Below, one piece after another: positions 1 to 64,000 of a stretch of 64,000 bases of DNA (the first letter of the stretch is position 1; each line of letters opens with the position of its first letter). The notes below the pieces were generated by a model, which saw nothing but the letters and a program-made list of their open reading frames with translations, did no database searches and was not told the DNA's origin. The DNA comes from Pyropia yezoensis (Eukaryota; Rhodophyta; Bangiophyceae; Bangiales; Bangiaceae): positions 22,004,671 through 22,068,670 of the forward strand of contig CM020619.1 in assembly GCA_009829735.1 (NCBI GenBank), read 5' to 3'. Position numbers and translations under genes: made by a program.

Positions 1-1994
1 GCCTTCCGATTGATGACCTCCAGGAGAAAAGAAACGCTGAGGCGGGTGTTGTAGATGGCCCTAGGCGGGTCCCCGGAACAAGAAGCCGAACTCGTGGCCC
101 GTCCGCGTGCACGATCAAGCACACCCCTCGTCAGCGCACCTTGAGCATACACATAGTCCCAAAGCATGTCACCAAGAACGGACGTCGATGGATCAGCTTC
201 GTACCCCAGTAGCCCCACAGCCACGACGATAGGGTATCGAGATAGGATGTCAACGCTTGCCGCTGCTAGGGACAAACTCTCCGGCTGAAGCATTGACATG
301 AAGCTGCCGAGGAAAGGCTCGCCGTCGCGACTCTTCTCAATGGCGCCAATAAGGATATCCGCCGTTCTTGGGTGGCCGCCGGACAGCGCACCCAAGCACA
401 CCCCAATCGACTCGGAAGGCATAACGCTGGCCGAGCCGGCCTTTGAAGTGACCTGGAAGCCCTTCTTGCGATCGCCCAGCACCACTCGCACCGCTTCCGC
501 CACACGGCCAGGCTCTACGAGCTGTAGGACGCCAATGGGGACTGGCGTAGACCCAGATGCTGTCATCTCGCGCTTGATGAATACCTCTGAAAGAGAGCTG
601 ACGCACAGCCGCACAGAGAACTCGCGGGCTATGGAGCACAGCGCGCTGCGGGCCAACTCCGCCATTGGCGGGCCATGTGTCACAGACACGGAGCCCGCAG
701 GGTCGGCCACCGGCCCGCCGCATACCGGCATTGACTCTCCTGGCGCCGAAGTCGGCGGCATCTCGGGAGAGCCACTCAGAGACGAATCACCGCTACTGTG
801 CCCACCACTTGATGACGAAAACGAAAACGGCGGTACCCGTGCTCCGCCCTTACCGCGGCTTCGAGACAGACGGCGTGAAAGCTGACGAATACGGGACGGG
901 CTTGGAGGAGGGGCTCGTGCCAGCTGCACAAGCTCGTCGGCGAGCCAGACTCCACTAAAGACCTCCTCCGAACGCACAGGCCGACACTTCGTGCGAAGCA
1001 CGTACCCCGCAAGCGCTAACAGCGTGCTCGTAGCCAGCTTGTTCTTTTCCACGTTCTCCAGCACGGCCGTGCTAAACTCGGCGAAACCAGGGGCGCCAGG
1101 GGCCTCCTGCATCTCGATGTACAAGAGACACACCACAGCAGGAAGCTTGGTGTGCACCTACGCCAGCAACAAGTCATCGGTAGACGCCGGCGTGATGCCG
1201 TTGAAAGAGATGTCAAACACCGGCAGGGACATCCACCAAGACATGATCTTGGCGTACGTCCCCTCCGCGTCCTCTGGCGCGACAGGCTTCGGGGCGGCTT
1301 GTGAGTCCAGAAGCAGACGCATCAGGTAGGTCTTGCCCATCCCGGGAAACCCAACGACGGAGCCAAAGCCCCGGAAGTCATCCTGAAAGTTGTAGAACGA
1401 CCGCACCGCATGCCGCACCTGCTCACGGTCAAGCTCTGCGCTCTTCAGGGATGCCCTAGTGGGGTTCGAGCGCAGCAGGTTGCGGAGCTCGGCGAAACGC
1501 GTCTTGACCGAGCGGTAGAGCAATGCCTTGTGATGAAAAAGTGGCCACAGCGGCGAGGGCAGCAAGTCCTTGGCACGCTTCGTAAGGTGGTCAACATCCA
1601 GTTTCAGCTTCGCCCGCTCCGCATGTGTGTCGATCTCCACATGCTCTGCCACGTCCACTAGTCCGTACAGACGGCGACGCTGCAAAGGCGCAAGGCGGCT
1701 GAGCACGTCCTCCACAGGGAGCACCGCTACGTCTGGCTCATCCGCTTCCGATGGCGACACGCTATCAAGTCCACGTGGCGAGGCCACCGGCGCAGTGTCC
1801 TGACGAGCAGCGCAAGCGAGTGGCTCATCGCGGCTGGAACTGCGGCGCACGCACGCACCGTGGCATGCAGACAATGAGCAACTGACAGTTTGTCCCCCAA
1901 CCGTACCAAGAGAAGATCGCTTGAAACAATCCAGCACGGCCGATTCCGTCGAGGCGACCGTCGTCGCCGCCGCCGGCACGGCCGTCCCCCACAC
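1..1994 (-). pseudogene. Crinkler/RHS-type P-loop NTPase-like gene, broken, open at left edge
   Basis: The minus strand encodes an NTPase-like protein starting near 1994. It has a Walker A motif G-F-P-G-M-G-K-T (about 1331-1354) preceded by a FRGFGSVVGFPG context. Nearer the left edge is an L-S-G-G-H-P-R/T motif (about 368-394), a sequence typical of the sensor region of the STAND-like NTPases found in Crinkler/RHS proteins. The window start cuts off its C-terminal part. The N-terminal half, before the P-loop, is helical and charged. The reading is interrupted about once inside the window, so I treat it as a fossil. Effector domains of Crinkler proteins normally lie beyond the NTPase and cannot be seen here. 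The family call rests on two motifs read by eye; another AAA/STAND ATPase is possible. Confidence 0.5.
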
Positions 1995-3197
1995 ACCCTA
2001 GCTCATGTAGGAGCCCCACGCAATGGCCACCCTTCTAAGGGGCAGCTGCGTGGTGGCGCCGAGCCCCCCTTCGGCTCCAGTAAACAAACTCAGCCGTCCG
2101 ATGGACGGGAGGGGACCCGGCAGGGAATGGCGTGAGGGAGATGGCAGCGATGGCAGCCGCGGCAGCTCGGCCGCGCCTAAAGCCTTTGACAGCGTGCACC
2201 ATTCAGTGGTACCGCGCGCCGCCGCGACGCCCACTGCCACAGCGCGCGCGCCACCTGCACTCGCGCCATCTGTCCGCCCCCGCACCCGCGCCATCTCTCT
2301 TACGTTGTCCATTTGCATCATTGCCCAGGGTCGCGCTCTGCATCCACTGGAACCGCAAGTCGCCCCCGGCATCACGCAGAGGGGAGTTCCGGCCCCTTGC
2401 CACGCAACATGACCGCCGCTGTCTCGGTCGCCGTCGCCACCACAGCCGAATACGACACCGCTGCGACAGCCGCCATCACAGCCGTCTGTTCCCGCCACTG
2501 CGGTGATGGCGACCACAGCCATGGCCTCCGTGTCGAAACCATCCCCCGCCTCGTCCCCGTCTTCCGCCCCTTTTGCGGCGCGCGCGCGGCGGGGGCAGTG
2601 GTGATAGCGGCGGTCTTCGGGCTCCTTTCCGCTGTCACCATACTGGAGGGGGGCCAATCAGCCCTTCCGCCGCCGCCGCTACCCCCTGAAGAAGCGCTAG
2701 CACGTTCGCGTGAGCCGCCGCCGCCCCGTTGGCAGCGTCGAATTTCCGTGGATGGCTGCTGCCGGCGGACGCCCATGCTCCCGCCTCCGGTCGCGAGGCG
2801 TGAGGGGGGGGCGTTCCCGTTTCCCGCGCCCGCCATGGATTCTGTCGCCGTCCCCGCCGATGCCGCCCCAGCATCCCCTGCTGATGCTGCTGCTGCTGCT
2901 ACCGCGGACGCCGCAGCGTCCGTGCCCGCGTCGCCACTGCCCACCCGCACGGCCATGGACGGCGGCGGTGGCTCCTCAGCGGTCGTCGCCCCCCATCTTC
3001 CCCCCTCGCGCAGAAAGACCGCGACCCCCGCCGCAGCGGCGGCAGCACATCGGCAGCGAACAGCAACAACCGCCGCCCCGCCGCAGATGCTCCCACTAAA
3101 TATCTACGTTGATCCCTCTGCTTGGTGCCGTGCTTGACAACAAGTACCAACCCAACGACCACCCGCAATGCCCGAAACGGCACGCCGAATGTGGCAA
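1995..3197. other. gene-poor GC-rich spacer
   Basis: Both strands are open over long stretches because of extreme GC content. The longest plus-strand reading (2313-3137) and a minus-strand reading (2372-2956) are both low-complexity Ala/Pro/Arg sequences with no recognisable domain, and neither can be preferred. I see no RNA gene and no mobile element here. Confidence 0.4.
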
Positions 3198-3230
3198 CCA
3201 GTTCGCGGCGTTCGCGGTGCCGCGAACTGG
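3198..3230. repeat. perfect 12-bp inverted repeat (hairpin)
   Basis: The arms CCAGTTCGCGGC (3198-3209) and GCCGCGAACTGG (3219-3230) are perfect complements separated by a 9-nt loop. A run of partial copies of the motif AACTGG follows (about 3220-3280). The hairpin lies about 275 bp upstream of the ATG at 3505, so it could be a promoter or 5'UTR element of that gene or the scar of a small foldback element. Confidence 0.7.
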
Positions 3231-3300
3231 ATGTACCGTAAACTGGATCGTGTACTGTACATGTACCTATGAACTGGAACGGCCGTGACTTGTCCCCTCC

Positions 3301-3387
3301 CTCACCCCATCCCGTGTTACCTCTGCCTCCCTCATCCCATCCCTTGGGACCTCTGCGTCCCTCACCCATCCCTTGTACCCTCTCCCC
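3301..3387 (+). repeat. 30-bp tandem repeat, three imperfect copies
   Basis: Three pyrimidine-rich units start at 3301, 3331 and 3361. Each begins CTCA(C/T)CCCATCCC and contains a TACCTCTGC-like tail. The period is exactly 30 bp for the first two. The array sits directly upstream of the C-rich leader of the gene at 3505. Confidence 0.7.
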
Positions 3388-3504
3388 CCTCCCCGTCTCG
3401 TCGCTTTTCCCTGCCGCCCCCCCTCCCTCCCCCCTGCCGACCCTCCCCCCCCCGCCCCCCGCCCCCACCCACCCTTCGCCCCCACCCGTCCCCAGAGCCA
3501 CCCC

Positions 3505-4677
3505 ATGGATTCCCCCACCGCCGCCTTTTTGCCGGCCCCCACCCGCGGCTGGCCCGTGCGGCCGCGGCGGGCAGCGAGCGGGCCGGCCGCGCCGTCCGCC
3601 CCGCCCCGGAACGGCCGTGGCGGCGGCGGCGGCGGCCGCCGCCGCCGCCGCCCGGCGGCCGCCGCTCCCGTCGGCCGCCCCCGCGTGGCGGTGCCTGTCG
3701 CGGCGGCGGGTCCGCCCCCCGCCCTCCCCCCCCCAGGGGGGGAGCCCCCCCGCGGCGGCGGCGGCGGCGCCGTCGACGGTGGTGGTGGCGCCACCGACGA
3801 GGTCGGCGGCGCGGCGCGTCGGCGGCCGCCGGCCGCCGCCCCCGCCCTCCCGCCCGCGTCGGTGGTGGCGTCGCCCCTCTACCCGCTGCGGCGCGTCGCG
3901 CGGGCGCCCCTCCCCCTCCCCCGCCTGGCGGGCACCCCCGCCGGCCTTGGCGACCGTGCCGCCGCCGGCAGCGACGGCGGCGGCGGCGACACGCTACCCG
4001 CGCCGCCGCCGCCGCCGCCGCCGCTCCCCCCCGTGGCCGTTGCGGACCTCCTCCCCGCGGCGGTGGCGGCCGCGGCGGGCGCGCCGGCGCTCGCCGCCAC
4101 CTACGCCGCCTTTGTGGGGCTGGCCGCGGCGGTTGGCGCGGCGGCGCCGCTGGCGGGCGTGGCGGCGGGCCTCGCCTACGCGGTCACCGCGGCGGCATCG
4201 GGCGGCCTGTCGGGGGGGGTGGGCGCGGTGGGGGGCGCCGTCGCCGCCGGCGCCGGCGCCGGCGCCGGCGATGGCGGGGGTGGCTGGGCGGCGCTCGCCG
4301 CCTATGCCGCCGCGCTGGCCGCCGCGGCGGCGGCGGTGGGCCGGCGGGTGGGCCCGCCCGCCGCGGCGGGCGGCGTGGCCGCGGCGCTGGGGGGGGAGGC
4401 GGCCGCCGCGGCGGCGGCGGCGGCGGTCCGCGACGCGGCGGCGGCGGACGCGGTGCGGGGGGGGCTGGGCCTGCCCCGCGCGTGGGAGGAGGAGGTGGCC
4501 GCCGCGGCGGCGGAGCGGGAGCGGGCAGACGGGCTGGGGGAGTTTGACGGGCGCCTGGGGGGGGGGGGGTGGGCAAGGGGGGGGGGGGGGGGGAGGGGGG
4601 TGTGTGACGCTGGCCCCCTGGGGGGCAGGCGAGCAGCCAGCAAGGTGGGGGCGGGGTGGGAAGGGTGGCTGGTGTGA
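3505..4677 (+). CDS. hypothetical Ala/Gly-rich multi-pass membrane protein, possibly plastid-targeted
   Basis: I start at the ATG at 3505 because it gives an N-terminus (MDSPTAAFLPAPTRGWPVR) rich in S, A, P and R with few acidic residues, as in plastid transit peptides. Starts further upstream only add a proline-rich stretch. A low-complexity linker follows. From about residue 175 there are hydrophobic segments (VADLLPAAVAAAAGAPALAA, then AAFVGLAAAVGAAAPLAGV and AAGLAYAVTAA), a Gly/Ala loop, a further hydrophobic helix, and an acidic tail with WEEEVAAAAAERE and GLGEFDGRL. No family is recognised. Downstream of GEFDGRL the frame enters G runs (4557-4598), so the true C-terminus may lie in another frame. 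The membrane and plastid ideas are inferred from composition. Confidence 0.4.
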   Translation: MDSPTAAFLPAPTRGWPVRPRRAASGPAAPSAPPRNGRGGGGGGRRRRRPAAAAPVGRPRVAVPVAAAGPPPALPPPGGEPPRGGGGGAVDGGGGATDEVGGAARRRPPAAAPALPPASVVASPLYPLRRVARAPLPLPRLAGTPAGLGDRAAAGSDGGGGDTLPAPPPPPPPLPPVAVADLLPAAVAAAAGAPALAATYAAFVGLAAAVGAAAPLAGVAAGLAYAVTAAASGGLSGGVGAVGGAVAAGAGAGAGDGGGGWAALAAYAAALAAAAAAVGRRVGPPAAAGGVAAALGGEAAAAAAAAAVRDAAAADAVRGGLGLPRAWEEEVAAAAAERERADGLGEFDGRLGGGGWARGGGGGRGVCDAGPLGGRRAASKVGAGWEGWLV

Positions 4678-5054
4678 GGGTAGGTAAACACCGTGGCGGC
4701 TGGGGCCCCTGCCTGCTGCGGACCGCCGCCGCCATCCCCCGCCCTGCGTCACGCCCGTGGCACGGGCAGCGGCCCCTGCCCCGGGCTTGGGTGCCCCCTT
4801 GGCACTGGGGGGGGGGACGCCAAAGGGGGCGGGTGACAGGGCAGGTGCGGGGGCGCCGCCACCCCGCCGGCCGGCCGCCCCAGCCCCCGGCCGCGCCGGC
4901 CGCGCCGCCCACGAGGGCGGAGGCAGTGGCAGTGTCGGCGGCGGGTGGGGCGGGGCGGCGGCGGTGATGGTGGCGTTGACGGTGGAGGGCGTGGGTGGCG
5001 GCGGCGGCGGCGGGGTGCGACGGCGGCGGCGGCGGCGGCGACGGCGCCCCCGTC

Positions 5055-5084
5055 TCTGACGTTACCCTTGGCGGTAACGTCAGA
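5055..5084. promoter_or_regulatory. inverted pair of TGACGT sites (perfect 12-bp arms)
   Basis: TCTGACGTTACC (5055-5066) and GGTAACGTCAGA (5073-5084) form a perfect inverted repeat with a 6-nt loop. Each arm contains TGACGT/ACGTCA, the half-site core bound by many CREB/TGA/XBP1-type bZIP proteins. It lies about 0.85 kb upstream of a bZIP-like gene, so autoregulation is conceivable, but that is inference. Confidence 0.5.
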
Positions 5085-5632
5085 CCTCCCACCTGGCAGT
5101 GGGTTCTCCCCCCCTCTATCCTCAATGTCCCGCCCACCCCCCGTACAAACATCCGCTTCTTCCCCAGCGCGCGTGCACACACGTGCCCGCCACGCGCGCC
5201 GGTGGGTGACGGTGGCGCCCCCCCCTCGGGGGCGCCACTCGCGTCGCGCGCCCTGACACTGTCGCGGCGCCCCGCCTCGTCCCGCGCGCGCACCCCGTCC
5301 ACCACGGCCGGGGGCGGCCGAGATCATGGTGGAGGGCGCGTCTGCCCAGCAGTGACCGAGACAGATGATGACGCGGCCGGCGTGATGGCCGCGCCCGCCG
5401 AGGGGCCGACCACCCTGTGGCCGTGGGGCGGGGGCGGGGGCGGGTGCCGTCCCTGGACGGGGGGAGAGGAGGTGGCGCCCCCCCCCTGCGCGAGTGTAGG
5501 CACCGTCGGGGGCCCTCTCGGAGGGGCGACTCGCCTCGCGCGGGCGCCTCCATATCCATACGTGCGGCGGCGGGCGGCCTGCCAGCGCACAGCCTGCAAG
5601 CGGGCTCTTTGGTTGCCACCTGGACCACTACA

Positions 5633-5694
5633 AGCTGCTCGCCCACCGTAGCGGTGGGGCGCCAGCTGCTCGCCCACCCTCGCGGTGGGGCGCC
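5633..5694. repeat. 31-bp direct duplication with internal dyad
   Basis: Two adjacent 31-bp units (5633-5663 and 5664-5694) begin AGCTGCTCGCCCACC and end GCGGTGGGGCGCC, differing at only a few central bases. CCCACC and GGTGGG inside each unit can pair. It lies about 235 bp upstream of the ATG at 5928. Confidence 0.7.
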
Positions 5695-5927
5695 ATCACG
5701 AGTGCCCGCTCCCTGCCTGTGCTTGTGCGCGCCGCTTACATGCCAAGGTATGTACCCCTCGTCGCGCTCCCCGCCCCCCCCCCCCTCCGCTGCTTCACCG
5801 TGCCGTCCCAACCTCGTGCCCCCACGCCCCCACCACCCCCTGCTGACTTTCCCCCTTCCAACCCGCTCTGCCGCCCCCCCCCCAGCTCCGCCCCCCGTTC
5901 GCCACAGCCGTCGGTGGCCGCGGGCCC

Positions 5928-7708
5928 ATGGCCCCCGCGCCGGTCATGGCGGCGTTGCCCCCCCCCGCCCCCCCCACCGACGCTGACGTGGCCGCCCTCA
6001 CCGCCGCGTTTGCCGCCTGCTCCCCGTCCTTTCCGCCCCGCCCGCTGGGCGGCGGCGGCAGCAGCGGCGGCGGTGCCGTCGGGGCCCTCCCCGAGCTCGC
6101 CCTCCTCCGCCGCTCCCCCGCCGCCGCCGCGTGGCTGGACCCCCACGCGCTGCTGCGGCTGCCGGCGGGGGCGGCGGCGTCTGCCGCCGCCGCCGACGCG
6201 GCCATTATTGCCGCGGGCGTCACGCCCGCCGCGCTCGCCACGTCGTTTGGCGTCGACTGTGCCAGCTACCTCGTGCCGGGTGGTGCCGCCGCCGCCGACG
6301 ACGGCGGCGGCGGCGGCGGCAGTGGCGGCGGCGGTGGCGCCGCCGTTGGCCCCTGCATGCTCCTCCTGTCCACCCTGTACGTGCCGTTGGCGGTTGACGA
6401 GGAGGGGGTGCTCCTCGGGGCCACCGTCTACGAGGAGGGCCACAACATGCTCACCCCGCTGACGGGCGGCGCCTGGGCCATGCCCCCCGCCGGCCGCTTT
6501 GCGTACGACCTCAAGCAGGGGACCTTCCTGCTGGGGGGGGTGCCGCCCGTGCCGTCTGCCGCCCACGGGCGCGCCGTCACGTACAATGCGTTTGAGCTGC
6601 TGCCGCCCGACGGCAACGGCTTTGACGCGCTGCGGTGGACAGAGACCCGCCTGACCGAGCCGCCGCCCGTGACGCCGCCGCTGGCGCACGGGCCCGCAGA
6701 CGACGGCAGCCCCACCTGGGGGGACGGGGCCCCCCACGACCGCGGCCGTGGCCGCACCGCCCTCTACCTCACTGACCGGTCCGTCGCGCTGATGCGGCGG
6801 ACCGACGCGTGGCCCGCCACGCCCGCTCCTGTCCTCCCCGACGAGGCGGCCGGCGCGCTCGCCGCGGCGGTGGGCGGCCTCGGCACGTTTGGCGTGTCTG
6901 CCGTTGAGGACGATGGCCGGGGCGGCACCCGCCTGCTCCCCGCCACCATCTACACGTCGGCCACCGCGGGCGTTGGCATGACCCACCGCCTGCGCGTTGT
7001 TGCGGCCGCGGCGGCGGGCGGGCGCGTCCACCCGGGCGCCCTCCGGCTGGCCGCCCCGTCGCCACCCCCGACCGCCGCCACGGGGGCGCGCGCGGCCGTG
7101 GCGCCGCGGGACCTGGCGTCGCCCCGTCGACGGCGCCGCCCCCGCACGCCGCCACGGGTCGTGTCGGTGCTCGGCGGGGTGGCGGTGGCGCCGGCCCCCC
7201 CCCCCCCCCCCCCCCCCCGCCCCGCCCCTTCACCAGTTCCGACGACGGCCCCGCCGGCGGCGGCGGCGACGACGACGACGGCCGGGAGTGGTGGCACGAC
7301 GCGCCGCCGCCGCGGCGGCGGCGGCGACGCAACATTGACGCCGCCGCCCTGACCGACGAGCGGGAGCGCACGCGGGTGCTCCGCAACCGCCGCACCGCGG
7401 CGGCGGCCAACGAGCGCAAGCGCGCGCGCCTCGCGGCGGAGCGGGCGGCGGCGGCGGCGGCGGCGGAGCGGGCGGCGGCGGCGACGGCGACGGCGACGGC
7501 GCCAGGCGGCTCTGTCGCTGTTGGGAGGGAGGGGGGCGGCGAGCGGAACGGGCGGGCGGACGGGCTCGGAGACGGGGACGAGAACAGGCGGGAGGGGGTG
7601 TCGCCGCCCGGGAGGGCGGTGATGCAAACGCCGGCTGCCGCGGCTGGAGCGGTGGGTGCCGCGGCCGTCCTGGCCGGTACTAGCGAACAGACGGGGGAGT
7701 GGTCGTGA
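5928..7708 (+). CDS. bZIP-like transcription factor, XBP1/HAC1 type, with a frame change at a C run
   Basis: The first about 425 codons (start ATG 5928) encode an unknown domain with conserved-looking stretches around LLLSTLYVPLAVDEEGVLL, TVYEEGHNMLTPLTGG, DLKQGTFLLGGVP and LYLTDRSVALMRR. The frame then crosses a 24-nt C run (7195-7218). After it, a different frame reads PFTSSDDGPAGGGGDDDDG, then a basic tract, then ERTRVLRNRRTAAAANERKRARL (7361-7430). This aligns with the basic region of XBP1/HAC1 proteins (N-R-x-x-A-A-x-x-[R]-[DE]-R-K-[KR]-A-R). Two oddities are visible. The near-invariant Arg eight residues after the Asn is Asn here, and the zipper heptad positions are Ala rather than Leu. 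The C-tail is Gly/Arg-rich. The frame change is either a homopolymer length error or real slippage. It converges with the gene at 8054-10732. Confidence 0.5.
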
Positions 7709-8053
7709 CGCCGGCGATGGCAGAGAACGTCTTGTCCCGTCGTGTGGGGCTGCCAGACAACCAACCCAGGCGGCGGGGCGAGGGAGATTGCAGGCGGGTT
7801 CCGCTCAGGTACATATGTAGGAAGGTGGCGCCCACGGCCAAAGCGGGTCACTGCAAACACAGCAGAGGGTCGTGGCGACTCCCCTGCCCGCCTTGGCTCC
7901 CCCCCGCACTCCCCCCCCCCCCCCCCCCGCACGTAACGCCTTCCCGTCTTGTAGCCGCTATGGAAAAAAAAAAAACGGCCCCCCCGCACCACACGCTCGC
8001 CAAAAAAAAACAAAAATGACCCCCGCGCCCGCCCACGCCACGCGACCCGCGTG
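7709..8053. other. intergenic region between convergent genes
   Basis: It contains an 18-nt C run (7911-7928) and A-rich tracts (about 7964-7975 and 8002-8016), which are T-rich on the minus strand. These could serve as 3'-end signals for the two convergent genes. No ORF is supportable. Confidence 0.4.
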
Positions 8054-8581
8054 TCACCCGCTGCTCGTCCGCGACAGCAGGCGTGCAAAAAACGCATTGT
8101 GGGTGCTGCGGCGCCCCCCCCCCGGCCCCGGGCGGCCGGCGCGGCCCTTTGCGCCCGCCGCGGCGGCGGCGCCCGCCTCAGACGCCTCCCGCAGGCCGCC
8201 AATGGTCAGCCGCCGCCCGCGGGCGGCGGCCGCCGCCGCGGCGGCGGTGGGGTTGGTGGTCGTCCCCGCGGGGGGGGCAGTGTCGCCGGCGGCAGCGGCC
8301 ACAGGACCGCCCGCGGCAGGCGCCCCGGCCGCCGATGCGGCGTCGGGCCCGCCGGCAGATGGTGCCGCGGCGGCCGCCGCGGCGGCGGCGGCGGCGGCCG
8401 TAAAGCGGTCCAAAAACGCCCACTCCGTCTCCTCCCCGTCCGTGTCTACGGAAGCCGCGGCGGCGGCGGCGGCGGCAGCGGCGGCGGCGTCGGCGTCGGC
8501 AGCGTCGGCAGCGGCGGCGGCAGCGGCGGCGGTGGGAGCGGCGGCCCCGGCGGCTGCCGAGGCCGCCCGAGCGCGCAGCGG

Positions 8582-8612
<31 letters not shown>

Positions 8613-9407
8613 AGCAGCGTCGCCAGCGCGGCGCCAACGGCGGCCGCATCGGGGGCGGACGCGAGGTCTCCCACCGCCAGCGGCGGGAGGCGGGCGGCGG
8701 CCAGGCTGGCCGCGAGCCGGACGGGGCTGTCCCAGCCGGCGGGGAGGAAGGGCAGCCGCCCGTCGGGTCGACGATACGCCATCGTCACCGCCGGGGGGGC
8801 AGGGGGAAGGGCAGCGGGGGGCACACCCGCTGCCCGCCCGGCCGCGTCGCCGCCGCGGGCAGCACCGGCGGCGCCGACGCCGGCGGCCTCCCCCCCGCCA
8901 CGCCGCCGGCGACGGCGGCGCCACGCGGCGGCGGCCGCGTCGGCCGCCGCCGCCGCGGCAGCCCCCCCCGTGGCCAGCCCGTGCACGTACGCGGCGAGGC
9001 GGGCGGCGAGGGCGGCGGCGGCCGCCGCGGCGGTCGGCCGACGCGGCCGGCCGGCCGCCGCGCCGGCGTCGGCGTCGCTCCCGCCGCTCCCGCCGCCGTC
9101 GTTGCCGTCGCTGTCGGCGCCGTCGTCGTCCCCCCCCCACCCCCCGCCCCCCTCCCAATCGCCGTCCTCGTCCCAGGCGGCGGGCGCGTCGGCGTCGCTG
9201 CCGCCGGCGAGCCCCCCCGGCTGGCGGGACACAAACACCAGCCCCGCCCCGCCGAGGCGTCCTAGACACACCCCTCGGAGGGCGGCAACGAGGCGCGCCG
9301 ACGCTGCCGCCTCCCCTTCCTCTTCATCCTCCTCGTCGTCGTCGTCCTCCACCTCCGCCTCATCCCCCTCCACACCGTCGGCGGTGCGGTCGCGGTGGGT
9401 GCCCTCC

Positions 9408-9444
<37 letters not shown>

Positions 9445-9568
9445 AGCGCAGTCGCACCGCGGGGTCAACAATGCCAACGACGAGGACGGGCACGCCGAGG
9501 CCCGCGCCGCCGCCGCCACGCGCAACGGCGGCGGCGCCCGGCGCGGCGCCGGCGGCCGCCGTCACAAA

Positions 9569-9599
<31 letters not shown>

Positions 9600-10732
9600 C
9601 CGACGCCGCCGCCGCCCGCGGGCGGCGCGCCCAGCACCGCCACCGCCGCCTCAACAGCGCGCACGAGGGACACCAGGGGGGAGGGGGAGGGCACCCAAGT
9701 GGCGTCCCCACCGCCGCCCCTGCCGCCGTCGCCACCGCCGCCCGTCAGGTCCACCTCGGCCACCACCACCGCGCCCGGGTGGACGGGCGCCGCCGTCGTC
9801 GCCGTCGGCAGTGACGCCGCCTCAGCGGCCGCCGCCGCACCCGCACCCGCCGCCGTCCCCACCGTCGACGCCGCCCCGGCGGGCGCCGCAGGCGCCCCCC
9901 CCCCGCCCGGCCGCAGCGTACAGCCGAGGCGCGACGCTACCGCCGCCGCCGCGGACGGCGGCCCGGCCAGGACCAACACCTCGGCCGTCGCGGCGGCGGC
10001 GGTGGCGGCAGCGTCAGCCGCCCACCGCCCGCCGCCGCCATCCCCATCGCGGGCGGTGGCGGCGGCGGCAGCGTCTTCTGGTGGGGACGTCTGGGGCGGC
10101 GGCAGCGGCGGCGGCGGGCCCAGCACCCCCGCCCGCACCGCCGATGGCGTCGCGACGGCGGTGGCGGCGGCGGCGGCGGCGGCGACAGCCGGCGGGCACA
10201 GCAGCGCCGCAACGACGGCGGCGGGGGTGACCAGGACGGTGGGGGGGGACGCCGCCGGCCCGGGGGGGGACGAATGGGGGGGGGTGGGGGGGGGGGGGGG
10301 GCGGCGGCCGCCCCCGCCATGGCCGCAAAAACGGGGTGTGGGGACCGCCGCACCCCCTGTCGTCGACGGCGCGGCGACAGCCGCGGGCGGGGAGGTGCGG
10401 CGGGAGGGGCGCACCGCCGGCGCCAGCCGACCCGATGGCGGCCGCCCCGGGGACAGCCGGGCGGGAGGCGATGCCCCACTGACCGCGGCGGCAGGGGGGA
10501 AGCGGCACGCCGCGCGGCCGCAGGGGGGCAGCGGCACGCCGCGGCCACAGGGGGGAAGCGGCACGCCGCGGCTACAGGGAGGACGCGGCACGCCGTGGCC
10601 ACAGGGAGGACGCGGCACGCCGCGGCGGGGCGGCTGGTGTTGCCGTATGCAAGTAGGGGAGGGGCACCGGGGGGGCAAGAAGGCGGCGGGGAGCCGATGC
10701 TCCGACGACGCGCGGCGGCAGCGCGCCGCCAA
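8054..10732 (-). CDS. dynein light intermediate chain-like protein, Ala/Gly-expanded
   Basis: Between long Ala, Gly and Pro tracts, this 892-codon frame keeps short complex motifs in the order of the dynein light intermediate chain (DLIC) GTPase-like domain. They are VLVLAGPPSAAAAVASRL (about residue 250, at the P-loop position but without GKT/GKS), AVVVAEVDLTG (about 325), SPLVSLVRAVEAAVAVLG (matching SPW..ME.L..WA.VL), GVPVLVVGIVD (about 412, cf. GIPVLVVCTK-D), LVAALRGVCLGRLGGAGLVFVS (cf. RRFCLQYGAALIYTS), LAAYVHGL, DGRLPFLPAGWDSPVRL (8724-8755, cf. FIPAGWD), and TEWAFLDRF (cf. DDQVFLMKL). FLPAGWDS is the most telling. DLIC links dynein heavy chain to cargo adaptors. The usual length is about 450-530 residues; the excess here is low-complexity insert. 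The N-terminal about 200 residues are Pro/Arg-rich and the true start may be internal. The call is by eye. Confidence 0.55.
10495..10631. repeat. 27-bp minisatellite inside the N-terminal coding region of the DLIC-like gene
   Basis: About five imperfect 27-bp units built on GCGGCACGCCGCGGCCACAG. On the minus strand they encode a nine-residue repeat G-V-P-[RL]-P-P-C-[GS]-[RH], seen about four times plus a degenerate copy. The period is a multiple of three, so copy-number change would keep frame. Confidence 0.75.
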
Positions 10733-11488
10733 CCCCCGTCACCCCCCCCTCTTCTCCGCAGGCGGTGCGGTTTGAAAGCTGGGGCCACCCAAACGCCCCC
10801 CCCCCCACATCGGCTGCGGTTCCCAGTGTTCCGGAACACTGTGGCTTGGCTGTTTGAGGCGCATTGAATTGTCATGGGGGCGCGCTCTTTTCAAAGCCCG
10901 CCGTACGGTTTTCTGTTCTCGATCCGGGGGCTGCGGACCACGTGGCGAAACCCCACACACGTGGCCGTGCGCAGCTCTGCGACGAGGGCCTGGCTTCTCC
11001 GCGCCGTCCTCCTGCAGCCGCCCATACCTTTGCCACTGCCCATCACCCCGCCCCCCCCCCCCGTTGCTCCCCCCCCCCCCCCCCCCTTTCTTTTCTCTCC
11101 CATCATGTCGCCCCTCTCGCCCTGGCCCCCTCCCGCCTTCCTCCCCCCCCTGCCCCCCCCCCGCGGTACCCTCCCGGCGAGGCACCCCCACCACGCCACC
11201 CGCCACACCCCTCCCCCCGCTCCCCGGCCGCCACCCGTCGTCGCTGACGCCGCCGCTGCCGTCGCCGTCACTGTCAGCAGTGGACACAGCTACCGCGACA
11301 CCTGCCGGCGGCGCCCCCTCTGGCCGTGCGGCGCCCGCCTCCCGGCCAGCCGGCAGCACACTGCGACCGGCCGCAGTGGCCGCTGTGGCGGCGGCAGTGG
11401 CGTCGGTGCCGACGGCGACGGCGGCGGTGACGATGGGCCCCTAGCTCTGCGGCCACACGGCGGGGGCGGGAGGGTGGTGGTGGGGGCT
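10733..11488. promoter_or_regulatory. divergent promoter region between the DLIC-like gene and Trm1
   Basis: This 756-bp stretch separates two genes read outward. It holds the perfect palindrome at 10824-10841, ACGTGG/CACGTGG G-box-like words near 10938-10965, and C-rich leader sequence (11050-11180). A plus-strand reading is open through it and could extend Trm1 upstream (ATGs at 10874 and 11105), but the added residues are Pro-rich and non-conserved. A targeting extension cannot be excluded. Confidence 0.45.
10824..10841. promoter_or_regulatory. perfect 18-bp palindrome with heat-shock-element core
   Basis: CAGTGTTCCGGAACACTG is a perfect 18-bp dyad. Its centre TTCCGGAA fits the tail-to-tail heat-shock unit nTTCnnGAAn. 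It lies about 90 bp upstream of the DLIC-like reading frame start and about 650 bp upstream of the chosen Trm1 start. Confidence 0.5.
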
Positions 11489-11621
11489 ATGACAGACGGG
11501 GGAGCGGCGGCCGACCCTCCGGTCGGCGGCGGGGAATGCGGCTCGGCCGGCAGCGTCATCAGTAAAAGGGACAGCAGCAGCATCAGCAGCAGCATCAGCA
11601 GCAGCATCAGCGGCAGCAGCG

Positions 11622-11678
<57 letters not shown>

Positions 11679-13400
11679 GTGGTGACGGTGGTGCTAGGGG
11701 TGAGACAGGAGCGTCCCCCCCGCCCCCCCCCCCCGGGTACGTCACCGAAGGCGCCGTCACGTTTGCCCCCGCCGCCCGCTTTTACCGCCCTGCATCGTCG
11801 ACGGTGCGGGACCTGGGCGTCTTGGCGGTGGCCGCCCTGGCCGGCCGCCTCGGCCGGCAGCCGCGCGTCCTTGACGCGTACGCGGGGGCGGGCGTCCGCG
11901 CTGCGCGGTACGTGGCAGAGGGGGGGGCGAGTTACGCCTGGGCCAACGACGCGTGCTCTGTGGGGGGGGGGGTGCTGGAGGCCAACCTGGCGGGCCTCGT
12001 CGGGAGCGGCAGGGGGGTCGTCACCCACACCACCGCCCGCGCCTGCCTCGACGCCATTGCCGCCGCCGCGGCGACCGCCTCCCCCGATTCCGCCGCCCCC
12101 GCCGCCGCCGCCACCGCCGCCGCTACAGCCGCCGCCTGGCCCGCCGCGGAGCCGACCGCTGATGCTGCCGCCGCCGCCGCGGCGGCGGCCGCGGCGCAGT
12201 ACGCGCCCTATGACTTTATTGACCTGGACCAGTTTGGGGTCCCCCCCATTGATGCCCTCGCCGACGCGGTGCGGGCGGTGGGCGCCGACGGGGGCGCCCT
12301 CTACCTCTGCGCCACCGACGCGGTGGCGGGCGCCGGCAAGCGCCGGGCCGTTGCCCTCCGTGCCTGGGCGGCCGCCCCCGCCCCCGTCGGCGGCGGCGCC
12401 GCGTCCAACGAACAGTTCCTCCGCTCCGTTGCGGGCGCCGCGTACGTTGCGGGCGCCGCGGCGGGGCGGGCGGTGACCCCGTCGGTGGCCTATTTTGACC
12501 GCCCCAGCGCTACCGCACGGGTGGTGGTGACGGTTGCGGAGGGGGGGCGCCGCGCACGCGCAGGGGGGGGGGGGGGGGGGGCAGGGGGGGGGGGAAGGTG
12601 GACGACGCGGCCGCCGCGGCGCTGTATGGGTTTGTGGTGCTGTGCAAGGCCTGTGGGCAGGTGGCGACCGTGACGTTCGAGGCCCTCCCGGGCTGCCGCT
12701 GTGGAGCGTGTGCGGCGGCGCCGTCGCCGGAGTCGCTGGTCATTAGCGGACCAATGTGGTACGTTTAGAGGGGGAAAGGGTGGGGCGGGGTGGGGTGGTG
12801 GGTGGGGCGACCGATAGGGAGCTGGAGAGTGAACGGAACCCTTTGCAGCGGGATGGCATGCTCGCCATGACACCCTCTGCCGGAACGCGGGTTTGGCGCG
12901 TCTGCGGCAACCACGGGCGGGCGCCGTCCCTCATGGGCAGGTCGTACTAACCATCAGCCTCTTGCGTGCCACCCTCTCCTCTCCCCTGATTTTGCTGCCT
13001 GCTCCCACGCTGCGGCGGCTGACTCTCGGGCGGTTGTGCCCTCCCCTTCCCCTCCCCCGCAACAGGATTGGCCCACTCCACAACCGCGAGCACCTGGAAC
13101 AGATGTTGGACGCGGCGGCACGGGTCACCCCCCCCCCCCCGGCCCGCACACTGGCGGCACTGGCCGCCCTCACCGCCGAGGCGCGCCCCGCCCTGGACGC
13201 GCACCCCCTGAGCGTGGGGCTCGGCGACCTGTCGCGCCGGGCGGGGGTGGCGGCCCTGCCCCCGCGGGCGGTGCTGGTGGCGGCCCTTGCCCGCCGAGGG
13301 TACGTGGCCGTGCCGGCGGCGGCGGGGGACAAGGCGCTCAAGACGGACGCGCCCGTGGCGGTGCTGGTGGCGGTGGTGCGGGAAGAGGCTGCGCGGGCGT

Positions 13401-13439
<39 letters not shown>

Positions 13440-13618
13440 GGGATGCGGCGGTAAAGGCAGCGGCAGGGGACGGGGCTATGGCGACCGGGGCGGCGGGGAG
13501 TCCGGCGGGGCAAGCGACGGGGGGTGCGGCAGCGGGCGCGACGGCGGCCGTTCCAGAGAGAAAAGGAGGGGGGGGGGGCGGCGCAGTGCCAACGGCTGGT
13601 TGTGTGGGGAGGAGATGA
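11489..13618 (+). CDS. TRM1: tRNA (guanine-26-N2/N2,N2)-methyltransferase Trm1, two exons
   Basis: Trm1 methylates G26 of tRNAs using S-adenosylmethionine. The family order is clear: VTEGAVTFAPAARFYRP (cf. EG.A.I....FYNP), STVRDLGVL, the SAM motif I RVLDAYAGAGVRAARY, WANDACSVGGGVLEANL (cf. ANDI), YDFIDLDQFGVP (cf. IDLDPFG, with Gln in place of Pro), GGALYLCATDAV, and FLRSVAGAAYVAGAAAGRAVTPSVAYFDR. A C-x2-C...C-x-C-x2-C zinc-binding stretch follows (LCKACGQ...GCRCGACA), then ISGPMW, joining across an intron to IGPLHN. Exon 2 ends with the family's GYVAVPAAA-GDKALKTDAPVAVLVAV (cf. G..AS..H....KTDA). Between FDR and the zinc-binding part the frame changes at G runs (12563-12594). ATG 11489 is chosen as the nearest start before the conserved part. 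It is divergent from the DLIC-like gene. Confidence 0.85.
11572..11685 (+). repeat. CAG/CAT and GGC simple repeats in the Trm1 N-terminus
   Basis: A (CAGCAGCAT)n-like tract (11572-11613), read in frame as a Ser/Ile run, is followed by a long GGC/GGT tract (11621-11685) coding about 20 glycines. Both precede the conserved Trm1 domain. Confidence 0.8.
12759..13065 (+). other. spliceosomal intron in TRM1 (307 bp)
   Basis: The donor is TG|GTACGT and the acceptor CCCCCGCAACAG|G after a pyrimidine-rich tract. A perfect TACTAAC branch-point heptamer lies at 12945-12951. Joining the flanks gives GPMW-IGPLHN, matching the conserved GP[LM]W.GPLH motif of Trm1, which fixes the boundaries. The branch point is about 114 nt from the chosen acceptor, longer than usual, so a nearer cryptic acceptor may be used sometimes. 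Confidence 0.8.
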
Positions 13619-13910
13619 GGAACGTAGCGAGCCCCTCTTGGGGACAGCACGCCCCTAGGGGACAGCGAAGTCGGCGTGGACCGTGGTAAGGAGGGCGTGC
13701 ATGAGGGGGGAGCATGAGGGGGGAGGTGCGGGAGTGCCGTCGCCTCCTCCACTATTGCATCACCGTGGCGCTCACCGCGTACCCTCCGGGAAACATCCGA
13801 CTCATCCCGGGAAAGGTTCCCGGGAAAAGCCGGCGTCTAACCTGCTGGTGAACGGCCGACAATTACCCATGATTGGCTCGTCGGCGAAAAGGGGGGGCGG
13901 CTGGCGCACG
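13619..13910. other. short spacer without a gene
   Basis: I see nothing beyond short duplicated words (GGGGACAGC, GAGGGGGGAG). It probably holds the 3' flank of Trm1. Confidence 0.4.
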
Positions 13911-14154
13911 TCGTGATCATGTCAATTATTGGCCACTGGACCAATCAAACCCACAGTACACGACCCGCGCACGTCCACTTTTTACGGGACGCACATTAGG
14001 TGAGGGTCACGGGCAAGATGTGCGCTGTCTTGTAGTGCGTCCCGTAAAAAGTGGACGTGCTCGTGTCGTGATCATGTCAAATATCGGCCACTGGACCAAT
14101 CAAACCCACACTGCACGACCCATGCACGTCCACTTTTTACGGGACGCACAATAG
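13911..14154. repeat. tandem 89-bp repeats with a foldback: duplicated promoter or MITE-like element
   Basis: Two 89-bp direct copies, 13911-13999 and 14066-14154, begin TCGTGATCATGTCAA and end GGGACGCACA(T/A)TAG/AATAG. Each contains GGACCAATCAAACCCAC, a CCAAT-box-like word. Copy 1 carries CGTCCACTTTTTACGGGACGCAC at 13972-13994. Its exact inverse lies at 14035-14057, giving 23-bp perfect arms around a 40-nt loop. Copy 2 repeats the left arm. The block ends 137 bp upstream of the ATG at 14291, so it may be a duplicated core promoter or a foldback element inserted there. Confidence 0.75.
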
Positions 14155-14290
14155 CGTCTTGCAGTGTCCACCAGACCACGGGGTGCGTCTGTCGCCCCCG
14201 TCTCCGCCCGACGTACCCCGTCCTGGTACTGGTGGGGTTGCTGGTGTTGGGGCTCCCCCCTGTCCACTTTTTGTGGCGGGGGGGGGCGCC

Positions 14291-14864
14291 ATGGTCGCGC
14301 TACGGCCGCGGGAGGCGGCCGTTGCGCGAGGGTTGATAGCGCTTTTGGACGCGGTGACCGGGCCGCCGTCGTCGTCGACGGCGGCCGCCAGTTGCCGCGT
14401 CCTTGACGCTGTGTATGCGTCCGTACGGGCCAATAACATTGGCCCGCTGCTGCGCTCTCTCGGAGACGCCGCGGGCGTTCTCGGTCGCGGTCTCGCCCTC
14501 CTTCCCGCTCCGGTTCCACCCCCCCCCCCCCCCCCGTCCTCCTCCTCTGCCCCCGTTTCGCCTGCCCGGGCGGCTAGTCCGCCCCCTGCGGCCGCCGATG
14601 CTGGTGGCCGCCGCCCTCCGCCGCCCGCTGCTGCCGAGGCAGCGGCGCCGCTGCCCGAGTCGCCCGCCGGCGGGGGCGATGACGCTATGGACCTGAGCGA
14701 CGACGATGGCAGCGGCGCCTGGAGCACCGCGGCGGTCCGCCGTCGTCGCCGCCGTCAAGCCGCGAAGGACGCCCGCGCCCGCCGGGCTGCTGACGCCGCT
14801 GCGGTCGTGGTGGGCGCCGCTGGCCGCGCCGGTACCCCCCCTCGTGGCCCTCGCGCTGGGGGGG
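14291..14864 (+). pseudogene. unidentified host gene, 5' segment, cut by element A
   Basis: The ATG at 14291 has a strong context (GCGCCATGG). The segment encodes ALRPREAAVARGLIALLDAV, CRVLDAVYASVRANNIGPLL, a proline/serine linker, an acidic stretch MDLSDDDGSGAW and an Arg-rich tract. It is cut at the TSD of element A. The reading frame at 14864 matches the frame that resumes at 24941 once the element and one GGGGG copy are set aside. I do not recognise the family. Confidence 0.6.
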
Positions 14865-15500
14865 TGTGGCGTTCTGGCCTTTGGGGACAGGCGGGCCCTC
14901 GGTGAGGTGACTTGGGACCCGGCCGGCAGTGGTACGTGGAACCCTACGCTGGCCGGGGATCCTTGGCCACGTGGCCCGGTGTTGTGGCGACACACCCGGA
15001 GCCCTGATTGGCCCACCCGACTGGAGGACTTGCCCGGGTTGTGGGCTTGCTGACCCCTTTGTGGTGTACTTGATTTTCGTATTTGTTTTCCTTGCGTAAT
15101 TTCGTGTCTTTCCCCTTTTTTCCCACTGGGTTTTTTCTGGGGATTGACATTTGTGTGTGGGGAGATTTTCGCTTGCTTTTCGATAGTTGGCCCGGTGAGT
15201 GGCCGATGCCTTGCTGGCATTAGGCCCGCCGGGGGGGCGCCCTCTGGGGGCCCCGCTCTGGGCCCCTGGAGGGGCCAGGGGGGGAGGTTCTTGAGGGTAG
15301 CTCCGGGGTCTCCCCGGGGCCATCTTGTAAAATCAACAGTGCTTTGGGTTCTTGCTCCCTCGGGCTTTTGTCCTTGTTACCTTTACCTCTGACGGGGTGG
15401 GCGAGTGGACCACGCTTGGGCTCTTACCTGTTCCTTCCTGGCCAGTCTGTGGTTTCCTGTGTGTCGTGGTTGTGGGGTCCGATAGGGCCATAACGTTACA
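14865..15500 (+). repeat. Element A 5' LTR
   Basis: It starts TGTG and ends GTTACA; 636 bp. Near-identical to 24300-24935. Confidence 0.9.
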
Positions 15501-15504
15501 TTTA

Positions 15505-15521
15505 TGGTGGAGCAGCAGGGG
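15505..15521 (+). other. Element A primer-binding site
   Basis: TGGTGGAGCAGCAGGGG starts four bases after the LTR. It would pair with a tRNA ending CTGCTCCACCA. The same PBS occurs in C1, C2 and the TRIM, and almost the same in E. Confidence 0.65.
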
Positions 15522-15640
15522 AGGGCTTTACTACTTCTCCCGTATCGGGACAGCCCTTCCCTATTTTCTGTGGCGTTTGACCCGTTTGGACCCTCTTGTG
15601 ACGGAGATCGATTGGGCTAGGTCGATTGCCGCGGGCCAAC

Positions 15641-17350
15641 ATGACGGACCCTACCCCTGGTGGGCGGGGCCGTGGTGCGCCCTCGGACACGTCAATGGTG
15701 ACCCCCGCTGGTCGTGGTCGTGGGACCTCTGTTCCCGGTGGCCGCGGCGGAGGCGGGACTAGTGGCATTCCTCGCCGGGGTACGGCGCCCCCGGGCGGGA
15801 TTCGGGCCCCTATGGGCCAGGATTCGCGTCAAGTTACGGGTCCCGCGATGGGGACCCAAGTTCTACCGGTGACCACTTCAACCGGACCCGAAGAGATTCG
15901 TACGACCCTTGAGACGTTCCGAGATGAGATTTTGGCCACCGTGTCCCAGGCCCTGAGTCAGAGCCCTGCTGGCCAGGATGGGTCACGTGATCCGCGCCGT
16001 TCGACCCGTTCGAGTTCCCGTCGTCGTCGGTCCCGTCGTCACCGTTCGCATGGGTCCTCCACGTCCTCTATTTTCTCTGGGACCACTCTTTCATCTGCTT
16101 TCGATGAGGACGACCTGACCACGTTCGGGGACACGACGCGTGGGCCAGATGTTATCAGCTGTTCCGATGATCGCTTTTCCTTGGTGCTGGACTACCGGAC
16201 GTATCGCTTGAGGAACAAGAAGGCCACTTATGGGACCCGAGAAGCACGGAAGATGGGTCGCGTAGCCCGGAATATGAAGCACTCGTTCGCTGGGTATCCA
16301 CATTTCTCGGGTAAAGAGGGCCTGAAGGTGTTCACTTGGCTCCGTAAGCTCGTTAAGGCCTGTAATGATACTGGGGTCTCGGAAGGTATGGCCCTATATG
16401 CGATCCCTCACTTTCTTTCCGGCGACGCTGAGCTTCGGTACACACGGGCCCTCCATGACTCGACAAGCGCCTCTGGTGGGGCGTCGATCACGAGCTATCC
16501 TGAGGCCATCAACTGGTTCCTGGAGACCTATGCGGAACCCCATGCCCTTGCACTGGCCCAGGATAAGTTTGGCAGGGCCACGAAGGAACCCGATGAGACC
16601 ATTGAAGCCTTTGCTCTGCGTCTCCGGGGCCTGACTGAGATGTGTGGGAACATCCACACGGAAGGGACCATGAAGCAACAGTTGATCCAAGGACTCCCGG
16701 AATACCTTCGAACCGATGCCTTTGTCTACAATGGGCCCAAGAGAACCTATCAACAGCTGGTCACGTTCACGGCCGGGAAGTACAAGGCGGCCCGGGACGT
16801 GATCATTATGGCCCAGTCGGCGGGTTCCTCTAGCAAGGCCCCCGTGACGGGACCAGTTCGATGGCCCACTGATCTGAACCCGAAGAAGGTGCTGGACCCC
16901 CCGGCCTTGCTGACTGTGAATCCTATGGCCCCTCCAACGATCCTCAAGGGGCCCCTCGACAAGGAAATCGAGAAGACCAAGGCGGGCCAGACTCAAGGAT
17001 TCTATTCGGAGACCCCTCGACTCGTTGGGATCCGGACCATGGACAGTCGCCGACCCTATCGATGCTACCTGTGCTGGGAGTCGGGCCACATGGCCCATCA
17101 GTGCAAGACTCTTTCTGAGGCCCAGCGACAGGCGGTTACTCAGGCCCGAGACATGTTCCTCTCGGCCACTCGGGGTCGCAGCCAGACTACGGAGACCGAT
17201 GCTAACGCGGACAGACGGTTCCATCGCCAGGTCCGGGTCGCTATGGTCCAAGCATTGTGTGAAGGGATCAACAAGTCAGATGATGAACCGGACCAGAGTT
17301 ACCATGATACGACTAGACCCGGGAGCTCTGGCCCTTCGGGAAAAGAGTAA
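15641..17350 (+). CDS. gag: Element A gag
   Basis: The ATG at 15641 opens a protein starting MTDPTPGGRGRGAPS with an RG-rich N-terminus. A Ser/Arg block (SSRRRRSRRHRS) follows, then a retrotransposon Gag core (FSGKEGLKVFTWLRKLVKAC through EAINWFLETYAEPHALALAQ and FALRLRGLTEMCGN). A single zinc knuckle C-Y-L-C-x4-H-x4-C lies near residue 470. The RG- and SR-rich N-terminus is likely RNA-binding. It forms the particle of the element. Confidence 0.85.
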   Translation: MTDPTPGGRGRGAPSDTSMVTPAGRGRGTSVPGGRGGGGTSGIPRRGTAPPGGIRAPMGQDSRQVTGPAMGTQVLPVTTSTGPEEIRTTLETFRDEILATVSQALSQSPAGQDGSRDPRRSTRSSSRRRRSRRHRSHGSSTSSIFSGTTLSSAFDEDDLTTFGDTTRGPDVISCSDDRFSLVLDYRTYRLRNKKATYGTREARKMGRVARNMKHSFAGYPHFSGKEGLKVFTWLRKLVKACNDTGVSEGMALYAIPHFLSGDAELRYTRALHDSTSASGGASITSYPEAINWFLETYAEPHALALAQDKFGRATKEPDETIEAFALRLRGLTEMCGNIHTEGTMKQQLIQGLPEYLRTDAFVYNGPKRTYQQLVTFTAGKYKAARDVIIMAQSAGSSSKAPVTGPVRWPTDLNPKKVLDPPALLTVNPMAPPTILKGPLDKEIEKTKAGQTQGFYSETPRLVGIRTMDSRRPYRCYLCWESGHMAHQCKTLSEAQRQAVTQARDMFLSATRGRSQTTETDANADRRFHRQVRVAMVQALCEGINKSDDEPDQSYHDTTRPGSSGPSGKE

Positions 17351-17418
17351 GGGGGGGAGGATCCAAGCGGTCCCCTCCCCGCCATCGGCCAGACAGTACA
17401 TGCTCGTTTGCTTCTGCT

Positions 17419-20400
17419 TTGGGCTTCTCGAAGATCTTTCAGGGCCCTATTGTACTCGTATCTACTTTGCCTACTAAGAAATCGATTGAACCCTCTTCAT
17501 GCTCCCCTCATCTGACACGAAGGGCCAAGCCATGGCTCCAACGTCGCCTGGGCATGAGGAGACCGTATGGATTCAAGGGAACACTGCTCGTCCTGCGTAA
17601 GAGAAACTTTGCCGTGGACACTCGGATCCGGTTGGACCAGGAAGACTCAAGAGAGACGACAGCGATCCTGGACACCGGGGCGGGGCCAAGTGTGGTCCGC
17701 GAGGACGTCCTGCCGGAGGGATGGCGGGAGGTGTCGTCCAGGGCCCCGAAGAGTACCCACGTTTGTGATGCGTCGGGCCAGTTGCTCAAGGCCCGTGGAA
17801 TCGTGGAGCTGACCGTTATCGTGAATGACAAGGCCATGGCGTTCGAGTTTTTGGTCGTCAAGGCCCTTTCGGTCCCGCTGATCCTGGGGATGGACTACCA
17901 GAAGGCCCACGTCAAGGCCATTTATCCCGGGACAGAGTCGGTCCTTTGGAACAATGGGACCCTGTCGTACGCCAAGCGTGCGTGGTCAGGCAAGGAACAG
18001 GAGGCCCTACCCGTTAAGGGGAACACGGTCCGCTTTGACCCGAGCGCTCTGTACCTGTCCAAGGGAGTGACGCTGGCCCCTCAGTCGGTCCAGGCGGTCT
18101 ACGTTCGCTGCGGGACCAATGGACGGTGCATTCTGTACGAGAGGCCCCACAAGTTGGCCAGGAAGGGCTTGCGGCTACATAATGCCTTGGCCACTATCAA
18201 GAACCGACGGGACTTCCGACTCTACCTGACCAACATTTCCAAGAGGCCAGTCAATCTTCCTAAGAACTTGGCTGTTGGGCTAGCGATCCCTTACGATGGC
18301 CCTGCGCACGAGGTTCCCTTGGGGGACTTGTCTCTGACCAGTGAGGGGGCCAACACCGTGGCCACCCTGGGTCAAGACCAAGGGACCACGTCGCGTGCAG
18401 CGCAGCCAGCGGAATCGGTGGATACTGAGGGTCCACCTGGAAACACTTCCCGACCCGCGGACCGGACCAGTACGGTCGCTGCTGACCAGACCCCTATGCC
18501 TAGAGTTGCCTTTGAGCTGATCCCCCCGGCCCTACATGAAGCGGTCCGGGACCTGATGGACCAATACAAGGGACTCTGGGATGGTCAGTTGGGCCAGATG
18601 GATATCACGCCGCACCGTATCACGTTGACCGAAGGGGCCAAGCCTATAAGGTCCCAACCGTACCGCACTGGCCTGCATCACCGGGACTTGATCACGGAAC
18701 AGGTGGCCAAGCAATCGGCCCTTGGAGTCATTGAGCCCTCACAGGCGGAGTGGTCCTTCCCCGTCGTACTGGTCCCGAAGTCCGATGGGACCCCAAGATT
18801 CTGCGTGGACTACAGACGGCTCAATGATATCACGGTGAAGGACACGTACCCACTGCCCAGGATGGACGATTGCATCGACTTCCTGGGTGAGGCCACTATT
18901 TTTTCCATGCTGGACGCTAACGCGGGCTATTGGCAGATCCCTGTGGCCCTTGAGGACCAGGATAAGACCACGTTTACCTGTCACGAAGGGACCTTCAAGT
19001 ACGTACGACTCCCTTTTGGCCTGACGAATGCTCCCGCTACGTTCCAAAGGGCCATTGATATGATCCTATCCGGGGTCAAGTGGAAGACCTGTCTCGTGTA
19101 CCTTGATGATATCATTGTTTTCTCGAAGACCCCTGAGGAACACTTGGCCCATCTAGAGGAGATCTTTCAGCTGCTGACCAAGGCAGGCGTGTCCCTCAAG
19201 GCCAGCAAGTGCTTTCTGTTCCACGACGAGGTCGAGTATCTGGGCCACATTGTCGGCAAGGGCCAACTGAGAGTGAACGAGAAGAACCTTGTGGGCCTGA
19301 GGCAAGCCAAGACCCCAAGGACCAAGAAGGACCTGCGCAGTTTCTTGGGCATGTGCAACGTGTACCGCAGGTTCGTCAAGGACTACGCTAAGGTGGCTTG
19401 TCCTCTTCTGGCCATGACGAGTAGTAAGGTCCCTGACCCTCTGCCCCCGTTCACTCCGGCCCAGACAGACTCGTTTGAGGAGCTCAAGTACCGACTGACC
19501 CACACTCCCATCCTGGCCCTACCGAGACGCACAGGCCAGTACATTGTTGATACCGATGCTAGCGCGGCCCAGATTGGATGCGTCTTGCTACAGGAACAGA
19601 AGGACCGAGCCTACAGGCCCGTTGGATTCTGGAGTAGAGTACTGACCAGTGCGGAACAGAACTACAGTACCACTGAACGGGAATGCTTGGCCGTTGCATG
19701 GGCCCTTTTCTTTTGAGACCGTACCTTCAAGGGACCCGATTCATTGTCCGGACGGACCACACGGCTCTGAAATGAATGCTCCATATGGACGGGGCCCATG
19801 GACGCTTGGCCCGTTGGCGCCTACGACTCGCTGAGTTCAACTATACCGTGGAGTCCAGGCCGGGCCAGCACCACCACGCAGCAGACGTGATGTCCCGTTT
19901 GGCCACGACCGGGGCCGACGACAGGCCCATACCGGATGAGATCCCGTCCCTGCTCACGCTGGCCAACTTTGCGACAGGTTGGACCCGACCGAACTTCAAG
20001 ACTAGCAAGAGGTACCCGCCCCTTTCGGTACAGAGGATCATCCAGGGCCAAGCAATGGACCCGTGGTGCAAGGAGATCCGAGTGGAGATGAACCGGAACC
20101 CCAAGTCTCGCTTCGGAGAGACGCCGGACGGTCTACTGGTCCGCCTGGCCCCTCTGGATCGTGCAGTCCAGATTATTGTTCCCAAGGCCCTACAGAAGGA
20201 AGTGCTTACGCTGGAACACGAGCCGGGACACGCGGGCCATCCAGGGGTCAACAAGATGTACACGTCCATGAGGCGGAGCTTTTATTGGGACACTATGGTG
20301 GCCGACGTGGCCTCTTTCGTTTCCAACTGTCCCTCATGTGCCAAGGGCAAGGTTCAGGGACGGCGTAGGACCAACTTGTTGCGCCTTTTTCCGGCCACTG

Positions 20401-21599
20401 ATCCCTTTACGGACGTCTGTTTGGACCTACTTGGACCCCTCCCTGAGACAGCTAACGGGAACGGATATCTTTTGGTCATCGTTGACAGGTTCACTAAGCT
20501 GACCCGGGTGGTCCCGATCCGGAACCAAGACGCAGAGACTGTGGTCTCGGCGATTCTGGATACATGGGTCGCATCTTATGGGCCACCTGATACCTTACTG
20601 ACCGACAACGGGCCCCAGTTGACCTCAGTTCATTTCCGTGGAGTCGTTGGGATGCTTGGGATCCGGCATATTACCTCGACCACCTATCATCCCCAGACGC
20701 AGGGCCAGGTTGAACGGTACAACAGGACCATTGTGGCCCAGCTTCGGACCTATATCGAGGACCACCAGGACCGATGGGACGAGTTGGTATCAGTCTTGAC
20801 CGTGGCGTACAACACGAGGCCCCAGCAGCGCACAGGTGTGGCCCCGTTTGAGTTTGTGACCCCAGAGAGGGTCCGCACGCTTGCGCTATACCGGCTGCCC
20901 GAGTCCCCATATCCCAAGAAGTTCGAGGGGACAGCGAGAGAGATCCGGGAACAGAGACGGGCCCACTTACGTGACTTGGCCTTCACGGTCCGCAAGAACC
21001 TCGAGATGGCCCAGCGAAGGTACAAGAAGAGTTATGATAGACGGGTCAATACGGTCAATCAGGCCCTAAGAGCCGGAGACTGGGTCTACGTGGACACTCA
21101 TGCCAAGGACCGCAAGAAGCTGGACCAGAAAGTCGAAGGCCCCTACCGGATCCTCAAGAGGGACAGTCACACGTTCACTGTCCTGGCCAAGGGCTACCCG
21201 GACCGTGTTAGCAGTGATCACGTGGCCCGTGCCCCGACCCCTGCAGGCCAGTTTGATTCCTCGACTATGATACATGGCCCGCAGGAGCCAGTAGTGCCTT
21301 TGGACCACGATGACACTGGTCTTTCGTTCGTGTGGGAACGTTTTGTGGGCCACGACCGGGACCAGGATGGGAACCTTTGGCTACTGGTCCGGTGGTGGGG
21401 CTACACATCTGAAGAGGACACTTGGGAACCGTGGCACAAGTTCGACAGGGCCAAGGTGACTCAGTACTGCCTACGTGTTGGGACAGAGCCCCCTATGCAA
21501 GAGGAACAGGCATTGGCCCTGCTGGAACCCTTCAAGGCCATCTATTCCGTGTGGCCCTGGTGCCTGGAACCTGGTGCAGATCTATGGGCCAGAGCTTGA
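17419..21599 (+). CDS. pol: Element A pol: protease, RT, RNase H, integrase, chromodomain
   Basis: Parts in order: an aspartic protease with DTGAG (about 17.67 kb), reverse transcriptase with YLDDIIVF (about 19.1 kb), RNase H (DTDASAAQIG, about 19.55 kb), integrase with an H-H-C-C zinc finger (about 20.2-20.35 kb) and a core containing LTDNGPQ (about 20.6 kb), and a C-terminal chromodomain (LLVRWWGYTSEEDTWEP, about 21.38-21.45 kb). The chromodomain places it in the chromovirus branch of Ty3/gypsy. It has about one break. Confidence 0.85.
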
Positions 21600-21959
21600 C
21601 CTCTCTCCTTTGTCCCCCATTAAGGTAATCCCTATGGATATCAGGACCCCTTATATATGAATCGAGGGGGTCTGTACTTGACAGGAGGATGGGAAAAGAG
21701 AAAGGGGGGAGTACCTCAAGATTATCCATGTCGAACCCTATTTTTTGGAACCCCTTCAAGTCCGGCTCCCACAAATCCCTCTCAACCCCAAAGACCCGGT
21801 ATGCTCCAAGACCACTTAGGCCCCACTGCTACAAGAGGATAAGACGCAAGACGGACCTTTATGGATTACAATATCATGGAGAGAGGGCCAAGCACACTCA
21901 AGAAGAAAAAGAAGAAAAGGGACAGCCAAGATGACGACCCACCAGACTACAAAGATTGC

Positions 21960-23600
21960 TTAGTAACGGCCACGAGTCTCCGCACGCGGATCCTCTTCCG
22001 GGTCCATATCGTCCCGACCACGCACACGGGACCCCGGAGCCTCGCCCCGCCACTCGTTCTGGGCCATCTTGGTGGCCTCGCCCAGCTCATGGGCCATGTC
22101 CGTACGTAGCCCGTTACGGTCCACGATATCCAGGAGGGCCTTGTAGTCCGGGGTGTCCAGGGTCGCTTGAGCTCGGGTCCACTTGGACACACGTGACCCA
22201 ACATTGACCAAAGTGTGAAGGCTTGCGGCAACCACTGGGCCCACCCGGGCCGACTCCAACTGCCCCACGGATCCGCCGATAAGACTTCGGAGGGCCAGCG
22301 CGGACAAGGGGGGGAGCTGCCACTCTAGCTCCGCCAGGTCCGAATCCGGGACATCACCGTGGCCCAGGAGGTTGGCTACAAGAACAGTAGGACCCGACAC
22401 GGGAGTCCGGCGACCACCAGTTGACCCCAACGAGACCCCGAGATGGCGGACGCCCGGGTCTAGGGAGCCAGAATGATCCGCTGGTCCCGCGTCACAGTCC
22501 CCGGCCAGGATCGTACGGCTCTCAAGAACATCGGAAGAATACGGAAGGGCCAGCGGGGTCAAGTCCTCATGGACAACTGCTGACCAGACCCCGGCCACCG
22601 ACTCGAAAGAGACCTTGATCCATGTCGAACGGATCCGATCAGGGCCACGCTCACGGAGAAGACGGGCCTCCAGACAGGCGACAGGGGTTACTTGGTCCAG
22701 CAAGTCGAGGAGGGCCTTCAGGTCCCTCGCCGCCGCGGCGACTGGCCCGTCACGGTTCTGGCAGATGAACTCCGGGGTCACGCGCCGGATCCACGTGCGC
22801 AAGGTCCGAGAGTAGAGCCACGCCTTGGCCCCGCACAGGGCCTCGTTGAGCAGGAAGACCCCGGCCGTCACGGCCCATTCGGACTTTCAGACGTTCCACG
22901 TGAACAAATCGTTGGCCCTTAGCATGTCCCGGAAGTAGCAATGGACCACGGGAAGCGCGATCACGGACCCAAACGGAATGTCAACACCCTTGAACCAGTG
23001 AGGGACCCGCACGTAATGAAGGGCCCTGACGCCAACGGGACAGCTAGGGAACTCTTGCTGGTGGTAGTCCACGAGGAAGCCCATCTTGTCCCGGTGGTGA
23101 CGATTCGTAACCAGGTCCTTGGGGTCCGCCTGGAAGCAGTCGTGGTCCAGGAACGGGGGGGCCGCGAGAACGTATTGGGCCATGGGTGCCATTGGCATAG
23201 GAGACCCCAACTGTTCCATCTTGGCCCGCACATCCTTGTACCGGGTCACGTAGCCCACCTCGCCGGAGTGACGGACCACCGTGATCGAGTTGGCCCGGTC
23301 GGCCCTCATCGGGACCCGCGCCTCGGGCAACTTGGCCATCTGCTTACGAAAGGAGTTCCCCACCATGGGCCCGTCAATGGCCCGGAAAGAAGCGTGTGCC
23401 GAAGTCGTCGTGACCCAGCCACGGGCCTGCTCTCGGCCCCAAGCTTCGCGGGCCCCGGGCGTGAAGTTCTCCGGGACCATACCGACCACGTCGACGTACA
23501 ACTGGCCCGCGCCTTCTTCCTCTCGACCCGCGGCATGGTCGTCGTGGCCCCCGGTGGGCCCTTGAGTCGAACTGGTCCCGCTGCCCCGGTCGACGTCCAT
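21960..23600 (-). CDS. Element A antisense ORF of unknown function
   Basis: Between pol and the 3' LTR the minus strand carries about 540 codons, convergent with pol. Recognisable stretches are VDVVGMVPENFTPGAREAWG, AKLPEARVPMRADRANSITV, GFLVDYHQQEFPSCPVG and WIRRVTPEFICQNRDGPVAA. I recognise no domain. Composition is balanced rather than low-complexity, which supports real coding. It has about one break. Its position and orientation match the antisense ORFs of C1, C2 and E, although I see no clear sequence similarity to them. Confidence 0.55.
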
Positions 23601-24299
23601 CTTGTCCCGCTACACGGGCCCGTCAGGGCCAACAAGGATCAGCACCGCGAGGTGGAGGGGAGGAGGAGAAAGTGGTGGACCAGGTGGATCAGGTGGACAG
23701 GGTGGAGGAGAAGGGGTACGAGGAGGAGGAGGACCCCGAGGGATAGGAGGATCCGCCGGGGCCAGCGTGGACACGAGGAGACAGGTGAGGTGGACAGGGG
23801 AAGAGACGACCACGCTGGACCAGAGGGGGTCCGGTTAAGTAGTGACCACCCTCGGTTCTGGCCCGGTCTGTCCCCCCTCTCGCTGGCGCGGCCCCCTGCG
23901 TGCCGCCTCTCACCCCCCACCCCTAACGCGCTGCGTCCTAGGGGGTGGGGGGGGGGCATACAGGCAGACACCGGGCGGGGGCCACGCCGGCGCACACACC
24001 ACACCCACGCACACCCCACACACACGCACCCCCTACACCCCTCGCTACTCTCCTGCACCCCGCACAATCCCACTCCCCCTCCCCTCTCTACTCTCCTCTC
24101 TCCGCCCGTGGTGACCCGGTCGGACTCCATCTGGCCCTTGCGGACCGCGAGACTGTGCCTCTCTCTGTTCTGGACCGTCCATCTGACCCCTACTGGTCGC
24201 GTGGGTAGCCGGTGGTATCTCCGCTGGTCCCTCCCCTCGGCCCGCTGACGCATTGGACCCAACTGGCCGGCGGGACGCTCGGCCCTAGTGAGGGGGCCT

Positions 24300-24935
24300 T
24301 GTGTCGTTCTGGCCATTGGGGACAGGCGGGCCCTCGGTGAGGTGACTTGGGACCCGGCCGGCAGTGGTACGTGGAACCCTACGCTGGCCGGGGATCCTTG
24401 GCCACGTGGCCCGGTGTTGTGGCGACACACCCGGAGCCCTGATTGGCCCACCCGACTGGAGGACTTGCCCGGGTTGTGGGCTTGCTGACCCCTTTGTGGT
24501 GTACTTGATTTTCGTATTTGTTTTCCTTGCGTAATTTCGTGTCTTTCCCCTTTTTTCCCACTGGGTTTTTTCTGGGGATTGACATTTGTGTGTGGGGAGA
24601 TTTTCGCTTGCTTTTCGATAGTTGGCCCGGTGAGTGGCCGATGCCTTGCTGGCATTAGGCCCGCCGGGGGGGCGCCCTCTGGGGGCCCCGCTCTGGGCCC
24701 CTGGAGGGGCCAGGGGGGGAGGCTCTTGAGGGTAGCTCCGGGGTCTCCCCGGGGCCATCTTGTAAAATCAACAGTGCTTTGGGTTCTTGCTCCCTCGGGC
24801 TTTTGTCCTTGTTACCTTTACCTCTGACGGGGTGGGCGAGTGGACCACGCTTGGGCTCTTACCTGTTCCTTCCTGGCCAGTCTGTGGTTTCCTGTGTGTC
24901 GTGGTTGTGGGGTCCGATAGGGCCATTACGTTACA
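24300..24935 (+). repeat. Element A 3' LTR
   Basis: 636 bp, TGTG...GTTACA, near-identical to 14865-15500. It is followed by the TSD copy GGGGG. Confidence 0.9.
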
Positions 24936-24940
24936 GGGGG

Positions 24941-26040
24941 AGGCCGACGAGGCTGCCGCTGGCGCCCGCGCCAATCGTAAAGACGACCGTGCGGCCACAC
25001 CAGCGGCCGATCCGGCTGCGATGGCCGGCGAGGGCGACGGCGCCGACGCTCGTCGCCGTGATGGACGTGCCGCGCGTGATAGATTTGCTGGCCCCGCCGG
25101 TCGTGCCACCGCGGGTGGTGCGGCCGCCACCGCCGCCCTCACCTCGTCCACGGCTGCGCGCGCCGCTGCGGCGGTAATGGCGCTGACCGGCGCGCGTGGC
25201 GGCCGCCGCGGCGCCGACCCCCCCACCCTTGCGACGGTCCACGTGTCCGGGGTGTCGCGGGAGCCGCGGGCGCATGCGCTTCGCCGGCTGGTGGCGGATG
25301 TCACCGGCCTACCGCGGTCGAAAGTTGTGGACGTTGACCGATTTGGCGCGGTGGCGGCCGTTACGTTGGTGGCGGACGCCGTGCCCGCGTTTTTATCCGC
25401 ACTGCGCACGGGTCCGGCGGTGGGGGAGCTGGGGGTTGTGCGCAACGCTGGCCTGTGGAGTCTTGCCCTCTTTGTTGCCAAGCGCCGGGGGGGGGGTGAC
25501 CGCGGAGGCGGCGCGTACTGCGGCGGAGGACCTGTGTTCGGGTCGCCTGCGGGCCAAGCTCGCACAGCTGGCGGCGCGCCCGCAGATGCCGCCGCAGCTG
25601 AGAGACGCACTGCGCTTACGTGGCCGATCAGTTGGCCGCCGCGCCGTCCCTGCGGGCGGCGGCCATGGCCGCCCCGACGCCCGCCGCGGCCCCCGCCACC
25701 CGGCCGCGCCCCGCCGAGGCGCCGGCCACCGACGAGGCGCTGCTCACGGCGGCTGACACCGCGGTGCCGCCGCCCACTGCTGCCAGCGACGATAGAACGG
25801 CAGACGCCCAGACGCCTTACGCTGGACGGGCGCCGGCCGCCGCAGCGGCCGCCGAGCCCCCGCCGGCTGACGCGGCCACCCTGATGGACGGGGTTGAAAC
25901 TCCGGGTGGGGGGGCGGGGGAACCCGATTCAGGCGCCACAGTGTCGGCGCCGGTTTTGCCCGACACCCCCCCGGCGCCCAACGACGAACTTTCGGCGAGG
26001 CCGGAATCGCCGATTCTCGCTGCTGCGGCGGAGGGGGCGA
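24941..26040 (+). pseudogene. unidentified host gene, middle segment, between elements A and B
   Basis: It resumes the frame of 14291-14864 with ADEAAAGARANRKDDRAAT. A compact region follows: TVHVSGVSREPRAHALRRLV, VTGLPRSKVVDVDRFGAV and VADAVPAFLSAL (about 25.23-25.47 kb). This vaguely recalls the small N-terminal fold of LINE ORF1-like or RNA-binding proteins. The frame then changes at a G run (25487-25496), continuing as GVTAEAARTAAEDLCSGRLR. It changes again near 25615, where VADQLAAAPSLRAAAMAAP begins an Ala/Pro/Thr-rich acidic tail. The second change could be an unseen short intron. It is cut at 26040 by element B; the frame matches 55703 onward. Confidence 0.55.
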
Positions 26041-26913
26041 TGTGAGGCACCACCCACACCCGGGCAGCCCTCAACGTACTCGTGAACGGTGTCAGCTGCC
26101 CGCGCAAGCCAATGAGGCTGCGGGGCGCGGGGAAGGTGACGGGCGGGGTGACGGTGATGGGGGTAGGGAAGAAGATGGGCGTGACGTCGGAGAGGGTCGA
26201 GGTGGTCGAGGGGTTCGAGGGTAAAGGAGGTCGTTGTGTCTGTGTTTGTTGTTCCCCCCGAGGTCTCCCCGGGTGGCGCCCGCGCTCACGCATTATATAC
26301 CCCTGGGGGGGCACCCAGGGTGCCCCAAAGCATGTGATTGCCCGTGCGGCCGGGGCGGCGGCACCAATGGGCTCAAAACAAGGCATAGGCTCTCAGAACA
26401 AGTCAAGGTGGGTGTGCGCGCCCCAAGGCGCCCCACCAGACAGCCCCAAGCGGGGGCGGGGGCGGCGTGCGGCGCTCGTAGCGCCGCGCGGCTGGCCTCA
26501 CACGCCGGTCGGCCGGAAAGGCCGCAGAGGCGTGTAAGCCAGACGCCAGTCTTCGGGTCGAAAATCTCCCGTGGGTCAGCAAATCGTGCCGTTCCCATTG
26601 GCTCGTGGGGAGATTGTTCCGGCTGGCCGATGAGTCAGAGATGGGGATTGTCCTGTGGTCCGTTAGTCCTCTGATCCGCGGAGAGAAAATATCCGTCCGG
26701 GGATGAGTCAGGGTCCTAACGGGTAGCCGATCCGCGGCTCTCGTGCTGACCGTCCGCGCCCCGTAGAATCTCGGCCGGACACCGCGGCATCTCCAGATTA
26801 CCAGGGAGTTCATGCGTCTTGGAAGGAGTTGGCTGAGAAGGACAGGGAAGGAGAGGCCCGAGTCCTTATCCCTGAAGCTAGAGTCTTGGGGATTTAGGGG
26901 GCATATCCTTACA
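26041..26913 (-). repeat. Element B 3' LTR
   Basis: 873 bp, matching 54825-55697. On the minus strand it carries a TATATAAT box (about 26292-26299). Directly upstream is a perfect dyad, GGGGCACCC-A-GGGTGCCCC (26308-26326), conserved in both LTRs. The adjoining polypurine tract on the minus strand is AATGGGGGGCAGG (about 26914-26926). Confidence 0.88.
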
Positions 26914-26924
26914 CCTGCCCCCCA

Positions 26925-28494
26925 TTAGGACGCGCGCCGAAGGAACGCGTCCAAAACCTCAGGTGCGTGCGCAAGGTCTTGCTTTGTCAGCCAGGAGTTC
27001 TCGCTGACGTCACAGCCTTTCCACTTGACGAGGTATTGTAGTCGTCCTCGGCACTTTCGTGACCGTATGATGGAGTCGACCTCGTACTCGACCGAACCGT
27101 CCGGAAATGTAACCGGAGGCGGAACGGGAGGAAGTCGGCCGTACGGGTCAGCGCGGTACGGCTTTAGCAAGCTCGCATTAAAGACGTTGTGAACATTGCG
27201 ATCAAGCACCGCTTGGGGAAGATCCAGGCGGAAAGTCACATCATTAATGCTTTCAGTGACGCGATAGGGTCCTGAGTACTTGGGCATCAGCTTCCGAGCG
27301 CCTTGGAAGGCCTCTGGCATAAGGTGTTTGGTACTTAAAAGCACCAGATCGTCGGCGGCAATCTTGCAAGGTCGGCGATGGCGATTTGCGTACGCCGAGC
27401 GCGCCTCATTTGCACTCTTGATGGCTGATATGGCAGTCTCCTGAGCACGTTGGAGACCGCTTTGCCAGTCAGACACTGCAGGTATACTTGATTCTGACTT
27501 GTCTAGGATGTCCATTGGAACTGTCTTGGGTTCAAATCCGTAGTTCAGGAAGAAGGGTGAGTACGTCGTCACAGCATTTGGCGACCGGTTGTAGGCTACT
27601 TCAGCAGCAACCAAGAATAGGTCCCAATCGCCCTGGTGATGGTTGACGAAATTTCGCAGGATTTCCTCAATCTTCTTGTTCATAATCTCAGTCTGTCCGT
27701 CAGTTTGCGGGTGGTAGGCTGAAGATGCCTTGACCTTGACTTTGAGGATCTCCGTGAGTGACCGCCAGAAGTTCGAGAAGAAGATGCGGTCCCTGTCGCA
27801 GACGACATCAGCAGGGAGTCCATGGTGTCGATAGACATGATCGTGATAGAGCTGTGCTGCAACTGGCGCGGTACAGTCCGGCTTCATAGGGGCGAGGCGA
27901 ATCATTTCGGTGAGGCGGTCGACAACGACGTAAATCCCGTTGTGGCCTCTTGGAGTCAGAGGAAGAGGCGTGATAAAGTCCATGGAGGCACTTGCCCATC
28001 GTTGGTTCGGGGGATCTAGAGGTTTGAGGTGACCCAGAGGTGAATGGGTGCTAGCCTTGTTTCGCTGGCACAAATCACATGTTTGTACATATCTTTGGAT
28101 GTCCTTCCGCATTGTTTTCCAGTAGTACTTGGAAGAAATGGCCTTCGTTGTTTTCTTGACTCCCATGTGCCCTTGGCACGGGACATCGTGGTAGTCGTGG
28201 AGTAGTCTTTGGCGTAGAGTACCGACAGGGATACACGTACGGTCACCTCGCTTCAACAACCTCATGTGCAGCCGGTAGGGAGATACCGGGACTTTGACTA
28301 GGTCGGCAAACTCGGGGTCCGCGTCGTACTCTTGCTCTAAGGTGGCAAAGTCTTGATCACTTTGGTTGATGGTCATGAGGTTGTTGATTTCAGTTTTTTT
28401 GGGGATGGCTTTGATGGTCTTGGCAAGCACGCGACTAAGGAGGTCTTGATTGGGGGCGTGCTCGTCGGGAGCATCTTGTGGCTGCCAGGAAAGG
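26925..28494 (-). CDS. pol: Element B integrase and chromodomain region
   Basis: It contains an H-H-C-C zinc finger (HDYHDVPCQGHMG ... CDLCQRNK), the integrase core (ASMDFITPLP, DRIFFSNFWR, YHPQTDGQTE) and a C-terminal chromodomain (YLVKWKGCDVSENSW). Spacing and motifs are those of Ty3/gypsy chromoviruses. The region is separated from its RT/RNase H part by C1. Confidence 0.85.
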
Positions 28495-28857
28495 TGTAGC
28501 ACAATAGGGATCCGCGGCACGTCCACTCTCAGGGAACACTCACCACGGGGGATCGGCACCAACGTCACCGGGAGGCCAAGGTTGCTGTCCTTGGAGCGCA
28601 AGCCACGGGACCAAGATGGGAGCCCAAATGGGAGGGGTTTGTTGTTCTACCTTGGCCGGCGGTGGATTCGCCGCCGGCCCCCTCGTTATAAACCCTCGGA
28701 GACGCTACTAACTACCCTCCACCCCAAGATGCAAGTCCCTCTGGTCATACGTAACTTATAGATACCGTGACCAGTACGAACTATCAAATTGAAAGTTAAG
28801 GGTTAGAAGTAGCCCCCCTAATATTAGGGTTACAATACGGCCAACCATATTGCTACA
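28495..28857 (-). repeat. Element C1 3' LTR
   Basis: 363 bp. It has a TTATAAA-type TATA word and a 9-bp GC-only inverted repeat (GGCCGGCGG/CCGCCGGCC) beside it. Homologous to the other three C-family LTRs. Confidence 0.9.
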
Positions 28858-29451
28858 TATCCCCCCCTTAGATTCGGCCCGTCCTCGGGTCGAGTTGCAT
28901 TCGGGTTTCCGAATGTAAGTGGGTCGCGTGACCGTTTACCAGTCGGGTGGGGCTTTGCGCCCTGTCGCGACAGACACCCCTTCTCGAGGTTGTCTGCGGG
29001 GGGTGCCCCCCTTTGTGTGGTACACACACGATCCGTTTTCCGGACCGTTAAATTCCCGATGCGGGTTTCTGTTCACGACCCCCCTTTCCGAGGGGTGGTG
29101 CAAGCGGATCCGCTACCAGGCGTCTGGTGGTAGGGGGGCCCCTCTCGTGTGGACGATTGAGTGGGGGACGGGGTGGCCCGCGTTGCGTGGGGGCGGTTGG
29201 GGGTGACCCGCCTTGCTTACCCCTTGCGGGGGGGGTCGGGGCGTGTCTCCGGTCCAGGTGCCTGGGTGGAGCGCCCTCGTAGCTCGGCTGGCGTGGGTCG
29301 TCCCGCGCTGCCGTATCGCTCGTCCTGAGCTGTGTGGTTATAAGCGCGGTTGCCCGCGCTTCCCTGGCTCGTCCGCGCGAGCGTTCCTTGTACCGGGTCG
29401 AGCCGGCCTCGGCTTTTCTGCACGGGGCGCCCCTGCTACCCCGGTTTCACC
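28858..29451 (+). promoter_or_regulatory. putative promoter and leader of the C1 antisense ORF
   Basis: About 590 bp between the LTR and the ATG of the plus-strand ORF, conserved in C2 (about 48176-48762). It includes a TTATAAG word (about 29337-29343) roughly 110 bp before the ATG. Conservation without coding potential suggests regulatory or leader function, which is inference. Confidence 0.4.
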
Positions 29452-31821
29452 ATGTCGGACCCCCAGGTACCCGGGGGCGAGGACGACCTCCTGCTTGAGG
29501 AGGAGGAAGAGGTGATGGTGGACGACGCTCCCGTCTCTGCCACCGCCGCCGAGTGCTTCCTGGCGAGCTCGTCAGAAGACGAGGGCGACCGGGTGACCGT
29601 TCGTGTGGCCCCGGAAGGCGCGCCGGGCGGGTTGTCGTCCGTATGTAGCGGCAGGACGGCTCCGTCGGGTGGCGGGCAACCGCGTGTCGTGGCTGCCTCT
29701 GCCCGTACTCCTCCGGCGGCCCGGATGGCTCCTGTCGCCGGTGCCGGCGCGGCTCTACCCCAAGACGGCGTCGCCGGCGTGTCGGATGGTCGTGGCGGCA
29801 CCCCGGCCGGGACGGCGGGTCAAGACGGCGCGGGTGCCCGCCCGGTTGATGTATCCGCGGCGGCGGGTAGCGGGTCTACCCGTGCTGCCCTCGTGGTACC
29901 CACGTCGGGCTCGGGTGGCGGCGATGCTCTGCCCGCGGTGCCGCGGACGCTCGGTGGTCAAGAAGTCTCTACCCCGATGGCAGTGGATTCCGGGAGCTAC
30001 TCCGGGCGGGTGCCCGCCCTTCTTCTTCCTCCTCGGCCCCGTGCACCTCCGGCACCGGCCCGGATGCCGGTGGGGCATCCCCCGGCGCCCCCGATTCTTC
30101 CTGGTCCTTCCCGGGCTGCCCCGTTGGGTGGCGGCGTCGCCCTGGCGGCGGGTCAACCCGCCCTGTCGATGTCCGACTTGGTGGCTCGGGTTCGAGGCCT
30201 GACTGTGCAAGAGTCAATGGAGTCCGCTGGGCGGATGCGGGTGGATTTCCACCAGCCGCGTCTCCCTGGAGAGACCTCCCGGCGTGTCAAGGTTGACCCG
30301 AGTTGGGAGCGGGAGTTGGTGCGGCTGGTCAACCAGCCGAACGCGGTGCGAGTTGAGCATCATTGGATCCTGAGCCAGCCGGACGACCGGCATGCGCAGC
30401 TCTGGCGCACCCGGATTGGGCGGGGTGAGGTCTACCTCGACTCCGCCTTCGGGGTATGCGACCTGATTGCCCCCGCGTTGCCGCGGGAGGTCGACTACCC
30501 GGCTAGTGCTCGGGGGATTGCGGCGGCGGCGGGGCCGGTGGCGTTTGGGGAGACGGTGGGCGACACCGGCCGGTATCCCGGCTTTGAGTATTTCCCGGGG
30601 GTATCCCCGTACCTGACGTTGACGGCTCCCTACCCGCCTATGGCGGGGTTGAAGTCAGCGTCGAGCTGGCGACGCAACTATGGTGTCATGGCGGATGCGT
30701 TCCGCACCGATATAACGTGCGCGTTGCAGACCGGTTACGGTCGCGCGCCGGTGTACACTGCCGTGCGCCCGCCTCTGTGGCAGGAGGGGTGGGAACCCGC
30801 CCCTGCTTTCCGGTTTGACACCGGCTCCTGCCTCCGATACTTCGGGAGTGTGTTGGCCTCCCGGCCGGTCCACCCGCTGCAGGGTACCTTCACCCTTGAG
30901 GTTACCCTCGGGCAGGCTTCCTCCTTCTTGCTGTCCGTCCGCCGGCAGGGGCGCCTGTTTCATCTTCCGACGGGTGTCCGTCGGCACATCTCGCAGTTGG
31001 GCGTGGACATGATAGCTGCCAAGACCGGGTTGGCCCGGGAGTTCGAGGCTCTGCTGGCTGTTCACGATGCCGTGAACTGGGCTGGGGTGTTGGCCCTTCC
31101 CCCGTACCGGGACCCACAGGCTGGGGCTTCCCCCTTGCCTCGTCACTCGTTGCGTATCCGGCGTACTCAGCCGGGTGAGCCCAATTGCCATGGGTGGGCG
31201 TCCACCGAGGCTGTTGCCGACCTGGGTACTCCCATGGTTATCCATGACCCTCTTCAGGTCCTTGCCCCGTGGTTCGGTGACCCGATACCGGCGGCGGTTG
31301 GCCGTCGTCCTCGAGAGTGGGGCTCTGCGGGTGGGGAGCGTGAGGTGTCCCGTCGTCGGGCGGAGCCCCGCCGGGTTTATGGTGGAGCCCCTTCGGTGGG
31401 GTCCTACCGGGCCTCATATCAGGCGCCACCGGCTCCGACGGTGGCCGTGTCGGCTCCTGTGGCTCCTCTGGCAGAGCCAGTGTCACCTTCCGCCTCTGTC
31501 ATGCCTGACGGGGGTCCCCGTCTATGGTATGAGGGCGTTGACGCCCTTATTGCCCGCGCGATGCGGGGGGGTCTCTCTGTTAGCTGGGGGGATATCTCCC
31601 CAGGTGCTGCGTTGGCTGGGTCAGCGCGTTGCTTCCGTGGCGTGCTTGACCGCCTCCAGACAGCTCTGGAGGACGTGGAGGCTGGCCGCAGCACCCTCGT
31701 CCAGCTATGCACCGAGGTAACTCGGGTGATTGACCGTCGTGAGATTGCCGACCGGTGGAGCATGGAGGCGTACGCGATTACACGTGAGTGGCCTCCCTCG
31801 GGCAGTGGGTCTACCCACTGA
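29452..31821 (+). CDS. Element C1 antisense ORF, 789 aa, unknown function
   Basis: The ATG at 29452 (CACCATGTC context) opens MSDPQVPGGEDDLLLEEEEE, an acidic N-terminus. A long Ala/Gly/Pro/Thr-rich linker follows. From about residue 240 there is a well-ordered region: MSDLVARVRGLTVQESMES, RRVKVDPSWERELVRLVNQP, RVEHHWILSQPDDRHAQLW, DAFRTDITCALQTG and FRFDTGSCLRYFGSVLASRP. Beyond it are QGRLFHLPTGVRRHISQLG and a C-terminal helix RCFRGVLDRLQTALEDVEAG. It is transcribed towards pol. The same protein, with one-residue differences scattered through it, is encoded in C2. No family recognised; the region from 240 on looks globular. It could be a capsid-associated or regulatory factor of the element, or a captured host gene. 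Confidence 0.65.
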   Translation: MSDPQVPGGEDDLLLEEEEEVMVDDAPVSATAAECFLASSSEDEGDRVTVRVAPEGAPGGLSSVCSGRTAPSGGGQPRVVAASARTPPAARMAPVAGAGAALPQDGVAGVSDGRGGTPAGTAGQDGAGARPVDVSAAAGSGSTRAALVVPTSGSGGGDALPAVPRTLGGQEVSTPMAVDSGSYSGRVPALLLPPRPRAPPAPARMPVGHPPAPPILPGPSRAAPLGGGVALAAGQPALSMSDLVARVRGLTVQESMESAGRMRVDFHQPRLPGETSRRVKVDPSWERELVRLVNQPNAVRVEHHWILSQPDDRHAQLWRTRIGRGEVYLDSAFGVCDLIAPALPREVDYPASARGIAAAAGPVAFGETVGDTGRYPGFEYFPGVSPYLTLTAPYPPMAGLKSASSWRRNYGVMADAFRTDITCALQTGYGRAPVYTAVRPPLWQEGWEPAPAFRFDTGSCLRYFGSVLASRPVHPLQGTFTLEVTLGQASSFLLSVRRQGRLFHLPTGVRRHISQLGVDMIAAKTGLAREFEALLAVHDAVNWAGVLALPPYRDPQAGASPLPRHSLRIRRTQPGEPNCHGWASTEAVADLGTPMVIHDPLQVLAPWFGDPIPAAVGRRPREWGSAGGEREVSRRRAEPRRVYGGAPSVGSYRASYQAPPAPTVAVSAPVAPLAEPVSPSASVMPDGGPRLWYEGVDALIARAMRGGLSVSWGDISPGAALAGSARCFRGVLDRLQTALEDVEAGRSTLVQLCTEVTRVIDRREIADRWSMEAYAITREWPPSGSGSTH

Positions 31822-32130
31822 GGAGTGCTATTGTTTGTGAGGGAGAGGGACCCGGTGGCCCTTATGGTGGCCGGGTAGTAGTGAGTCTAAGCTCATCCCC
31901 TTCGGGGGCATTGCTTTCCTCTGTTTGTTGCCCTGGGGAGTGCCCCTTCTGGCTCAGTGGTGCCTTGCCTCCCGTCCAACTTCTTCCAGTTGTTTCATGA
32001 TTGGGGAGGTCATCCTCCCTCACTCTGTGTCGTGGCTTGGGGAGGTCATCCTCCTTCGTAAGCCCCCTGGTTACTTCGATATTACTGGAGTTCGCTTTTA
32101 CCTTTAAGTCGACTTATTAAGGTTCTGGTT

Positions 32131-32250
32131 TACTTAGTTACCTAAGGTTGACTCTACTTAGTTACCTAAGCTTGACTCTACTTAGTTACCTAAGCTTGGT
32201 TCGAGTTAGAAACCTAAGTCTGATTTGATTTAGTAACCTAAGTCTGCCGT
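32131..32250. repeat. 24-bp tandem array of small palindromes (5 units, C1)
   Basis: Five 24-bp units begin TACTTAGTTACCTAAG or its variant. Inside each, CTTAG and CTAAG (or the variant TTAG/CTAA) form a dyad around four bases. It lies between the stop of the antisense ORF and the end of pol, where the two readings converge. C2 has four units. Confidence 0.8.
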
Positions 32251-32322
32251 ATCCATGTCACACCCTACTTAGTAGGACTAAGCCCCACCCCCCCACATCC
32301 GAAGTCGGAGTCGGTTGGGTTG

Positions 32323-35300
32323 TTACAGGAGGCGGCGTCGCCTCATGTAAGGCATGAGTAGTTGGCGGGGTATATTCGCCGCCTGTTCCCCGGTGGGTGA
32401 GTCGTAACCGACCCACATTACCTTGACGTACCAGGATTCTGGTGTACCTGGGTCGGTATGTCCGACGATGCTCTCCACCTGGTATGGGATTCTATCCGGT
32501 CCCACCGGGTCATCCGACCGGTGGGTGGTAAGCGCTTCATGTAGCAACCCAGCCGGTACCGGCTGAGGATGTTCTGGCTTCGGCGCTGGTAGGACATCAT
32601 TCACACTGATGCGTTGGATCTCCGTATCGGAGTGTATGATAACAGAGTGGTCATCTCTGTGGAGAATCTGGTACGGTCCCTTGACCGGTTGCATGAGCTT
32701 GTTCCCCCGGAACTTCTGGTGTCTGATGTAGACCCAGTCACCTGTCATCAGGGTAGCGTTGCGCACCCGTAGCCGGGCGTCGAAGTTCTTCTTGTATCGA
32801 AGTTGTGTACGGTCAAGGGCGCCCTTGAGTTTCGGTATCATCCACGATAGCTTGGCCAACCAAGCTAGGTGTATACGTTCGGCCGGTCGGCCTTTCGGTG
32901 TATCATACCGAGTGCACCTGCCTGGCGGCAGCGTCAGGTTACCGACGCCTAGTGGCATGACCCACTCTAGAGGGGCTATGTTCGTGCTCCGATGTGGCCT
33001 GGCATTGTATGCCAGGGTGAGTACGGACAGGAGCCTGTCCCAAAAGTTCGTGTGCTCGGCCACGTAGCACTGTAGCATCTTGACGATGATGCGGTTGAAC
33101 CGCTCCACCTGTCCGTTGGTTTGCGGGTGGTAGTCGGATGCCCGACGTGGTTCGATCCCGAACATGCCCATGACCTTAGTGCAGGATGCCGACGTCAGGT
33201 TTGCTTCGTTGTCGGAGAGGAGTTGCTTCATGACTCCGTATGCACTGATCCAGTGGTCAACCACTGCGTTCATGATCGTGTATGCCGTATCATTCGGGAT
33301 GGCTGCCGCTCGTGACAGCTTAGTGAAGCGGTCAGACATGACGAGGATGTACCTGTTCCCTTCTTCCGTTACCGGAAGTGGCCCGAGTATGTCGATAGCG
33401 ACTTGCTCGTTGGGCCCATCGGGTGGGAATAGCTTTATGGCAGACGCTTGCCTATGTAGACTCATGCGGTTACGTGCACAGGGGTGGCATCCCCTTACGT
33501 GGTCGACCACGTCGACGGCCATTGCTGGCCAGTAGAAGAACCTTCGAATTGCTGCGAACATGCGCGAACCCCCCGGGTGTCCGGCTGTAGGTTTCTCGTG
33601 TTCTCGTTCCATGACGGCTTGCCGTAAGGACACGGGAACCACGACTTGATGTCGTCCATCGGCGGGTGCCGGCCGGTATATGAGTCCGTCCTCATTCTCG
33701 GAGAAGATGCCGGCCGTACCGGCCAGGAGGTTAGCACGATGACGTCTACAGTCATCGTCATTGGCTTGTGACTCGCGGAAGTCCGCGAGAGTCAGTGGGC
33801 ATGCTCGGTGCGCCATGGTATGGTCAACCATACCTTGGGTGGAGTTACCCACCATGCAGACCGGTACCACCGGGATGTCTGCGTCCACCGGGCGGGTATC
33901 CCCGCTCGGGGTGTCGAGTCGAGATAACGCGTCTCCGAGGTGGGGGGTTGACCCAGCCTTATACACGGTGCGGTAGTCGTGCTCGGCCATCTTCAGCCTC
34001 CATCGGGCTTGCCTCCCATTGCTATCGGAATCCTTGTCACCAAGGTTGAGGAGCCATCGTAGGGGTTCGTGGTCGGACCTCACGATGAACCTGGAGCCCT
34101 CCAGGTATGGACGGAGCAGTTGCACTGCCCATATAACCCCGATGCACTCACGCTCGGTTGCACTATAGTTACGTTCAGCCGGGTTGAGTGTCCGGCTGAA
34201 GTACCCTACCGGACGTAGGTCCGGGATAACGTTATCGGTACCGATCAACGTCTCTCCCTGTAACAGGGTGCATCCCACTTGTGTATCGCACGCATCGACA
34301 TCGATGACGAAGGTACCCCGTCTGTGCGGTAGCGCAAGGATGGGTGGAGATAGTAGGGCTCGCTTCAGAGACTCAAATGCCTCCTCTTCGCTAGGCGAAG
34401 GGGGTTGGAGTACCTTGGGCAAGGTACTGCTCGTAAGAACCGTTAACGGTTTAGCTATCCGAGCGAAGCCCTTGACGAACCGTCGGTATACGTTGCACAT
34501 TCCCAGGAAGCTCTTGAGCTGTGTCTGGGTGTTAGGGAACCGGGCATCCCGGAGTGCCCGGGTATTGGCTTCGAGTACCCCTAGTTTACCAGGGGTTATC
34601 TGGTGGCCCAGATACTCGCCCGTCTGTTATAAGAAGGTGCACTTCTTCAGACGCAGGGTTACCCCGGCGTTCCTCAAGAGGGTGAGCACCTCGTCAACAT
34701 GTTGCACATGGTCATCCATGTTACGCGAGAAGACGATGACGTCATCGAGGTACACTAGGCAGTTACGCCACTTCACCCCCGACAGTATAATGTCGATAGC
34801 CCGCTGGAATGTAACGGGGGCGTTGGACAATCCGAAGGGCATCCTTCGGAACTCGTACACTCCACTGTGACAGACGAACGCCGTCTTGGGGATATCCTCG
34901 TCCGCCACTGGGATCTGCCAGTATCCGGCATTGCAGTCGATGGTGGTAAACACCGTAGCTTCCCCCAGGGAGTCGATGCATTCATCCATCCTTGGAAAAG
35001 GGTATGAGTCTTTCTTGGTAACCAAGTTGAGGCGTCGATAATCGATGCAAAGCCGAGGGGTTTGATCCTTCTTCGGTACGATAACGACTGGGGCACCCCA
35101 TTCCGACATCGAAGGTCGTATCACCTTCGCTTCGCTCATCCTCCTCACTTCTCCATCAACGATCTCTCGTTGCATAGGTCCTGCTCGGTGCGGTTGTGAC
35201 CGGGCGGGTCGTGCGCCTGGTACCAGGTCTATACGATGTTGGGTTGCCCCAATGGTACCCATGGCCCCGCCTGTCCACATGACGTCATGCTTTCTTAGCA

Positions 35301-36490
35301 TCCGTCGTACCCCTTCGGCTACCGAAGGGTGAAGGTGTTCGAGGTCAGCCTCGGCCAGGGCCTTCAGTGCTTCTTGGTCCTTCGGCGGAGTATCCGCCGG
35401 TAAGGATGGTCGACTAGGATTCCCGACGTCGGGATCGTCCTGCTCGGGGGTGTCGGCGACCGCCAGCACTTCAAGTGGTTCCACTTGACCTCCCTCGTCC
35501 GGGGTAAGGATGTCTCCTTCGTACAGCTCGGCGATTCCGAGGATAGTTCCCTTCGGGAGGGTGACTGCCTTACGGCGATAGTTCGCCATCACTAGGAGGG
35601 ACGAACCTCCTGCTGGGAGGTCTATGAGACCGTTTGGCCATGGTCAACCCATGGCGCTTGTACGTCCGCAGGTTGGACTGGACTCTGCAGGTGCCTGCGA
35701 GGTCACAGTTAACCGGGAGGACTGTCTCCGACAACGGCTCAAAGCGAGTTTGCTTGGCCAACCGAAGTGTCTTCGGCTCGACGCTTGCGTACACCTCAGC
35801 CACGTTAACGTGGCCCCCGTGTAGCGTCAGGTCGCTGACGATAGCCGTATGTCCTCGCTTCGTCCCGTCGGCTTCTTGATGCTCGACGGTCCTCCGGCCT
35901 GGCCGGATTGCATCCACGTGAACGTTGATTAAGGTGCATCCCAGTATGCAGGGCACCGATTGGGTCTCACACACCAGGAAGTCAACTTCCGTAGTGAGCT
36001 CCCCGATGGTGACCTGCAGCGACATCGCTGCGGTAGTACGAATGAGACGACCATTCGCATCCTTGATCGTGGGTCCCCGAGCAATTCAGACTCGCGGGAG
36101 CCACTTTTCGGGGAGGGTATCCTTCCGGATCAGGTTAGGTCCAGCCCCTGTACCCAGTACAGGGTAATACGATCGGGTCGACTGGGGGTCAACCCCCAGT
36201 GTGGCTGATACCTTGAAGTTCTCCAAGGTGAACAGCACGTGGCCTACACCGATATCCGGTGTAGCTCGGGCATCATGAACAGGGCCCTTGTCTGGTTCCA
36301 TGTGACGGGGCTTCCCGTCCTCTCCTCCCAACCTTGGTGGTTGGTCATCAATCCCCTGACGCCGTGTCGTCGGGGCCGGAAGGTGTACCCGGGGGTTGAT
36401 GCGGCGTCGGCTCAACCGCGCTCTCCGTGGGGCCTTCCCCGCGGCAGTCCGGGGTGGCTTGCTTGGGTTACCCCAGCGCCCCCCAGTCAT
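32323..36490 (-). CDS. pol: Element C1 pol region: protease to chromodomain
   Basis: On the minus strand: aspartic protease with TGAGPNLI (about 36.12-36.15 kb), reverse transcriptase with YLDDVIVFSRN (about 34.75 kb), RNase H (DVDACDTQVG, about 34.3 kb), integrase zinc finger and core (LLSDNEANLTS, about 33.2 kb), and a terminal chromodomain-like domain (WYVKVMWVGYDSPTGEQA, about 32.38-32.45 kb). Broken in several places; its intact homologue is in C2. Confidence 0.85.
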
Positions 36491-36981
36491 CCTTCCTCCT
36501 ACTCGTTTCCCGCCCTTGGTCGGGTGCTGCCCGCCGGGACATCCGGATGAGGAGGTTCCACCTCGACGGCCAGTACTCCACCTGGAGCTGGCTGCCTACC
36601 CGGTGCGGGTCCGGGTGCTCTGACGGGATACCCCCCAGTGGAAGCCTTGCGTTGCGCCGCTGCCCGCCGAGACTTCTCGGGGATGAGTGGGCAGGAAGAC
36701 ACCCAGTGCTGGGGATCTTCACACAACATACATCCGGACGTGCCGGCCCCCCCTTGGGTTCGCATAGGGGTAGCCCCGTAGCTCCGGTTGCCTGCCTCGG
36801 GCGCCCAAGTGCCTGCTCCCTGGGAGGCCTTGGGTCCCGGTGCCAGCCGGAACATGGACTCCCCCAACCGGTTGGCTCTACCAGCAATGTGCGGAGGTGC
36901 CTCCGTACGTACTGCCCAGGTAGGCAGGGGCTGGTAGGGGTTACCCGCAACCGGGGCATACCCCGTAGTCCGCACATACGG

Positions 36982-37195
36982 TGTAGCAGAAGTCACCTTG
37001 AAATCGCCGGAAAAATCGATGTTGGATGCCCGGAATCGAACCCACGCCATGGAACATATGTTAACCAGGCGTTGTGGACCACTGCGCCACGGGTTGAATC
37101 CTTGACATCTTGGGCCAGATATGGGCTTTTCACCCCAAATCCTTACAGCACCGATCGCTGGGTCCGTTATACGTGGCAGTCGCGATACTGCCACA
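36982..37195 (-). repeat. TRIM 3' LTR
   Basis: 214 bp, TG...CA. At its outer end is a dyad GTGGCAGT/ACTGCCAC (37173-37180 and 37187-37194). Carries the tRNA-like unit at 37011-37100. Confidence 0.9.
37011..37100 (-). promoter_or_regulatory. tRNA-like Pol III unit in the TRIM 3' LTR
   Basis: On the minus strand a perfect A box TGGCGCAGTGG (37079-37089) lies 36 bp before a perfect B box GGTTCGATTCC (37032-37042). A T5 run (37011-37015) follows 16 nt later. The spacing is that of a tRNA gene, so a Pol III transcript of about 80-95 nt is predicted. The acceptor, D and T stems do not pair well, so this is a tRNA-derived promoter rather than a working tRNA. Confidence 0.65.
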
Positions 37196-37432
37196 TATCC
37201 CCCTCCCCAAGGCTTGACCGCCCCGGTCAAGCAACTTTTCCCAGCTAACTCCGCGGCTTCCTCCTTGATGACTTTCCACTGTGCAGCTGGAAATTCCGGT
37301 ACTTTGGCAGGCGGGATTTACGCAAATCGCAGTACGGGTGATGACGATCCCACATCGTCCGCGTATCAGTCCGCCGTGAAGAGAGTATCCGCCGCCTGCC
37401 AGGTCACCGTCCTCCCCTGCTGCTCCACCAAA

Positions 37433-37646
37433 TGTAGCAGAAGTCACCTTGAAATCGCCGGAAAAATCGATGTTGGATGCCCGGAATCGAACCCACGCCA
37501 TGGAACATATGTTAACCAGGCGTTGTGGACCACTGCGCCACGGGTTGAATCCTTGACATCTTGGGCCAGATATGGGCTTTTCACCCCAAATCCTTACAGC
37601 ACCGATCGCTGGGTCCGTTATACGTGGCAGTCGCGATACTGCCACA
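37433..37646 (-). repeat. TRIM 5' LTR
   Basis: 214 bp, identical by eye to 36982-37195, and next to the PBS. Confidence 0.9.
37462..37551 (-). promoter_or_regulatory. tRNA-like Pol III unit in the TRIM 5' LTR
   Basis: Second copy: A box 37530-37540, B box 37483-37493, T5 37462-37466, all on the minus strand. The T5 run would end a transcript inside the LTR, before the PBS, unless read through. Confidence 0.65.
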
Positions 37647-38300
37647 TACGGGACGCGCCGTCCCGCTCCTTCGTTGACCTCGAACTGGGTTCCAGCTGGG
37701 GCGATGTACGCTACCGTACCATGCTCATCAATCACCGGCGTCGCCGGTAGCAACAGGTGGCCCTGTTGGTCGACTAGAGGTTCATCCTCACCCGTAGGGG
37801 TATGTTCGGTCGCCACCAGTACTGGTGCAGCCTTACGCTCCACCTTCTCTTGCCTCGGTACCGGGGTAAGATGGTGCTTGCCTCCCTCACCCTTGGGCTT
37901 CGGGGCCAAGGCACATTCCGGGTGTAGCACTCGGTAGGCGTCCCCTAGGGACTTGCACATGTGCATCAGTCGACTGAAGTTGGTCCGAGCCGTATTGGCT
38001 CCCCGTGCGGATATCCGCACGTAGTTGAGCACTCCTACGAACAGGATGGCCCGTAGTTCCCCTTCGCCGAGGAGCTTCCCCAGCTCGTATTCGAGCTCTT
38101 GGATGCGGCGTCCAAACATCTCTTCATCCTCCCAGGACTGGGCGGTGGCAGTGCGAAGGGCCCGATAGTGGTCTTCGCACTTGTCCTCACTGAGGTAGCT
38201 GCTAAGCAGCTCCTTCAATATCCCACGGTAATCCATGGGGGTAGCTGCGACCCTCAATCCCGGCATCGGGGATGCCTGGCGGAGGATGCCCCGGACCCGT

Positions 38301-38663
38301 TGTAGCAATATGGTTGTCCGTATTGTGACCCTAATATCAGGGGGGCTACTTCTAACCCTTAACTTTCAATTTGATAGTTCGTACTGGTCACGGTATCTAT
38401 AAGTTACGTATGACCAGAGGGACTTGCATCTTGGGGTGGAGGGTAGTTAGTAGTGTCTCCGAGGGTTTATAACGAGGGGGCCGGTGGCGAATCCACCGCC
38501 GGCCAAGGTAGAACAACAAACCCCTCCCATTTGGGCTCCCATCTTGGTCCCGTGGCTTGCGCTCCAAGGACAGCAACCTTGGCCTCCCGGTGACGGTGGT
38601 GCCGATCCCCCTTGGTGAGTGTTCCCTGAGAGTGGACGTGCGACGGATTCCTATTGTGCTACA
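38301..38663 (+). repeat. Element C2 5' LTR
   Basis: 363 bp, TGTAGCAATATGG...TGCTACA. TATA word TTTATAA at 38466-38472, then a 9-bp dyad (38479-38487 and 38496-38504) with an 8-nt loop. Confidence 0.92.
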
Positions 38664-38664
38664 T

Positions 38665-38681
38665 TGGTGGAGCAGCAGGGG
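38665..38681 (+). other. Element C2 primer-binding site
   Basis: TGGTGGAGCAGCAGGGG, one base after the LTR. The same sequence lies beside the C1 5' LTR (50390-50406, minus). Confidence 0.65.
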
Positions 38682-38888
38682 ACGGGTTTCCGTCACCCTT
38701 GTGGTGACGCCGTCTTCGGCCTTGGCACACGGATAGGGATCTGGTCCTTTTCTTGTACTCGTGGTGTTGCGACCTGATCGATTGTGTTGAGTTTTTACCT
38801 CTGACTTTGATCTACTGTTACTCTCCCCAATCTACCCCCTCGCTCTCTTGTTCGTGGTGATTGATACGTCGGTTGACTGATTGTGACC

Positions 38889-41072
38889 ATGTCTACCCAA
38901 GAGACGGGGAACGTTCAAGATGACGGATCGGCGTCTACGCCGACTCCGGAGGTGACTACGGGAACCGGGATCGGGAACCCGATCGATAACATTGAGACGC
39001 CAATGCTTTCCGGTGCCGGATCGACGTTTGGCACGGCTCGGACGGCAGGAGGCGGGGGCCCGCCTCAACTGTCGTCGACCGACCTCACTCCGCCGCCTCC
39101 TTCACCAGGGGATTCCCTGATGGCATCATTGGCCCGCATCGAGGCCCGGTTTTCCGGGCTCGACGCCCGTCAAGATCGGACGGAGGACGCAATGGCAGTG
39201 TTGATGTCAACACGGCACACGACGGGACCCCGTCGTGTTCCTCCCACACCGGTACGGTTCGAACCGGCCGGACTACTTTCGGAGTCCACCAGGGTCAACC
39301 CCGGTGTTGCTACTCCGGGACAACCCCCGGACACAATGGGGTATGGGTCCGACTCGTCGGCAGAGTTGGAACGGAGTCACACGGAGCGATACGCTCGGAG
39401 CACCCGAAGCGGACTCCACGGACACGACCCGGCGGATACGTACGCCGGGGGAGAGTCGGTTATTGGGGGAGGAGGTACCCTCTCGCAGTACCCCCACGAC
39501 GAAGGAGGCCAGGCAACTCGGGTTCCCGAGGTGCCGACGCCTGAAGTACCATCTTCAGTGGTGGAAGCTATGACCGCGCAGGTAACTGCGAGCCTACTGA
39601 AGCGGATGGAGTCCGATGAGTTCGCTCATCAACTGGCTAAGCGACTGGATATCCAGGACGCTGACACGGAGATCGTCAACGAGGTCTTCCGGTCGGTTCT
39701 TACTCCGGAACGTTATCGTTTGGAGGACCGCTCTATTACCGTATCGGAATCGATGCGTAATACGTCGCATCGGGCGATCCGCTCTATGCAGACCCTTATG
39801 AAGGGAGTCCCTATGTTCGGGGGGCCGAACGGACGCCCGTTGGCAGTCATCGGCTTCTTGACTAGCTTCAAGGCAGCCGCAGACAAGGCGCTCGTTAACG
39901 AGGGGCTGGCTCTGGAGATCCTCCCGTTCTTTGTTGATGAACGGGTGCGAGGCATTCTTCGCCAGGCATCCCCGATGCCGGGAATGAGGGTCGCGGCCAC
40001 CCCCATGGATTACCGTGGGATATCGAAGGAGCTGCTGAGTAGCTACCTCAGTGAGGACAAGTGCGAGGACCACTATCGGGCCCTTCGCACTGCCACCGCC
40101 CAGTCCTGGGAGGATGAGGAGATGTTTGGACGCCGGATCCAAGAGCTCGACTACGAGCTGGGGAAGCTCCTCGGAGAAGGGGAGCTACGGGCCATCCCGT
40201 TCGCAGGAGTACCCAACTACGTGCGGATATCCGCACGGGGCGCCAACACGGCACGGACGAACTTCAGTCGACTGATGCATATGTGCAAGTCCCTAGGGGA
40301 CGCCTACCGGGTTCTACACCCGGAGTGTGCCTTGGCCCCGAAGCCCAAGGGTGAGGGAGGCAAGCCCAGTCTTACCCCGGTACCGAGGCAAGAGAAGGTG
40401 GAACGTAAGGCCGCACCAGTACTGGTGGCGACCGAACATACCCCTATTGGTGAGGATGACCCTCTAGTCCACCAACAGGGCCACCTGTTGCTACCGGCGA
40501 CGCCGGTGATTGATGAACATGGTACGGTAGCGTACATCGCCCCGGCTGGAACCCAGTTCCAGGTCAACGAAGGCACGGGACGGCGCGTCCCGTATGTGCG
40601 GACTACGGGGTACTCCCCGGTGACGGGTAACCCTCACCAACCCTTGCCAACATGGGCGGTGCGCACGGAGGCACCTCCGCAGATTGCGGGCCGACCCAAC
40701 CGGTTGGGGGAATCCATGTTCCGGTTGACCCAAGGACCCAAGGCCTACCAGGGAGCAGGCACTCGGGCGCCCGAGGGAGGCAACCGTAGCTACGGGGCTA
40801 CCCCGATGCGAACTCAAGGGGGGACCGGCACGTCCGGGTGTATGTTGTGTGGGGATCCCCAGCACTGGGTGTCTTCCTGCCCACTCATCCCCGAGGAGTC
40901 TCGGCGGGCAGCGGCGCAACGCAAGGCATCTACTGGGGGATATCCCGCCCGAGCACCCGGACCCGCACCGGGTAGGCAGCCAGCTCCAGGTGGAGTACTG
41001 GCCGTCGAGGGGGCACCTCCTCAGCCGGATGTCCCGGCGGACAGCACCCTACCAAGGGCGGGAAACGAGTAG
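38889..41072 (+). CDS. gag: Element C2 gag
   Basis: About 727 residues from the ATG at 38889 (MSTQETGNVQDDGS). A Ser/Thr/Pro-rich N-terminus precedes a coiled-coil-like stretch (SLMASLARIEARFSGLDARQ) and the Gag core (FRSVLTPERYRLEDRSITVS, MKGVPMFGGPNGRPLAVIGF). Further on is YLSEDKCEDHYRALRTATAQ. A zinc knuckle C-M-L-C-x4-H-x4-C follows near residue 655. The frame differs from pol, as in families that use frameshifting or re-initiation. Confidence 0.88.
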   Translation: MSTQETGNVQDDGSASTPTPEVTTGTGIGNPIDNIETPMLSGAGSTFGTARTAGGGGPPQLSSTDLTPPPPSPGDSLMASLARIEARFSGLDARQDRTEDAMAVLMSTRHTTGPRRVPPTPVRFEPAGLLSESTRVNPGVATPGQPPDTMGYGSDSSAELERSHTERYARSTRSGLHGHDPADTYAGGESVIGGGGTLSQYPHDEGGQATRVPEVPTPEVPSSVVEAMTAQVTASLLKRMESDEFAHQLAKRLDIQDADTEIVNEVFRSVLTPERYRLEDRSITVSESMRNTSHRAIRSMQTLMKGVPMFGGPNGRPLAVIGFLTSFKAAADKALVNEGLALEILPFFVDERVRGILRQASPMPGMRVAATPMDYRGISKELLSSYLSEDKCEDHYRALRTATAQSWEDEEMFGRRIQELDYELGKLLGEGELRAIPFAGVPNYVRISARGANTARTNFSRLMHMCKSLGDAYRVLHPECALAPKPKGEGGKPSLTPVPRQEKVERKAAPVLVATEHTPIGEDDPLVHQQGHLLLPATPVIDEHGTVAYIAPAGTQFQVNEGTGRRVPYVRTTGYSPVTGNPHQPLPTWAVRTEAPPQIAGRPNRLGESMFRLTQGPKAYQGAGTRAPEGGNRSYGATPMRTQGGTGTSGCMLCGDPQHWVSSCPLIPEESRRAAAQRKASTGGYPARAPGPAPGRQPAPGGVLAVEGAPPQPDVPADSTLPRAGNE

Positions 41073-41080
41073 GAGGAAGG

Positions 41081-44000
41081 ATGACTGGGGGGCGCTGGGG
41101 TTACCCAAGCAAGCCACCCATGAGTACCGCGGGGAAAGCCCCACGGAGAGCGTGGTTGAGCCGACGCCGCATCAACCCCCGGGTACACCTTCCGGCCCCG
41201 ACGACACGGCGTCAGGGGATTGATGACCAACCTCCAAGGTTGGGAGGAGAGGACGGGAAGCCCCGTCACGTTGAACTAGACAAGGGCCCTGTTCAGGATG
41301 CCCGAGCTACACCGGATATCGGTGTAGGACATGTGTTGTTTACCTTGGAGAACTTCAAGGTATCAGCCACCCTGGGGGTTGACCCCCAGTCGACACGATC
41401 GTACTACCCTGCACTGGACACAGGGGCTGGACCCAACCTTATCCGGAAGGATACCCTCCCGGACAAGTGGCTTCCACGAGTCAGAGTGACTCGGGGACCC
41501 ACCATCAAGGACGCGAATGGTCGACTCATTCGTACGACCGCAGCGATGTCGCTGCAGGTTACCATCGGGGATCTCACCACGGAAGTTGACTTCCTGGTAT
41601 GTTAAACGCTATCGGTGCCCTGCATACTGGGGTGCACCATCATCAACGTTCACGTTGATGCAATCCGGCCAGGCCGGAGGACCGTCGAGCTTCAAGAAGC
41701 CGACGGGACGAAGCGAGGACACACGGCTATCGTCAGGGACCTGACGCTACAAGGAAGCCACGTTAACGTGGCTGAGGTGTACGCAAGCGTCGAGCCGAAG
41801 ACACTTCGGTTGGCCAAGCGAACTCGCTTTGAGCCGTTGTCAGAGACAGTCCTCCCGGTTAACTGCGACCTCGCAGGCATCTGCAGAGTCCAGTCCAACC
41901 TACGGACGTACAAGCGCCATGGGTTGACCATGGCCAACGGTCTCATAGACCTCCCAGCAGGAGGGTCGTCCCTCCTAGTGATGGCGAACTACCGCCGTAA
42001 GGCAGTCACCCTCCCGAAGGGAACTATCCTCGGGATTGCCGAACTCTACGAAGGAGATATCCTTACCCCTGATAAGGAAGGTCAAGTGGAACCACTTGAA
42101 GTACTGGCGGTCGCCGAGACCACCGAGCGACAGCAACCCGATGACGGGAAGCCTAACCCATCGGCGGCGCCGGCGGACCTGCCGCCAAAGGACCAAGAGG
42201 CCTTGAAGGCACTGGCCGAGGCTGACCTCGACCACCTTCACCCTTCGGTAGCCGAAGGGGTACGACGGATGCTAAGAAAGCATGACGTTATGTGGACAGG
42301 CGGGGCCTTGGGGACCATTGGGGCAACCCAACATCGTATAGACCTGGTACCAGGCGCACGACCCGCCCGGTCACAACCGCACCGAGCAGGACCTATGCAA
42401 CGAGAGATCGTTGATGGAGAAGTGAAGAGGATGAGTGAAGCTAAGGTGATCCGACCTTCGATGTCGGAATGGGGTGCCCCAGTCGTTATTGTGCCGAATA
42501 AGGATCAAACCCCTCGGCTTTGCATCGATTATCGACGCCTCAACTTGGTTACCAAGAAGGACTCATACCCTTTACCAAGGATGGATGAATGCATCGACTC
42601 CCTGGGGGAGGCTACGGTGTTTACCACCATCGACTGCAACGCCGGATACTGGCAGATCCCGGTGGCGGACGAGGATATCCCCAAGACGGCATTCGTCTGT
42701 CACAGTGGAGTGTACGAGTTCCTAAGGATGCCCTTCGGATTGTCCAACGCCCCCGCTACATTCCAGCGGGCTATCGACATCATACTGTCGGGGGTGAAGT
42801 GGCGTAACTGCCTAGTGTACCTCGATGACGTCATCGTCTTCTCGCGTAACATGGATGACCATGTACAGCATGTTGACGAGGTACTCACCCTCTTGAGGAA
42901 CGCCGGGGTAACCCTGCGTCTGAAGAAGTGCGCCTTCTTCCAACAGACGGTCGAATATCTGGGCCACCAGATAACCCCTGGTAAACTAGGGGTACTCGAA
43001 GCCAATACCCGGGCACTCCGGGATGCCCGGTTCCCTAACACCCAGACGCAGCTCAAGAGCTTCCTGGGAATGTGCAATGTATACCGACGGTTCGTCAAGG
43101 ACTTCGCTCGGATAGCTAAACCGTTAACGGTTCTTACGAGCAGTACCTTACCCAAGGTACTCCAACCCCCTTCGCCTAGCGAAGAGGAGGCATTTGAGTC
43201 TCTGAAGCGAGCCCTACTATCTCCACCCATCCTTGCGCTACCGCACAGACGGGGTACCTTCGTCATCGATGTCGATGCGTGTGATACACAAGTGGGATGC
43301 ACCCTGTTACTGGGAGAGACGTTGATCGGTACCGACAACGTTATCCCGGACCTACGTCCGGTAGGGTGCTTCAGCCGGACACTCAACCCGGCTGAGCGGA
43401 ACTATAGTGCCACCGAGCGTGAATGCCTCGGAGTTATATGGGCAGTGCAACTGCTCCGTCCATACCTGGAGGGCTCCAGGTTCATCGTGAGGTCCGACCA
43501 CGAACCCCTACGATGGCTCCTCAACCTTGGTGACAAGGATTCCGATAGCCATGGGAGGCTAGCCCGATGGAGGCTGAAGATGGCCGAGCACGACTACCGC
43601 ACGGTGTATAAGGCTGGGTCAACCCACCACCTCGGAGACGCGTTGTCTCGACTCGACACCCCGAGCGGGGATACCCGCCCGGTGGACGAGGACATCCCGG
43701 TGGTACCGGTGTGCATGGTGGGTAATGCTACCCAGGGTATGGCTGACCATACCATGGCACACCTTGCGTGCCCATTGACCCTCGCGGACTTCCGCGAGGC
43801 ACAGGCCAACGACGATGACTGTAGACGTCATCGTGCTAACCTCCTGGCCGGTACGGCCGGCATCTTCTCCGAGAACGAAGACGGACTCATATACCGGCGG
43901 GCACCCGCCGATGGACGACATCAAGTCGTGGTTCCCGTGTCCTTACGGCAAGCCGTCATGGAACGAGAACATGAGAACCCTACAGCCGGACACCCGGGGG

Positions 44001-45247
44001 GTTCACGCATGTTCGCAGCAATGCGAAGGTTCTTCTACTGGCCAGCAATGGCCGTCGACGTGGTCGACCACGTAAGGGGATGCCACCCCTGTGCACGTAA
44101 CCGCATGAGTCTACATAGGCAAGCGTCTGCCATAAAGCTATTCCCACCCGATGGGCCCAACGAGCAAGTCGCTATCGACATACTCGGGCCACTTCCGGTA
44201 ACGGAAGAAGGGAACAGGTACATCCTGGTCATGTCTGACCGATTCACCAAGCTGTCACGAGCGGCAGCCATCCCGAATGATACGGCATACACGATTATGA
44301 ACGCAGTGGTTGACCACTGGATCAGTGCATACGGAGTCATGAAGCAACTCCTCTCCGATAACGGAGCAAACCTTACGTCGGCATTCTGCACTAAGGTCCT
44401 GGGCATGTTCGGTATCGAACCACGTCGGGCATCCGACTACCACCCGCAAACCAACGGACAGGTGGAGCGGTTCAACCGCACCATCGTCAAGATGCTACAG
44501 TGCTACGTGGCAGAGCACACGAACACTTGGGACAGGCTTCTGTCCGTACTCACCCTGGCATACAATGCCAGGCCACATCGGAGTGCCAACATCGCCCCAC
44601 TGGAATGGGTCATGCCACTAGGCGTCGGTAACCTGACGCTGCCGCCAGGCAGGTGCACTCGGTATGATACACCGAAGGGCCGACCCGCCGAACGCATCCA
44701 CCTAGCTTGGTTGGCCAAGCTATCGTGGATGATTCCTAAGCTCAAGGGTGCCCTTGACAGAACACAACTTCGATACAAGAAGAACTTCGACGCCCGACTA
44801 CGGGTGCGCAACGCAACCCTGGTAACAGGTGACTGGGTCTATATCAGACACCAGAAGTTCCGAGGGAACAAGCTTATGCAACCGGTCAAGGGACCGTACC
44901 AGATCCCCCACAGAGATAACCACTCTGTTATCTTACACTCCGATACGGAGATTCAACGCATCAGCATGAATGACGTCACACCTGCGCCTATGCCGGAACA
45001 GCCTCAGCCGGTACCGGCTGGGTTGCTACATGAAGCTCTTACAACCCACCGGTCAGATGACCCGGTGGGACCGGATGGGATTCCATACCAAGTAGAGAGC
45101 GTGGTCGGACACACCGACCCGGACCTACCAGGACCCTGGTACGTCAAGGTTATGTGGGTCGGATACGACTCACCCACCTGGGAACAGGCGGCAAATATAC
45201 CCCGCCAACTACTCATGCCTTACATGAGGCGACGACGCCTACTGTAA
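41081..45247 (+). CDS. pol: Element C2 pol: protease, RT, RNase H, integrase, chromodomain
   Basis: Protease with LDTGAGPNLI (about 41.42 kb), RT with IDYRRLNLV and YLDDVIVFSRN (about 42.5-42.85 kb), RNase H (DVDACDTQVG, NYSATERECLGV; 43.27-43.44 kb). Integrase zinc finger (H...H...CHPCARN, about 43.97-44.1 kb) and core (LLSDNGANLTS, YHPQTNGQVERFN; 44.35-44.48 kb). Chromodomain-like C-terminus (YVKVMWVGYDSPTWEQAA, about 45.14-45.2 kb). About one break; the RT-to-chromodomain part reads as one long frame of about 1,200 residues. Confidence 0.9.
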
Positions 45248-45324
45248 CAACCCAACCGACACCGACTTCGGCTGTTGGGGGGTGAGGCTTATACCTACTA
45301 AGTAGGGTGTGACATGGTTAAAGC

Positions 45325-45420
45325 AGACTTAGGTTTCTAAGTCAAATCAGACTTAGGTTTCTAAGTCGAACCAAGCTTAGGTAACTAAGTAGAGCTAAGC
45401 TTAGGTAACTAAGTAAAAAC
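45325..45420. repeat. 24-bp tandem array of small palindromes (4 units, C2)
   Basis: Four exact-period units containing ACTTAGGTTTCTAAGT or CTTAGGTAACTAAG, between the convergent ends of pol and the antisense ORF. Counterpart of the five-unit C1 array in inverse orientation. Confidence 0.8.
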
Positions 45421-45727
45421 CTGAACCTTAATAAGGTAACTTAAAGGTAAAGGCTCACTCCGATAATATCGAAGTAACTAGGGGGCTTACACGGGAGGAT
45501 GACCTCCCAAAGCCAAGACACAAAGTGAGGGAGGATAACCTCCTCAAGCATGAACCAACCGGAAGAAGTTGGACGGGAGGCAAGGCACCACTGAGCCAGA
45601 AGGGGTCCTCCCCAGGGCAGCAAACAGAGGCAAGCAATGCCCCCAGCGGGGGATGAGTTTATACTCACTACTACCCGGCTACCATAAGGGTTGCCGGGGC
45701 CCTCTCCCGCACAAACAATAGCACTCC

Positions 45728-48175
45728 TCAGTGGGTAGACCCACTGCCCGAGGGAGGCCACTCACGCGTAAGCGCGTAGACCTCCGTGCTCCACCGGTCG
45801 GCAACGTCACGACGGTCGACCACCCGAGTTACCTCGGTGCATAGCTGGACGAGGGTGCTGCGGCCAGCCTCCACGTCCTCCAGAGCTCTCTGGAGGCGGT
45901 CCAGCACGCCACCGAAGCAACGCGCTGACCCAACCAGCGCAGCACCTGGGGGGATATCCCCCCAGCTAACAGAGAGACCCCCACGCATTGCGCGGGTAAC
46001 AAGAGCGTCAACGCCTTCATACCAGAGACGGGGACCCCCGTCATGTAGGACAGGGGCGGGAGGTGACACTGGCGCAGCCAGAGGAGCCACAGGAGCCGAC
46101 ACGGCTACCACCGGAGCCGGTGGCACCTGATACGAGGCCCGGTAGGACCCTACCGAAGGGGCTCCACCGTAACCACGGCGGTACTCCGCCCGACGACGGG
46201 ACACCTCACGCTCCCCACCCACAGAGCCCCACTCTCGGGGACGACGGCCTACCGCCGCCGGCATCGGGTTACCGAACCACGGAGCAAGGACCTGAAGAGG
46301 GTCATGGATAACCATGGGAATACCCAGGTCAGCAACAGCCTCGGTGGATGCCCACCCATGGCAACTGGGCTCACCCGGCTGAGTACGCCGGACACGCAAC
46401 GAGTGACGAGGCAAGGGGGAAGCCCCAGCCTGCGGGTCCCGGTACGGGGGAAGGTCCAACACCCCAGCCCAGTTCACGGCATCGTGAACAGCCAGCAGGG
46501 CTTCGAACTCCCGGGCCAACCCGGTCTTGGCGGCTATCAGATCCACGCCCAACTGCGAGATGTGCCGACGGACACCCGTCGGAAGATGAAACAGACGACC
46601 CTGCCGGCGGACGGACAGCAAGAAGGATGAAGCCTGCCCGAGGGTAACCTCAAGGGTGAAGGTACCCTGCAACGGGTGGACCGGTCGCGAGGCCAACACA
46701 CTCCCGAAGTAGCGAAGGCAGGAGCCGGTGTCAAACCGGAAAGCAGGGGCGGGTTCCCACCCCTCCTGCCATAGCGGCGGGCGCACGGGAGTGTATACCG
46801 GAGCACGACCGTTGCCGGTCTGCAACGCACACGTTATATCCGTGCGGAACGCATCGGCCATGACACCATGGTTACGTCGCCAACTCGACGCCGACTTCAA
46901 CCCCGCCATGGGCGGGTAGGGAGCCGTCAACGACAGATACGGGGGTTCCCCCGGGTAGTAGTCAAAGTCGGGATACCGACCGGTACGGCTCACCGTCTCC
47001 CCAAACGCAACCGGCTCCGCCGCCGCCGCAATCCCCCGAGCACTAGCCGGGTAGTCAATCTCCCGCGGCAACGCGGGGGCAATCAAGTCGCAGACCCCGA
47101 AGTTGGTGTCGAGGTAGACCTCACCCCGTGTCACCCGGGTGCGCTAGAGCTGCGCATGCCGGTCGTCCGGCTGACTCAGGATCCAATGGTGTTCCACCCG
47201 GACCGCGTTCGGCTGGTTGACCAGCCGCACCAACTCCCGCTCCCAGCACGGGTCCACCTTGACGCGCCGGGAGGATTCTCCACGGGGATGCACCAGGTGG
47301 AAGTCCACCCGCATACGCCCATCGGACTCCATCGACTCTTGCACCGTGAGGCCTCGAACCCGAGCCACCAAGTCGGACACCGACATGGCGGGTTGACCCG
47401 CCGCCACGGCGACGCCGCCACCCAACGGGGCAGCCCGGGCAGGACCAGGAAGAATCGGGGGCGCCGGGGGACGCACCACCGGCAGAGGGGCCGACGTCGG
47501 AGATGGACGAGGCCGAGGAGGAAGAAGAAGGGCGGGCGCCCGCCCGGAGTAACTCCCGGTGTCAACCGCCATGGGAGAAGGAGCGTCTTGACCGCTCGAC
47601 ACCCGCGGCACCGCAGGTATGGTACCGGCGCCGGCACCACCCGTCGGCGTAGCCCCCGCCTCGGAAGTGGAAGGCACTTGGACAGCCTCCGGAGCCGGAG
47701 CCCCGGCCGTGCGGACACCCGCACCGTCTTGACCCACCGCACCGGGTGTCGCACCGCCACCACCACCCGCGTCAACGTCGGGACCGCCTCGAGGAGTCAC
47801 CGCCCGGACCCCCGGACCACCTTGACCAGCCGGAGTCGGCTGCGCGTCGCCACCTCCGCCGCAGGGCGGACCATCTTGAGGTACCTGCGGTGAGCCGGCA
47901 CCGGCACCAGGCTCCATCCGGGCAGCCGGCAGAGAGGGGGTAGAAGCCGCCACGCGCGGTTGACCGCCGGGTTGACCTCCGGCCGACGGCACCGTCGTGC
48001 CGCTGCACACGGACGACAGTCCTCCGGCCGACAGACGGACGGACACCGCAGGCCCGTCGTCGCCAGACGAGCTCACCCCGTAACGCGCGGCGTCGGGACC
48101 GACAGGCGCGTCGTCCTCCATCTCCTCCCCGATCAGGAGGTCTTCCTCCTCTTCAAGCACCTGGGGATAGGACAT
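45728..48175 (-). CDS. Element C2 antisense ORF, unknown function
   Basis: Homologue of the C1 antisense protein, opening MSYPQVLEEEEDLLIGEEME and ending REWPPSGSGSTH as in C1. The region from VARVRGLTVQESMES to the C-terminus is closely conserved, while the Ala/Gly/Pro linker differs in length and sequence. That pattern (diverging linker, conserved globular part) suggests past selection on the protein. About one break. Confidence 0.6.
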
Positions 48176-48762
48176 GATAACGGGTGCGGAGTCCCCCGCG
48201 CCCACAAGCCGTCGACGGCTACAACCCGGTACGGTGGGATAACCGGGACGAGCCAGGGAAGCGCGGACACCCGCGCTTATGACCACAAACGGCCACGAGA
48301 AGCGCCGCAGGCACGCGGGTCGACCCGCGCCCCACGGGGCTACGACCGCGCTCCACCCAGGCACCTGGGCGGGACGGGGCCACACCCACACACGGGGTAA
48401 GTAAGGGGGGTCACCCCCAACCGCCCCCACGCAACGCGGGCAGCCCCCGCCCCCCACTCAATCGTCCACACGAGAGGGGCCCCCCTACCACCAGGCACCT
48501 GGTGGCGGATCCGCTTGCACCACCCCTCGGAAAGGGGGGGCGTGAACAGCAACCCGCATCGGGAATTTAACGGTCCGGAAAACGGATCGTGTGTGTGTAC
48601 CACGCAAAGGGGGGCACCCCCCTGAGACAGCCTCGAAAAGGGGTGTCTGTCGCGACGGGGCGCAAAGCCCCACCCGACGGGTAAACGGTCACGCGACCCA
48701 CTTACATTCGGTACCCCGAATGCAACTCGACCCGAGGACGGGCCGAATCTAAGGGGGGGATA

Positions 48763-49125
48763 TGTAGCAATATGGTTGTCCGTATTGTGACCCTAATATC
48801 AGGGGGGCTACTTCTAACCCTTAACTTTCAATTTGGGAGTCCGGACTGGTCACGGTATCTATAAGTTACGTATGACCAGAGGGACTTGCATCTTGGGTTG
48901 GAGGGTAGTTAGTAGTGTCTCCGAGGGTTTATAACGAGGGGGCCGGTGGCGAATCCACCGCCGGCCAAGGTAGAACAACAAACCCCTCCCATTTGGGCTC
49001 CCATCTTGGTCCCGTGGCTTGCGCTCCAAGGACAGCAACCTTGGCCTCCCGGTGACGGTCGTGCCGATCCCCCTTGGTGAGTGTTCCCTGAGAGTGGACG
49101 TGCGACGGATTCCTATTGTGCTACA
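48763..49125 (+). repeat. Element C2 3' LTR
   Basis: 363 bp, preceded by the polypurine tract AAGGGGGGGATA. Confidence 0.92.
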
Positions 49126-50407
49126 CCCGTTCATCAACAAAGAACGGGAGGATCTCCAGCGCCTGCCCCTCGTTAACGAGTGCCTTGTCTGCAGCTGCCT
49201 TGAAGCTAGTAAAGAAGCCAATGACCGCCAACGGGCGTCCGTTAGGGCCCCCGAACATAGGGACTCCCTTCATAAGGGTCGGCATAGAGCGGATCGCTCG
49301 GTGCGAGGTCGTACGCATCGATTCCAATACGGTAGTGGATCGGTCCTCCAAACGATAACGTTCAGGAGTCAGTACCGACCTGAAGACTTCGTTGACAATC
49401 TCCGTGTCCGCGTCCTGGATATCCAGTCGCTTGGCCAGTTGATGAGTAAACTCATCGGGCTCCATCCGCTTCAGTAAGCTCGCAGTAACCTGCGCGGTCA
49501 TCGCTTGAACCAGCGAAGCTGGAACTTCCGGCGTCGGCGCCTCGGGTACCCGAGTTGCCTGGATTCCGTCGTCGATGGGGTAATGCGAGGCGGTACCGCC
49601 TCCCCCCATTGCCGACTCTGTTCCGGCGTAAATATTCGCCGGGTCATGTCCGCGGAGCCCGCTCTCGGTGCTCCGAGCGTAGCGCTCCATATGGCTACGT
49701 TCCAACTCAGCCGACGAGTCGGATCCATACCCCGCCGTGTCCGGGGGCTGCCCAGGAGAAGCAACATCGGGGTTGACCCTGGTGGACTCCGAAAGTAGTC
49801 CGGCCGGTTCAAATTGTACCGGGGTGGGAGGGATACGACGGGGTACCGTCGTATGGCGTGCTGACATCAGCACCGCCATCGCGTCCTCCGTCCGCTCCTG
49901 GCGAGCGTCGAGTCCGGAGAACCGGGCCTCGATGCGCGCCAATGATGCCATCAGGGAATCCCCTGGTGAAGATGGCGGCGGCGTGAGGTTGGTCGACGAC
50001 AGTTGAGGCGGGCCCCCGCCTCCTGCCGTCCGAGCCGTGCCAAACGTCGATCCGGCACCGGAAAGCATTGGCGTCTCAATGTTGTCGATCGGGTTCCCGA
50101 TCCCGGTTCCCGTAGTCACCTCCGGAGTCGGCGTCGACGCCGATCCGTCATCTTGAACGTTCCCCGTCTCTTGGGTAGACATAGTCACAATCAGTCAACC
50201 GACGTAACAATCACCACGAATAAGAGAGCGAGGGGGCAGATTGGGGAGAGTAACAGTAGATCAAAGTCAGAGGTAAAAACTCAACACAATCGATCAGGTC
50301 GCAACACCACGAGTACAAGAAAAGGACCGGATCCCTATCCGTGTGCCAGGGCCCAAGACGGCGTAACCACAAGGGTGACGGAAACCCGTCCCCTGCTGCT
50401 CCACCAA

Positions 50408-50770
50408 TGTAGCACAATAAGGATCCGCGGCACGTCCACTCTCAGGGAACACTCACCACGGGGGATCGGCACCAACGTCACCGGGAGGCCAAGGTTGCTG
50501 TCCTTGGAGCGCAAGCCACGGGACCAAGATGGGAGCCCAAAAGGGAGGAGTTTGTTGTTCTACCTTGGCCGGCGGTGGATTCGCCGCCGGCCCCCTCGTT
50601 ATAAACCCCCGGAGACGCTACTAACTACCCTCCACCCCAAGATGCAAGTCCCTCTGGTCATACGTAACTTACAGATACCGTGACCAGTCCGGACTCCCAA
50701 ATTGAAAGTTAAGGGTTAGAAGTAGCCCCCCTAATAGTAGGGTCACAATACGGACAACCATATTGCTACA
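50408..50770 (-). repeat. Element C1 5' LTR
   Basis: 363 bp, next to the minus-strand PBS at 50390-50406. Confidence 0.9.
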
Positions 50771-50775
50771 AAAGG

Positions 50776-52725
50776 GCATCAGCCACGGGATTTGAAGGGC
50801 CCTTGATGGGGACAATCTTGAACTGGAACTGGTCAAGAAGCTCCAGCCATTTGACTTAACTATCGTTGAGCTTTTCTTGGGTTCTTAGGTATCTCAGGGA
50901 CTCATGGTCGGTGTGGACCTCAAAGGGTCTTCCGTTGAGGTAGCAGCGCCAATGGCGGATGGCTTGTACGACTGCAAGAAGTTTTCGTTCACGAATGCTG
51001 TAGCGTTGCTCGTGGATGTTGAGAGTTAACGAAAAGTATGCCACTGGACGCCGTCCGCGTCCGTCATCTTGCTCAAGGACTGCGCCAACAGCATATCCGC
51101 TGGCATCGGTAGACACGTAGATTGGATATCTCTTGTCGAAAGGCCTTAGTACTGGTGCGGTTGCTGTCAGATTTTGTAGCTGCTCGAAAGCTTTCTGGGC
51201 GTCTGGGGTCCACTCGAAGTCCACATTCCCAGTCAGCCTTGTCAAAGGCGTGGCTACGGCCGCCATTCCCTTGATAAATCTGCGGTAGAAGTTGACCATA
51301 CCGAGAAAGGATTGCACGTCCTTTTTGCTTCTCGGTGTTGCCCATGTACGAATGGCTTGGACCTTGTAGTCTTCCTTGGAGAAGCCTTTCTCGGAGATGA
51401 CGTGACCGAGGTAGTCCACAGTGGTCCGAGCGAATTAGCACTTACTCAACTTGGCGTAGAGCTTGTGTTCCCGTAGTTTGTCGAGTGCTAATCTTGGGTG
51501 CTTGAGGTGATCGTCATAGGTTTCGCTGTAGACTAGGATGTCGTCGAGGTAGACGCAGATGAAGTCGTACAGGTAGGGTCTGAACACATCGTTCATTAGG
51601 TTCATGAAGACCGCGGGTGCATTCGTAAGACCAAAGGGTACGACCGTGAACTCATAGAGTCCGTACTTGGTTCGAAACGCCGTCAGAGGTATGGTTTCCG
51701 GATCAAGGCGAGGCTGGTGGTAGCCAGAACGGAGGTCGATCTTCGTAAAGTACTTGGCCTTTCACAGTTGGTTGAAGATTTCGTCGATGCGTGGTAGTGG
51801 ATACGCGTTCTTGATGGTGGCCTTGCTTAGGGCCCTGTAGTCGATGCACATTCGCCAGCCACCGTCCTTTTTTGCCGCAAAGAGGACGGAAGAGCCTCAC
51901 GGTGAGGCGCTTGGTTGGAAGAGCCCCACGGTGAGGCGCTTGGTTGGATGAGTCCCTTCCTTATTAGGACGGCAAGTTGGGTCTTGTGTTCTTCGAGCTC
52001 CCATTCGGCTAGTCGGTAAATTCCGCTACGACGTGGTTGGGCATCGTCGGTCAGCTTGATGCTAACCTTGTGACTGCGCTCAGGAGGAAGTCCGTCGGGG
52101 AGCTCGTCTGGAAAGACGTCGGCGTATTCTTTGAGAATATCTTGAACTTCTCTTTTGTCGTCGGCGTGTCCCATCGTAATGGCGTTAATGTCGAAGTTGG
52201 TAGAGGGATCTTCGGACTGCAGGTAGATGGCAAAAACCGGGCACCTTCGGACGAGGTCCCGGGCGAGACGTTGCCGACTGATCAGGGATTCAGGCTTGAG
52301 GGAGGCTGTGATAGAGATGTTTCCTTGTGGTTGAACTTGAAGGAGATCTTGTTTTTCTTGTTGTTGATTTTGGCGTCCTTGCCATCGCGCCACTTCTTTC
52401 CCACGATGAGGTCGTCGGCGTTTAAGTCACATACAGCAAATCGTAGTCGTTCTTGGTACGGTCCAATGTGAATCTCAAGGGGTTCAACGGTTTCAGCGAG
52501 GACATGAGAGCGGCCATCGGGCATGCTTGCCGCAAAGTCCGTTTCCTTAGTGTTCACAAGCAGGGAGGTCACGAGGCGCCTTGAGACGAAGTTGATGGGA
52601 GATCCGTCGTCAAACAGCACGTTAATAACTTTGCCATTGACAGAAGCAGTAGAAAGCAGAAGCCCGAGTCGCGGGCCTTCAAACGGTGACGACATATTTT
52701 CAGGAACCGAAGAAGCGTCTTTCAC
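50776..52725 (-). pseudogene. pol: Element B protease, RT and RNase H region
   Basis: The minus strand shows a retropepsin-like region (FDDGSPINFVSRRLV, about 52.6 kb), RT (fingers to palm between about 52.2 and 51.4 kb), the RT tail MDYLGHVISEKGFSKEDYKV and RNase H (YVSTDASGYAVGAVLEQDD, IRERKLLAVVQAIRHWRCYL; 51.1-50.9 kb). The TDASG and HTDHESL motifs are typical Ty3/gypsy. Several breaks. Confidence 0.8.
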
Positions 52726-52748
52726 AAGCGTTGATGATGGTTGCTGCT

Positions 52749-53627
52749 TCAGTTCCGCTGGCCTTTTGGGCAGTCCTTAGCTAAGTGCCCTTTCTCGCGA
52801 CAGCGGAGGCACAGACCCTCGCGCATACAGCGCTGGCGTTCGACTGGCGTCAGCTTGTCGACCTTGATGCTGGAAACGTCCATTGGGATAACACCCGTCG
52901 TCGGTGGCTTCCCAGAAGTGCTGCTAACATTGCTGGTATTACGGGACCCTCCAGCCTTGGCCGCTTCGACGCGCAGGGCGTCAGTCATAAGGGACTCAAG
53001 ATCCGTGTAGGTCTTGAGGCAAAGTGCCTGCCAGATGTCTCGCTTAAGGCCCCGGCTATAGCGGTAGATTTTTTCCGCTTCGGTGATGTCGGGGATATCC
53101 AAGACGACGCTTAGGAACGTCCTGTTGAACGTCCCGACGTCCTTGATTTGACGCCAGGAGTGCAGCTTGTCGCGCGCCGCCTGCGTCTTGTTCAGTGGGC
53201 TGAAGCGACGGATGAGCGCAGCCCGCAGGGCGGTCCAGTCGGGGACCGCGATGGTACGACTGTAGGTATGCCACCAAGTGAACGCCTCACCGTCCAGGTA
53301 GGTGCAGGCGATCCGGCACGCTTCGTAAGGGTCATTCAGCCGCACATAAGAGTCCGTGTGCGAGCACCACGCTTCAATTGTCCAGGGCTTGCCGGAGAAC
53401 AGCGCGGGCTTGTGCGGCCTCGCAGTCGTTGTGCCTGCACCGGTGGCCTTGGCCTTGGCGTCCGACAGCTGTTTCTTGGCGTCCGCCAGTTCTACCTTGT
53501 GAGCCTCGAGTTAGGCGCTCATCTGCGAGACGAACGCAGTTAGTTGATTCCATGATTCCGCTGAGGGTGCGGTTGAGGCCGTGCCTGGATAAGTCGGGCT
53601 AATACCAGAAGGATTAGGGGGATCCAT
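52749..53627 (-). pseudogene. gag: Element B gag
   Basis: A retrotransposon Gag core (ACTYLDGEAFTWWHTYSR, LRAALIRRFSPLNKTQAARD, YRYSRGLKRDIWQALCLKTY) followed by a zinc knuckle C-L-R-C-x4-H-x4-C near 52.79 kb. Starts near 53627 (MDPPNPSG). Broken. Confidence 0.8.
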
Positions 53628-53856
53628 GGTGAAATCCGCAACGATCAAATCAACTAAGCAGATCTAAGTCGACTTACTTCGGCTGGGCGCCGGGCAGGTC
53701 CTTAAAGATGTGCAAGGTAATTTGATCGGTCAAAGTAGTGGTACACGAGCTTCTGGACGTGTGCGGCCGTAGTGGCTGCAACGACTCAAAAGATGTACAA
53801 CACCATTTGATGGTTCACAAGTAATGCGATGAAATAGAATTCGCAGACTCAAGTAT

Positions 53857-54417
53857 TCAATCGGATTTTGCCGCCGGCGTCCGCGCGCGGGGCGGGTCGC
53901 GCCGGATTTCCAAGCGGGCAGAAATCCACGTGGAAAATCGCGCCTCTCGCACAGATTCTGGGGGGTGTTGCGAGGTGTGGCGCGCCAGCGTGCGGTGGTG
54001 ATCCTTGCCACGCTGGTGGCGTTCGAAGTGTTCCACCGTCTCGAATTCGCAATCGCAGATGTCGCAACGCGGGCGCGGGGCTGGACGGTTGACCGTATTG
54101 CCGTGGCGCCGCGACCAGCGATGATCACGCAGCACTCTCAGGCTGTTGCAACGCACGCCACAGGGCTTGCACACGTACTTGTCCTTGGGGATCCTCTTGG
54201 CGATCCGGCGTTGCTCCCGCTGCTCCGTCGCGCGCGCCGCCGTGGGTCGGATGTGCCCAATACGTGGGGCGGTCGGCGCAGTGTATCGCCGCGCGGGGTC
54301 CAGCGGGGGCAGCAGCAGGCCCCGACTGGCCGAGCCCGCCGAGCCGGGCGTGGCGGGGCCCTTGCCCTTGCGCGAGAGGGGGGGCTTGGATGCGGCTGCC
54401 GCCGCCGAGTCGGCCAT
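53857..54417 (-). CDS. two-finger U1-type zinc-finger ORF upstream of gag in element B
   Basis: Minus-strand frame of about 186 residues from the ATG at 54417; the frame is open to 54588 upstream. It has an Ala/Ser/Pro-rich N-terminus (MADSAAAAASKPPLSRKGK). Two fingers with the same spacing C-x2-C-x12-H-x5-H follow: CKPC...DHRWSRRH and CDIC...RHQRGKDH. That spacing is the U1/JAZ/matrin type, often dsRNA- or RNA-binding. It lies between the 5' LTR and gag in sense orientation. Its GC content is higher than the rest of B and like the host genes, so a captured host exon is possible. Otherwise it would be an accessory protein of this family. Confidence 0.6.
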   Translation of the reverse strand: MADSAAAAASKPPLSRKGKGPATPGSAGSASRGLLLPPLDPARRYTAPTAPRIGHIRPTAARATEQREQRRIAKRIPKDKYVCKPCGVRCNSLRVLRDHRWSRRHGNTVNRPAPRPRCDICDCEFETVEHFERHQRGKDHHRTLARHTSQHPPESVREARFSTWISARLEIRRDPPRARTPAAKSD

Positions 54418-54809
54418 CGCCGGCACAGAGGATGACGTGGATGCCGCCGCCGGTGATGCGCGCGCCGCCGGGGTGTCGCGTGCCTCCGCGGTCGCCCGCG
54501 CCGCAATGGCGCGCGCAGTCGCCGCCGAGGAAGTCGGGGCGCCCGCCAACGCCGAGGAAGAATATTCGGAACCTGATTTGGCACCCACTGGGTTTCAACA
54601 ATCCGTTGACCAAAAGAAAAAAACCGTGACAGGGGCCACCAGGGCAGGGTCAGGGCAGTGTTCTTTCGGTGTGATTCGTGGAACCCGCTGCGTTCGTATG
54701 ACAATGCCCGAGGCACGCCGAACACAGGGGGCAGCACGAGGGCACAAACGCAGGGGGGGCCAAATCGGGAACGGAATCGCAACGTCACCGACAGGAGGAA
54801 GTCAAACTA

Positions 54810-54822
54810 CCTGAAGCTACCA
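54810..54822 (-). other. Element B primer-binding site
   Basis: On the minus strand, two bases after the LTR end, TGGTAGCTTCAGG would pair with a tRNA ending CCTGAAGCTACCA. It differs from the PBS shared by A, C, E and the TRIM. Confidence 0.55.
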
Positions 54823-54824
54823 CA

Positions 54825-55697
54825 TGTGAGGCACCACCCACACCCGGGCAGCCCTCAACGTACTCGTGAACGGTGTCAGCTGCCCGCGCAAGCCAATTAG
54901 GCTGCGGGGCACGGGGAAGGTGACGGGCGGGGTGACGGTGATGGGGGTAGGGAAGAAGATGGGCGTGACGTCGGTGAGGGTCGAGGTGGTCGAGGGGTTC
55001 GAGGGTAAAGGAGGTCGTTGTGTCTGTGTTTGTTGTTCCCCCCGAGGTCTCCCCGGGTGGCGCCCGCGCTCACGCATTATATACCCCCGGGGGGGCACCC
55101 AGGGTGCCCCAAAGCATGTGATTGCCCGTGCGGCCGGGGGGGCGGCACCAATGGGCTCAAAACAAGGCATAGGCTCTCAGAACAAGTCAAGGTGGGTGTG
55201 CGCGCCCCAAGGCGCCCCACCAGACAGCCCCAAGCGGGGGCGGGGGCGGCGTGCGGCGCTCGTAGCGCCGCGCGGCTGGCCTCACACGCCGGTCGGCCGG
55301 AAAGGCCTCAGAGGCGTGTAAGCCAGACGCCAGTCTTCGGGTCGAAAATCTCCCGTGGGTCAGCAAATCGTGCCGTTCCCATTGGCTCGTGGGGAGATTG
55401 TTCCGGCTGGCCGATGAGTCAGAGATGGGGATTGTCCTGTGGTCCGTTAGTCCTCTGATCCGCGGAGAGAAAATATCCGTCCGGGGATGAGTCAGGGTCC
55501 TAACGGGTAGCCGATCCGCGGCTCTCGTGCTGACCTTCCGCGACCCGTAGAATCTCGGCCGGACACCGCGGCATCTCCAGATTACCAGGGAGTTCGTGCA
55601 TCTTGGAAGGAGTTGGCTGAGAAGGACAGGGAAGGAGAGGCCCGAGTCCTTATCCCTGAAGCTAGAGTCTTGAGGCTTTAGGGGGCATATCCTTACA
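54825..55697 (-). repeat. Element B 5' LTR
   Basis: 873 bp, with the same minus-strand TATATAAT box and adjoining 9-bp dyad as the 3' copy. Confidence 0.88.
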
Positions 55698-55702
55698 GGC
55701 GA

Positions 55703-55983
55703 CCGCGCCAGCGACGACGACGACTCCCGCCGATTCAAGGGGGGATAATCGGCAGGGGGAAGGGGACGCCGATTCGGTGGCCGCGGCCGGGATGGGCACG
55801 ACGACGGCGACCGCGACAACGACGGCGTCCGAAAACTCGGAGAAAACCCCTTTTGTACGTACCTCGACAAGGTCGTTCTCATGCTCCTCACAAGAAATGA
55901 CGACTGGCCAGCTCCTCCCCTTCTGGGGGGAGAGTAAATGCAGGGAATGTTTAGCGCATGAACGTGAGAAGAGGCGTTCGTGA
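55703..55983 (+). pseudogene. unidentified host gene, 3' segment, after element B
   Basis: It continues the frame of 24941-26040 across the empty site of B: APATTTTPADSRGDNRQGEG, ASENSEKTPFVRTSTRSF, then SKCRECLAHEREKRRS and a TGA at 55981-55983. The C-x2-C...H pattern near the end is too short to call a zinc finger. Confidence 0.5.
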
Positions 55984-56583
55984 GCCCTTGGGGCCACGTT
56001 GCAGCGCATGTGCAGCGGCTGCAAAAGGCCCTGCACGTCATATCGGCGGTCTGTAAGGTACACGGTTTAAGCCCCACTGCGCTGTACCGGCGACATTATT
56101 GGTACGATTTGCACCACGCGTCGGCCCTTTCACGCTGCTCACACACCTCAGCGTCCTTTTTTCTGGCGGTCGGGCGGTGAGAGCCTTTCTTTCTGAGGCG
56201 TACCGTCTCCATCGCGCCGAGCTGGGCCGTACAGAGTGTGCGCCCAAGAACGGATTAGTCCTTAAATGCCACCATTGCTGGTGTGTCACCCGCCGCCAAG
56301 ACACAGCCCTACGGGAAAATCGCTGGATGATGAGTTACATTTGCCGGATGAGTCACCTCTATTTTATTGGCCATGACATTCGACAAATCCACCTGGGACG
56401 AAAATTCGGCGTGCTGCCGCACGCCTAGTTAAAAAGGCGTTTTCCGTGCAGTACGGTTTTCACGTGCCACCTGCTCTCCTGGTTGGCTGAGCCCAATAAA
56501 TTCTGAGGAGGGTCGCCGCAATCCTTGATCCGCATTGGCTCGATGACATGGTGTCAGCTTCTTTCCGCCATTCATGTCCAACA
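55984..56583. other. 3' flank of the split host gene, no clear gene
   Basis: Lower GC than the host exons. It contains an AATAAA word (56495-56500) that could be the poly(A) signal of the split gene, and a small dyad ACGCCT/AGGCGT (about 56423-56442). A plus-strand reading at 56099-56428 has no recognisable domain. Confidence 0.4.
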
Positions 56584-57052
56584 TGTGGCAGTATTGACCC
56601 CCAGGTAGGGGGGCAACACGTGCCATGCAAGGAGCGGCAGGCCACTAGCCTGATCCGTTCCTCCCCCTGCATTTTGGTCCATATTCCCTAAGTTTGGGAT
56701 ACTTAGCTTAGTAGTAAATCCAACTTGGATTTGAGGGTTTTCTGCATTTATCGTCTTGAATTTTCGTGTGGCCCGGTGGGCAGGTGCTGGGGTGGGAGAT
56801 TCTGAGTGGCGAGATTCTGGGGGGACCCTGAGGGGATAAGGGGAGGGACAGCGGGGCTTGGCCCTGCGTCCCCGTCCCGACCAAGAAACTGTTGGACCAC
56901 ACACCATCCTCTTGTTTGTCAGTGGGGGGTTTGCCCCACAACAGGGACAGAGTGTGTGCGACTTGCACTTCTTCCGGTTCCCCCGACACGGGAGGCAGCC
57001 CTTGTACACCGCCCCAACTTGGGTGTCGTGTGTGCAAGTGGTTTTTGCCACA
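56584..57052 (+). repeat. Element E 5' LTR
   Basis: 469 bp, from TGTGGCAGTATTG to TTGCCACA. The first 11 bases equal those of the TRIM LTR. The end is fixed by the PBS (TGGTGGAGCAGGAGGGG, 57055-57071). Confidence 0.75.
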
Positions 57053-57170
57053 TTTGGTGGAGCAGGAGGGGACAGAGGTAAACTTTACCTCCGGGTGCAC
57101 CCGGGTGTAGGGGGCCCTCTGTCTCAGAGGAACGGTGGACTTGGACCGTGTCATACGGATCGTTAGCCAA

Positions 57171-60100
57171 CATGGCTAGCTCGGACCCCTCGTCGTCCGA
57201 AGAGTACACGGGTGACGCACGTACTTCAGTGCTTTGAATACTGGTGAGATACAGGTTAGTTTACCTTGGGTCGCAGAGGGACTAGAGGTCCCTCAAGCCA
57301 GCAGGACTGGAAGTGTGGGCGGGCAACAGGCCACCTTGACTCAGTCGGGAGGTCATTCGGGTGACACTTCTGATGTGGGTGGGCCGAAGTCTGGCCACCG
57401 CGTGGTATACTCAACGGGAACGTCCAAAGGGGTGAGGACTGTCCCCGCGGGTTCCACTCGGGTTGGAGCCAACTTTGGCTTGAAGCCGTCGCCAACTAGG
57501 CTTTCGGAGGACAGCGGACCCCCGTTGGTCGGCGATGGGCTCGCGCCCATGCCCCCGGTTGAGACCCCTGAGGATCGTGGTTACCCCTCAGGTGGACTCC
57601 CGGAGGCGGACCGAGACTCAGCTGGAGTCGTCAATCCACTCCTCGCGGAAACTGTCCGTCGGGAGGCGACCCATGTGTTGCGGCGGACTTTGCCGAACCT
57701 GGTGGTCACGGTGACGAATACTATTCTGCATCAGATTGTGGCGAGTTTGCCAGATGGCCTTAATGTCCAGACCGGATCGGGGCTTTCGAGCCCACAGGCG
57801 CAAGGGGAAACCCTCCTCACGCCTATCTCGGGTCGCCCCGAACAGGGGGCGACCCCTGTGACTCCCAACGAGGGAGCCACACCATACTCGGTGGGGCGTA
57901 CGCCCTTCACGGGGGAGTTCCCCCCGGAAACGCCCGCGGCTACACTAAGCGCGCCGCGCCAGACTATGGGCCCTGAGGGTCAACTTACCCCAGTGCCAAA
58001 GCGGCTGTTTCCTCAACGTGAGGTGCCGCCCAAGATCCAGGTAGCCAACCCGGTCTACCAGCGGATCTTTGACTGTGAGACCTACGCCCTCCACAACAAG
58101 TCGGTGGCGTATGGTCCTGACCAGGCCCGAGCCATGGGCCGTGCCAAGAAGAATGCACTTCACTCTTTTGGGCACAAAGCGGAGTGGGATGGAACTCCCC
58201 CCCTCCGTGTCTTTGAGTTCCTACGTCGTTTCACAAAAGCCTGTGACGACAATGCCGTAAGTAAAGGTATGGCTTTTTACATGCTACAGGAGTTTACGAA
58301 GGAAGACCTGCGGACAGAACTTATGTCCGTCATGCCCAGCTCCTCAAGTGAAGGCGCTGGTGAGGTGACGTCCTATTTGGAGCTCGTCAACTGGTTTTTG
58401 AGGGCCATGGTTGATGAAGCGGCGTTGGCTTCTCAAGTCGAGGAGTTTACGCAAGCCCATCAGGAAGAGGCGGAGGACGATTTGTCCTTTGCGGAGCGAG
58501 TCCGTAAGCTCAACAATCTTAGTGGGTTTCTTCATCCACAAGCTGTGGTGAAGAGTCCGTTTGTGGAGGGACTCCATTGGTCAGTCCGTATGGAGACCCG
58601 GGAGCATAACACTGCCCGGGCGACCCTGGCCGAGTTGGCAAGGTTCGCCTACCGCAGAGGCGAGGCCTACCGCAAGTTGCGGGAGGAACAACGCCAGGAG
58701 CGTCAAGCCGAGTTGGCCAAGCAACGGGAGGAGGCGCGCCAGGCCAGAGAGTTGAGAGAGGCACGCCGAACCCGCAACGAGAGGGTCGTAGCTGCCGTGG
58801 GAGCTTCCCAGGGTATCTCTTCGTCTTCCCCAGTTGGGAAGACCCCTCCGGGAACTGACAATCGGTGTTGGAACTGCAACTCCGATGGACACTGGGCATA
58901 TGATTGCCCCAAGTTGAGTAAACGCATCCAACAACTTGTTAGGAATGCGAGTAAGAAGTCGGTTACGAACGAAGTACGTTCACGCCGCGAGGGTGGGTCT
59001 CGACCGGTCGTCGCGGTCGCCACACCCTCGGCGGAGGAGGCTGACACGTCGTCCTCGGACTCGTCGTCTTCCCCCTCGCACTCAGATTCTGACGCCAAGT
59101 CTAAAGCTGACCATCTGATCGATATCAATGGTGGGGTACTTCCCATCGTTGGTGCCGTAACCCTACCAACTAGGTTGGGAACCCATGAGGTCGACGTGAC
59201 CTATGGAGTAGTCGAGAATATATCGGTACCCCTGCGTCTGGGTACCCCTTACGTTGTGACACAAGTGCCTCTGATTTGTGGCCCTGAGTATTGGGTCAAG
59301 TTGATGAATGGGGAGACCATCCCCATCCTTGGTAAGGGAAAGTCTGTGGCTCCTGTGACAGTCTCACAGGCGAAGCCTGTTTTCTCCGTGAGAGAAGGGT
59401 TTACTGCTACCCTGCGATTAGCCCGTAAGGTCTCGTTGCCCCCCAACTCGGTGGCGCACGTTGACGTTGTAACTGATTATACGAGGAACGGGTTGGTGCA
59501 CCCTTACCCCCGTGTTGCTCGCAAGCACCAAGTGCATGTTGCCCTTGGCACTATGGACTCCAAAGCCGGAGTCCCGTGGAGGATCCAGGTGATGAACCTG
59601 AGCTCGTCGCCCAAGTACTTCAAGTTGGGAGCCAAGTTCGGCTATATCGACCAACACGAGGGACCGGTAGTAGCGGTCACCCTCAACGCAGGCGCAAGTG
59701 ACGACCCGAAGCCCGGAAAGGAGAAGCATCAAGCCAAGTCGGCCGCCTCTCCTCGGCCCCATGTGAACATGGAGGGTGTTCCACCCAGGTTGAGGGTTCA
59801 AGTTGAACGCCTCTTGGACCAATATCACAAGTTGTGGGATGGCCAATTGGGACTCATGAGAGCTACCCAACACCGGATCGAGTTGAAGCTCGGTGCACCC
59901 CCTATACGCCAACAACCGTATAGGCGAGGGCCCCGTTCAAGGGCCCTCGTTAAGGAGCAAGTTGCTCGCATGGAGGCCCTCGATGTGATCGAGGCCAGTA
60001 ACGCCGAGTGGGCGAGTCCGGTGGTTATCGTCCCCAAAGTTGATGGGACCCCCCTGTTCTGTATCGACTACCGTAAGCTCAACGAGAGCACGGTGAAGGA

Positions 60101-62771
60101 CAGTTACCCCCTACCTAGGATGGACGACTGTCTGGACTCCCTCGGGGAGGCGAACGTGTTCTCTACCCTGGACTGTAACGCGGGGTACTGGCAAATTCCC
60201 ATTGCCCCGGAGGACAGGCATAAAACTACCTTTACGTGTCACTGTGGTACCTACCAGTGCAAGCGTCTACCGTGTGGCCTGTGTAACGCGCCGGCAACTT
60301 TCCAGCGCGCTATGGAAATGATTCTGGCCGGAGTACGGTGGCAGATCTGTCTCGTGTACCTAGACGATATTATTGTGTTCTCCCGAAGTCCGGAGGAACA
60401 CATTGGCCATCTTGGCCAGGTGTTCAAGCTACTTGCTGACGCCGGTGTGTCTTTGAAGGCGAGTGAGTGTCACCTCTTCACTCAAGAGGTGGAATACTTG
60501 GGACATGTTGTCCGTCTGGGGCGTCTCAGTGTCAACGAGAAAAACTTGGGGGCCATCCGTAAGGCTCAGTACCCCCGGACCCAGATCCATATGAGGAGGT
60601 TCCTCGGGATGTGTAACGTGTACCGAAGTTTCACCAAGGGCTTCCCCAAGGTGGCGAAACCGTTGAATGAGTTAGTGAGCTCAACGCTACCGAAGAACCT
60701 GCCTCCCCCAAGTCGGGTGGAGCAGGAATCCTTTGAGACTCTTCGGGACCTTCTGCTGAAGCCCCCTATCCTGGCTATTCCCAGGTTGGGAGGCCACTAC
60801 ATCCTGGATGTGGACGCTAGCTACGACCAACTTGGTTGTGTGTTGCTTCAGCAGCAGCCGGACAAGAAGTACTTGCCGGTGGGATACTTCAGCAAGGGGC
60901 TGAACTCGGCCGAGAAGAACTACGGAGTCACCGATTTGGAAGGACTCGCAGTGGTGTGGGCGGTGACGTCACTTTGTAACTACCTAGAGGGTGAGAAGTT
61001 CCTCATCCGCTGTGACCACCGCGCGTTGCAGTTCATTTTTAAGACGGACTGTACGAACACTCGTCTCAACCGGTGGAGGGTGCGACTGGCACCCTTCAAC
61101 TTTGATATTGAGTACCGACCTGGCAGGCAACATGCCTTTGCCGACGGCCTCTCTCGGGTACCTACCGAGGGGCTGGACACTAACCCAGTCGATGAGGACA
61201 TCCCCATCGTGGGGGTAGTCACGCGCTCGGGTCAGGCGTTGAACCCCGAGGCGCCAGGGAACAAGAAGTACTTGCCCCTGTCCCTGGACGAGGTGGTGAA
61301 GGCCCAGTCCGAGGATCCCTTCTGCAAGTCGCAGAGGGATACACTGGATACAGTGGCGGAGACACGGTTCTTTCTCGGAGACGATGGCCTCCTCATGAGG
61401 AGGGGGGTATTCCAGGGGACCGAACAACTTGTCGTCCCCGCATCCCTCAAGGACAGTATCCTTGAGAGGGAGCGTAACGCTCCCACAGGTGGACACCTGG
61501 GGTCTAGTAAACTGTACCAGACCCTGAGGACCAGGTACTACTGGCCGTCCATGGTGGTGGACCTCTACAGTTGGGTGGCTGCCTGCACAAGTTGTGCACA
61601 GAACCGTCTGATGGAACGGCGGCCTACTACGGCTATGCTATTGTTCCCGGCCAAGGAGCCCTTTGCCGCGTTGGCGATGGACATCCTTGGACCACTGCCA
61701 GTGACCGAGGAGGGCAACCTGTACCTCCTGGTCATCTGTGACCGCTTCACGAAACTTACGCGAGCGATCCGACTGGCAGAGATCACGGCCATGTCGGTCG
61801 TGTCAACCTTCCTAGATCACTGGGTTGCCGCGTATGGCATTCCGGATAGTACACTATCGGATAATGGACCGCAATTTGCGTCTGTACTGTTTCAGGGAGT
61901 GCTTGATATGTTGGGGGTTAAGGCAAACTATGCCACCCCCTACAACCCACAAACTAGTGGGCAGGTGGAGCGCTTCAACAAAACTATTGTTAGGCAGCTG
62001 CGCCACTATGTGAGTGAGCACATGAAGACGTAGGACCAATACATTTCTGTTCTTACCACTGCCTAAAATTCGCAGGTGTACTCATCTACCGGGGAAGTAC
62101 CCCTCGCTTTTGTGACCCCCCGTCGCGTGCGGTCTATTGCCGTGCGACGGTCGCTCCCAACTGGGGAGGGTAGTGGCAGTACGCCTACTCCTACTGAGAG
62201 TAAGGCGGAGTTCGCCGCTAGGCTTGAAAACCTCATCCCTAAAGTCAGGGCTGAGATGGACAAAGCACAAAAGCGCTACAAGCGTACCTTTGACAAAAAG
62301 GTGCGCAACGCCAAGCATGTCCCCGAACAGGGTGACTGGGTATTGGTCCACTCACGCACCCCAACTGGGGGTAAGTTGGTATTCCAGACGAGGGGGCCGT
62401 ACCAGGTCCTCCGTACTGATGGGCGGCGCTTCACCATCGAAAGTGACGATGGGGTCCGTACAGTGAACGGACAGGACGTGGTCAAAGTTGCACCACCGAT
62501 TGCAGGCGACCCAGCTTGGGCGCGTGCGTTGGAAGCGTGGCGCCTCCCCTCACTGCCTGCGGCCAAACAGGGCCCGCAGGAGTACGTGCTCGATAAGTTC
62601 ATCGACCACGGCTGGGATGAGGACACTGACCGCCTCATGTTGAGGGTGCGTTGGTTCGGCTACAAAGCCAAGGATGATACGTGGGAGTATGTGGAGGACC
62701 TTCCCGTTGAGATGGTCCGGGCTTACTGTGCCCGGAATGAGATAGACCCGAACAGCCCTCCCTCAACGTGA
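57171..62771 (+). CDS. pol: Element E gag-pol region
   Basis: Mostly one long frame, with gag fused to pol. Gag core (FEFLRRFTKACDDNAVSKGM, VNWFLRAMVDEAALASQVEE), an Arg/Glu-rich helix (REEARQARELREARRTRNER) and a zinc knuckle C-W-N-C-x4-H-x4-C (about 58.87 kb). RT (FCIDYRKLNES, YLDDIIVFSRS; 60.06-60.38 kb), RNase H (DVDASYDQLG, about 60.81 kb), integrase zinc finger (about 61.49-61.6 kb) and core (LSDNGPQFAS, YNPQTSGQVERFN; 61.85-61.98 kb). Chromodomain (LRVRWFGYKAKDDTWEYVED, about 62.64-62.7 kb). Broken about twice. Confidence 0.85.
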
Positions 62772-62882
62772 GGGAAGGCCGAGTAACAGTGCCAAGAGAG
62801 TGTTTCAAGTCGAAGTGGTACGCAGAGTGGCTTTTAACTACAGCCCTAACCCTCACACTCTCACAACCAAGGCAGCTGCCAA

Positions 62883-64000
62883 CTAGGCATGCATGCTAGA
62901 CTCTCCAACCCCACGGCACTCGCCCTCACGTGGAGGCGAGCGGCGAGACCCACGGCGATAACGCTCCGCACCAGCCGGCGGGGCCGGCGGCTCCAAGTCG
63001 GAACCGCCGCGCCCCTCACGGTCGTGCAAGTGGCGACGACCGCGGCTGCCCTTCTGTTTAGTCTTGCGCGAAAATTGGCGACGCAGACGCCGGACCGACT
63101 CCGACTCTGACGGAGTCGAGGACTCCGAGACGGAGTAAGACAACTCGTCTTCCGACACGGAGGGAGAGCGCCGCGAGTGTCGGCGACGACGGCGAGGAGG
63201 CGAGTATGCCCGGCTCGCGCGACGTTTGCCACGCCCAAGTGGGGCTGGTTGGGGCACAATAGCCCCGATGCGAGCCAACTCGGCCGTCATAAACTCCGCC
63301 ACCGACTCGCAACTCGCGGTCGCCACTGCAGTACGAACGCGCTCCTCAAGTTGAGGAGTCTCGGAAGTTTGAAGGGTTGCGGTCGACGCGGCCAACGAGG
63401 AAATGGTGCGCACCAACGTGGTGATCATCATCTCTGAGGTTAGAGGCGTGGGCGGTAACACCAACTTGGGGTATACCGTCAGGAGGGTGGCCCCCAAGTT
63501 GGGGGACACCGGGGTGGATGACTCAACGGCCACGCTAATCGGGATGTCCCCGTGCGGCTGGTAGGGAATAGGAGGAAGCGGAGGGGCACGCCGAGGTGGC
63601 GGGACCCGGGTGTAACTGCGACCCCGACTTGGGGCCCCCGCAGTGGGTTGAGTCATATGGTCATCATGTGAGGGCACGGCCATAACTATGGCCTTGTCCG
63701 GGGGTGGCGCAGTGTGGCGATCCACCCCCGGGGCATACGGGTAGTCCCCGATGCCCAACCCCTCTCGTAGGACCACACGGCCGTCGTGAAGCTCACGAGC
63801 GACCCATACGAACTGGCGAAGTGCGCCATCGTCCTTGGGCCCACGAGTGGGGCGGCGCAACTTGTGCTCGATGCTCTCCCACTCGATAAACTTGTGGAGG
63901 CGGAGCATCTCCTTTAGTAAAGTGAGTTGTCCTGAGGAGCACCCCTCAGCAACTAGCTGATGGGTGAGCTGTTCCAAACCTTTGATAAGCCGGAGGGGGA
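62883..64000 (-). CDS. Element E antisense ORF, C-terminal part, unknown function
   Basis: Minus-strand frame open through the right edge (entering as LRLIKGLEQLTHQLVAEG). It has RFVWVARELHDGRVVL-like ordered sequence, a proline/arginine linker (PPPRRAPPLPPIPYQPH), a helical block (MMITTLVRTISSLAASTATL, RVRTAVATASCESVAEFM), and an Arg/Ser-rich tail (RRRRRHSRRSPSVSEDELS and RGSRRSPPREGE) ending SSMHA. The RS-like tail suggests RNA or nuclear association. The ORF converges on pol with a spacer of about 110 bp. No clear similarity to the A or C antisense proteins. Confidence 0.55.
   Translation of the reverse strand, partial: PLRLIKGLEQLTHQLVAEGCSSGQLTLLKEMLRLHKFIEWESIEHKLRRPTRGPKDDGALRQFVWVARELHDGRVVLREGLGIGDYPYAPGVDRHTAPPPDKAIVMAVPSHDDHMTQPTAGAPSRGRSYTRVPPPRRAPPLPPIPYQPHGDIPISVAVESSTPVSPNLGATLLTVYPKLVLPPTPLTSEMMITTLVRTISSLAASTATLQTSETPQLEERVRTAVATASCESVAEFMTAELARIGAIVPQPAPLGRGKRRASRAYSPPRRRRRHSRRSPSVSEDELSYSVSESSTPSESESVRRLRRQFSRKTKQKGSRGRRHLHDREGRGGSDLEPPAPPAGAERYRRGSRRSPPREGECRGVGESSMHA

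What the first reader, a model, noticed from the sequence alone, without database searches (positions are those of the whole stretch)
36982..37646. TRIM whose LTRs contain a tRNA-like Pol III promoter and terminator
Each 214-bp LTR has perfect A and B boxes 36 bp apart and a T5 stop 16 nt past the B box, all in the element's sense strand. The known precedent for a Pol III promoter in a TRIM LTR is Cassandra, which uses 5S rRNA. A tRNA-type version would be a different solution: the LTR would be both an integration end and a small-RNA gene. Identical LTRs and an intact TSD indicate recent movement.
Basis: partly seen in the sequence, partly recalled or inferred. Interest (0 to 1): 0.88.

Follow-up and report, generated by a model that had tools for sequence, protein, structure and literature searches.

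The report
Tiny retrotransposon with tRNA-type promoter
A red seaweed (nori) genome carries very short jumping elements whose ends hold start and stop signals normally found in tRNA genes; elements of this kind were described in 2024 in fungi, animals and one plant, so this is a new branch of a known kind rather than a new principle.

Summary
Window 36982-37646 is a 665-bp TRIM: identical 214-bp LTRs, tRNA-Ala primer site, polypurine tract, 5-bp duplication, and an empty site in a sister copy of the gypsy element it hit. Sense is the minus strand. Each LTR has strict A and B boxes 36 bp apart and T5 16 nt past the B box. The host matches the red alga Pyropia yezoensis.

tRNA-type Pol III boxes in TRIM LTRs were published as "Helenus" (Kojima 2024). 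I collected 51 LTRs of this family (F1) and 56 of a second family (F2) with the same layout at 56% LTR identity. Box conservation is mixed: the B box is 11/11 between families, but within families only F1's A box stands out. Similarity to tRNAs outside the boxes is not significant.

New here: such TRIMs in a red alga, a tRNA-Ala primer, and genomic chimeras joining F1 and F2, at the primer site, to two abundant LTR elements (Y, a gypsy; X, superfamily unread), which point to likely helpers. Pol III transcription is untested. If Pol III makes the full-length RNA, it must read through T5 of the 5' LTR.

The parts
36982..37646 (-). Whole TRIM, 665 bp (family F1, interior type A); sense is the minus strand
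37433..37646 (-). 5' LTR, 214 bp
   Evidence: 100% identical to the other LTR
36982..37195 (-). 3' LTR, 214 bp
37530..37540 (-). A box TGGCGCAGTGG, 5' LTR
   Evidence: strict match to TRGYNNANNNG
37483..37493 (-). B box GGTTCGATTCC, 5' LTR
   Evidence: strict match to GGTTCGANNCC
37462..37466 (-). T5, 5' LTR
   Evidence: 16 nt past the B box
37079..37089 (-). A box, 3' LTR
37032..37042 (-). B box, 3' LTR
37011..37015 (-). T5, 3' LTR; the two T5 are the only T runs of 4 or more on the sense strand of the element
37414..37430 (-). Primer-binding site for tRNA-Ala(UGC), 2 nt inside the 5' LTR; 16 of 17 match
37198..37208 (-). Polypurine tract GGGGAGGGGGA before the 3' LTR
36977..36981 (.). Target site duplication TACGG, left
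37647..37651 (.). Target site duplication TACGG, right
28495..38301 (-). Rearranged gypsyA copy into which the TRIM inserted
   Evidence: self-comparison of the window
40590..40594 (+). Empty target site (single TACGG on the other strand) in the sister gypsyA copy 38301-49125
56584..57052 (+). LTR of gypsy Y, candidate helper of F1; first 11 bases equal those of the F1 LTR; no B box
57234..62033 (+). ORF of gypsy Y; two pieces of it give RT, RNase H, integrase zinc-binding and integrase core domains

Best explanation
A non-autonomous LTR retrotransposon (TRIM) of the Helenus/TRIMp3 kind in a red alga. Pol III is recruited by the A and B boxes inside the LTR, starts about 12 nt upstream of the A box, sometimes reads through T5 of the 5' LTR and the 237-nt interior, and stops at T5 of the 3' LTR. 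The RNA of about 540 nt then has a terminal repeat (R) of about 90 nt; other starts end at the first T5 as a dead-end RNA of about 90 nt. The long RNA is packaged by a helper (gypsy Y for F1), primed by tRNA-Ala, copied, and integrated with a 5-bp duplication. Shown: TRIM anatomy, insertion with empty site, two families with one layout, helper-like LTR start, chimeras at the primer site. Inferred: Pol III use, start point, read-through, helper identity.
For: Anatomy and empty site. Strict A+B in 46 of 51 F1 LTRs and T5 in 45 of 51. Second family with the same order and spacing, B box 11/11 identical. F1 has no shared variant at 15 box-defining positions against 41 at 199 others, p 0.043. T5 is the only sense T run of 4 or more in the three elements examined. 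Helper-like chimeras at the primer site with Y (4 of 14 F1 interiors) and X (4 of 24 F2 interior matches). Published precedent of the kind.
Against: No RNA evidence. F2 shows no box conservation within the family; its A box has T at the A/G place, so a strict A+B pair is in 2 of 56 copies and a loosened one in 27 of 56. A non-box block upstream is conserved as well (44/56). Absence of other T runs is expected by chance (P about 0.4 for each element). Similarity to tRNAs outside the boxes is not significant (P 0.24 and 0.12). T5 in the 5' LTR should stop Pol III.
Confidence: 0.55

Rival explanations
1. The genomic RNA is made by Pol II from U3, as in the helpers; the boxes make only a short Pol III RNA, or bind TFIIIC without transcription.
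For: T5 right after the promoter would end most Pol III transcripts. Y, X and gypsyA LTRs have no B box, so this replication cycle works with Pol II promoters. The U3 block next to the A box is conserved between families (44/56).
Against: Both families keep the same box-box-T5 order. Cassandra is said to start in one LTR and end in the other despite terminators (PMC10886601 passages), and its multi-element transcripts are attributed to reading through LTRs (PMC7215508 passages).
Confidence: 0.3
2. The A and B boxes are chance or decayed leftovers of an ancestral tRNA or SINE and have no function now.
For: No tRNA model match. No box conservation within F2; B box average within F1. Spacer similarity to tRNAs not significant.
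Against: 2 of 20,000 and 0 of 20,000 shuffles of the two LTRs give such a pair. B box 11/11 between families with 13/36 in the spacer. F1 A box 1 variant cell in 11 columns of 51 copies.
Confidence: 0.15
3. On the chimeras only: they arose by ordinary DNA recombination between neighbouring or circular copies at the shared primer site, and say nothing about helpers.
For: Tandem LTR-interior-LTR arrays exist (C3:6153330-6154430) and are known for TRIMs (PMC4717578 passages). In L072 the Y LTR follows a Y-type polypurine tract, so it is a 3' LTR.
Against: The joints lie in about 20 nt shared at LTR end and primer site. One X-F2 chimera (L176) has near-matching flanks CCGGA/CCAGA, as if inserted as one DNA.
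Confidence: 0.35

Closest known systems
Helenus, tRNA-type TRIMp3 (Kojima 2024, PMC10886601)
   Same: TRIM with A and B boxes in the LTR, PBS and PPT, 5-bp TSD as in fungal and plant Helenus, solo LTRs, several families in one genome, predicted RNA not a working tRNA.
   Different: Red alga (not in its Table 1 or main text); tRNA-Ala primer (not among the primers named in its main text); candidate helper of F1 is a gypsy although the TSD is 5 bp, where the paper pairs gypsy with 4-bp animal TSDs and copia with 5-bp fungal ones; similarity to tRNAs outside the boxes not significant.
Cassandra (5S-type TRIM)
   Same: Pol III promoter and terminator inside a TRIM LTR; tandem arrays (passages).
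   Different: 5S rRNA promoter; Rfam gives no 5S match here at E up to 10.
Foamy virus LTR miRNA cassettes (PMC6950176, passages)
   Same: Pol III unit with terminator inside an LTR, giving a short RNA of about 110-130 nt.
   Different: Autonomous retroviruses; the cassette makes miRNA precursors and is mostly in U3; genomic RNA is made by Pol II (recalled).
TRIMs of the red alga Chondrus crispus (PMC4717578, passages)
   Same: TRIMs in a red alga.
   Different: The passages seen report no Pol III promoter; sequences were not compared.

Membership tests
TRIM | Under 1 kb, two LTRs, PBS and PPT, no coding capacity for mobilisation | tested here: met
   665 bp with all parts; F2 617 bp likewise
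TRIM | Integration with target site duplication | tested here: met
   TACGG and empty site; exact 5-bp TSD at 22 of 51 F1 LTRs, full-element LTRs included in the 51; 16 of 26 single F2 LTRs and 6 of 7 full F2 elements
Helenus | A and B boxes of tRNA type in the LTR | tested here: met
   F1 strict A+B in 46 of 51. The paper's usual GGTTC (box B) and YGG (box A) are present; its TRGCY start of box A fails at the fifth base in F1 and at the second in F2
Helenus | tRNA-derived sequence by similarity to tRNA or SINE2 (Censor, tRNAscan-SE in the paper) | tested here: inconclusive
   Those programs were not available. ARAGORN and Rfam negative; alignment to 20 tRNAs P 0.007 (F1) and 0 of 300 (F2) with everything shuffled, but P 0.24 and 0.12 with boxes kept
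TRIMp3 | Transcription by Pol III | not testable with these tools
   No RNA data
Cassandra | 5S rRNA sequence in the LTR | tested here: not met
   No 5S match at E up to 10
Autonomous gypsy or copia | gag-pol coding region | tested here: not met
   Interior of 237 bp

The most novel reading that the evidence does not exclude
The LTR is a true small-RNA gene: Pol III makes a discrete RNA of about 90 nt, ending at the first T5, that has its own role (for example titrating TFIIIC, or acting in packaging or priming), while the rarer read-through RNA is the transposition template. Pol III TRIMs would then have arisen independently in red algae and been kept in two families through one promoter-terminator module serving two different helpers.
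Probability: 0.12. Interest if true: 0.7.

Novelty: new member of a known kind. Interest (0 to 1): 0.42.

Why it matters
It extends tRNA-promoter TRIMs to red algae, far from the fungi, animals and lycophyte where Helenus is recorded, which favours repeated origin. Kojima supports helpers for Helenus by primer-site similarity and, in one fungal case, by a shared interior; here chimeras joined at the primer site name candidate helpers (Y for F1, X for F2) that can be tested. A T5 kept in the repeated end of two families makes the read-through problem of Pol III TRIMs concrete.

Tried and rejected
A tRNA or other known RNA in the LTR: ARAGORN and Rfam negative. An independent SINE as source: a 97-nt query from the A-box leader to past T5 scored 40 of 71 candidates; 34 were LTRs already and the other 6 proved to be F1 LTRs too, one of them truncated; the 31 unscored candidates were not seen. 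A third family: a scan of 338 kb of fetched DNA and window for box-box-T4 gave only tRNA loci, F1 and F2. GypsyA as helper: same primer site and 5-bp TSD, but its LTR start differs from F1 at two of the first 11 bases and I met no F1 chimera with it in the loci looked at; it is the insertion target. TTCTT as a transposing subfamily: its carriers share no other change except at hot site 70 and between two copies of one duplicated locus, so recurrent mutation is likelier. A 63/70 base pair kept by compensation: nearly all letter combinations occur. The superfamily of X was not read. Y and X LTR searches scored 40 of 1765 and 40 of 1361 candidates.

Rows dropped before counts: the last 18 columns of one truncated F1 copy were masked, one segmental duplicate was merged, and copies in one 3-kb bin counted as one locus (searches counted all copies, with no such merging); LTR matches covering less than about 180 (F2) or 190 (F1) query bases were left out. 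One search used 20 of the 39 fetched tRNA or tRNA-like loci; one search compared the primer site with 22 of them.

Full report
What is there. The element at 36982-37646 reads on the minus strand. It has two identical 214-bp LTRs, TG...CA ends, a 237-bp interior that begins with TT and a primer-binding site, and a G-rich polypurine tract before the 3' LTR. The primer site matches the 3' end plus CCA of tRNA-Ala(UGC) of this genome at 16 of 17 positions (next best of the 22 tRNA ends compared: 12 of 17); one copy of the family (C1:29860193) matches 17 of 17. TACGG flanks both sides. A sister copy of the gypsy element that was hit lies at 38301-49125 and has the same sequence with a single TACGG.

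Host. The genome has 107.5 Mb; its three large contigs are 43,592,136, 34,331,705 and 29,385,039 bases. The Pyropia yezoensis paper gives scaffolds of 43.6, 34.3 and 29.4 Mbp and 65% GC (PMC7423979, passages). I take the host to be that red alga.

The boxes. Each LTR has TGGCGCAGTGG and GGTTCGATTCC 36 bp apart and TTTTT 16 nt further. Strict pairs occur nowhere else in the window and in 2 of 20,000 shuffles. Rfam and ARAGORN see no tRNA in the LTR. Against 20 of the fetched tRNA loci the F1 piece aligns better than full shuffles (P 0.007), but not better than shuffles that keep the boxes (P 0.24); for F2 0 of 300 and P 0.12. What is shown is a tRNA-type promoter layout, not a tRNA gene.

Copies. 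LTR searches scored 40 of 75, 40 of 71 and 40 of 70 candidates. From these and later calls I collected 51 F1 LTRs. 46 of 51 keep a strict A+B pair and 45 of 51 keep T5. Exact 5-bp duplications flank 22 of the 51, among them two copies of one duplicated locus; the 51 include LTRs of full elements, where this test does not apply. Seven LTR pairs compared differ by 0 to 18 substitutions; the window pair by none. F1 comes with two interiors about 72% alike under near-identical LTRs: 3 matches of type A and 11 of type B, one of them partial. One locus is a tandem array of three LTRs and two interiors.

A second family. Beside one F1 copy lies a 201-bp LTR with its own duplication GGGAG, 77% alike over 70 nt. 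Its search scored 40 of 112 candidates. F2 is a full TRIM family of 617 bp with a 215-bp interior, the same tRNA-Ala primer site and a polypurine tract; 6 of 7 full elements and 16 of 26 single LTRs have a 5-bp duplication. The order is the same: A-like box, 37 bp, perfect B box, 17 nt, T5. Its A box has T at the A/G position: a strict pair is in 2 of 56 copies, a loosened one in 27 of 56; T5 in 51 of 56. A 20-letter block upstream of the A box shared by F1 and F2 occurs 132 times genome-wide with up to 2 mismatches, against 1 for the reversed pattern, a rough count of LTR copies.

Within F1 (51 copies) the A box is unusually invariant (5 of 204 windows as low or lower) and the B box is not (70 of 204). 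Within F2 (40 copies) neither is (114 and 166 of 191). Counting only variants shared by two or more loci, F1 has none at the 15 box-defining positions against 41 at 199 others (p 0.043; all variants p 0.12); F2, now 56 copies, has 7 at 15 positions against 86 at 186 (p 0.61; all variants p 0.97). Between families: B box 11/11, A box 8/11, T5 4/5, spacer 13/36, U5 end 9/29, but the block upstream of the A box 44/56. Copies mutate freely after insertion (inference), so the within-family test is weak; the result is mixed.

Termination. In the three elements examined the LTR T5 is the only T run of four or more on the sense strand, which fits a Pol III template but is expected by chance with P about 0.4 each. 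If Pol III starts about 12 nt before the A box (assumed), R is about 90 nt and the RNA about 540 nt, and the first T5 must be read through. For Cassandra, multi-element transcripts are attributed to reading through intervening LTRs (PMC7215508, passages).

Helpers. Y has a 469-bp LTR (56584-57052) that starts with the same 11 bases as the F1 LTR, and its ORF has RT, RNase H and integrase domains in gypsy order. At 4 of 14 F1 interiors the Y LTR stands directly before the F1 primer site, and at 4 loci (three of them the same) an F1 LTR stands before a Y interior, in one case a relative 77-80% alike; the joints fall in the 20 nt shared at the primer site. F2 does the same with X, an LTR family of about 571 bp with four pairs of copies 9,078-9,079 bp apart among the 40 listed: the X LTR plus a TATT spacer stands before F2 interiors at 4 of 24 interior matches, two of which share a 3' flank and are probably one event. 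A native X copy has the same TATT spacer and primer site. F2 and X LTRs start with the same 8 bases. The simplest reading is strand transfer between co-packaged molecules at the common primer site. DNA recombination at that site remains possible; in L072 the Y LTR is a 3' LTR by its polypurine tract. Neither Y nor X LTR has a B box; each has one A-like match.

Relation to what is known. Kojima 2024 (PMC10886601; abstract, introduction, results, discussion, figure legends and tables seen) defines Helenus: TRIMs with tRNA-like sequence in the LTR, in fungi, animals and Selaginella, and proposes TRIMp3 for TRIMs with a Pol III promoter. It says without experiment it cannot be concluded that the promoter works. 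Red algae are not in its Table 1 or main text; its supplement was not readable here. My searches for Helenus, for TRIMs with tRNA and Pol III, for Pyropia LTR retrotransposons and for TRIMs in red algae listed no report of Pol III TRIMs in red algae by title or abstract; TRIMs as such are known from Chondrus crispus (PMC4717578, passages). These searches cover open-licence PMC papers only.

Verdict. A real and recent insertion, a new red-algal lineage of a known kind, with a clear pointer to its helpers. Pol III use is more likely than not but unproven.

Noticed in passing
F1 LTR positions 63 and 70 (window 37133, 37126, 37584, 37577): The two bases flanking TGAAAA between GGG and CCC are by far the most variable of the LTR, mostly C/G in many combinations (C-G 16, G-G 11, C-C 8, G-C 7, A-G 5, other 4 of 51). 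The matching spot is also the most variable in F2 (8 of 40). Dislocation errors at run ends during reverse transcription would fit.
   Followed up: partly
G000 C3:20188041-20189404 (L008): Head-to-head structure: F1 LTR and interior on the minus strand, then a Y LTR, then an F1 interior and LTR on the plus strand; may be an autointegration product.
   Followed up: partly
L082 and L092; L078 and L104: tRNA genes with insertions at unusual places: L092 equals L082 plus 14 nt in the D loop, L104 equals L078 plus 11 nt in the T arm. They look like ectopic tRNA introns, which I recall from the red alga Cyanidioschyzon.
   Followed up: no
L103, L109, L113; L107, L108: Repeated tRNA-like sequences with similar short inserts or lost acceptor ends, below or just above the Rfam tRNA cut-off, at several loci.
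   Followed up: no
G000 C1:27590538 (L018): A Y LTR is followed by TA and then a complete F1 element, an unusual LTR-LTR junction.
   Followed up: no
25779-25873: ARAGORN's tRNA-Ala(ggc) here is probably a false call in GC-rich sequence; Rfam gives no tRNA in the window.
   Followed up: partly
38301-49125: GypsyA: two 363-bp LTRs, CCCGT duplication, tRNA-Ala primer site, plus a second reading block on the minus strand (45728-48457) with a homologue at 29350-31821; its role is not known to me.
   Followed up: no
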